From Propionibacteriaceae bacterium (lineage in GTDB: Bacteria; Actinomycetota; Actinomycetes; Propionibacteriales; Propionibacteriaceae), in the NCBI GenBank assembly GCA_009778725.1, contig WRFP01000002.1, forward strand, positions 1-43,733: 43,733 nt of DNA. The letters run 5' to 3'. A program made the position numbers and the translations under genes. This document shows, in pieces, positions 1 through 43,733 of the stretch (positions are counted from its first letter, which is position 1; each line of letters starts with the position of its first letter). Below the pieces are notes generated by a model that saw only the letters and a program-made list of their open reading frames with translations, searched no databases and was not told where the DNA came from.

Positions 1-424
1 AGAAGGGGAATCCGGGCTCGCGAACTCTGATTCAATGGACATTAGTCTCCTCGGCACTAGAACGCTGGTTGGCAGGTGCATTCACCCTCAAGACCAACCT
101 TTCCAGTCTACTAGATCCTCCCCCAAATCGGGTATTCAGTAACCCGTTGCTCGACCCTCCCAACCCCACACCCCCGCAATATCAGCCCCCTTTCCCCCCT
201 GAGACAGCCCCACCCATTCCAGACGTGGATCCCCACAGACCCTGAGGTAGCGTGGCCCGAGTCGAATTCCAGGAATATTGGAACTTCTCCCCATCGCAGA
301 ACACTGGACTATCAATCACTGCGCTGCTGTCGACCTCACACAGGACCTTCCCCTGTGCACACATCACACACTCAAGACGGACCCTGGTAGAATCAGTCTT
401 ACTGTAAGACACATGGAGGAACTC

Positions 425-718
425 ATGTCAACGGTTATGGTCAATGCACGAGTCAGCGCAGCTGACAAGAGTGCTGCCGACCGGGTGCTCGCCGCTAATC
501 GGAGCACGTGGTCACAAGTTATCCAGTCGCTCGCCGCGTATATGACGCGCACAGGGAGCTACCCCGAGTGGCTACTCGAATCCTCGGGCGACGAAGAGCA
601 ACAACGCCGTACCGACCTCTTGATGAGCGTCGCCGGCATATCCCACTCCCCCGATTTGGCCTCTGACTCGCGTACAGCCGACATCCTCTACGAAGCGTTG
701 ACGGCTCGACATGCATGA
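425..718 (+). CDS. Putative antitoxin of a PIN-domain toxin-antitoxin pair
   Basis: ORF 278..718 with likely internal ATG at 425 (MSTVMVNARVSAADKSAADRVLAANRSTWSQVIQSLAAYM..., RelB/DinJ-like N-terminus); overlaps the downstream PIN ORF by 8 nt. Confidence 0.65.
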   Translation: MSTVMVNARVSAADKSAADRVLAANRSTWSQVIQSLAAYMTRTGSYPEWLLESSGDEEQQRRTDLLMSVAGISHSPDLASDSRTADILYEALTARHA

Positions 719-1127
719 GGTCCTCCTTGACACCAACGTCGTCCTTGATTTTCTCTCATCCGAACGCCCTAGCCACGATCTGGCTGTTTCCTTGGTCAAT
801 GACCTCCAAGCGACCGGTATCAAACTGTGCCTGGTCGCCACTTCCCTGAAAGACGTCTATTACATACTCGGGCGCTTAGATGGAGAACAAGCGGCCCGTC
901 AGGCCGTCATAGCCCTTGCTGGTTCCATGACCATTCTGCCTGTCGATGCCAGTTGCTGCCGACAAGCCCTCACCAGTACGGAGCCCGACTTTGAAGACGG
1001 CATAATCCGGGCGGCCGCCGAAATGGCCGACGTCGACTACGTCGTCACCCGCGATCGACGTGCGTTCATCGGATCCCGAGTCCCCCGGATCACACCTGCC
1101 GACCTCAAGCGCGAACTGCCACTGTGA
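711..1127 (+). CDS. PIN-domain toxin (VapC-like)
   Basis: MHEVLLDTNVVLDFL...DFEDGIIRAAAEMADVDYVVTRDRRAF matches the PIN acidic-residue pattern (LDTNV...D..DxxI...VTRD). Confidence 0.85.
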   Translation: MHEVLLDTNVVLDFLSSERPSHDLAVSLVNDLQATGIKLCLVATSLKDVYYILGRLDGEQAARQAVIALAGSMTILPVDASCCRQALTSTEPDFEDGIIRAAAEMADVDYVVTRDRRAFIGSRVPRITPADLKRELPL

Positions 1128-1157
1128 CCAAGCCGAGAGGTTGCATCACCTGACGCG

Positions 1158-2435
1158 TCATGGCCCGAGCAGGGCCAGGGGAACAACGGCGATCCCATCA
1201 GTACGGCGGTAAGCGTACTCTCCTGTTGTGATGACCACACCCGGAAGATACGACTCTCCAAGGTTCTTCTTGAGCCAGAGGATATGGCGTACGTCCTTGT
1301 CGGTCACCGATTGGGAGAGCTTGACTTCAACAGGCAGGATCTTCCCATCCTCTGTTTGAAGGATCATGTCTACTTCATGCTCTCCTCGATGGGTCCGCAT
1401 GTGAAAGACGCTCGCATCGCTCGCCTGTGCGTACACACGGACACACAAGACCGACAGATGCTCAAACAGAGCCCCCAATAAAGTGGCGTCTCCCAAAGTG
1501 GTTTCTCGGCTCCCCTGATCTCCTTGGAGCAATTGGTGTTCACTCACATTCAGCAGCCGACAGGCCAGAGCAGGGTCCGCAAGAAAGTGCTTTGGTGCCT
1601 GCCCCAAGCTCTGCAACCTGGTCCCCGTTGGCCGCCACGGCTCCAGCAAGTCGAGCATCCACAACTGGGACAGAGCATCCCGGTAGGCCATGGTCGTCGT
1701 CTTCGCCGGTTTGTCTGTCTCCCCGGGCGTACTGGCGTCCAGGATGGCGGAATAACTGGCAGTGGAGGCTGTCGCCGCAGCGTACGCGGCCAACCATGCC
1801 CGAAGAACTGCCGGTTTGCGCACGGGATATCCCTGTTCCGGGAATTCGCGCTGGACAAGATCGTCGAGGTAGGAATCTAAGAGCATTCGACGTATCATGT
1901 CGGGTTCAGTACGGATGCCAGGAAACCCCGACGCCACGATCTCATGGGTGTAGTCCGCAAGACGCACATCTGTGTGTCCGCCAACCGAATCCTGTCCTGT
2001 AAGCACTTCCTTCACGCTGACCGTAGGGTGACCCACTCCACGTTCAGCCAGCGTCATGGGCCGCATCCGCATCCGGATTATCCGACCTGCCCCAGAATGG
2101 ACACTCACGCCCTTGGGAACAGTCGCGCTGCCCGTCAACAGAAAACGCCCCGGAGGTGCCCCATCATCAACAGCCCGGCGTACCAAATCCCAGGATTCAG
2201 GCACCCGAGGCCACTCATCTACCAACAACGGCCCCGGCAAACTCCTGAGCAGAGCGGGATCAGCCCCCAACCGTTCCCGATTCGCTGTCAGATCCAGACG
2301 AAGCGTACTCGCAGCACGCCGACGCGCCGTCTCGGTTTTTCCCACGGCTTTGGCCCCATATAATTCAATAGCCGGTAGCAAGGGTTGATAAGTGTCCAAA
2401 ACAGCATCCAGTACGCGCAGTGAGTAGTCATCCAC
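1158..2435 (-). CDS. AAA ATP-binding protein, DUF4143-type
   Basis: 425 aa; Walker A-like YGAKAVGKTETARR, LLVDEWPRVPESWDLVRRAVD, LTGSA, C-terminal VDMILQTEDGKILPVEVKLSQSV nuclease-like motif typical of ATPase+DUF4143 proteins; GTG start. Confidence 0.85.
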   Translation of the reverse strand: MDDYSLRVLDAVLDTYQPLLPAIELYGAKAVGKTETARRRAASTLRLDLTANRERLGADPALLRSLPGPLLVDEWPRVPESWDLVRRAVDDGAPPGRFLLTGSATVPKGVSVHSGAGRIIRMRMRPMTLAERGVGHPTVSVKEVLTGQDSVGGHTDVRLADYTHEIVASGFPGIRTEPDMIRRMLLDSYLDDLVQREFPEQGYPVRKPAVLRAWLAAYAAATASTASYSAILDASTPGETDKPAKTTTMAYRDALSQLWMLDLLEPWRPTGTRLQSLGQAPKHFLADPALACRLLNVSEHQLLQGDQGSRETTLGDATLLGALFEHLSVLCVRVYAQASDASVFHMRTHRGEHEVDMILQTEDGKILPVEVKLSQSVTDKDVRHILWLKKNLGESYLPGVVITTGEYAYRRTDGIAVVPLALLGP

Positions 2436-2445
2436 AGTCCTACTG

Positions 2446-2504
2446 TACCATTTTGAGACCCCTTACCATACCATTTTGTGACGATCTACTATACCATTTT
2501 GAGG
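2446..2504. repeat. Three direct repeats TACCATTTTG[A/T]G[A/G] at 23-bp period
   Basis: Copies at 2446-2458, 2469-2481 and 2492-2504 immediately upstream of the minus-strand DUF4143 gene. Confidence 0.9.
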
Positions 2505-2657
2505 AATACTACTCAGAATATTCCATTCATACTGTTGACAACCTTGTCCCTAACCCTGTACGACAAAACGTCAGAAGGAGGTCCTCATGTCGACAACAAG
2601 GGTTACCCGCTCAAGTCACTACAGCCGAAATTCTGCGACAAAACTGGTTGACCTGTG

Positions 2658-2857
2658 ATGACCAGCACCCCCATCCCAGAACTGAGGAAGCGCCAGGCCA
2701 TTCTTCCCGATCGATCAGGTGGCACCAGTTGATAGCAGGTGGAAGACTAGTTCCCCCAACCAGAGATCCGGCGACCCTACCACCACCGCTTCCAGAAGAC
2801 CCTGAACGGCCCACCCTCAGCAAACTACTCGATCAGATGAGAGATGACGAACGCTGA
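2658..2857 (+). pseudogene. Degraded Phd/VapB-type antitoxin
   Basis: C-terminal WHQLIAGGRLVPPTRDPATLPPPLPEDPERPTLSKLLDQMRDDER closely resembles the intact antitoxin at 10950 (WDRLIAEGRLRLPAGDQATLTPPLPADPERPALSEVLQQMRDAER); the N-terminus-like MTSTPIPELRKRQA (ATG 2658) is in another frame, the middle is missing, and no toxin follows. Confidence 0.65.
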
Positions 2858-2950
2858 TCAACTCTCGCTTGCGCGGGAAGGGCTTCTCAGCTTGGACCCT
2901 GTGCCAGTTCCACCTTGCGACGTGGCCGGGTCGGCAACCTTGATGTCGGC

Positions 2951-3196
2951 TCAAGCAGCAAGGCCAACCTTCTCCTGAACCCATGACTCAATCAAGTTCT
3001 GGACTGGTGTCCCGGTTCGACCAGACTCACGCTCAAGCGCGTCATACACAGGAATGGGCAAATCCACGACAACACTTCGCGCTTTTTGTCCAGGGTGTTC
3101 GACGTGGTCAGTGTCGAAGTAGTGGAGGACATCTTTGTCACCGTCATCGAAGAGTTTGTCAAGCTCCTCGCTATCAGTCCATGCCTTGTCTTGCAT
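2951..3196 (-). CDS. brnA: BrnA-like/CopG ribbon-helix-helix antitoxin
   Basis: 81 aa, VVVDLPIPVYDALERESGRTGTPVQNLIESWVQEKV; overlaps the C-terminal BrnT remnant as in brnTA operons. Confidence 0.65.
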   Translation of the reverse strand: MQDKAWTDSEELDKLFDDGDKDVLHYFDTDHVEHPGQKARSVVVDLPIPVYDALERESGRTGTPVQNLIESWVQEKVGLAA

Positions 3197-3260
3197 ATTG
3201 TGCTGCCTCCTCCTTCCGTGAACGCCTGACGGAGATGATTCTCATACTGTCATCGCGCAT
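3174..3260 (-). pseudogene. brnT: C-terminal fragment of BrnT toxin
   Basis: End of ORF 3174..3677: MRDDSMRIISVRRSRKEEAAQYARQ is the canonical BrnT C-terminus (RIIS.RR..+.E...Y). Confidence 0.7.
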
Positions 3261-3304
3261 TGCAACCTCTGGGGCTGTAAACGTACCTACGTGTCGTGAG
3301 AGAC

Positions 3305-3466
3305 ATGGAGGTGGCGGCGATGGCCAGGGTTCTGGTGGCGATGGCGAACAAGTCGTCCGCTGATACGGCACGGCGGGTGGCGCGGGCGTCGAAGCAGCAG
3401 GCGTTGGAAGGCAAGAGGCATGGCGGCAACGAGCCGACGCCGCGCGAGGCGAGTTCGCCCACATAA
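3305..3466 (+). pseudogene. Fragment resembling a serine site-specific recombinase
   Basis: Manual translation MEVAAMARVLVAMANKSSADTARRVARASKQQALEGKRHGGNEPTP... then stop; resembles the serine recombinase segment after the catalytic domain (...ARR+.RA...A.EGK..GG). Confidence 0.4.
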
Positions 3467-3690
3467 CCGGCCTGTCGCTGACCGACGCGGTCCGACTGAT
3501 CGAACAGAACAAGGCCGCCCGCGCGAAACAACAGGCGAGAAAAGGAATCCTTCGGCCCGCCCCGGCACTATCGCCGCGCTCGCAGCCCCCGAGGAGCGCC
3601 CAGCAGCGCGGCCCCGACATCGGCCTATGACCCACGCTCCGCAGACCAGCAGTCGCGTTCCGAAGACCAGCCGTCACAAAGCCGCGAGTC

Positions 3691-3879
3691 CACCACCGAG
3701 TTCGACCCTGTCAAGCGGTAGCCGACGTACACATTGCCTGTCGTGTCCACCGCGAGACTGTTGGGCCAGGTAAGCGGACTGCTCGCCGCCAACTCGTGTA
3801 TGCTTTTCTGAATCGAATGAGAAGGCGCGATTCCGGACAACGGCGGTTCGGGTAGGTTCACCAGTACCGGGCCGCAGGC
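3691..3879 (-). pseudogene. Fragment of NHL/beta-propeller-type protein
   Basis: In ORF 3625..4059 (-): LTWPNSLAVDTTGNVYVGYRLTGSNSVV fits the NHL-type 'P.glAVD..GNVYV' signature; short and unanchored. Confidence 0.4.
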
Positions 3880-3928
3880 GTTGCTGGCGTGTTTAGTTGC
3901 CTTCTTGGCACCGAAGGCGGCGAATGGC

Positions 3929-6900
3929 ATGACAAAGGTCAACATGGTTACCAGAATGTTCGGCGTACTCGCGATGGTGTTGGGATTGGTCATAGGGGGC
4001 GCGCTGGTGGCCATCATGCCCGCAACGCCAGCTAAGGCCGACCCCGGCCCGCTGGCCACCTACTCGTTCACCAGCCCGGGCTGGGCCACTTTCGGCATCG
4101 CGCTGCCGTCGGGCGAGGCGCGCGATGGCCTGCAGGTGGGTTCTCTGGCGACCCAGACCGATGTCAAGAACCGTTGGCCCGACGGCTCGATCCGCTATGC
4201 CATTCTGACGACGCATGTCACGACGACGGGCAGTTACGCCATCACGGCCGCGACGGCGGCGACGGGCAGTTTCACGCCGGTGGTGCCCCGGGCCACCTTG
4301 ACGCTCAACGTCGAGACAGCCGGCTTCGGCTCACCGGTGGTGGCCTACACCTCCGACGTGCCTGCGACACCGTCCAGCGATCTGTGGCTGAACGGTCCAC
4401 TGGTCAAGGAGTGGCGGGTCCTCACCGCGCCGCAGGCTGATGGCGTCGATCACCCCTTTCTGACGAACATCTGGGATGTCCGCGTATATGACGACGGCAC
4501 CGGCACCGTCGATGCGACGGTGGAGAATGTGCGGGACGTGCCCGAGGCCGACGGCGTGGTCTACGGGGTTGACATCAGCGTCAACGGCGCGCCGGTTTAC
4601 CACCACGACGCCAGCAAGCCCGGCCCGAACCCACTGTCGGGCGACTGGAGCTACACGAGCGCAGACCACGGCCAAGTCCCGGGCAACTGGATTCGCCTGA
4701 CATCTGGACCGAACGCCGGGCAAGTGGCCCTGGTGGAAAACGTGTGGACGGATGGCTTTGAGACTATCCCGCCATTTGACACATCGGCACAAACCGACGC
4801 GACCTGGGAAACGGTGCTGTACCACCAATACGGCAGCCGGTGGCATCGGCTCTTTGGTACGCAGGGTTTCGTCGCGGCAGATGTGGTGACCGATTTCGCG
4901 CCCTTCGTCGCGGCCGGCGCCGTGCCACAGTACCTTGACACTGTTCCGGCGACCACCCATTCGGCTGTCAACACCGATCAGTGGCAGTCCTTCGACCTCA
5001 TGGGCTATGGCGTCATCTTCACCTACGCTTGGGCACCCGGCGCGCGTCCCGACATGTATCTGTACCCGGAATGGGCGGCCCGCTACATGGTGCATGGCAC
5101 AAAGGACCTGCGAGCCGAGGTTTTGGCATATGGCGACATCTCTGGCAACTTCGCCAGTTCTTACACCAAGTCAGATCCCGCACAGATCGTCACCCTGGAT
5201 GAGAAACCCAACTACTGGCTCGACGCTCGCGCAGGATCGGGAGACAAGCCGTCAAACAACATGCAGGGTAGTCGGAACAGAACGAACAACTCCCACAAGT
5301 CATCCCTGGCGTACATTCCCTACCTGGTGACCGGTGACCGTTACTACAACGACCAAATGATGTTCGATGCCAACTGGGCCATCAACAACACGTGGCCCGG
5401 AGCCACCCCGGCGCGCGGCTCCGAGGGCATGTTGTGGGGGGACGCTCCCCGCGGTTTCGCCTGGGGCTTACGAGACGTCATCGACGCCGCCTTCTATCTG
5501 CCAGACACCCATCCTTACAAGGCCTACTTCACAAAAGTGATGGACAACAATCTGGCCGGCATGGACGAATATGTCGGACAGCTCCAAAACCCGCTGCAGT
5601 TCTATCACGTTCCGGTTGGCAACGTCGACGGGAATCCAGCGGTGGACCCATGGCAGTTGACCTATTTGGCCTGGGTGTTTGACCATGCCATTGCGCAGAA
5701 CGACAGCCCAGCAGGAACCGCCGCAGTGCATAACCTGCTGAACTCCGTCATGGGGGCATTCACCAACGCCCCAAGTTTTCTGCCGGAGTATGCCGCCTCG
5801 TATCACCTCCTGATTGGCACGGGCGACGGGTCGGGCCAGCCCCTTGCCTACTACACGAGCTGGGCCGAGCTTTTCGACGCCAACTTCAAGGACTCCTCGG
5901 GCGCCATCACTGTGGACCCACCGCCGTGGGTGGGTTACTACGGCCCCGAGATGCGGGTCGCCTCGATTCTGGGGAAGAAGTACGGCATACCCGGTGCCGA
6001 AGACGCCTACAACTTCACCATGGCGCAGGACGATCTAGCGCGCGGAGGCCACGTCGGTCTCTTCATGGAGAGCCTCAACGAGCGCTCGGCCTTCGCGATT
6101 GCCGACTACACGCTGGAGCCGACGGACAAACCGGCGACTGTGACGCTGTCGGTCGACTCCAATGGCACGAATGTCCACACTGTGGTCTTGAACTGGGTGG
6201 CGCCCATCGCAAACGGGACCACCAGCGACGGGCGGGCGGCTTCCTATGATGTGCGATACTCCACCAGTCCGATCACGGAGGCGACCTTCGATTCTTCCGC
6301 GCAGGTCGACATGACGATCGCGCCGCAATCGGCCGGGAATGCGGAGGTCCTCTACGTCAATGCCCTGGAAACCGGCAAGACGTATTACTTCGCCGAGAAG
6401 TCAATCAACGCCGACGGCGTAGCGTCCGAGATGTCGAACGTGGTCAGTGCCACAGCGGCGGCTCAACCGGGTGTCGTGCAGCAGGTTCTCGTGTCGTCCA
6501 TGGCCGAGTTGCAGGACGCCATCAACGCCGCCCCGCCCCAGGGCGTCGTCATCACGGTCAAGGCGGGCGATTACACCCTTGACAACACGATCATCGTCCA
6601 GTCCAAGAACAGCATCACCATCCAGGGCGCGACCGATAACCCCGCCGACACGGTCATCCGGGGCGATGGCATGAACGGTGGCATCCTGCACAACGTCTAC
6701 GTCAACGGTTCCAGCTATCTGACCGTCAAGAACCTGACGCTGCGCGACTCGTATTATCACGGCATTCAGGTGAACAACGGCTCGCAGTACTTCCACGCCG
6801 ACAACCTGGAACTGTGGGACAACGGCGAGTCGGCCTTCAAGATCACGGCCGGCGAGTGGGGGGTCGAGGGGACGGATCAGTATTCCGACTATGGACTGAT

Positions 6901-9900
6901 CGAGAACTGTCATTTTGGTTTCACCTCCGCCGGGGCACGCGATGTCATCGAGGGCATCGACGGCGTGGCGGCCAAGGGTTGGGTGGTGCGGAACAATGTG
7001 GCCGAGAACGTCCGGCAGACCAACGGTTCGATCGCCTACGCCATGTATTTCAAGGGCAACTCGATCGATTCGGTGTTCGTGAACAACACCGTCATCAACT
7101 CCGATGTCGGCATTTCGTTCGGCGACGGTTCGACCGGCTATCAGTGGTTCCGTTACGGCGACACGTCTTTCGAGCACCGGGGTGGGTTGATCGCCAATAA
7201 TGTCATCAAGTCGACCGCGTTGGACACCGGCTTGGTGTTGCGCAGCGCTACCGGTTTCAAGGTTTACAACAATACGGTGTGGAATGGCGACGCCTACACT
7301 GCCAATAGCATCAGCCTGCGGGTTTCCGACACCCAGCCGCCGGCCGGCTGGGCCACGCCCCAGCCGACGCAAAACGGCGAGATCGTCAACAACATCTTCC
7401 GGTTCGCCATCGAGCCCGATTACGGCACGGCGAATCAGCAATTGAGCGACACCATCGTCAAGGAAAACAACCTGGCTGGCGGGCAATCCCTGTCCACGGC
7501 GCTCGACCCGGCCCTCTTCGTCGACGCGGCCAATGGCGATTTTCACTTGGCCGACGGTGCCACTCAGGCAATTGGTCATGGCACCAATCTCTACGCCGAC
7601 GTGCCCACCGATTTCGACGGCAACTCCCGTCCTGCCACCGGGGCCTTCGACATCGGCGCCTACCAGAAGTCGGCGGCTACTGGGTCCAGCCAAATCCATG
7701 TGCGCAACCAGCAGGAGCTCCTGGATGCGGTTGCCGCAGCTCACAGTGCCGGCGAGCCAACCGAGATCATCTTCGACAACGACATTCCGGTGGACCAGAC
7801 TATCGTCATCCCATCGGGCACGACAGCCACATTCACCAGCTCCTACAACCTGGAGATGACCGCCAATGCCGCTGCGATCGGCGTCGATCACGGCGCCAGC
7901 CTGACCATCGACGGCATCGCCGTCACCGCCGCCGACGGTGCCACCGACACCGGGATTGTCGTCGACGGCGATTTGGTATTGGCCGCTGGTTCGATCACCG
8001 GTCACAGCGCCACCCAAGACGGCTTCGGTGGCGGTGTGACCGTCAACGACACGGGTACGTTCACTGTGACCGGCGGCACGATTTCCAACAACACCGCGAG
8101 CCTCAACGGTGGTGGTGTCATGAACAATGGCACCCTGACCATATCGGCCTGCGATGCCATCTCTGGCAACAGGGCCGCCAATAATGGTGGCGGTGTCTAC
8201 AATGGGGGCGCCGATGCCACTTTCACCATGGACGACTGCACGATCTCGAACAACACGGCTGCCCAGAGCGGCGGCGGGGTGTACAGCACCGACTACGCCA
8301 GCTTCGCCATGACCGGCGGTGAGATCTCCGGCAACACCGCCAACGTTGACGGTGGCGGTGTTTGGAGCTCGCACAGCCTAACCATGTCGGGCGGGGTCAT
8401 CACAGGCAATACCTCGCCCAACGGCGGCGGCATCTTCGTCACCGCAGATACGGGCAACAGCGTCGTCATCGGCGGCACGGCCCAAGTGACCGGCAACACC
8501 TTCGTCTCCGGCCCGGCCAACAACATCACCTTGCCGGCCGGCGTCTACATCAGCGTCGGCGACGGCGCCAACGGCGCCGCCATGCCCACAACGATGCTGG
8601 CCGGCGTCACCAAGGCAACGGACAACGGCGTGATCGTCGCATCGGGGGCCAGCGCGGGCGACACGGCTTTCTTCACCGCCGACGCTCCAGAACTGTCGGT
8701 GCTCTACGACAACGGGCAGATCAGGCTGGGGGTCCCGACCGCGTTGGAGTCGATCACGGTGACCACACGGCCGGCGAAGACCGCCTACACGGTTGGTGAT
8801 TCGCTCGACCTTACCGGTCTGGTTGTGACCGCAACCTATTCGGATGACACGACAGCCGATGTGACCGCTGATGTGACGACGAGTCCGGCCGGTGGCGCTG
8901 ATCTGGCAACCGTCGGTTCGCAAACGGTGACCGTGACCTACGTGGATGGTGCTGTGACGAAGACGGCCGCGTTCGAGGTCACGGTGGCCGCGCCGCCGGT
9001 CGCGCTGACGTCCATCGCGGTGACGACGCCGCCGAGCACGTCCACGTACAGCGAGGGTGAGGCGCTGAGCCTCTCTGGGCTGGTGTTGATGGCCACGTTC
9101 AGCGACGGATCGACAGCCGATGTGACGCAGGACGTGACGACCAGCCCGGCCGATGGTGCGGTGTTAGCGAGTGTCGGCACGCAGACGGTGACGGTGTCGT
9201 ACGAGCGTGACGGGGTGACGAAGACGGCGACGTTTCAGGTCAGCGTGACCGCTGCGCCAGTGGTGGTGGCGTCGATCAGTGTGTCGCCGTCACCGTTGGC
9301 GTTGCTGGTGGGCGGCACGGGCCAGGCCACAGCGATGGTTGGCCCGTCGGATGCGGCCGACAAGTCGGTGACGTGGTCGTCGAGTGACCCGTCGGTGGCC
9401 GGCGTGGACGCGTCCGGGAAAGTGACCGGGGTTGGTACGGGCACCGCGACGATCACCGCGACCGCGAACGACGGTTCCGGGGTGTCGGGTTCCACCAGTG
9501 TGACGGTGACCGCTGCGCCGGTGACAGTGGCGTCAGGCACGTTGTGGATATCGGCCCTGATAGCGACCATAGGCGACCCGGTGCCAATGATCGGAACGGT
9601 CGTTGATGAGAACGGTGTCCCGCTCGTTGGCGAGCTCGTCACGCTTTCTGTCAGCGGTTCGGCGACCATTTCCGCGCCGACGGGCGTCGTGCGCGCGGAT
9701 CGGAAGTCGGTCACGGTTCCTACCGGGGCCAACGGTGTCGCGCAGGCTACAGTGACGGATGCGACCGTGGAAACGGTCACAGTGACTGCTGCCTTACGTG
9801 ACGGCCGTTCGCTGACCGGGTCGCCGACCAGAATCGATTTCCTGCCCAAGCAGGGTCCCACAGTTCTCCCGCCACCAGTCATCGCGACACCAGCAGATGG

Positions 9901-10291
9901 CCAAGTGTTGGCAACGGCCACTCCTCAGTTCAGCGGCACGGGCACGGCAGGCTCAACGGTCACGGTCAGCGATCAAGATGGCGTCGTGTGTGTCGCCATC
10001 GTTGGAACGGATCGTAGCTGGGCCTGTACGCCTTCGACACCGTTGGCGGGCGGTTCCCACACGATTAGGGCCGTAGCCACAGACACCTCCGGCGCAGTGT
10101 CTTCAGCCACGCAACTGACCGTCGTGGTGCAAGTGCCTCCAGTTGATACCCCGAAGCCGGGCGTCCGAGTGGAGACAGGCGGGTCTGTTCGTACCGGTTG
10201 GCCAGCAGGCGCTTGGTTTGCCGTCGCGGCGTTGGTCGGCGGACTGGGTCTGTTGTTGACTTCTTGGCGCAAGGGCAAGGTCACCGGATAG
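3929..10291 (+). CDS. Very large secreted surface protein: beta-helix, glycan-active-like N-terminus, FN3-like and bacterial Ig-like domains
   Basis: ORF 3881..10291; likely start MTKVN... at 3929 or MVTRM at 3944 with signal peptide (...GVLAMVLGLVIGGALVAIMPATPAKA); parallel beta-helix motifs (ITIQGATDNPADTVIRGDG, NNVIKS, YNNTVW), repeated GGG[V/I][M/Y/W/F] 'NNTA..NGGGV' repeats, Big_3-like (TAYTVGDSLDLTGLVVTATYSDDTTADVT) and Big_2-like (VTWSSSDPSVAGVDASGKVTGVGTGTATIT) repeats, C-terminal TM + RKGK. Confidence 0.85.
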   Translation: MTKVNMVTRMFGVLAMVLGLVIGGALVAIMPATPAKADPGPLATYSFTSPGWATFGIALPSGEARDGLQVGSLATQTDVKNRWPDGSIRYAILTTHVTTTGSYAITAATAATGSFTPVVPRATLTLNVETAGFGSPVVAYTSDVPATPSSDLWLNGPLVKEWRVLTAPQADGVDHPFLTNIWDVRVYDDGTGTVDATVENVRDVPEADGVVYGVDISVNGAPVYHHDASKPGPNPLSGDWSYTSADHGQVPGNWIRLTSGPNAGQVALVENVWTDGFETIPPFDTSAQTDATWETVLYHQYGSRWHRLFGTQGFVAADVVTDFAPFVAAGAVPQYLDTVPATTHSAVNTDQWQSFDLMGYGVIFTYAWAPGARPDMYLYPEWAARYMVHGTKDLRAEVLAYGDISGNFASSYTKSDPAQIVTLDEKPNYWLDARAGSGDKPSNNMQGSRNRTNNSHKSSLAYIPYLVTGDRYYNDQMMFDANWAINNTWPGATPARGSEGMLWGDAPRGFAWGLRDVIDAAFYLPDTHPYKAYFTKVMDNNLAGMDEYVGQLQNPLQFYHVPVGNVDGNPAVDPWQLTYLAWVFDHAIAQNDSPAGTAAVHNLLNSVMGAFTNAPSFLPEYAASYHLLIGTGDGSGQPLAYYTSWAELFDANFKDSSGAITVDPPPWVGYYGPEMRVASILGKKYGIPGAEDAYNFTMAQDDLARGGHVGLFMESLNERSAFAIADYTLEPTDKPATVTLSVDSNGTNVHTVVLNWVAPIANGTTSDGRAASYDVRYSTSPITEATFDSSAQVDMTIAPQSAGNAEVLYVNALETGKTYYFAEKSINADGVASEMSNVVSATAAAQPGVVQQVLVSSMAELQDAINAAPPQGVVITVKAGDYTLDNTIIVQSKNSITIQGATDNPADTVIRGDGMNGGILHNVYVNGSSYLTVKNLTLRDSYYHGIQVNNGSQYFHADNLELWDNGESAFKITAGEWGVEGTDQYSDYGLIENCHFGFTSAGARDVIEGIDGVAAKGWVVRNNVAENVRQTNGSIAYAMYFKGNSIDSVFVNNTVINSDVGISFGDGSTGYQWFRYGDTSFEHRGGLIANNVIKSTALDTGLVLRSATGFKVYNNTVWNGDAYTANSISLRVSDTQPPAGWATPQPTQNGEIVNNIFRFAIEPDYGTANQQLSDTIVKENNLAGGQSLSTALDPALFVDAANGDFHLADGATQAIGHGTNLYADVPTDFDGNSRPATGAFDIGAYQKSAATGSSQIHVRNQQELLDAVAAAHSAGEPTEIIFDNDIPVDQTIVIPSGTTATFTSSYNLEMTANAAAIGVDHGASLTIDGIAVTAADGATDTGIVVDGDLVLAAGSITGHSATQDGFGGGVTVNDTGTFTVTGGTISNNTASLNGGGVMNNGTLTISACDAISGNRAANNGGGVYNGGADATFTMDDCTISNNTAAQSGGGVYSTDYASFAMTGGEISGNTANVDGGGVWSSHSLTMSGGVITGNTSPNGGGIFVTADTGNSVVIGGTAQVTGNTFVSGPANNITLPAGVYISVGDGANGAAMPTTMLAGVTKATDNGVIVASGASAGDTAFFTADAPELSVLYDNGQIRLGVPTALESITVTTRPAKTAYTVGDSLDLTGLVVTATYSDDTTADVTADVTTSPAGGADLATVGSQTVTVTYVDGAVTKTAAFEVTVAAPPVALTSIAVTTPPSTSTYSEGEALSLSGLVLMATFSDGSTADVTQDVTTSPADGAVLASVGTQTVTVSYERDGVTKTATFQVSVTAAPVVVASISVSPSPLALLVGGTGQATAMVGPSDAADKSVTWSSSDPSVAGVDASGKVTGVGTGTATITATANDGSGVSGSTSVTVTAAPVTVASGTLWISALIATIGDPVPMIGTVVDENGVPLVGELVTLSVSGSATISAPTGVVRADRKSVTVPTGANGVAQATVTDATVETVTVTAALRDGRSLTGSPTRIDFLPKQGPTVLPPPVIATPADGQVLATATPQFSGTGTAGSTVTVSDQDGVVCVAIVGTDRSWACTPSTPLAGGSHTIRAVATDTSGAVSSATQLTVVVQVPPVDTPKPGVRVETGGSVRTGWPAGAWFAVAALVGGLGLLLTSWRKGKVTG

Positions 10292-10416
10292 GAAACGACT
10301 TTTCCAGTGTCGGGCACCCGCCTGACATCACCTTTCTGCCAGGAGGGAAGGCGGCCGCAGGGTAGGCGGTCTTGCTGCGAAACGGGTGGCGGAATGCGCC
10401 CGGATGCCATGGAGGC

Positions 10417-10581
10417 CTACGCTCGCGACCGCAGACCGGTCGTCAGTTGTCTCAACTCACCTTCATGTTTGGACTTGATGGTGGCTCGATGTGGATCCTG
10501 CCACAAGACGATGGCCTCACTGAAATTAACGCCATGCTTGAGTTTGTTGGACTCACTTTTTGCAGGATCCCACTCGAATCT
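10417..10581 (-). pseudogene. brnT: N-terminal fragment of BrnT toxin
   Basis: Tail of ORF 10417..10794 (-): RFEWDPAKSESNKLKHGVNFSEAIVLWQDPHRATIKSKHEGELRQLTTGL is a canonical BrnT N-terminus (FEWD..K...N..KHG..F.EA...F.DP). Confidence 0.75.
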
Positions 10582-10707
10582 AGGAGCGTGCTGAAATACG
10601 CTGTTCCGAGCGAGGACGCGCTGGGCGGGTGGAGATTCGCCACCCCGCATCTTGTACACGTACTGGACGTACGTCGCAAGATGTGGGGTTCGAATGTCGC
10701 TCGTCCG

Positions 10708-10887
10708 GTGCGCCGCAGCCGGGACATGGTCATCCGGGCCAACCGACAAGTCCGCCACCGGACAATGGACCTGTTGATCGCCTCGGTCGCCCACAGCCGG
10801 GGTGCAGCGCTCATCACAGCAAACGGTTCCGATTTCATGCCACTATCCGACATCATCCCCATTCTCACCCCTGATGGAAGCCCGTGA
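10708..10887 (+). pseudogene. C-terminal fragment of a PIN-domain (VapC) toxin
   Basis: VRRSRDMVIRANRQVRHRTMDLLIASVAHSRGAALITANGSDFMPLSDIIPIL resembles the PIN C-terminus (R...DLLIA..A...G..L.T.N..DF..L). Confidence 0.6.
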
Positions 10888-10949
10888 AGCGGGCAGCCTC
10901 GGGTACGGAGCCCTGGTTTTCCAACCCGGAATGATCTACAATGTAGATC

Positions 10950-11228
10950 ATGCTAACCATTGGGATACGGGAACTGCGGCAGAACCCAACACCGGCGATC
11001 AACGAGGCCAAAGCTGGTCGAGTGGTGGCCGTGACCCAGCGCGGAGAAGTAGTAGCCCATATCACTCCTCCATCGGTCACATCCAGCACCTGGGACCGGC
11101 TCATCGCCGAAGGAAGATTGCGCCTCCCGGCTGGCGATCAGGCGACGTTGACACCGCCACTGCCCGCAGACCCAGAGCGACCGGCTCTCAGCGAAGTGCT
11201 CCAACAGATGAGGGACGCCGAGCGCTGA
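10950..11228 (+). CDS. Phd/YefM-VapB family antitoxin
   Basis: MLTIGIRELRQNPTPAINEAKAGRVVAVTQRGEVVAHITPP..., typical Phd N-terminus; 1 nt from the PIN toxin ORF. Confidence 0.85.
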   Translation: MLTIGIRELRQNPTPAINEAKAGRVVAVTQRGEVVAHITPPSVTSSTWDRLIAEGRLRLPAGDQATLTPPLPADPERPALSEVLQQMRDAER

Positions 11229-11229
11229 T

Positions 11230-11619
11230 ATGGACGGAACCTATTTCGACACCTCAGCCCTGGCCAAGCTCGTACGAACAGAGGATGGCAGCGCGCAAAC
11301 CGCAGAACTCTGGGAGCACTCCAGGGGATCGGCCGTATCCAGTGAACTCACGATCACTGAACTACGACGCACGGTCCGCAGCGAATCTGAGATGGTGCGG
11401 GCAAAGGCCGACGAGGTTCTGAACCTGCTCTATCTCATCCCCCTTGACCGCATGATCATCGAGGCAGCCGCACGTCTGAACCCCCAGATCCTGCGCACTC
11501 TCGACGCTTTACATCTGGCCAGCGCGCTGGCCCTGGAAGAAAACCTGATCGGTTTGGTGACCTACGACACCCGCATGGCCGACGCCGCTCGCCTGTATGG
11601 AATACCAGTCAAACCTTGA
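11230..11619 (+). CDS. PIN-domain toxin (VapC-like)
   Basis: MDGTYFDTSALAKLVRTEDGS...LRTLDALHLASALALEENLIGLVTYDTRMADAARLYGI. Confidence 0.88.
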   Translation: MDGTYFDTSALAKLVRTEDGSAQTAELWEHSRGSAVSSELTITELRRTVRSESEMVRAKADEVLNLLYLIPLDRMIIEAAARLNPQILRTLDALHLASALALEENLIGLVTYDTRMADAARLYGIPVKP

Positions 11620-11671
11620 CGGGGTGAAATCCCTACTCACCTCAACCCCGTGAAAACCCGTTTTACGGGTT
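11619..11671. terminator. Candidate hairpins downstream of vapBC
   Basis: ACGGGGT (11619-11625)/ACCCCGT (11645-11651) and AACCCG-TTTTA-CGGGTT (11655-11671); no clear T tract. Confidence 0.4.
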
Positions 11672-11746
11672 CCATCAACACACCTGACAAGTACTGGCCG
11701 AGAGCATCTGCCGTACTTTGAAGCTGAACCGTCAGAGGAAAAGGGA

Positions 11747-11790
11747 TGTACTTTACAAACTCAGTAAAAACCTGAACTTTGTAAAATACA
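11747..11790. repeat. Inverted repeat TGTACTTTACAAA / TTTGTAAAATACA
   Basis: Arms 11747-11759 and 11778-11790, 12/13 complementary, 18-nt loop, AT-rich intergenic. Confidence 0.7.
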
Positions 11791-11854
11791 TTTTACATCT
11801 TTGCCAGATCGGGTGGCATGCCTATGCTTACCGAGCACAAGCCAATCCGCAGAT

Positions 11855-12637
11855 TCACCAGGTGCTGTCCTGGCGCATGACGACTTCGCTGCCACCATCG
11901 ATGAAAATGATCTGCCCGCACAAGTGACTATTGGCCGTACTGCCCAACCATCCGAGCAGCGCAGCGATCTCCGAAGGCTGGGCAACATCCTTCAACAACG
12001 CCGAACCGGCGGGAATGGCTTCCTGCTCGTCAACGATCTGCGGATCATCGAACATGGTCGCTATCATCGGAGTCAGTACGGCCCCTGGAGCGACCGCATT
12101 GAGCGTGATCGAGGCCCCAGCCCACTCAGGCGTCGCAGCATGACGGCGTACCCACCGAGCAAAGGCTTGTTTCGTGGAGTTGTAAATGAAGAACGGAATC
12201 TGAGACCCGACGATGGCCTCCGCACGTGCCAGAGCCGCATCCCGCTCGCCAGCCAACATGGCATCCACCAGCTCATCGTCCACCGGCGAAATGGAAGCCA
12301 GCGAGGCAATGCCCTGCGCCCGAGGCGCCTCAGACTTCGCCAACAACGGCCGCAACCCAACCAACGTCCCCACCATGCCAAAGAAGTTCACCTTCACCGT
12401 CAACGGCGAATCCACCAGTACGCCAGCAATGCTGTACACCGAATCAACCACCCCACCACTGGCTGCGTCAACGTCGCGTACCATGGCCTCCAGCCCCTCC
12501 GGACTCGACAAATCAGCAATGACATCGGCATCATGCAAATCAACCCCGATGACCCGCTCCCCCCGCAACCTCAGCAACTCCGCCGTCGCCTTCCCAATAC
12601 CAGACGCCACCCCAGTGACAACAGATACACGTTCCAT
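11855..12637 (-). CDS. Short-chain dehydrogenase/reductase (SDR)
   Basis: MERVSVVTGVASGIGKATAELL (TGxxxGIG), YNSTK (YxxxK), C-terminal CGQIIFIDGG; ORF extends to 12649. Confidence 0.9.
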   Translation of the reverse strand: MERVSVVTGVASGIGKATAELLRLRGERVIGVDLHDADVIADLSSPEGLEAMVRDVDAASGGVVDSVYSIAGVLVDSPLTVKVNFFGMVGTLVGLRPLLAKSEAPRAQGIASLASISPVDDELVDAMLAGERDAALARAEAIVGSQIPFFIYNSTKQAFARWVRRHAATPEWAGASITLNAVAPGAVLTPMIATMFDDPQIVDEQEAIPAGSALLKDVAQPSEIAALLGWLGSTANSHLCGQIIFIDGGSEVVMRQDSTW

Positions 12638-12821
12638 AACATCCTCCAATTGTTTATTGACTTCGGGATATGACTAACAGTGGCAACGCTTCCAAATCAC
12701 TGTCGCCACAAGCCTTCCCCGGGAAAAAGTTGAGTGTACGCCATGATGACAACGGGTACAAGAGCGTGGAAGACGTGAACAGCTTCAACCTCTAAGCCTC
12801 GGTGATGGGCCAAACTGTTCT

Positions 12822-13988
12822 TCAGTCGCGCCCGTAAAGGTCGCGCGTGTATACCTTGTCGGCAACATCTGCGAGTTCGTCAGATCGGCGATTCGTGACG
12901 ATGATGTCACTACGACGCTTGAATTCGGGCAAGTCACCCACCATCTCGTACTCCACAACCCGGCCTTTCGCCACTGAGGGTTCGTACACGATAACTTCCA
13001 CACCGGAGGCCTGCAATCTGTCGATCACTCCAAAGACCGAAGATGACCGAAAATTGTCCGAACCAGCTTTCATGATCAACCGATGAATCCCGACAACCTT
13101 TGGCTGTCGCTTCAAGATGTCGGACGCGATGAAGTCCTGCCGTGTCTCATTGGCCCGGACCACAGCAGTAATCATGTCTTGCGGGATCCCCGCATAATTG
13201 GCCAATAATTGCTTGGTATCTTTGGGCAGGCAGTATCCCCCGTAACCGAACGACGGATTGTTGTAGTGGTCTCCGATACGTGGGTCCAGACCGATTCCAG
13301 CAATGATGGCACGCGCGTCGAGGCCTTGGGAGATGGCATACGTGTCAATCTCATTGAAATAAGCAACACGCAAAGCTAAGTAGGAATTGGCGAACAACTT
13401 CACCGCTTCTGCCTCACGAGACCCAATCAACAACACTGGTACGTCAGGCGAGGCGCATCCCTGGACGAGGATGTCCGCCAAAGCCTGCCCCCTGGGTCCA
13501 CTGTCGCCAACGATGACACGGCTCGGATTCAGAGAATCGTGCAGGGCCCTCCCCTCCCGCAAGAATTCGGGAACAAACAGGATCTGGTCAGTGCCAAAGC
13601 GTTGCCTCATGTTTTCGGTGAATCCCACCGGAACTGTTGACCTGATGGCAATAGATGTATTCGGGTTCTCAGTGAGAGTCGCAGCAATGCATTCCTCTAC
13701 TGACGAGGTGTCAAAGCAGTTCGTATTCGGATCGTAGTCGGTTGGGGTCGCAATCAGTGTCCACTCCGCCCCCCTGACCGCGTCCTCCAACACGGTTGTC
13801 GCCTCTAAAGACAATTGTGTGTCCGCCATGTATTCGTGGATTTCGGATTCGGGCAGGATCGACTCCTGCCGATTGATCCTGTCAACTTTCGTCTCATCGA
13901 TATCCACCACTGTCACATGGTGATGGCGAGCCAGAACCAAGGCATTCGCGAATCCGACATAACCGGCGCCGATTACTGCAATGTTCAT
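12822..13988 (-). CDS. ugd: UDP-glucose 6-dehydrogenase family
   Basis: MNIAVIGAGYVGFANALVLARHHHVTVVDIDETKVDRIN..., TPTDYDPNTNCFDTSSVE, GFGYGGYCLPKDTKQL. Confidence 0.93.
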   Translation of the reverse strand: MNIAVIGAGYVGFANALVLARHHHVTVVDIDETKVDRINRQESILPESEIHEYMADTQLSLEATTVLEDAVRGAEWTLIATPTDYDPNTNCFDTSSVEECIAATLTENPNTSIAIRSTVPVGFTENMRQRFGTDQILFVPEFLREGRALHDSLNPSRVIVGDSGPRGQALADILVQGCASPDVPVLLIGSREAEAVKLFANSYLALRVAYFNEIDTYAISQGLDARAIIAGIGLDPRIGDHYNNPSFGYGGYCLPKDTKQLLANYAGIPQDMITAVVRANETRQDFIASDILKRQPKVVGIHRLIMKAGSDNFRSSSVFGVIDRLQASGVEVIVYEPSVAKGRVVEYEMVGDLPEFKRRSDIIVTNRRSDELADVADKVYTRDLYGRD

Positions 13989-14033
13989 TTCCCACTTCTT
14001 CCATGGCAGCCAAGATACATCGTACTTGATTCC

Positions 14034-14804
14034 TTAGTCGGTCATGTTCTCATAAAACGCGATGGCATCGTCGATGGGCCCATCGTACATAAGGCTCCCT
14101 TGTTCAATCACTAACCCTCTGTCACAGAATTGCTTGGCAGAACCCAGCGAGTGTGTGACAAATAACAAGGTTAAATTATGTTTGACCAAAATCTCTCTCA
14201 TCCTCGCCAGACTCTTCTTGTGGAAAGCTCGGTCTCCCACTGACAAGACCTCGTCCAAGATGAGAATGTCTGGATCAAGAGAACTTGCGAAGGCAAATCC
14301 AAGCCGTGCTCGCATTCCCGATGAGTACGTCCGAAGAGGCTGATCAATGTAGGGCCCAAGTTCGGCAAACTCGACAATGTCGTCCATTCTCTGGTCTATC
14401 TCGGTCTGTGACAAACCCCACAAACGTCCCCTGAGTCTTAAATTCTGCCGCCCCGTCAACTGCGCATCGAAACCAGCGGAGAGATCCAAGAGAGCACTCA
14501 CTCGTCCATGGATCTCAACGAGGCCTGATTCCGGGGCAGTCACACCCGTGATGATCTTGAGAGCGGTGGATTTCCCGGCCCCATTTCTCCCGATCAGAGC
14601 GACTGACTCTCCACGGCGCACCATAAAACTGAGGTCATTGTTGGCTTTGACAGTTTTGAAAGAGACCTTGGGTAGAAAGGCTGACAACAGACGTTTCTGT
14701 TCAGAGCTATACAATCGATATGTCTTTGTGACATGCGAGAATCTGATCGCTGTGATGCTCCTTGTGGCAGCAGTCTGAATATATGTGGCAGGTCTAGATG
14801 ACAT
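14034..14804 (-). CDS. Polysaccharide/teichoic acid ABC exporter, ATP-binding subunit (Wzt/TagH-like)
   Basis: Walker A GRNGAGKSTALKI, signature YSSGMRARLGFA, Walker B DILILDEVLSVGD; start taken at the internal ATG (MSSRPATYIQ) overlapping the permease end; ORF extends to 14921. Confidence 0.9.
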   Translation of the reverse strand: MSSRPATYIQTAATRSITAIRFSHVTKTYRLYSSEQKRLLSAFLPKVSFKTVKANNDLSFMVRRGESVALIGRNGAGKSTALKIITGVTAPESGLVEIHGRVSALLDLSAGFDAQLTGRQNLRLRGRLWGLSQTEIDQRMDDIVEFAELGPYIDQPLRTYSSGMRARLGFAFASSLDPDILILDEVLSVGDRAFHKKSLARMREILVKHNLTLLFVTHSLGSAKQFCDRGLVIEQGSLMYDGPIDDAIAFYENMTD

Positions 14805-15606
14805 CTGCGGTCTCCTTGCCCAATCTGCTCTGAATCCGCAAAGCCAGCAATAGCATAACAATGAAGATCGCCAGGAAAGGAGCATACAAGCCTGGGTGGG
14901 CCCAGACCCAGTACCTGTCACAAATAGCAGCCCTAAATGCCTGGATAAAGAAGGTCACCGGATTGAAAGCCAAGACGATTCTGACCCATGGGACGTTGAT
15001 TCTTGATACATCAAAGAAGACACCCGACAGCCACATCAACGGAACAGACATGACTTTGACAAGGTTGTGAAAATCCTTGCTGATCGCAGATAGGGGAGAT
15101 GCCAGTAAGGACCACACGGTGAATGTGACATGCATGACAACGATGAGAATGGGAATTTGCAGAAGATATATCGAAAATGGTGTTCGCGTGAAGACCATCG
15201 CAATCGACAAGATTCCCAGGGTCAAGACAAATATAATCACCTGGGCCACCGAGAAAAAATTTGAGATCACAGGTAGTGGAAATTGCAGCTTTGTCACAAG
15301 ATAGCTATAACGTCTGTAGACGTTGGACCCCGAGCTGATCATGGTTGACACGTAATTCCAGACAAAGAAGCCAGCAGCCAACCAGACGACGTAGGAAACC
15401 CCGTCGGCCAAGTCTTTGTTCACACGTAGGCCGATCTCAAGTGTGAACCAAAATGCGCACACATATACAATCGGCTTGGCCAGTAGCCAAATCCATCCTA
15501 ACCAGGTTCCATGAATGCTCTTCTTGAGGTCAGTGATAGCAAGGTACCAAATCTGACCACGATACGACCAGTTGTCTCCGATGATACTTCGCAATGTCTG
15601 AAACAC
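14794..15606 (-). CDS. Polysaccharide ABC exporter permease (Wzm/TagG-like)
   Basis: 270 aa hydrophobic protein, DLKKSIHGTWLGWIWLLAKPIVYVCAFWFTLEIGL and further TM segments; adjacent to the ATPase. Confidence 0.88.
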   Translation of the reverse strand: MFQTLRSIIGDNWSYRGQIWYLAITDLKKSIHGTWLGWIWLLAKPIVYVCAFWFTLEIGLRVNKDLADGVSYVVWLAAGFFVWNYVSTMISSGSNVYRRYSYLVTKLQFPLPVISNFFSVAQVIIFVLTLGILSIAMVFTRTPFSIYLLQIPILIVVMHVTFTVWSLLASPLSAISKDFHNLVKVMSVPLMWLSGVFFDVSRINVPWVRIVLAFNPVTFFIQAFRAAICDRYWVWAHPGLYAPFLAIFIVMLLLALRIQSRLGKETADVI

Positions 15607-15977
15607 TACTGTGTTACTCCCGTTTGAGCCCTTGGAACTTCCATGGAGACAGATGAGCCTTTCTCGTGCCTCAATGATTCACTTCACGCCAGGCATCCCA
15701 CTTTCCATCACTTGTCGGGATGCACCAGAGTTCATCCTAATACTGCCACACATGCCAACTCATACACTCTGGTTATCTTGAGTGTCCATCGCAGAGAAAC
15801 CTGGGAAGATTGATTCAGCCAGACATACAGACATCAGAATCCAGTAGAATTTGTCACAACTGCCTGGGTGGATAATCAGAACCATCAGCGACAATGCCAC
15901 CCACTCTTCCCTTTCACGGGGCTAGTACATTTTCGTGTCGACCATCATTGAGTCAGCGACAGTTAGGAGTAAGGCGC

Positions 15978-17666
15978 ATGTGGAAGCGAACAAAAAATTT
16001 CCTTGGTCTTTTCTTGCCAGTTCCCGCCAGGAGCTTTCATCGGCAGGCACGGGCAATGAAAACGAAACACGACCACGATATGCAAGAGATCAAGGACACT
16101 CTCGCAATAATGAGCACTACGTTGGCAGCGCTTCAGGCAACTGTTGAGTCAACACGCCAGGTGGCGGCGGACACACAGGGAATCGTGCGCGAAGGCCAAG
16201 GCGAGATCAGTAACCTTTCAGCTCGTTCGATGACCATCCAGGATAGGACAAATGTCCTCTGCAAGTCAGTCGACGGGGTTGAGACCACGGTAGAAAGCAT
16301 CCAAGTCCAAGTCGGAACCATCAAAACAGTCACCGACGCTATCCATAACAGCGTCGACCACACCCACGAAGCCATCGAAACCCTCCAAGACACCGCAGCC
16401 ACCACCGACACCAAAACCACCACACTGCACGAATCAGTTACCGGACTCGAAACCACCCTCGACTCCATCCAAGGTCAAGTCGGAAACATTAATACAGTCG
16501 CCAACGCCATTCACAACAGCGTCGACGAGACCCATGAAGCCATCGAAACCCTCCAAGACACCGCAGCCACCACCGACACCAAAACCACCACACTGCATGA
16601 ATCTGTCACCGGACTCGAAGCCACCCTCGACGCCATCCAAGGCCAAGTCGGAAACATTAATACAGTCGCCAACGCCATTCACAACAGCGTCGACCACACC
16701 CACGAAGCCATCGAAACCCTCCAAGACACCGCAGCCACCACCGACACCAAAACCACCACACTCACCGAATCCGTCGCCGGACTCGAAACCACCCTCGACG
16801 CCATCCAAGGCCAAGTCGGAACCATCAAAACAGCCACCGACGCTATCCATAACAGCGTCGACCACACCCACGAAGCCATCGAAACCCTCCAAGACACCGC
16901 AGCCACCACCGACACCAAAACCACCACACTCACCGAATCCGTCGCCGGACTCGAAACCACTGTCGGAACCCTTGACCAGCTTGTCCATACAACACGCAAC
17001 AGTGTTGACGAGGTCGTGTGGTCGAGCATTTTCCAAAATACGATACAAAAGTGTGATTGGTTGACAGATAAGAATTTTTCACCTGGGCGTTGGGCCGCAG
17101 GTTACCCCTTCCTATACATTCTTTTTCGCACATTACGGGACGCTGGACCGACGAGAATACTGGAGCTAGGCCTAGGCGAAACCACAAGGCTCATCTCTCA
17201 GTACTGTAGGGCGAACCCAAATGTGGAGCATCTCGTTGTTGAGAGCGATTCCACCTGGGTTGACTTCTTCCGCAAGTCTTTCGATGTGCCGGCCAACACT
17301 GAGATAATCCGTCTTCCACTGGCCTATCGCCCATACAAAACAACAGACTCAATCCGTGTGTATGAAGGATTCCATGATCATCTGGCCCACGGAGAATATG
17401 ACCTCATCTGTATCGACGGGCCAATGGGAGCCGACATGCGGTCGTACGACAGAATTGACTCTTTGTCCTTGCTTCCTGACCATCTTGCAGGATCTTTCAC
17501 CATCATTGTCGATGACTATAATCGGGCAACAGAACAAAACATGGTCTCAGAATTGCTGTCCATTCTCAATGATGCAGGGATACCCTATGTAAAGGGTATT
17601 TACAGGGGCAGTAAACATACCCTCGTGATCTGTAGCGAAGACAACCACTTTCTCACGTCGCTTTGA
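15978..17666 (+). CDS. Coiled-coil repeat protein with C-terminal class I methyltransferase-like domain
   Basis: ORF 15894..17666; ATG 15978 preceded by TAGGAG. Four 56-aa repeats of IHNSVD[H/E]THEAIETLQDTAATTDTKTTTL..., then RILELGLGETTRLISQYC...VEHLVVESD...YDLICIDGP...SFTIIVDDYNR. Confidence 0.75.
   Translation: MWKRTKNFLGLFLPVPARSFHRQARAMKTKHDHDMQEIKDTLAIMSTTLAALQATVESTRQVAADTQGIVREGQGEISNLSARSMTIQDRTNVLCKSVDGVETTVESIQVQVGTIKTVTDAIHNSVDHTHEAIETLQDTAATTDTKTTTLHESVTGLETTLDSIQGQVGNINTVANAIHNSVDETHEAIETLQDTAATTDTKTTTLHESVTGLEATLDAIQGQVGNINTVANAIHNSVDHTHEAIETLQDTAATTDTKTTTLTESVAGLETTLDAIQGQVGTIKTATDAIHNSVDHTHEAIETLQDTAATTDTKTTTLTESVAGLETTVGTLDQLVHTTRNSVDEVVWSSIFQNTIQKCDWLTDKNFSPGRWAAGYPFLYILFRTLRDAGPTRILELGLGETTRLISQYCRANPNVEHLVVESDSTWVDFFRKSFDVPANTEIIRLPLAYRPYKTTDSIRVYEGFHDHLAHGEYDLICIDGPMGADMRSYDRIDSLSLLPDHLAGSFTIIVDDYNRATEQNMVSELLSILNDAGIPYVKGIYRGSKHTLVICSEDNHFLTSL
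16344..17015 (+). repeat. Four tandem 168-bp (56-codon) repeats
   Basis: Unit starts (CA[T/C]AACAGCGTCGA...) at 16344, 16512, 16680 and 16848; long stretches identical at DNA level; last unit diverges at its end. Confidence 0.95.
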
Positions 17667-17752
17667 CTCCAAGCCGCTCTTGCTCCCCATGGAAACTCTC
17701 ACATGACAAATTGATTCTGATGGTAACATTCACGTACTGACACCGATGATTT

Positions 17753-20700
17753 TTGTTTGTCAGGCCTCTACTGCGAAAAGGGAGAATTGTCTTGCCTGAA
17801 GGAACTGTTGTAGATCAGAAGAATCGCTGGAGAATACCCGAATCGATATCAAATCCGTCAGGACAGGCTGATTCTGCTTCAAATCAATTGACTTGTACTG
17901 TCTCGATCATTGTTCCTGTGTATAACGATAGTAACTCCGTGGGCCGGGCCCTACAGTCGTGTCTGAACCAGAGTCTGCGTGACATTGAGGTCATCTGTGT
18001 TGATGACGGTTCCACTGACCAGACTCCTGACGTTCTCGCACAGTTCACGCAGAAAGACCCGCGTTTCAGAGTAATCACCCATTCGCGACGAAGAACGGCT
18101 TTCCAGGCCCGTAGAACTGGTGTTCTCGCTGCCCGGGGGGATTACATCATGTTTCTGGACAGTGATGACGTTCTGGACCCAGTGGCTTGTGAGAAGGTCA
18201 ACCGTGTGGCCCAGATCGACAATCCTGATGTGATCCACTTCGGAGTTTCAGTCATTGATACCATCACCAGAACCTTGATCAAACCGGGGCCAAACGTACA
18301 GCCACGAAAAGAAGTCTTATACGGCTCTGCCATTTTCCGGGATTTTTTTGGATCATTCCAACCAAACGTCTCTGTTCCCCTGTGGGACAAGGCATACCAC
18401 CATGTTCTTGCTCTTGAGGCGTTTAGAGAGCAATCAGCAGAACGAGAGGTACCACAGGCCAGCGATATATGCATGTCAGTCATTCTCCTGGCGTCGGCGA
18501 ATTCATATCGCAGCATTCCTGATGCACTGTATACGTGTTTTCTTCGGTCGCGTGAGTTAGAAGGACAGATGATCACCGACGCCGAATACGAGGACACCCT
18601 TAACACCCGGGCATCTTATGAAGTCATCACCGAATTCGTGACAGGGGCCCACAGTCCAACACCTGATGTACATGAATTCTTGTTTCACATGCGTTCATGC
18701 TTCATCCATCACAGCCTGAAATCCTTACTTCAACTTGCGACCCCAGATGCCACGGCCCTTAAGCGCCTTTTCGACCTGTGGCCATTCGAAGAGGTTCTGG
18801 ACGTGCTAGAAAGGAGATTCTCCTCAAGACCAGAAGCCCTTTTCCCCATGCTTCGCGGTTTCAAATACCGCAACGAGAGGCGAACTCGGAAGGTTCAAAC
18901 TATTGGCTTGTTTGTCGACACACTTGGGTACGGAGGTGTTCAACGTGCAATCGCAATGCAGGCCAGTCTTCTTTCCAGAACTGGGTATTCGGTCATCATA
19001 CTTACTAGCGGTAAGAAGTCAGACTTTCCCTACGCCATTCCCAAGACTGTCAAGATCAGGTCGATCTCGCCCCCCAGCGATTCAAAGCTCCAAACCGATA
19101 CAGCGGGTATTCTTCATGAGCTAGCTCAAACCTTGAGAGAGGAAAGAGTAGATGTCATCATCAATCATTCAAACTATCGAGACAACCTTCTCTTTTTCTC
19201 ACTTGGACTAGCAGTTCTTCCAGTCCAAACAGTGATGACCGTCCATAATTTTTGCCTTCGGTCCATGATGGAGTTTAACAAACGTTTTGCTAACTACCAC
19301 CGGATCCTAGCTTTGTACGATGCAGTAACAGCCCTGTCACCAGTTGATGTCCTCTTTTGGCAGACAGCGGGAGTGCCGAATGTTCATTTGGTTGCCAATC
19401 CAATCGAAGCAATACTCGAGGCTCATGAAACCGTGGAAGATACCCCTCCAGATGACGATACCACGTTCACACCAGTCGACGTTCTCTGGATTGGGCGTTT
19501 ACAAGAACGAACCAAGAGTGTCAGTGAAGTCATCCGAGTCTTTGCGGAACTGCGGAAGCTTCGTCCCCAAGCGAGCCTCCGGATCATCGGCCCAGAACAA
19601 GATCGCGGTATCCGGGGGCGACTTCATCGTCTGGCCGATGAACTCCAGGTCAGCGATGCCATAGAGTTTATGCCTGCAACCGATCAGCCCATTGCCGCTT
19701 TACAGGCTGCTTCTGTCATGCTGCAAACATCCCAGGTAGAGGGGTTTGGGTACTCGTTAGTTGAAGCAATGGCGGCACGTCGGCCGGTGGTCATGTATGA
19801 CTTACCCTATCTGACGATTCCTCAAGGAAATCCAGCGATCATCACTGTCCCTTGGGGACGACGTGATCTCTGTGCGAGGGAAATCCTTGAATTGCTCAAT
19901 GATGATGATAAGCGTGCCAGCATTGCCGAAGAGGGATACAACGACCTCCGTCTTCGCTTCAGCGATGCCTCATTGTTGGACTCCTATCAAAAACTCATCG
20001 TATCTCTGGCTCCATCCCAACCAGGACCGACACCGGATACAGCCCCAACCTTCGATGCCGCTTCCACACTAGTAAGTGAGGCGCTCCGCTTATTTAACAT
20101 CGTCTATCGGCGCGAAACCCGTTCTCAAGAACAAAGTGAAAAGGCCCGGGCTTCTCTCAACGCCAAGGTGGAACAACTGGAGACTGAGAAACGTCGCCTG
20201 CAAGACGCTCTACGCCCGGTGCTCGCGCCGAGCCACCGCTCACGTATCAAACGCTTGATGGCCACAGTCACGATACACGAACCAACTTCTGACACCACAG
20301 CAATGGGCTTGGGTATTTGGCCCTTGTGGCAACGACAGATGCTAACATGGCGACCAGTTCAGGTTTCACCATTCACCGACCTCTCACCCGATGACCACTC
20401 GTATCCATACGCTTGTTGGATGCGCGACGAGGGCTTGCTTCTGAGTTCCGAAAACCGATTTGAAGGTTCAACCTTGGTAACCCGCAGGGATGCATTGGTA
20501 GCATTGTGGATTTTGGCTGGACGACCTGAGATAGAGGCGGAAGACCCCGTGCCATTTGAGGATGTGCCCATGAACGATCCTCACGTATCAGCGTTTCTCT
20601 GGGCCACCGAGCGACGAATCGTCAGGATGCTGGCGACCACGTCAAGTCAACTCCTCAGGCCTGACCTACCATTGCGACGCGCTCCACAAGCTGCCTTTCT

Positions 20701-20974
20701 CCACAGAGCGGCAGGGAGTCCTGCGTACGTTGCTCCTGACGACAGCCCCTTCACAGATGTCCCGGCTGATCACGAATTCTATCGATCAATCATGTGGTGT
20801 GTCCTTCAAGGGGTCATGTCGGGCCAGCGTCAAGACAAGACTATTTTGTTCTCTCCTGCTTCGGTGTCAGACCGAAGCAGCTTTGCGGAAAGTCTTTTCA
20901 GTTTCGCGATTGGACCCTTAGCTGTTGAACAACAGGACCAACCAGTGGCTGCCCCGGTTCTAGGCAAGGAGTGA
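17753..20974 (+). CDS. Bifunctional glycosyltransferase (GT2 + GT4) with C-terminal SLH-like region
   Basis: 1073 aa, TTG start; GT2: VSIIVPVYNDSNSVGRALQSCLNQSLRDIEVICVDDGSTDQT...FLDSDD; GT4: VDVLWIGRLQERTKSVSEVIRVF...SQVEGFGYSLVEAMAARRPVV; SLH-like: SPFTDVPADHEFYRSIMWCVLQGVMSG. Confidence 0.88.
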   Translation: MFVRPLLRKGRIVLPEGTVVDQKNRWRIPESISNPSGQADSASNQLTCTVSIIVPVYNDSNSVGRALQSCLNQSLRDIEVICVDDGSTDQTPDVLAQFTQKDPRFRVITHSRRRTAFQARRTGVLAARGDYIMFLDSDDVLDPVACEKVNRVAQIDNPDVIHFGVSVIDTITRTLIKPGPNVQPRKEVLYGSAIFRDFFGSFQPNVSVPLWDKAYHHVLALEAFREQSAEREVPQASDICMSVILLASANSYRSIPDALYTCFLRSRELEGQMITDAEYEDTLNTRASYEVITEFVTGAHSPTPDVHEFLFHMRSCFIHHSLKSLLQLATPDATALKRLFDLWPFEEVLDVLERRFSSRPEALFPMLRGFKYRNERRTRKVQTIGLFVDTLGYGGVQRAIAMQASLLSRTGYSVIILTSGKKSDFPYAIPKTVKIRSISPPSDSKLQTDTAGILHELAQTLREERVDVIINHSNYRDNLLFFSLGLAVLPVQTVMTVHNFCLRSMMEFNKRFANYHRILALYDAVTALSPVDVLFWQTAGVPNVHLVANPIEAILEAHETVEDTPPDDDTTFTPVDVLWIGRLQERTKSVSEVIRVFAELRKLRPQASLRIIGPEQDRGIRGRLHRLADELQVSDAIEFMPATDQPIAALQAASVMLQTSQVEGFGYSLVEAMAARRPVVMYDLPYLTIPQGNPAIITVPWGRRDLCAREILELLNDDDKRASIAEEGYNDLRLRFSDASLLDSYQKLIVSLAPSQPGPTPDTAPTFDAASTLVSEALRLFNIVYRRETRSQEQSEKARASLNAKVEQLETEKRRLQDALRPVLAPSHRSRIKRLMATVTIHEPTSDTTAMGLGIWPLWQRQMLTWRPVQVSPFTDLSPDDHSYPYACWMRDEGLLLSSENRFEGSTLVTRRDALVALWILAGRPEIEAEDPVPFEDVPMNDPHVSAFLWATERRIVRMLATTSSQLLRPDLPLRRAPQAAFLHRAAGSPAYVAPDDSPFTDVPADHEFYRSIMWCVLQGVMSGQRQDKTILFSPASVSDRSSFAESLFSFAIGPLAVEQQDQPVAAPVLGKE

Positions 20975-20980
20975 CACGCC

Positions 20981-22762
20981 ATGCTGTGGGATCCTCGCAC
21001 GGTTGATGACAACCTTGAAGAGGTAGGACGTGATAAATGGCTGAAATTCGGTCAACAGATTCGATCCACACGGATACGTGACATCCTCACAAGGAAAGCT
21101 ACTCTTGGGGTGGTTCGTCGATGGAGACAATTGGTGCAACAGGTCGAGAACGTCACATCGGGGACCATGGAGGCGATGGAGACATGGGCTCAATGGGATG
21201 AAGAAGTCCTCAGCATATTGGCTCAAGTAGTCATTTCCCAACGGATAGTCCCGACTGATCTCGAAGATGGACTTGCCATCTACAGAGCCATTGAAATCAC
21301 CAGTGGGACAACCGTTCTCGGGCAAGATGACCGACTGGCCATTTGTGATGCGCTATCCGAGTTGGGTAGTCACCAGGAACTGCTCCAGACTGTATCAAGG
21401 CTCAACATCGCAGACTTCAATCACCGACAAGCTGGACTCTTGACAGCTAATGCCTTCAATTTCGAGTCTGGTCTCGATGAATTGTTCTGGCTGAAGTCAG
21501 TCAATACTGTCTTAGGTGAGGATGAACTGGCTGATTTGGTACTTGATCCAAATGGACAACCAGTTCTTGATCGGCTGTCCTGCAAGGCAGTCCCTGGTTC
21601 TGTTCAGGGACCCTTGGTGACTGTCATTGTGCCAACCCATAACCCCGGGCTTGAGATTTTCACTGCAGTACGGTCTTTGGTACTTCAAACATGGAGAAAC
21701 CTTGAGATTCTGATCATGGATGATGCATCTGATCCAGAATACGAATCGAGAATTCAAAGCCTAGAGAATCTGGATCCTCGCATTCGCGTGATTCACTCAT
21801 CTCCCAATCGGGGATCCTACTATGTCCGAAATCTTGCGGTTTCAAGGTATGCGCATGGCGAGTTTGTTACCATCCACGATGATGATGATTGGAGCCATGC
21901 GGACAAGATTGCCTTTCAAGTCTCCTATCTGCTCGAATCGGGACTTGCTGCGGACACATGCCACACCATACGTGTCACAAACAGCTGTCGATTTGTGCGC
22001 GTTGCCGAGCCCCTCGTCTATAGCAGGATGTCCTATGCCTCGCTGATGGTCCGGCGTTCAGTGTTTCGAAGTATTGGTTACTGGCAACCGTTGTGGACGA
22101 ACGCAGATCGAGAGTTTTGGCTGCGAATCGAGTCCTGGCAAGGGCGTCGAATCCCTGTGCTCGGTAAGACTCCATGGCTCTTTCAACGTGTCCGAGAAAA
22201 CTCGTTGACCTTCAATGAAATCTCCCGCGGTTATATTCTCAGCAGTCGTCGGTGGCATGAATGGCTGTCTGTTGCACTCCACTCCCGCTCTCAAATCTCC
22301 GGTAGGCGAGTATTCGAAGGTGTGGGCGTGAGCTCTCAACCATCGCGGGCGTCCTATGCATTACAAAAACAATTGCCCGGAACCATCGAACCAAAGATTG
22401 ACGATCTGGTCATAACTCACTGGGGCAAGGAAAACGACATGATTGAGGATGCAATCAAGAAAGTTAATGAATTGCGAACTCTCGGGCATGTTGTTGGCTT
22501 GATGCATGTAGATTCACCACGCTGGGGGATTGCTGCGGGGATTACAGACAGAGTTGCAAGACTAGTTGAGCAGGAAGGAATCCATCTCATTGCCGTCGAA
22601 GATGAATTGTCGGTCAAGACAGCATGGGTCCTTGATCCAGGAGGTTGTTGGTTGGCAGAATCACCTCAACCAAAACTCCATGCGGAACATGTCATCTGTC
22701 CTTGTGGCAATGGTGGAGGCCAATGCTACCTCAGGTATCAGACCGAGACAATACATGATTAA
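20981..22762 (+). CDS. Glycosyltransferase family 2
   Basis: 593 aa; VTVIVPTHNPGLEIFTAVRSLVLQTWRNLEILIMDDASDPEYE...FVTIHDDDDWSH. Confidence 0.87.
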   Translation: MLWDPRTVDDNLEEVGRDKWLKFGQQIRSTRIRDILTRKATLGVVRRWRQLVQQVENVTSGTMEAMETWAQWDEEVLSILAQVVISQRIVPTDLEDGLAIYRAIEITSGTTVLGQDDRLAICDALSELGSHQELLQTVSRLNIADFNHRQAGLLTANAFNFESGLDELFWLKSVNTVLGEDELADLVLDPNGQPVLDRLSCKAVPGSVQGPLVTVIVPTHNPGLEIFTAVRSLVLQTWRNLEILIMDDASDPEYESRIQSLENLDPRIRVIHSSPNRGSYYVRNLAVSRYAHGEFVTIHDDDDWSHADKIAFQVSYLLESGLAADTCHTIRVTNSCRFVRVAEPLVYSRMSYASLMVRRSVFRSIGYWQPLWTNADREFWLRIESWQGRRIPVLGKTPWLFQRVRENSLTFNEISRGYILSSRRWHEWLSVALHSRSQISGRRVFEGVGVSSQPSRASYALQKQLPGTIEPKIDDLVITHWGKENDMIEDAIKKVNELRTLGHVVGLMHVDSPRWGIAAGITDRVARLVEQEGIHLIAVEDELSVKTAWVLDPGGCWLAESPQPKLHAEHVICPCGNGGGQCYLRYQTETIHD

Positions 22763-22818
22763 ACGCGACCGTCAGTCGCTCCATTGAGACGGCTTTACAG
22801 AATGGGGATTCTAGGGTG

Positions 22819-24690
22819 ATGATTAAAGAATCGGACAGCACGGTGTCCATTGCTCTCATTTGTGACGCGGGTTATGTGATTCCCACAGCGGTCACAATAT
22901 CATCCATCATTGCCAACCGATCTCAGAATTCCAGTTACGAGATTTTTATTGTCACGTCAGGAATCAGCGAGAGTGATATCAGCGAGTTCCAGAAGTTTGA
23001 AACTACCGGAGTTCGCATTGAAGTAATCACGACGAATCTGGGAGATTTGGAAACTCTCCACACGAAGGATGAGTCAGCCGTGTGCGTTGCCACACCTGCT
23101 GCCCTCCTCAAGTTCCGGCTCCCAGACCTCATACCCAGGGATAAGCTCCTTTACTTGGACGGGGACATCGTGGTGAACTCTGATCTGTCTTCGTTATTTG
23201 ACTATGACATTGACGGCTACTACCTGGCGGCAGTTCCTGATAGCGGAAGTCTCTATTTCAAGCACAAATACCTTGAACTGGTCGACACCTATTTCAATAC
23301 CGGTGTCATGTTGCTTAACCTTGAGCGAATGCGAATCGACAATTGTGCTGACACCTTGATTCGCACCAAAGCCGAGATACACGACTCAATGCTCATGGAT
23401 CAAAATGTGTTCAATCTCGTCTTTAAATCGGGTGTTCTGTACCTGCCAATTCGTTTCAACCTGCTGTATGTCAATTTGCATCGATCAAGAAAAAACTACA
23501 CGATTGACGACATCAATCTGCTCTACCACACAACTTATACTGACTTGGACGAAATCCGGTCCGACGCTGTTATTATTCACTATTCATCTCGAAGCAAGCC
23601 GTGGACATTCGGAAATGTTCCTGCAGGAGATCTTTGGTATAGCTATTTTATCAAGATGAGGAAGGTTGCCTTTCGTACACGCTACTCATTCAAGCATGTG
23701 TCGCGTGACTCTCAGACTGGAGTCTCTGTCATTCTCCCGGTATGCAACGCTGAACACTACCTTGACGAAACCCTCGCCAGCATCCGGAATCAATCATACG
23801 AGGATATCGAGATAATATGCGTTGATGCCGGCTCAACCGATGGATCCGCGGAAATCCTGCACGAGGCGCAGGAGGCTGATCATCGAATCGTTGTGATTCC
23901 TCATTCCAACCAGGATCTGAACGCTGCTCGCAATGTTGGGTTGGCATGTGCATCGGGGACATATGTTTACTTCTGCGACACTGACAATCTGCTTATGGCA
24001 GATGCATTAGAGATTGGCTATTCGACCATGGTTGAAAGTTGGTTACAGCTGTGTTTCTTTTCTGGTGGCAGTCAACCCAACGATGAACCTTCTACCCAAG
24101 GAGATCCTCAACACAAGAAACAGCATGCAAAATGGGCTCAGTATCCGGGTATCCATGATGGCTATGAGCTTTACAGATGGATGGAGGAGCACAACACATT
24201 TCTCCCGGAACCCTCACTCCAGATGATCGGAAGGGACCTGTTGATCAAGTATGATTTGTGGTTCAGAGAGAGAAGGGCCCAAGTTGATGAGGTTTTCTGC
24301 TTCGAAGCTCTGCTCAGAGCCGGAAGAGCCGCCACCATTCCAGATGTTCTGGTCCAGCGGAGGGCTCAGAAGGTATCTCATGAAACGACTAGCGATTCCT
24401 CCTTGGCCTTTCATGATTCATTCACAAGTGTTGTAGCGATGCTTTCATTGATAGGGGCGGTGGAACCGCGTGAGCCACTGCCAAAGGGTTCCAAGGACAG
24501 AATTAGTCGCCTCTTCAACAGTGCTTTCGTCAGTTACCGCGAATTACCACCCGGCAAGAGAAAGATTCCATTTTTCGAAAGTCCTGCCGAGTCAGCCCTG
24601 GCCGATCTGCTGTACCGACAGATTCAAAGTCGGACGGTTGCCTTTGAGGAATTACAGCAGGCTCGGCAGGACCATGTAGAAGTGTCTTGA
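22819..24690 (+). CDS. Bifunctional glycosyltransferase (GT8 N-terminal + GT2 C-terminal)
   Basis: N-term VSIALICDAGYVIPTAVTISSI...LLYLDGDIVVNSDL (GT8 DxD); C-term VSVILPVCNAEHYLDETLASIRNQSYEDIEIICVDAGSTDGS (GT2). Confidence 0.88.
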   Translation: MIKESDSTVSIALICDAGYVIPTAVTISSIIANRSQNSSYEIFIVTSGISESDISEFQKFETTGVRIEVITTNLGDLETLHTKDESAVCVATPAALLKFRLPDLIPRDKLLYLDGDIVVNSDLSSLFDYDIDGYYLAAVPDSGSLYFKHKYLELVDTYFNTGVMLLNLERMRIDNCADTLIRTKAEIHDSMLMDQNVFNLVFKSGVLYLPIRFNLLYVNLHRSRKNYTIDDINLLYHTTYTDLDEIRSDAVIIHYSSRSKPWTFGNVPAGDLWYSYFIKMRKVAFRTRYSFKHVSRDSQTGVSVILPVCNAEHYLDETLASIRNQSYEDIEIICVDAGSTDGSAEILHEAQEADHRIVVIPHSNQDLNAARNVGLACASGTYVYFCDTDNLLMADALEIGYSTMVESWLQLCFFSGGSQPNDEPSTQGDPQHKKQHAKWAQYPGIHDGYELYRWMEEHNTFLPEPSLQMIGRDLLIKYDLWFRERRAQVDEVFCFEALLRAGRAATIPDVLVQRRAQKVSHETTSDSSLAFHDSFTSVVAMLSLIGAVEPREPLPKGSKDRISRLFNSAFVSYRELPPGKRKIPFFESPAESALADLLYRQIQSRTVAFEELQQARQDHVEVS

Positions 24691-24691
24691 C

Positions 24692-24925
24692 TTGAGCATG
24701 GCGTGTAAGTCGCGCCGGGACGAACTCCTACGACGAACTGGTAGTTGGGGCTGCTCGGAGACCTATCTCTTCCGCGGTGGAATCGAAAACCTCAGTTACT
24801 TTGACTACGCACGAGCGGAATTTGCTCGAATTCCAGCAGTTGATGATCCGCAGTATCATGACGAGATGAGATTGCATATTATTGGTGCCAGAATCAAAGC
24901 CGGGGGCCTCGTACCCTTTGAATAG
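24692..24925 (+). CDS. Small hypothetical protein (uncertain)
   Basis: 77-aa ORF in an otherwise empty intergenic gap, same strand, 1 nt after the preceding stop (TTG start, alternative ATG 24698); no recognised family. Confidence 0.35.
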   Translation: MSMACKSRRDELLRRTGSWGCSETYLFRGGIENLSYFDYARAEFARIPAVDDPQYHDEMRLHIIGARIKAGGLVPFE

Positions 24926-25030
24926 GCACGACAGCTTCCTTCTACCTCCTATCATGAGAAAGGGTGTCGAACAAAGTGACACAACATCACAGGAAATCGA
25001 TGCATCTGCTTCAGGGAATCGACTAAAACA

Positions 25031-25873
25031 ATGAGTGAAAAGGTTCGTTCAATCAAGGACATGAAACGTCTGTCCAAGAATCGGATCATTGGGGAAATTC
25101 TCTTGGACGATAGTGTCATCGAATTTCAGGGAGAAGGAAACACACTGATTGCCCTTCCTCCAGCGGGACGAGGAGTCGCATCGGAATGGAACACAACACT
25201 ACGATCTGCGTCGATCAAATTCCTGGGCAACCAGTCCATAGTCATGCTCGCACCGTCGAAATGGGCCTATTGCATTGATGTTCGAATATTTTCAGAATGT
25301 TCGTTATGCTGCGGGGACAATTTTTTCAATCCCCGTGGAGGAGCTATGTCATTTACTGTTGGTGAACATTCTAATGTTCTGATGGGCTCCGGAGGGAGAG
25401 TAGCATCGAGAGTTCAGTTAGTAACCTCAGATCAACATCCACTCTATGACATGACAAGTATGACGAGAATCAATCCAAGCCGCAGTGTACTGGTTGGCGA
25501 CAAAGTTTGGTTAGGAAAAGACTCCTTGATCATGAAAGGGACACAACTCGGAACGGGAAGCACCGTGGCAGCCAGAGCTCTTGTGGCTGGAAAGCGAGTT
25601 CCCAGCTACTCATTGTGGGGTGGTGTGCCAGCTCAACAGCTCCGTGAGCATGTGTTCAGTCTCGGATTATACGTAGATTCACTAACACCACAAGAGACCG
25701 AAAGAGTCGCCACCCAAGATTCCAACTATGTTTTCTCCAAATTTCATGAACAACGAACGCTCAACTTTGACGAAGTCGACGGTCAGATCAGAAGTCTTAC
25801 CGATATTGACGAAAAGATATCATTTTTGATGCAATTTTTTGACCGCGGAGCTATTGATCGTTGGTTCATTTGA
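25031..25873 (+). CDS. Left-handed beta-helix acyltransferase (capsular O-acetyltransferase-like)
   Basis: 280 aa; VLVGDKVWLGKDSLIMKGTQLGTGSTVAARALVAGKRVPSYSLWGGVPAQQLRE hexapeptide/acetyltransferase signature. Confidence 0.82.
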   Translation: MSEKVRSIKDMKRLSKNRIIGEILLDDSVIEFQGEGNTLIALPPAGRGVASEWNTTLRSASIKFLGNQSIVMLAPSKWAYCIDVRIFSECSLCCGDNFFNPRGGAMSFTVGEHSNVLMGSGGRVASRVQLVTSDQHPLYDMTSMTRINPSRSVLVGDKVWLGKDSLIMKGTQLGTGSTVAARALVAGKRVPSYSLWGGVPAQQLREHVFSLGLYVDSLTPQETERVATQDSNYVFSKFHEQRTLNFDEVDGQIRSLTDIDEKISFLMQFFDRGAIDRWFI

Positions 25874-26251
25874 CATATGGCTGTCGACCTCCTTCATGGT
25901 GTGACTTGGGTGGTGGCGTAACCCGTTGACAAAACGAACACATGACTCCCGAGTTCCGCTGACCTGATGGGGTATCTGGAATTGGTCAATGAAGTTAGAA
26001 TGATTAATATTCGGAGTAGACATGGTTTACCTCTGATTGAAGAACATGGGTCGGATGCAGTCATGTCACCCGGATGGGCCGGTTTGGTTCGCCTTGATTA
26101 TTCAGCGTCTCGGAGAACTTCACTTTGAGATTGGAGTTTGTGGTATGTCTCAAGGTGAACCGGTCCAAGGACACAACATTTCTGACTTCTCCCTAGAGGG
26201 GATTCGGCGGAAATCGGTGCTCTTGGGTGAGGCTCACTGAGGACGGACAGA

Positions 26252-27520
26252 ATGCAGGAGCATCTATCGATTAGTGTCATTATTCCAGCACTCAATGTTG
26301 CACCCTGGTTGCCACGTTGCTTGGAATCAGTATTGTCACAACGAGATGTGTCCCTGGAAGTCCTTCTGATAGATGACGGAAGTCTCGATGCCACAGCAGA
26401 GATCGCTACCGGTTTCCAAGCCGTCGATCCTCGTCTCCGAGTGCTCCGCACTCCCAGAGTTGGGGCTGGCGCGGCCCGCAACGTCGGCACATGCAAAGCA
26501 CAAGGCACCTATCTGGCTTTTGTTGATGCGGATGACAGTATCCCCGAGAATACATATGGGTCTTTGCTCCGAGTGGCATTGCAGACACAGGCTGATGTGA
26601 CAATCGGTCGCTACCTGAGGGTTGTCGACACTGTGGTGAGCGAACCTCAACCCTCCCATTTTCCCGCGCCGGGTCAGTTGCTCACGCTCCGTGATTTCCC
26701 TGACCTGCTCAGACAACGACAGTGCTGGAATCGACTGGTTCGTCGTGACTTCTGGCTGGAACACAATCTTCAGTTCAGTACGTCACGCAGGGCGAATGAT
26801 ATTCTCGCGATGACACGCATGTTACTGACGGCTGAACGAGTGGCCACGGTCGACGACATTGTTTATCACTATCACAGCCGCCCGGGAGATACGTCTATCA
26901 CGTCACTTCAAGGCCACGTGGACTTCTTCACAGACTACCTGCGCGAGGAGATCCAATGCGCTGAACTCTGTATGGGAACGCCAGACAGGGGAATCAAGAA
27001 ATCGTACGCCTTGACCGTACTGAGGAGGGACCTGCCGAAGCATCTCCAGTCACTGCTGGCCACCTACGATGCCCTCGACCCCGCAACCAGTGGAGCACTG
27101 CAAAACGACCTGTCCCTGTTTCTCAGCCTCGTTGCTGATGCCCCGATGGCACGTCCGGCAGCAGCATGTGCCTTCGCCGTTGAGACAGCGAGCAATGGAC
27201 AGTGGTCGACGTGTCAGAGGATCATCGCGGACCTGTGGAACCAGGAACCCGCCGAACCATCGGTGTACGCGTCTGGTCTGTGTTCGTGTCAGGATTCTCC
27301 CCACTTGCACCCATGGGTCTACACACACATTTTCACTGAGAAAGTGCTGCGGCGCTTGGCCACTCTGCCATCTGAGAGTCTGGCCACCGAAGTACGCGAT
27401 CATGCTCAGGTTTACCAATTGTGCCTTCAAAACTATTCGTCTTCGCTCGATCTGGATGACGGGGAAAAACGTGTCCTAGCCGAAATAAGGAAGGTGGGCA
27501 CATCCTCCGAGCCAGCATGA
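26252..27520 (+). CDS. Glycosyltransferase family 2
   Basis: ISVIIPALNVAPWLPRCLESVLSQRDVSLEVLLIDDGSLDATAEIA...GAGAARNVGTCKAQGTYLAFVDADDS. Confidence 0.9.
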   Translation: MQEHLSISVIIPALNVAPWLPRCLESVLSQRDVSLEVLLIDDGSLDATAEIATGFQAVDPRLRVLRTPRVGAGAARNVGTCKAQGTYLAFVDADDSIPENTYGSLLRVALQTQADVTIGRYLRVVDTVVSEPQPSHFPAPGQLLTLRDFPDLLRQRQCWNRLVRRDFWLEHNLQFSTSRRANDILAMTRMLLTAERVATVDDIVYHYHSRPGDTSITSLQGHVDFFTDYLREEIQCAELCMGTPDRGIKKSYALTVLRRDLPKHLQSLLATYDALDPATSGALQNDLSLFLSLVADAPMARPAAACAFAVETASNGQWSTCQRIIADLWNQEPAEPSVYASGLCSCQDSPHLHPWVYTHIFTEKVLRRLATLPSESLATEVRDHAQVYQLCLQNYSSSLDLDDGEKRVLAEIRKVGTSSEPA

Positions 27521-27680
27521 TCCGTTCTGAATTGATGGCCGTGCACGCCATTGAGCGCATGGGCGATAGAGTGTTGCCCAATCGGCATGAGAAACACATA
27601 CCACAAAGGTTCCCCTGTCTCTGTCGAACTGCTGACAGGGAAAATAGTCACATGGAGTGAGTTACCATGGAGGGTAAGAA

Positions 27681-29006
27681 GTGAAAGAGATCTTGGTGAG
27701 AGGAGGCCGCCCTCCTCACGTGCCCATGTCACCTGAAGCTTCTCTGGCCAAGAACGGGTGGGGCGTCTTCGGGGGCAATATTGGCAATACTCTCTTCTTG
27801 AGTTCTGTCTTCCGAACACTCAACACCGCTGAAACTCAGGCCGTGGTGGATTGTTTGTTTCCAGAGAAAGGTGTCGCGGACATCGACCAGATGGCGGCAG
27901 AGATCAATGAACGATTCTCTGCTTGGGTGATACCTCTCGCGAACGCATTCCGTCCTGGATGGGAGCGCGCCCTTGGGAACATGACGCGTCTCGTGCGACG
28001 TCTGAAGATCCCATGCGTGGTTGTGGGAGTCGGAATTCAAAGTCCGCTCGGCACCGCTGTGATCAACAACGATCGCACGTGTGATTCGGCAAAAAAGTTC
28101 GCCACAGCCGTCCTCGACCATTCGGAGACGATCGGAGTGAGGGGTGAATTGTCCCAGCAGTTCCTCGTCAACCTGGGGATTCCCAAAGACTCGGTCGATG
28201 TCATCGGATGCCCGTCACTGTTCAATAATCCCGGAGATCTGCAGGTGGTCCGAAAGGTCGACAGGATCGGTAAGACCGATCCGGTGGCCATCAACATCAC
28301 GCCATCGAAACCGCCATTCGATCCGTCGCTCCTCGGTCCACTCACGGAAACCTACCCCAACATGATCTATGTGGCACAGCAATACGAAGAGCTACGACTC
28401 TTGTTGTGGGGCATTGACTGGACCACCACCTACCCTGACCTTCCCGTCCATTCTCAGCACCCGATGTATCAACAAGACAGGATTCGATTCTTCCTGGATC
28501 CCCCCCGGTGGCGCGCATTCATGAGCAACCAGGTCTTTGCCTTCGGCAGCCGACTCCACGGCAACATCGCCGCCGTTTCCGCCGGAACCCCGGCTTTGCT
28601 CATTGCCCATGATTCCCGAACGTCTGAAGTAGCCCAGTACCACTCCTTGCCATATCTCACCGTCCATGAGAGCCCGTCAGACTCGATCATCGACAGATTC
28701 TATGACAAGGCTGATTTCACCAAGTTCAACCAACGCCATCCTCAGCTTTTCCAGCACTACGTCGATTTCCTGGAGAAGAATGGCTTGTCGCACATCTTCC
28801 AGGAGGGAAACGCAAACCCTCAGTACGACGCCCTGCTCGCCTCTGCACAATACCCTGAGCCAGTCGGTGTCCTCGAAGCACATCTGAATCCAGCCGAACA
28901 GCAACTGCTGCGAAAGCTGGCGTGGCTGAGAAAAGACCAGGCCACCGACAAGCAACGAGCATCACGGGGTTACGACTTCGGATTCGTCCCTAAACAGGTC
29001 GCCTGA
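27681..29006 (+). CDS. Polysaccharide pyruvyltransferase family protein
   Basis: GGNIGNTLFLSSVF..., VVGVGIQSPLG, IGVRGELSQQFLVNLGIPKDSVDVIGCPSLF, FGSRLHGNIAAVSAGTPALLIAHDSRTSEVAQYHSLPYL. Confidence 0.85.
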   Translation: MKEILVRGGRPPHVPMSPEASLAKNGWGVFGGNIGNTLFLSSVFRTLNTAETQAVVDCLFPEKGVADIDQMAAEINERFSAWVIPLANAFRPGWERALGNMTRLVRRLKIPCVVVGVGIQSPLGTAVINNDRTCDSAKKFATAVLDHSETIGVRGELSQQFLVNLGIPKDSVDVIGCPSLFNNPGDLQVVRKVDRIGKTDPVAINITPSKPPFDPSLLGPLTETYPNMIYVAQQYEELRLLLWGIDWTTTYPDLPVHSQHPMYQQDRIRFFLDPPRWRAFMSNQVFAFGSRLHGNIAAVSAGTPALLIAHDSRTSEVAQYHSLPYLTVHESPSDSIIDRFYDKADFTKFNQRHPQLFQHYVDFLEKNGLSHIFQEGNANPQYDALLASAQYPEPVGVLEAHLNPAEQQLLRKLAWLRKDQATDKQRASRGYDFGFVPKQVA

Positions 29007-29013
29007 TGTGCCC

Positions 29014-29040
29014 TGCCGGAGCACCAGGTGTCCGCCGGCA
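29014..29040. terminator. Candidate bidirectional hairpin between convergent genes
   Basis: TGCCGG (29014-29019) ... CACC-A-GGTG (29022-29030) ... CCGGCA (29035-29040) between the 29006 end (+) and 29109 end (-). Confidence 0.45.
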
Positions 29041-29108
29041 TTCGGGTGTAACCCCGCTGCTGATCTTCCCTGTCGCATAACCGATGATCCGCTTCGGGCT
29101 CAATCGGG

Positions 29109-32100
29109 TTACCCCAACAGATGCCGAACAAGCCGCTCCCCTGCGTGTCCGTCTTCCAGGGGAAGAAAGTCTTTGATGAATGCGTCTCTGTTGGGCTGAT
29201 AGTCCTGGTGGATCCTGTCCAGAGAACCCAGCACGTCCACCAATTCCTCGAGTGTTCGACACCAAGGCCCGGGGGCTGTGCCTTCGTACGGAATAAGCGA
29301 TCCGCGTTCCTGACCCATATATTGGTCCAGATCAGGGACGAAGAAGACCATTGGATTGTTGGTCAGCGCATAGTCGAACCGCAATGACGAGTAGTCCAGA
29401 ACAGCCACATCTGAAGCCAGACACAACTCCTCAACCCGTGGATAGCTGGTCACATCAATGACCCGTGCTCCTCTCTCGCGAACATCGCCACCACGCCCCT
29501 CCATCGGATGACCCCGCATCAAGACCACATAGTCAGGAGTGAGGCGAGCGGCCAGCTCCGCCGGGCTCAACACGTCCGACGTCCGAGCTGTGGTCTCATT
29601 GTCGGACAGCCAGTCCCGGAACGTTGGCGCGTACAACACAGCTATCGCAGAGTCAGAGATCCCCAGCCAAGACCGCACCCGCATACGGATGTCAGTGCGA
29701 TCCGGGTCAAAGTACAGATCGTTTCTCGGGTAACCGATCTCGAGCATCGTATAGGCGCCAGGGAACGTATATTCCAGAAGTGGCGTGGCGTAGGGAGCCG
29801 GAGAAATCAGATAATCCCACTCGTTTTGCCTTTCCAGGTACGAGCGCACACGAAGAGAGGAGAATCCAGCTCCCGGCCAGTACGGTACACCTGCCAGTTT
29901 GAAGGGATAGCCGTGAAAGGTTTCCACGATCACCTGCCCTGGGTTCTTCCGATACCAATCTGGTTGATGGACATTCCATACCGAGAACTTGGAGGTCCCA
30001 AGAGCTTCATACCATTCGTGACTTCCTATCACCACCGGGATTCCCCCATCGGGTATAGCCACCGACAAATCCTGGACAGCCCATAGAACCCGCAGGTCGA
30101 GGCCCATCCTCAGGATCGCTTGGTGGATTCCGTACTGATTGCAGGTAGCCACCTCTCCGAAGTAGCTGCGCAACAAAATGGTATCTTCGCGAAGACCTGA
30201 CGTCCTCATGGTGGGCACCTGAGTACGACCAACACTCAGCGATCGTTTCTCTTGCTCAGACGGCTGAAGGGGAGGGGCGATGACGACTTGCCCACGCCTG
30301 GCCGGGGTCAGCTCAAATCGAGCGTTGCACTGACGTGACTCAAACTGAATCGGGACCCGTGGACCGATTTGCTGGGCGAAAACCAAGCATTCAGCACAAT
30401 CCTCGCGCACACCTGATCCATCGTCGGAATCAAGCGACGCTGCTCCGAGCATGTACTCTCCGCGAGGCAGCACACGTTCACCGGCACCCCACAGATCAGC
30501 TTCCAAGGGCAACACAGCACTCCACTGACTGCCTTCCCACGACACCGGAGCTGCCAGCCGCGTCTTCTTGTTGAAGAGACAAGCTTCGACTCGTCGATGG
30601 GCAGAGATGGCTCCACCCGACAAACACACACTGCTCGCCGTGAATACCACGTCATCCACTCTCAGGCGCAAGTCTTGAAGGAACCAGACTGACATATTGC
30701 CAGCAGTACTCCGGGCGAGGGCAAAACCGGTCTCCCCCACCGCCAGGGGAATCTTGTTGAACGGTTGCGGCCAACAAATGGCGAAGTCACCCGAGCCTGT
30801 ACGAACACGTACCAACAAATCTTTCCGTATATCCACCATGGACTCGCGGGGGGGCAACTTCAGGTAAAAGTCCCAGCGATTCTCACCTTGGATTCCCAAT
30901 TCTGCTACGGCTACCGGATGCTCAGCATCGTGCTCAGGGTAAATCACAACCTGATCAGGGGTGGCCTTCCGTAACGGATGCCCGAGCATGGTGCCAGTCA
31001 GCCCATCGCTCTGCACCTCAATATCGCACACAGAGAACTCTGGCTGCGTGACTTCGACCAGGACATCCTCGAAGTGACGGGGAGGTCTGACCCTGGCTTG
31101 GATTCCTGAGTCCGTGACACCCACACCGGCGTGGAGAGCCGAACTCCAGCGGTTCATTTTCTGGATTCGGGCTGTCTGCCTCAGGGACCCACATGTGACC
31201 GTCACTTCCATGGCCCACGTCACGCTTCGGACTCCATGGTTGAGCATGTCGGGACAGAGGACTACTCGGAATCCGCTCTTCGAATAGTCGTTGGACTGAT
31301 GAGACGACCGAACATTCGCCTCGGGTATTTCACATTGTTCGACTTCGAGATGTTGACGATTTGAACCACTGACAAGGTCGACTTCGATTCTTGCATCGTT
31401 GTCTGCCAGATCAAGACACGTGATATAGGCCCAACCCGTGATCGTGAGAGAACTATGATCTGGCGCCCAGGCCGCACCACGCAGTGACGCTTCGACTCTG
31501 ATGTCCGTGCTGGACACAGCCAGCACCTCGACAGGGTAACAGACGTCTTCATCATCCCAGAAGGGTACTTCGGCAATGAGAGTGTCATCCCTCCACGTCG
31601 TTCGCATGACATCAGCATTCATTCCGTCTTGATAAAGGTAGTCACGGACTGCGTCACGCCGGTCGATCAAGACCAACCATTCCAAGCCGGCAACTCGTGG
31701 TGTCACCAGCTTCCAATCGTCGGTCGGCATGCCAGCCGTGAACTCCCGCAAGCCGTCGCGTAACATGTCCCAATACTCATCCGACACGGCATCGGGATCG
31801 GTCATGGAATGCCGGAAGTCATTGTTGAGAAACTGCAACAACCGTACTCGTGCCAAAGCTTCAGACCCGAACGCTCTCAGGACAGACCTGCTTGCACGAA
31901 AGGCCCGCAACCTGTCGTTGAGGTCTTCTACCGTATGCACTTGCTGCGTGATGGAAGACCTGCTCTCCCTGGCGCGCCATCCATACACTTGATCCGACAA
32001 GACATCGAATTGCTTCGCCTGCGCATATGCTTCGGCAGTCACCTCTTGGTCTTCGTACAACACCCCCTCAGGCATGTTCAGATGTGCGTCTCGCCAGAAA

Positions 32101-32861
32101 GCGGTTCTGAACACCTTGCTCCAAACAACAGCATTACACAAAATGTCTGGTTGCTCGGAAAGTGTGACACCGGTCCTGTTGTACCGATGTGCCTGCATGA
32201 TCCATGAAGCTGGATTCCATCGCCGCAGTGAGTTGAAGCGATAGTAACTGGCGACGACGAAATCGGACCCTGACTTCTGGAGACACTTCACCATTGTTTC
32301 AGCCGCGTGAGGAACAACCACATCATCAGAATCGATGAACCACAGGAACTCGCCTTGAGCCAGTTTGGCACCCCGGTTGCGAGCAGCACTGGGGCCCAAG
32401 GGCTCCTGAGCAACCCACTTCACCCACGGATGTGTCGTGGAGAACGAGCGTACGATGTCCTCGGTTCTGTCATCGCAACCATCGAGGACAACTAACACAT
32501 CGATATTTTTGTATGTCTGAGCGGCGATCGATTCTAGGCACTGCCCGATATAGGCCTCAACGTTGTGTGCAGGCATCACAACAGATATCCGATTGTGAAC
32601 CAATCCACCACCTCGGAAAGGCAGCAGAAGACGCCTCGTCAGCCTGCCGTTCGGCCCACAGTAGACACGCCACACACCCTGGATAACCGCAACAACGACA
32701 GACCCATGCTGACTGCGCGGAGTGGAATTATAGATGGTTGTCGCTTGTTTAACGATTTCTCGAGGAAGAATGCGTTTGCCCAACCGGGCTGCCTTACCTC
32801 GAACCCATCTCCATCCAGGCATGGTTCCCCACCATTTCCTCAATTTCTGCCTAATAGACAT
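29109..32861 (-). CDS. GT2 glycosyltransferase fused to CDP-glycerol glycerophosphotransferase (TagF-like)
   Basis: 1250 aa; N-term ISVVMPAHNVEAYIGQCLESIAAQTYKNIDVLVVLDGCDDRTED...WFIDSDD; C-term ETFHGYPFKLAG...IGYPRND...VLYAPTFRD...LMRGHP...DYSSLRFDYALTNNPMVFFVPDLDQY. Confidence 0.9.
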   Translation of the reverse strand: MSIRQKLRKWWGTMPGWRWVRGKAARLGKRILPREIVKQATTIYNSTPRSQHGSVVVAVIQGVWRVYCGPNGRLTRRLLLPFRGGGLVHNRISVVMPAHNVEAYIGQCLESIAAQTYKNIDVLVVLDGCDDRTEDIVRSFSTTHPWVKWVAQEPLGPSAARNRGAKLAQGEFLWFIDSDDVVVPHAAETMVKCLQKSGSDFVVASYYRFNSLRRWNPASWIMQAHRYNRTGVTLSEQPDILCNAVVWSKVFRTAFWRDAHLNMPEGVLYEDQEVTAEAYAQAKQFDVLSDQVYGWRARESRSSITQQVHTVEDLNDRLRAFRASRSVLRAFGSEALARVRLLQFLNNDFRHSMTDPDAVSDEYWDMLRDGLREFTAGMPTDDWKLVTPRVAGLEWLVLIDRRDAVRDYLYQDGMNADVMRTTWRDDTLIAEVPFWDDEDVCYPVEVLAVSSTDIRVEASLRGAAWAPDHSSLTITGWAYITCLDLADNDARIEVDLVSGSNRQHLEVEQCEIPEANVRSSHQSNDYSKSGFRVVLCPDMLNHGVRSVTWAMEVTVTCGSLRQTARIQKMNRWSSALHAGVGVTDSGIQARVRPPRHFEDVLVEVTQPEFSVCDIEVQSDGLTGTMLGHPLRKATPDQVVIYPEHDAEHPVAVAELGIQGENRWDFYLKLPPRESMVDIRKDLLVRVRTGSGDFAICWPQPFNKIPLAVGETGFALARSTAGNMSVWFLQDLRLRVDDVVFTASSVCLSGGAISAHRRVEACLFNKKTRLAAPVSWEGSQWSAVLPLEADLWGAGERVLPRGEYMLGAASLDSDDGSGVREDCAECLVFAQQIGPRVPIQFESRQCNARFELTPARRGQVVIAPPLQPSEQEKRSLSVGRTQVPTMRTSGLREDTILLRSYFGEVATCNQYGIHQAILRMGLDLRVLWAVQDLSVAIPDGGIPVVIGSHEWYEALGTSKFSVWNVHQPDWYRKNPGQVIVETFHGYPFKLAGVPYWPGAGFSSLRVRSYLERQNEWDYLISPAPYATPLLEYTFPGAYTMLEIGYPRNDLYFDPDRTDIRMRVRSWLGISDSAIAVLYAPTFRDWLSDNETTARTSDVLSPAELAARLTPDYVVLMRGHPMEGRGGDVRERGARVIDVTSYPRVEELCLASDVAVLDYSSLRFDYALTNNPMVFFVPDLDQYMGQERGSLIPYEGTAPGPWCRTLEELVDVLGSLDRIHQDYQPNRDAFIKDFLPLEDGHAGERLVRHLLG

Positions 32862-32980
32862 CTACCTGCCCATCCCAGGTTGCACGTTACCAGCAGCCTG
32901 GGAAGAGCACCAAAACAACCAGGCTCTACCACGGTGTGACGAAGAAAATATGCCACATTTCCGGCGTCACCAGGCACACC

Positions 32981-34765
32981 CTACTCATGTTCAAGCAAGG
33001 TACGGACGAGTCTGGAGCCGGCGTGTCCATCTTCCAATGGCAGAAAATCGTGGATGAACTGAGTCCATTGCCCGCGGTATTCTTCCCCCAAACCTCGTCC
33101 ATCGCGCAGCGCCGATACCAATTCCTCGATAGTACGGCACTGCGGTCCCGGGGCCGTTCCTTCGTAGGGAATCAATGATCCCCGTTCTTGGTTCATGTAG
33201 CGGTCCAGATCGGGGACGAAGAAGACCATGGGATTGCCGGTCAGTGCGTAATCGAAACGCAACGAAGAGTAGTCGAATACTCCGATATCCGAAGCCAAAC
33301 ACAACTCTTCCACCCGAGGATACGAAGTCACGTCGATCACTTGAGCTCCGCTGTCACGCGATTCGCCTCCCCGGCCTTCCATCGGATGTCCACGCATCAA
33401 CACGGTGTAGGCAGGCCCAAGCATCGACGCCAGTCTGTTGGGACTGAGCAGTTCAGACACCCGGGCCTTGGTTTCATTGTCCGACAACCAGTCTCGATAG
33501 GTCGGAGCGTACAACACAACCATTGTCTCGTCGGGGATCCCCAAGACGCTTCGAGTACGGGAGCGGACCTGGTCGCGAGATGGATCGAAAAAAATGTCGT
33601 TTCTCGGATAGCCGATCTCAAGGATCTCCTGGGCTCCCGGAAAACACCGCTCGAGCAAGGGTGTCGCATACGGAGCCGGGGACACAAGATAGTCCCACTG
33701 AGTGTGTCGTTCCAGGAAAGACTGAATCCTGAGCTGCGAGAAACCTGCTCCCGGCCAGTACGGCATTCCCGCCAATTTGAACGGGTATCCGTGGAATGTC
33801 TGCACCATCACCTGCCCTGGGTTTTTCCGATACCAATCAGGCTGATGCACATTCCACACCGAGTACTTTGCCGTTGCCAGCGTCTCATACCATTCACGGC
33901 TGCCGATCAGAACAGGAACTCCCCCCTCCGGGATGCCCACCGAATGATCCTTGACCCCCCACACGACCCGAAGGTCCACGCCGTCGCGTGCGATCGCGTG
34001 ATGGACTCCCAGCGGATTACAGTTGGCCACCTCCCCGTAATAACTACGCAGCAGGATCGTCCGATCATCCAAACCCCCCTGCCCCAACAGCGGGATGTCC
34101 TGCTGCCAGTCCCTCGGTGACCGTGCATCGCGTTTTTCGGCTGGAAGAGGAGCTTTGACTTCAAGAATCCCCCGATGACGAGCAGACAGTCCGATGCTAG
34201 CGTGACAGGAGTCGGATTCAGTGACCATTGGCAATAGGTGTTCTGCGGACCGCTGGAAGACGACAGTTCGTGTCGCATCCATGACAGTTGTTCGCGCCTC
34301 AGGAACCCCCAGTACAACGCCGCCGAGAGCATACTTGCCGCTGGGCAGTGGCCGCCAACCGTCACCCCACAGATCAACGCCTAGGGGAACGACCACACGC
34401 CACCGATGCTCCTCCGCCCAAACCACTGGAACACAGATCTTGTGAACCTGACCCAGCAAACAGATGCCCACATCACGGTACGACGAGGAGGATCGCCCTG
34501 ACATGATCAAACCCTGTGCCGTGAGATCGACCTGATCAACACTCAGCCTCAGGTCTGGTGGCACCCACACTGGCAGATCTCGGCGTACGGCCTGCTCGCT
34601 GGTCACGACTGGGCAGACCGCCCCAGGGGTGATCATCGTCCAGGCCATTCTCGACGGCCGGATTCGGTCTCGAAAGCCGACGTAAGCTGATCGTGGCAAG
34701 ATGCGCTTCATCGCCTTCACAAGCCACTTGTACATCTTCTTTGATATGGGCGCCACCTCATTCAC
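32981..34765 (-). CDS. CDP-glycerol glycerophosphotransferase family protein (TagF-like)
   Basis: 594 aa; QTFHGYPFKLAG...EIGYPRNDIFF...VVLYAPTYRD...LMRGHPMEGRGG...DYSSLRFDYALTGNPMVFFVPDLD; paralog of the C-terminal half of the 29109 gene. Confidence 0.9.
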   Translation of the reverse strand: MNEVAPISKKMYKWLVKAMKRILPRSAYVGFRDRIRPSRMAWTMITPGAVCPVVTSEQAVRRDLPVWVPPDLRLSVDQVDLTAQGLIMSGRSSSSYRDVGICLLGQVHKICVPVVWAEEHRWRVVVPLGVDLWGDGWRPLPSGKYALGGVVLGVPEARTTVMDATRTVVFQRSAEHLLPMVTESDSCHASIGLSARHRGILEVKAPLPAEKRDARSPRDWQQDIPLLGQGGLDDRTILLRSYYGEVANCNPLGVHHAIARDGVDLRVVWGVKDHSVGIPEGGVPVLIGSREWYETLATAKYSVWNVHQPDWYRKNPGQVMVQTFHGYPFKLAGMPYWPGAGFSQLRIQSFLERHTQWDYLVSPAPYATPLLERCFPGAQEILEIGYPRNDIFFDPSRDQVRSRTRSVLGIPDETMVVLYAPTYRDWLSDNETKARVSELLSPNRLASMLGPAYTVLMRGHPMEGRGGESRDSGAQVIDVTSYPRVEELCLASDIGVFDYSSLRFDYALTGNPMVFFVPDLDRYMNQERGSLIPYEGTAPGPQCRTIEELVSALRDGRGLGEEYRGQWTQFIHDFLPLEDGHAGSRLVRTLLEHE

Positions 34766-34780
34766 CGGTCCCTCGAAGAC

Positions 34781-36202
34781 TCATACGGACCGGTTCAACA
34801 GACCGACCGTACTCGGATCCTGACACGACTTCGTGACGCTCACCGTCTGACTGGTCTCCTGCGCCACGTCATCGATGTCGGCACTGACGAGAAACGGAGG
34901 GTGGTAGACAAACTCGTTTTCACTCAAGTCGCCCATTTCTCCTTGTTGCAGCCAGGCTAGCCGTGAGCTACGGTCCTGATCAAAGGTCGGACTAGCCTCA
35001 ACCAGAGGGTGCACGGGCGGCGGATAGCGAGTAGCGGCAATTTCAGCATCGAAAGCTGGATTGTCCTGGCCCTCTTGATAGATGTGGGTCAGGCCATTCG
35101 TCTCAAGGAAGCGAGTCAACACCTCAAACCTCGGCTTCAAGCCCGCGTTGTACGCACTCCAATCACCGGATTCATACTCAGTCGCGATATCGAAACCCGC
35201 GGTGACTTTCTTGCGAGCAATGGTCGGAATCTCGTGGTAGCGGGACAACTCCAAGATCCGAGACCCGAAAGGCACGGTGAATCCTGGCACTCCTGCCAGC
35301 AGGCCTGCGATGACTCCATGAATGCGAGTCCCGAAAGACACGTGCATGGGGCGCAGCATATCCACCCAGACGGACGAATCCAGCGGGAAACGCATCCTGT
35401 CTTGTTGGAAGAGAACATGTGATGTTGTCGCCGGCATCTCTTCGGCATACACTCGATCCGCCCGATTGACTCCCCATACCATCATCGCCAAGTCCGAGGT
35501 CTCTTGCGGGACGTAGATCAACCGAGGATAGGTGGCCACGTGATAAGCAACCGAACCGGCGAAGAAGGCCTCGGGTGGAGCTATGCACAACGACAAGGGA
35601 CTATCCGTATTGATCTCATCGGTCCGTCTGGTGACGCTGTAGTCTGGACCGTTCAGATACACCGATGGACAACCAATGACCTGGACGTGCTCTTCTGAGA
35701 ATCCCAGGGTCTTCAGGTACGTGGCCGTCATCTCACCTCGTACACCGACAAGTGCTGAGTGCTCAAGTACAGCGCGCATGAAGCGAGCCACCGACTCTGC
35801 CATGGCGGAGTCGAACCCCGGGGAACCATCACGGTGAAGGTTCGCCCCCACTCCCACAACTGTCACTGGGATGGTCAAGCGTTCAATGATGCCCGACAAC
35901 CGGTCCAGCCAGGTTGCGGCCCCCCTTCGAAAAGCGTTGGCCATCGGGAGTACGTATCGGTCGTAATGGTCATTGACGAACTCAGCCCAATTTCGACCAG
36001 ATGAGACCCTTTCCAGGCTGAAGGCATCGGCCGTCAACTCGGCCTGAGGCACGCTCAGCAAGCGCCAAACAGAATCGGAGAACAGAGCGTTACCAATGTT
36101 TGTGCCAAATGAAGAATGAGGGTGATAAGCCAGAGCCGCCTCCGGGCTGAGCACCGTACGGGGGTCCTTTCCGGCTCGGATCAGGATCCGTTCTCCACCC
36201 AT
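34781..36202 (-). CDS. Polysaccharide pyruvyltransferase family protein
   Basis: ORF extends to 36247; internal ATG gives MGGERILIRAGKD; FGTNIGNALFSDSVW, VVGVGANLHRDG, VGVRGEMTATYLKTLGFSEEHVQVIGCPSVYLNG, SFGTRIHGVIAGLLAGVPGF. Confidence 0.85.
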   Translation of the reverse strand: MGGERILIRAGKDPRTVLSPEAALAYHPHSSFGTNIGNALFSDSVWRLLSVPQAELTADAFSLERVSSGRNWAEFVNDHYDRYVLPMANAFRRGAATWLDRLSGIIERLTIPVTVVGVGANLHRDGSPGFDSAMAESVARFMRAVLEHSALVGVRGEMTATYLKTLGFSEEHVQVIGCPSVYLNGPDYSVTRRTDEINTDSPLSLCIAPPEAFFAGSVAYHVATYPRLIYVPQETSDLAMMVWGVNRADRVYAEEMPATTSHVLFQQDRMRFPLDSSVWVDMLRPMHVSFGTRIHGVIAGLLAGVPGFTVPFGSRILELSRYHEIPTIARKKVTAGFDIATEYESGDWSAYNAGLKPRFEVLTRFLETNGLTHIYQEGQDNPAFDAEIAATRYPPPVHPLVEASPTFDQDRSSRLAWLQQGEMGDLSENEFVYHPPFLVSADIDDVAQETSQTVSVTKSCQDPSTVGLLNRSV

Positions 36203-36343
36203 TGCGCACCTTTCTGCCGCTCGTCCAACGTGGAACACCGAGCACATCCCTCACAGGAGGGAGAACACCCAGAATATCGTTCTGTCTCAACCTGGCCAAC
36301 ACAGGTTCTCGCATGAGTAGGGTGTGGTTTGTACACTTGAGGG

Positions 36344-36946
36344 ATGAAGAAGTTGAAAAGGTTTGCTCTCCCATGGGTAGTTGTCTTCGCGGGTCTGTCC
36401 CTTGCTCTGACCGGTTGTGGGTCGAAGCCATCAGACGAGCCCACGATGCCAGCCACCCCGTCCCAAACCGACGCCTCGGACACAGTTGACCCTTCTGCGA
36501 CAGATCAGACAGCGACAGATCAGACCTCATCAGATCAGACTGAAACGGATCAGACCGCAACCCAGCCAGCCGCTCCTGACTCTGATAACACCACCGATCA
36601 AGATCCCGACGGTGACCTTGTCATTCCGGACGTCCAGCCCAACGTTGACAGTGACTTCTGCCATACGTACATGGCCTATCTCGACACAGGTGGGCCCTAC
36701 TCTCTTCAAGAAGCCGGCGACCAGCTACCCCCGTTCACCCAATCGGATCTCGACTCCTACACCCAGTTGGCAGCCACTGCACCCGACGACATCAAGGCCC
36801 AGGTGGCGACGATGCTCACCTATGGCCAAGAGATGAGCAAAGGTGACTTCACCCACGGCATCGACTACGAAAACTTGCTCGATGGACCTGGCGGGCTGAC
36901 TCTGTACGCCATCGCGTACTGTCAGATAGACATGGGTTCCGCGTAG
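36344..36946 (+). CDS. Putative lipoprotein with TDQT-repeat linker
   Basis: MKKLKRFALPWVVVFAGLSLALTGCGSKPSD (lipobox LTGC), then TDQTATDQTSSDQTETDQTAT pentad repeats. Confidence 0.75.
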   Translation: MKKLKRFALPWVVVFAGLSLALTGCGSKPSDEPTMPATPSQTDASDTVDPSATDQTATDQTSSDQTETDQTATQPAAPDSDNTTDQDPDGDLVIPDVQPNVDSDFCHTYMAYLDTGGPYSLQEAGDQLPPFTQSDLDSYTQLAATAPDDIKAQVATMLTYGQEMSKGDFTHGIDYENLLDGPGGLTLYAIAYCQIDMGSA

Positions 36947-37167
36947 GCCCGATTTATCGATGCATGGCTGCCGTGTTGAGAATCGGTGCATCCAGGCCCG
37001 GTCTCAGGGCCCACTGACCGTCCGACACAGGTGACGGATCATTCTTTCCAAGGCTCCTTCCTTAACGAAAAAATCGCTATCTAAGAACAGCATGCACTGC
37101 TATTGCGGTGACCCTGGAGAGAAGGTAGCTTAGTCCAAGACCCCCTCAGGAAGGATGATCCCCCATC

Positions 37168-39462
37168 ATGACAAAGCCTGGATTTCGACCTCGTCACATC
37201 ACAGTGTTCCTTGCAGTCCTCACAACTCTGCTCGGTCTGACTTTCGCCGGACTGCCAACTGCCCAAGCCGCCAGCCCCAGTTGCACGGTGTCCAACATGT
37301 TCCAGGGTACGACCCCCTCGTACGACAAATTGTGGCTTAGTTGCACCGCCACTCTTGCCGGTACGAAGAGCTATGTGGCCGAAGTATCCGAAAACCAGAC
37401 GATGAGTCCCATCGTCTCGAGTGCTACCACGAACAACACCCTTCCTACCGGCACCGCTATTCTCAACCTCATTGAGGGCCGGGCCTATTACTGGCGCGTC
37501 ACGGCTTTCAGTGCGATCAATGGCACAGGAAGCGTCCTGGGAAGCACATCCGTGGGCGGCCCCACTAAGACACATGTTTTTACACCAGATCCTGTTAAGG
37601 GCCTCCAGTTCAATCCCTCATCCGCCACCAGTGTTACCGCATCCTGGAATTCACCGGTTCCCAGTGCAACCACTATTGCGCTGCGCCTCTACAACAGCCC
37701 GCTCAAGAGCGCGGTGGATAGCCCCGGGAAAGTGGTCACCATCCAAGGTGTGCCGTTCTGCCCGCCCAAAGGCTCAGAGAGTTTGCCAGGCAGCGTCAAC
37801 GTCGCCTCAACGCAAATTCCCGGTATCACAAGCGCTAATCGTCTCTTCTTTGGAAATGCTGTTTCGTATCGTTGCGATGGACCAGGTGTCGTGCTGAACA
37901 GTCCGGCTCCCACCTTCGTTGCTGGTGGTATTCCCTTCCCCACACCGACCACACCAGTCGAGTTCACAGCTAACGTCATGAGTTTCAACACCATGCTCCA
38001 AAAAGCAGCCGACGCCGACCCGAACCAGCCAGGGTCATGGAGTACGCGCCTGCCCATCCTCGCCAGCCAAGCCCAAGGCGCAGACATCATCGGAGCCCAA
38101 GAACTCCAGTTCGTTCCCAAGCAAGTTGGATCGGTCCTGGATGCCATGGACTTAGCGAACGCGATCGGTCTCACTGTTGCCCAGAAGGGAACACTGACAG
38201 CCCCTGTCCCCTGTTACACCGGCCAAGACGGATACGGCACCTCGGAGCCCATTCTCTACAACGCGAACAAATACACTTTGCAGAACTGTGGCGGTGACAT
38301 CATGGATGCCGCCAACGATCAAGATGTCTCGTGGGCTGTGTTCAAGGACATCAAGTCGGGACAGCCTTTCTTGGTCCTGAATGCTCATCTGGTGTACGGA
38401 GACGCGTACGCATCTGTGAGGGCCAAGGCTGCCCAGGCTCTTGTGACGCTGATCGACCAGTATCGTGCGGATCCCAGTATCGGCAAGGATCTTCCGATCA
38501 TCATGACCGGTGATTTCAATTCCTATGAAGCAGAAACTCCAACCGATGGCTCCATTTCTCCCGCCACCATTGTGGAACAAGGAGCTGGGCTGATCGGGGC
38601 TGACTGGACGGCGGCACAGCGCACGAACATCACCTATCCGTCGATGATCGACTGGAGGAATCCGAGTTCGCTGCCACAGTTCGGCCAACGCATCGACCAC
38701 ATCTTGCTGGACCAGAATAGTGTCGCCAACACTTTCGAAACAGTGGTTCCTGCGACAGTCAGTACGAACACGATGGGCAGCGACCATGCTCCAATTAAGG
38801 CAACGATCACTGTGCATTCCTACGCATCGCTACCGTCAGGCCCAGTCGAGCCTCCCAAGCCGGCGTGTGACATATTCCCGGACGTCCCCTCCTCGTACAC
38901 GTTCTATTCATCGATTTGTTGGCTGGTCCAGAATAAGATCACCTCGGGCATGGCCGATGGGACGTACGCTCCGACGCGGGTTGTGAACCGAGGTTCGATG
39001 GCGGCCTTCCTCTACCGGCTCGCAGGGTCCCCGAAATGGACGCCTCCCACAGAATCGCCGTTCGTGGACGTCACCCCGTCCGATCAGTTCTACTCTGCGA
39101 TCACCTGGCTCGCCTCGACTGGCATCACCAAGGGAACGATGATCAACGGCAAGTTGTACTACGAGCCAGGCAACGCCGTCAACCGTGGGTCGATGGCGGC
39201 CTTCATGTATCGACTCTCGGGGTCGCCGAAATGGAGCCCTCCAGCGACGTCACCTTTCGTCGATCTCAATCAAACTAATCAGTTCTATTCGTCGATCACC
39301 TGGATGGCCGCCAACAAGATCACGTATGGGTCTGTGGTCAACGGTCAAACGGTCTACCAGCCTGGAAATCCGGTGAATCGGGGTTCGATGGCTGCCTTCT
39401 TGAAGAGGTTGGCTGACACGAAGTTCCAGTGCACGAACTATCCGAAAGGGGTTGGCTGCTAG
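37168..39462 (+). CDS. Secreted endonuclease/exonuclease/phosphatase-domain protein with SLH-like repeats
   Basis: Signal peptide (...LTFAGLPTAQAA), FN3-like region, ANVMSFNTML...IIGAQELQ...IIMTGDFNSY...QRIDHILLDQ...GSDHAPIKATI; C-terminal FPDVPSS...VNRGSMAAFLYRLAGSPKW repeats. Confidence 0.87.
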   Translation: MTKPGFRPRHITVFLAVLTTLLGLTFAGLPTAQAASPSCTVSNMFQGTTPSYDKLWLSCTATLAGTKSYVAEVSENQTMSPIVSSATTNNTLPTGTAILNLIEGRAYYWRVTAFSAINGTGSVLGSTSVGGPTKTHVFTPDPVKGLQFNPSSATSVTASWNSPVPSATTIALRLYNSPLKSAVDSPGKVVTIQGVPFCPPKGSESLPGSVNVASTQIPGITSANRLFFGNAVSYRCDGPGVVLNSPAPTFVAGGIPFPTPTTPVEFTANVMSFNTMLQKAADADPNQPGSWSTRLPILASQAQGADIIGAQELQFVPKQVGSVLDAMDLANAIGLTVAQKGTLTAPVPCYTGQDGYGTSEPILYNANKYTLQNCGGDIMDAANDQDVSWAVFKDIKSGQPFLVLNAHLVYGDAYASVRAKAAQALVTLIDQYRADPSIGKDLPIIMTGDFNSYEAETPTDGSISPATIVEQGAGLIGADWTAAQRTNITYPSMIDWRNPSSLPQFGQRIDHILLDQNSVANTFETVVPATVSTNTMGSDHAPIKATITVHSYASLPSGPVEPPKPACDIFPDVPSSYTFYSSICWLVQNKITSGMADGTYAPTRVVNRGSMAAFLYRLAGSPKWTPPTESPFVDVTPSDQFYSAITWLASTGITKGTMINGKLYYEPGNAVNRGSMAAFMYRLSGSPKWSPPATSPFVDLNQTNQFYSSITWMAANKITYGSVVNGQTVYQPGNPVNRGSMAAFLKRLADTKFQCTNYPKGVGC

Positions 39463-39473
39463 AACTGGCCGTT

Positions 39474-39524
39474 ATGGACGGAGTCCATTTTTCTCAGCCG
39501 GACAGCGTTTGGTGTCCGGCTGAG
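39474..39524 (+). terminator. Tandem hairpins: T-tract terminator plus second perfect stem
   Basis: ATGGAC-GGA-GTCCAT followed by TTTTC (39474-39492), then CTCAGCCGGACA-gcgtttgg-TGTCCGGCTGAG (39493-39524), just after the 39462 stop. Confidence 0.75.
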
Positions 39525-39660
39525 AGTTGTACGGTGACCGACCGGTCAGCGTAGAGGCAGAGGAACGTTCAGCAGCCATGAATCAGTGGAGCCGCGCAAA
39601 GGGTTCCTGACAAAGTTCATTCTTGGTACGATTTCTTCCAATATGACGAGGGAGTTGGCA

Positions 39661-41694
39661 ATGCATGGAATAGCAGCATCGAAGATCCGGCGGCACACAC
39701 TCCAGGCAGCGGGTGCCATTGGGTTGTCCATGACCGTACTGCTGGGGGGCATGGGTACGAGTCAGGCCGCAGACGGGCCGGGAGTGCAGTCCTCGAATGC
39801 TCTGTCACTTGGCCATGTCTACACTGTCGCACTGTCACCAACGAAGCTCACCGCGATCACTACTACGACGCAGTCAACGGCGGGGCCGTGGCTGATTCAG
39901 TCGGCGGTCTCGAGTGGCCCTGCCCTCGGGAGCATGAAGGTTCCTAGCTGGGAGTCGGCATCGGACGTGGTCATGGCTTCAGCCGGTCACCTGCTGACTA
40001 TCAACAGCCAGGGCTGGTCTTTTCTCAGCGACGGAAAAAAGTCAACTGAGCTTAATGTGAGGGGTTTTGGGCTGTTTTCGGGGTCATGGTATGTGACAAC
40101 GTCCAGTAATCGCAGCATTCCCACGTCATTGGTGTCGACGAGGGGAACGAGTTTGGATCTCACACCTTTCGTGTCCACGACAACGTCGGGTTCTACTCGC
40201 ACACAAACGACTTTGGATGGAATATTGGGCAGTTTGGCCCTGCTGCGCACCCAGACATCCCGGATGGAAGCCACAACAAGTGGTGCTACTCCGGTCCCAG
40301 TGTTGGAGTCAGTAGCTGTGAGCGTCATTGACGCGGCAGCATCGGGGAAGCCCGTTGGACCAAAAGTGACGCTGCCCGTACCATCGGGAGCGGCTGTCGG
40401 TGACGCGGTTCCTTGCCAGATCCTGCCCGGTGAAGTCGACTGCTTCTGGGCCCACCGCACATCCACGACGTTGGCGATGTGGGTGACACGCACCGATTAT
40501 CTGACCGGTAAGACCACCACAGCAACCCTCCCGGTCCCATCGGCATTGGCAGGCACACCAGGCTTGTCAGGTGTCGTCTCGACTTACATGGACGGCGCGG
40601 TCCTGGTGACTTTCTCTGCGGCTTCCCTGCCTAAGAGCGTGTACGCCTACAACGTGGCCAAACCCAGTCAGACTGTCCACTTGGACGGAGAAGTTGGAGC
40701 AACCGATGGTAACAATGTTGCCATGATTACCCGGGGAGCCTCCGATTCACTACGGGTGGTCACCCTCCCGTTCGGTGGCCAATCCGCCCCGCGCCTGATC
40801 GGAGTGACCGGGGACAATGTCCTGATTGCTCCAGGTGCTCCGCTGACCCTCAATGTCGACTTCTCCAAACCGGTTCAAGCCGGAACGATGATCATCACTG
40901 ATTCTGCTGGTGGCGTCGTAGCGTCGATTCCGACACCGGCTTCCGCCAGCGGGTCCCTCAGCAACGTGATGTGGTCTCCTCCCACCAACATACGGATGGG
41001 CACCTATCGGTGGACTCTCAAGGTCACCGACAATACAGGTCAACCCGCAGTCAACGTTGATGGAATGCCAGTTACCGGCGCCTTCTCTGTCAAGAGTTGC
41101 CCCACCTTCACCGATGTGGCCGGTTCCAATACCTTCGCATCATCGATTTGCTGGGCGGCCCTCGTCGGCGTCACTACCGGCACCGGTGATGGATCGACTT
41201 TCTCTCCCTCGAAACCGGTCAGCCGAGGCTCAATGGCAGCCTTCCTCTACCGGGTCGCCGGATCACCATCATGGACCCCGCCTGCCACATCACCGTTTGT
41301 CGACGTTTCCACAACCAACCAGTTCTATTCCGCCATCACCTGGCTGGCCAACCAGAAGATCACAAAGGGTGTGACCATCAACGGGAAACTCTATTACCAG
41401 CCAGACAACGCAACTAACCGCGGCGCCATGGCACTGTTCCTCTTCCGGACGGCCAACATCTTCCCGTCAAACTGCACGACGAGCCCCTACGCTGATGTCA
41501 CATCCTCCAACCAATACCTGCACCAGATCTGCTGGTTAACAGACAATAAGATCGCGACTGGAACAACTATCAACGCAGTCCGACTCTACGAACCCAGCAA
41601 CCCCGTCAACCGAGGAGCCATGACCGCCTTCCTCAACCGTCTATCCAAGACACAACTGCTGTGCTACGGCCATAAAAGTGCAATTCGGTGCTAA
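39661..41694 (+). CDS. Secreted SLH-like repeat surface protein
   Basis: ORF 39586..41694; ATG 39661 preceded by GAGGGAG; signal peptide ...GLSMTVLLGGMGTSQAADGPGV; C-terminal FTDVAGSNTFASSICWAALVGVTTG...SRGSMAAFLYRVAGSPSW repeats. Confidence 0.82.
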   Translation: MHGIAASKIRRHTLQAAGAIGLSMTVLLGGMGTSQAADGPGVQSSNALSLGHVYTVALSPTKLTAITTTTQSTAGPWLIQSAVSSGPALGSMKVPSWESASDVVMASAGHLLTINSQGWSFLSDGKKSTELNVRGFGLFSGSWYVTTSSNRSIPTSLVSTRGTSLDLTPFVSTTTSGSTRTQTTLDGILGSLALLRTQTSRMEATTSGATPVPVLESVAVSVIDAAASGKPVGPKVTLPVPSGAAVGDAVPCQILPGEVDCFWAHRTSTTLAMWVTRTDYLTGKTTTATLPVPSALAGTPGLSGVVSTYMDGAVLVTFSAASLPKSVYAYNVAKPSQTVHLDGEVGATDGNNVAMITRGASDSLRVVTLPFGGQSAPRLIGVTGDNVLIAPGAPLTLNVDFSKPVQAGTMIITDSAGGVVASIPTPASASGSLSNVMWSPPTNIRMGTYRWTLKVTDNTGQPAVNVDGMPVTGAFSVKSCPTFTDVAGSNTFASSICWAALVGVTTGTGDGSTFSPSKPVSRGSMAAFLYRVAGSPSWTPPATSPFVDVSTTNQFYSAITWLANQKITKGVTINGKLYYQPDNATNRGAMALFLFRTANIFPSNCTTSPYADVTSSNQYLHQICWLTDNKIATGTTINAVRLYEPSNPVNRGAMTAFLNRLSKTQLLCYGHKSAIRC

Positions 41695-41882
41695 CCCGGT
41701 ATTTCCGTACGACTGATCTGTCTTCTCATTAAACCTATCTGGCCTGCACGACCTCTATTCGTGTAACTTCTGGTCGTCCATCACCACATGGAACACGGTT
41801 CGCGTTCATAGCAAGGTGATGATCCCGATGTGCTCCAACACCCTCCCGAAATGCCGTGCCACCAGCAATGATGATGATAAAG

Positions 41883-41930
41883 AGGAGGAGGAGGAGGAGG
41901 AGGAGGAGGAGGAGGAGGAGGAGGAGGAGG
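41883..41930 (+). repeat. (AGG)16 trinucleotide microsatellite
   Basis: 48 nt uninterrupted AGG repeat, followed directly by ATG (41931). Confidence 0.98.
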
Positions 41931-42023
41931 ATGTCTTTGCTGTTGTTGAATCATGTGTGTAAGATCAGCGTCACACAGACCGCCCGGGGAGAGCACAAGG
42001 GGCGCCACTTGTCGATGACATGA
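41931..42023 (+). CDS. Possible 30-codon leader ORF
   Basis: ATG directly after the AGG tract: MSLLLLNHVCKISVTQTARGEHKGRHLSMT*, ends 18 nt before the ATG at 42042; not proven coding. Confidence 0.25.
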   Translation: MSLLLLNHVCKISVTQTARGEHKGRHLSMT

Positions 42024-42041
42024 CAGGAAAGGGAGCAGACC

Positions 42042-43733
42042 ATGACCACACTGGTCCTACCAAAAATCACACGGACAACACTGCGCATCGTGGCAGTCCT
42101 TGGAACAGCGACCGCCCTGATAGTTGGGGGAACAGCAGTCAGCCAAGCAGCCGACAGTCCCGGTGTGGCATCAACCGCATCATCTGTTTTCGGTGATGTT
42201 GGTCAAGCGGTCTTGACCCCCGATCGCCTCTACACCTCCCCCCAAAGGGGAACCAGTGATACGACGAGCACAGTATCGTGGTCTCCATTGTCGTCAGGCC
42301 CCGTATTAGGCAAGGCTCAAACACTCTTCACCACTAATCGAGGAACAGCGGTGATCCTTGCATCCGCTGGTCGAGCCCTCCTCGGGGATGAAACTGGCGC
42401 CTCCCTGTACGACCGTGGAACCAAGACTGGAACCCTGATTACAAATACCCCAGTCGCCCTCTCCGGCTCCTGGTACGTCCTACGAGTTGCTGGTCGCTTA
42501 CTGATGAATTCACTCGACGGGACAAGTACCGATCTGTCACCGTATGAGTCATCTTCCTCAACAGAATCGACTCACGGACCATTCGACCCTAGTGAGGTCT
42601 TTGGAAGTCTCGCTCTTTTCACAACCACAACATCCCACAGTGAATCTGTGACAGTTCTCAATCCTGACGGCACAGTGAACTATGCGTATCTAAACAATGT
42701 CATGGACTCTGTTGCTGTGACAGTGCGTGATGCCTCAACAGGTGGAACAGTGGTAGGAAACACCGTCACAGTCCCTATTCCAACAGGTGCTAACGCCTAC
42801 ATTAATGAACGTTGTGCCCTAACTGGGGGAGAAGTGGATTGTCTGTGGACAGACTATTACCCTCTGAGCATGCCCCCATCTGTTAGTACGACCCCAGGGC
42901 TGTGGTTGACTCGAACTGACTACCTGTCAGGCAAAACCACCACAAGCAGCCTCCCGCTACCCAGTTTCGCGCAGGCTCAAAGTTCGAGCTGCACCTACAA
43001 TTATTTCAGTAGTTGGGCTGATGGTGTTGTGGGCTTTTCCTGCTCGGCCACTATGTCCGATGGTACAAGCTCGTATTCTGTTTACGCATACAATTTGAAC
43101 CAGCCCAGCCAGTATGTACATATGGACGGTGACTTTATACGGATAGCCTCGGCCTTGGGTAACCGTCTGGCTGTAGTGATATACAACGGTCCTTTGCGTG
43201 TGGCGGAGTTGCCGTTCGGGGGCGGTTCGGAACCCTACCTCATCGGAGTCGTCGGCGACCAGAACACCGTCGCACCGGGTGCACCCTTGAACCTGGAATT
43301 GGACTTGTCCAAACCCGTTCAAGCAGGAACACTGACCATCACCGGCCCAAGTGGCACACCCGTCGCCACCCTCAAGACTCCAGCCTCCACCGACGGATCC
43401 CTGCGCGGACTCACCTGGACACCACCAGCCGGAGCACCCAGCGGCACCTACACCTGGACACTCAACGTCACCGACAATACCGGTCAAGCTGCGGTGAACA
43501 ATATTGGTAATGGCGCACCCAGCGGAACCTTCACCGTGAAGAATTGCACTCCATTCACTGATGTGCCTGCTACCTACCAGTTCGCATCCTCCATCTGCTG
43601 GGCATCCGCAAACGGCATCACCAAAGGCACCGGAGACGGCACCACCTACTCCCCTGCCAACCCCGTCAACCGCGGATCCATGGCAGCCTTCCTCTACCGA
43701 CTCGCCGGATCCCCCACCTGGAAACCACCCACC
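42042..43733 (+). CDS. Secreted SLH-like repeat surface protein, truncated by window end
   Basis: Manual translation MTTLVLPKITRTTLRIVAVLGTATALIVGGTAVSQAADSPGV..., AAAGGGAG RBS; no stop to window end; ...NCTPFTDVPATYQFASSICWASANGITKGTGDGTTYSPANPVNRGSMAAFLYRLAGSPTWKPPT; paralog of 39661 protein. Confidence 0.85.
   Translation, partial: MTTLVLPKITRTTLRIVAVLGTATALIVGGTAVSQAADSPGVASTASSVFGDVGQAVLTPDRLYTSPQRGTSDTTSTVSWSPLSSGPVLGKAQTLFTTNRGTAVILASAGRALLGDETGASLYDRGTKTGTLITNTPVALSGSWYVLRVAGRLLMNSLDGTSTDLSPYESSSSTESTHGPFDPSEVFGSLALFTTTTSHSESVTVLNPDGTVNYAYLNNVMDSVAVTVRDASTGGTVVGNTVTVPIPTGANAYINERCALTGGEVDCLWTDYYPLSMPPSVSTTPGLWLTRTDYLSGKTTTSSLPLPSFAQAQSSSCTYNYFSSWADGVVGFSCSATMSDGTSSYSVYAYNLNQPSQYVHMDGDFIRIASALGNRLAVVIYNGPLRVAELPFGGGSEPYLIGVVGDQNTVAPGAPLNLELDLSKPVQAGTLTITGPSGTPVATLKTPASTDGSLRGLTWTPPAGAPSGTYTWTLNVTDNTGQAAVNNIGNGAPSGTFTVKNCTPFTDVPATYQFASSICWASANGITKGTGDGTTYSPANPVNRGSMAAFLYRLAGSPTWKPPT

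Follow-up and report, generated by a model that had tools for sequence, protein, structure and literature searches.

Gene content of the locus

The window analyzed here is a 43,733-nucleotide stretch of Propionibacteriaceae DNA (contig WRFP01000002.1, positions 1 to 43,733). Among its genes is one that encodes a protein with a long coiled coil followed by a methyltransferase domain. The gene is divergent from a pair of Wzm/Wzt-type exporter genes (14034-15606, opposite strand), just as an initial sequence-only reading had described it, and it lies on the same strand as, and upstream of, a series of glycosyltransferase genes. The genes of the locus are as follows.

12822..13988, minus strand: UDP-glucose 6-dehydrogenase-like enzyme, for UDP-GlcA supply (profile matches)
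14034..14921, minus strand: Wzt/TagH-type ATPase, 295-aa ORF with the ABC domain only (profile matches)
14794..15606, minus strand: Wzm-type ABC permease (ABC2_membrane in Pfam; NF050109, E=6e-7)
15965..15969, plus strand: ribosome-binding site AGGAG, 8 nt ahead of the ATG (read from the sequence)
15978..17666, plus strand: coding sequence of 562 aa with N-terminal segment, long coiled coil and methyltransferase domain (open frame)
17753..20974, plus strand: GT2-GT4 multidomain glycosyltransferase of up to 1073 aa, candidate polymerase (profile matches)
20981..22762, plus strand: GT2 glycosyltransferase, best solved relatives heparosan synthase B (profile and PDB matches)
22816..24690, plus strand: GT8-GT2 glycosyltransferase (profile matches)
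25031..25873, plus strand: hexapeptide-repeat acetyltransferase-like protein (profile matches)
26252..27520, plus strand: GT2 glycosyltransferase (profile matches)
27681..29006, plus strand: polysaccharide pyruvyltransferase (profile matches)
29109..32861, minus strand: GT2 fused to a TarF-like CDP-glycerol glycerophosphotransferase (profile matches)
32981..34765, minus strand: TarF-like CDP-glycerol glycerophosphotransferase (profile matches)
34781..36247, minus strand: polysaccharide pyruvyltransferase (profile matches)
37168-39462, 39586-41694 and 42042-43733, plus strand: three SLH-domain proteins, possible clients of the polymer (profile matches)

The GT2-GT4 gene probably starts at TTG 17792, which follows a GGGAG sequence. 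The GT2 gene at 20981 was considered as a GlfT2-like galactan polymerase, and this assignment was dropped because GlfT2 is not among its solved relatives, which include heparosan synthase B.

The UDP-glucose dehydrogenase, the TarF-like enzymes, two pyruvyltransferases and three SLH proteins are all found in the same 31 kb. Because a pyruvylated secondary cell-wall polymer is the ligand of SLH domains in several Gram-positives (PMC6030368), this gene content suggests that the product of the locus is most plausibly a polymer of this type, to which SLH proteins would be anchored.

Several other elements were observed in the window. Between positions 27681 and 43733, genes for a secondary cell-wall polymer and for the SLH proteins anchored to it look encoded together. 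A perfect (GAG)16.7 run (41882-41931) lies between two of the SLH ORFs, ~110 bp ahead of the one that begins at 42042, and is possibly a phase-variable or spacing element. A 15-bp tandem repeat (ACAGATCAGACAGCA x4.1) is present near the end of the polymer locus (36500-36561). An ORF of 2136 aa (3881-10291) encodes several bacterial Ig-like (Big) domains and has a GC content of 63%, versus about 48-54% in the adjacent polymer genes. No known RNA family was detected in the window, and terminator- and promoter-like sites, which are no more frequent than in shuffled sequence, were left unused.

A tandem array of whole-heptad units

The coding sequence can be divided into three parts, the second of which contains a tandem array of 168-bp units.

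15978..16067, plus strand: residues 1-30, hydrophobic and basic, candidate membrane-surface anchor (inferred; low pLDDT)
16068..17021, plus strand: coiled-coil region, residues 31-348 (heptad analysis and AlphaFold helices)
16176..16343, plus strand: degenerate upstream unit, 46-61% identity with the other units (pairwise unit comparison)
16344..16511, plus strand: unit 1, 168 bp, encoding 56 aa or 8 heptads (TRF and unit comparison)
16512..16679, plus strand: unit 2, 168 bp, 94% identical to unit 1 (TRF and unit comparison)
16680..16847, plus strand: unit 3, 168 bp, 89-90% identical to units 1 and 2 (TRF and unit comparison)
16848..16967, plus strand: unit 4, conserved only across approximately the first 120 bp (TRF and unit comparison)
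17022..17663, plus strand: class I SAM-dependent O-methyltransferase domain, Methyltransf_24-like, with E-x-G-x-G, IDGP and VDD kept (profiles, motifs, model and Foldseek)

Tandem Repeats Finder (TRF) reports an array with a period of 168, 3.9 copies, 92% matches and 0% indels at 16298-16960. Four near-identical units had been proposed from the sequence. Three of them, starting at 16344, 16512 and 16680, are indeed 89-94% identical to one another, but the unit starting at 16848 is near-identical to the others only over approximately its first 120 bp and has 72-79% identity with them across the full 168 bp. Each unit specifies exactly eight heptads, and the 3.5-residue hydrophobic period remains in phase from unit to unit.

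Between intact units, dN/dS is ~0.2-0.5. The units are therefore kept as coding sequence and are not freshly duplicated. The longest exact repeat within the array is 110 bp, and thus ordinary short reads should suffice to assemble the array; extra identical copies may have been lost in the 234-contig draft assembly. A search of the family genomes for the repeat DNA produced nothing except one weak 27-bp match.

An unusually long and regular coiled coil

The coiled coil that had been proposed is borne out by heptad analysis. The register is unbroken to approximately residue 336, giving ~44 heptads (residues ~31-336) with no stutter. The hydrophobic period is 3.50 residues, and in successive 28-residue blocks from residue 29 to 336 its phase stays within 125-150 degrees. 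Positions a and d are L, I, V, M or A in 68 of 88 cases (77%), versus 34 of 220 (15%) at the other positions. Because the core mixes V, I, L and A with Thr, the oligomeric state is not readable from the sequence.

By arithmetic rather than measurement (0.1485 nm per residue), the fully extended coil is ~47 nm long, and each unit accounts for ~8.3 nm. The single-chain AlphaFold model, a weak guide for an oligomeric coil, places helices at residues 31-140, 147-197, 203-252 and 259-358 with pLDDT values mostly of 60-70. Its helix breaks are of low confidence and coincide with Thr-rich parts of several units. A continuous rod is favored by the unbroken register, although hinges at these positions are possible. 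Whole-protein PDB matches to tropomyosin, a tail needle and chemoreceptors were set aside as generic coiled coil, and Pfam matches to eukaryotic coil families were discarded for the same reason.

The N-terminus that precedes the coil reads FLGLFLPVP and then ARSFHRQARAMK. Neither a transmembrane helix nor a two-helix transmembrane (TM) hairpin is visible in this segment, which has a hydrophobic moment of up to 0.79. Its short, hydrophobic and basic character only suggests that it might anchor the protein to the membrane.

The coil could serve mainly as an oligomerization scaffold that recruits glycosyltransferases, comparable to the recruitment of WbdA by the C-terminal part of WbdD, while the substrates of the methyltransferase are lipid-linked intermediates or precursors. 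Multidomain glycosyltransferases are encoded directly downstream on the same strand, and the methyltransferase genes of some distant relatives overlap or directly adjoin a GT2 gene. Nevertheless, a 47-nm coil is far longer than this role needs, and its repeats are near-identical rather than diversified binding sites. We regard a scaffold of this kind as quite unlikely.

The methyltransferase domain

The order of domains is as first described, with the coil at residues 31-348 and the enzyme at residues 349-562. The latter region matches Pfam Methyltransf_24 and plant GXM weakly (E about 0.002), and Methyltransf_24 is matched by all 13 members of our alignment A1. The methyltransferase-like character of the domain, originally recognized from sequence, is supported at the level of fold. 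An AlphaFold model built from 51 sequences has a pLDDT of 86.6 and a pTM of 0.86, and its best PDB matches according to Foldseek are class I O-methyltransferases, several of them metal-bound. The SAM motif is ELGLGE in the window protein versus ECGSGT in its relatives, and the Asp of IDGP and both Asp residues of VDD are invariant across the 51 sequences. These invariant residues resemble the metal site of Mg-dependent O-methyltransferases. Based on fold and context, the likeliest activity is that of a metal-dependent sugar O-methyltransferase.

The domain is a deep branch, with less than about 30% identity to its nearest full-length matches. No close homologue was found in 19 genus, 199 family and 395 class genomes, in a contig pattern scan, or in phages; one Microvirga plasmid protein matched at 27.7% identity. 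In a phylogenetic tree, the domain forms a very long branch (2.89) beside the Microvirga protein, outside the main group of methyltransferases that carry an N-terminal TM hairpin. Because two long branches meet at this point, the placement is unsure.

The length of this branch could mean that the methyltransferase is inactive. Similarly, unequal recombination occurs readily between near-identical tandem units, and the repeat region could be a by-product of this process with little function. Against both possibilities, the 562-codon frame is open, the SAM-binding motif and the invariant Asp residues are kept, the heptad phase is perfect, and dN/dS between units is low. An inactive enzyme or a functionless array is thus hardly to be expected.

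Distant relatives with spacer-held methyltransferases

A profile scan of named genomes identified 77 loci (L075-L151) that encode distant relatives, mostly in Actinomycetota and also in Lysobacteraceae, Chloroflexota, Bacteroidota and others. In 69 of these relatives, at least two hydrophobic N-terminal helices precede a spacer and the methyltransferase domain. The measured spacers of the relatives range from 29 to 232 aa. With the window protein included, 54 of 76 sequences have significant helical hydrophobic periodicity. The window coil, with 318 aa, exceeds every other of the 76 measured spacers in length and far exceeds them in regularity; its 3.5-residue signal power is 51.4, versus 0.9-18.1 for the spacers of the distant relatives. 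These observations suggest that spacers which keep the enzyme away from the membrane recur, whether by descent or by convergence. Because the window methyltransferase branches outside the TM-hairpin group, the shared layout may be convergent.

Genes resembling glycosyltransferases neighbor 35 of the 77 loci, and genes resembling UDP-glucose dehydrogenase neighbor 14. At the thresholds used, only six of the 77 relatives have a recognized Wzm- or Wzt-like gene within about 10 kb. In Lysobacter and Luteimonas, the gene for the relative and a multi-GT2 gene overlap, with Wzt a few kb away, and one Microbacterium locus (L108) combines Wzm/Wzt, homologues of the GT2-GT4 protein (197-325 bits) and the methyltransferase. 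None of four Wzt relatives from the Lysobacteraceae and Microbacterium loci has a carbohydrate-binding domain in Pfam; the Wzt relative in L149, a protein of 547 aa, has a C-terminal extension to which Pfam assigns nothing. The survey suggests that spacer-held methyltransferases are common in actinobacteria and are present in some ABC-exporter loci of Lysobacteraceae.

Two sets of loci deserve mention on their own. In five from Lysobacteraceae (L106, L107, L115, L140 and L145), the methyltransferase gene overlaps a multi-GT2 gene, and Wzt is nearby in four. Where complete, these methyltransferases have the TM hairpin and a spacer of 180-232 aa, and the loci possibly represent an uncharacterized capping system. 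Within the same family as the window, L013 and L057 (genome G178) add a further long-spacer example, a relative that combines hydrophobic helices at its N-terminus with a helical spacer several hundred residues long and a methyltransferase.

Distribution within the genus

Of the 18 other genus genomes searched, 11 contain clear orthologues of the Wzm permease (45-77% identity), and some others give weak matches. The coil-methyltransferase gene and its repeat DNA are found in none of the 18. Thus, the exporter is widespread and the coil-methyltransferase is the variable part. Such variability is as expected for serotype-like loci, and this distribution provides no direct link between the exporter and the enzyme. 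The equivalent position next to Wzm was also examined for a coiled-coil protein in other members of the genus, and the flanks available instead hold gyrB/gyrA, GT52, GT2 or pyruvyltransferase genes. In one genus member (G004), a protein with leucine-rich repeats and SLH domains is encoded near Wzm/Wzt (L183:5008-6978).

Does the coil set polymer length?

In WbdD of E. coli O9a, the terminating enzymes are located ~20 nm away from the membrane, and a shorter coil leads to a shorter O antigen (PMC5082667). By analogy, the window protein would be a cytoplasmic glycan O-methyltransferase positioned at the distal end of an extended, parallel coiled coil, with the N-terminus of the coil probably seated on the membrane or the polymerase complex. 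The polymer would be an ABC-exported wall polymer that probably is pyruvylated and contains glycerol-phosphate and GlcA. A growing lipid-linked chain would be methylated near its nonreducing end only after extending far enough to contact the enzyme some 40-50 nm away. If methylation stops growth, the polymer would acquire a modal length, and each 56-aa unit would add ~8 nm to the distance. We tentatively favor a coil-borne O-methyltransferase that sets polymer length by capping, and are well short of certainty. The heptad register, the methyltransferase fold and the gene context are what the analysis shows; the parallel oligomer, the membrane attachment, the identity of the polymer, the capping and the setting of length are inferred from them.

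The main obstacle to this reading is export. The window Wzt has only its ABC domain, and no C-terminal carbohydrate-binding domain was found on it with Pfam, although such a domain reads the cap in every terminated O-antigen example that PMC11231755 discusses. A ruler that acts by stopping growth alone is possible. Also counting against a length-setting cap are the majority of genus genomes, which keep the permease without the coil-methyltransferase gene, the small number of relatives (six of 77) with a recognized Wzm/Wzt, the low-confidence helix breaks and the lack of a TM anchor.

A real possibility, one that we take seriously without calling it probable, is that the methyltransferase decorates the polymer, either at its end or along its length, and that polymer length instead results from competition between polymerization and export. 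The coil would then provide reach, clustering or attachment to the synthesis complex. Neither the window Wzt nor the four Wzt relatives that were checked have the domain that would read a cap, and caps that are dispensable for export have precedents. Where PMC10629545 cites V. cholerae O1 Ogawa, it is as a case of terminal 2-O-methylation with an exporter that lacks this domain, in which export is unaffected and length is not controlled; the terminal pyruvate of K. pneumoniae O1 is likewise a cap not needed for export (PMC10629545). Because most distant relatives are outside recognized ABC-exporter loci, length control is not clearly the general role of the family. Decoration nonetheless leaves unexplained why the window coil is the extreme among the 76 spacers, and why its units are under purifying selection as whole-heptad blocks.

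Comparison with known chain terminators

The closest systems are WbdD of E. coli O9a and O8, the coiled-coil terminators of Klebsiella O3, O5 and O7, WbbB of O12 and ORF7 of O4. These systems share with the window an enzyme of terminator type (putatively so in the window protein) joined to an extended coiled coil, a glycan locus with an ABC exporter, and multi-glycosyltransferase enzymes (PMC5082667, PMC11231755, PMC3482155). A coiled coil is described as a characteristic marker of the WbdD-type termination strategy (PMC11231755). Among the traits of this type, the window has the extended coil and a Wzm/Wzt exporter in the same locus. A methyltransferase fold is predicted at one end of the coil, which may correspond to the end at which WbdD-type proteins hold the enzyme away from the polymerase, and the hydrophobic, basic N-terminus may correspond to their amphipathic segment that binds membrane or polymerase. 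In contrast, the domain order is reversed, there is no kinase, the coil is about twice as long and is built of near-identical tandem units, and the setting is a lineage with SLH proteins and TarF-like enzymes. No sequence relation to WbdD is demonstrable: WbdD is not among the PDB matches listed for the window domain, the best 60 of 90 for the family profile, or the 50 listed by Foldseek.

The proposal of a WbdD-like ruler in a Gram-positive thus stands in part. The coil, fold, domain order, exporter and glycosyltransferases agree with it, but Wzt lacks the carbohydrate-binding domain, there is no kinase, and no sequence relation to WbdD is demonstrable. We do not class the protein as WbdD type because the carbohydrate-binding domain of Wzt was tested for and is absent, and because the decisive features are experimental. 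The anatomy resembles that of a coiled-coil terminator, and the protein is best read as a coil-borne polymer O-methyltransferase, possibly adding a length-setting cap. Rather unlikely, in our estimate, is the fuller proposal of an independently evolved, domain-reversed counterpart of WbdD, in which recombination among 8-nm, 168-bp units would alter the length of an SLH-anchoring polymer, with no cap-reading domain on the exporter.

Three other groups of enzymes are informative. WsaE of Geobacillus stearothermophilus is also a methyltransferase from a Gram-positive surface-glycan locus with an ABC (Wzm/Wzt) exporter, and adds a 2-O-methyl cap to an S-layer glycan (PMC2943079). Capping by WsaE is independent of length in vitro, and an additional, unknown length factor has been suggested (PMC2943079). 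Unlike the window protein, WsaE has its methyltransferase fused to two glycosyltransferases, and no long coil is described in PMC2943079.

The plant GXM/IRX15 glucuronoxylan methyltransferases (PF21729, TIGR01627) match the window domain weakly (E=0.0015 and 8e-4), with scores below the curated cut-offs and with the other members of alignment A1 unmatched. Given the nearby gene for UDP-GlcA supply, a GlcA-containing substrate is conceivable, as a lead only.

The TM-hairpin Methyltransf_24 proteins likewise have a helical spacer, of variable length, and a C-terminal methyltransferase, with the motifs E-x-G-x-G, VDGP and DD..R..E that are also present in the window protein, and about half of them are near glycosyltransferase-like genes. 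They carry a membrane-side anchor in their hairpin, whereas the window protein lacks the hairpin, and its coil is far longer and keeps a strict heptad pattern.

Gram-negative O antigens provide the established cases of coiled-coil rulers with a chain-ending enzyme. If the length-setting reading is true, the length of a Gram-positive wall polymer would be written in countable DNA units that can be changed and measured directly, and a cap-based ruler could work with an exporter without the known cap-reading domain.
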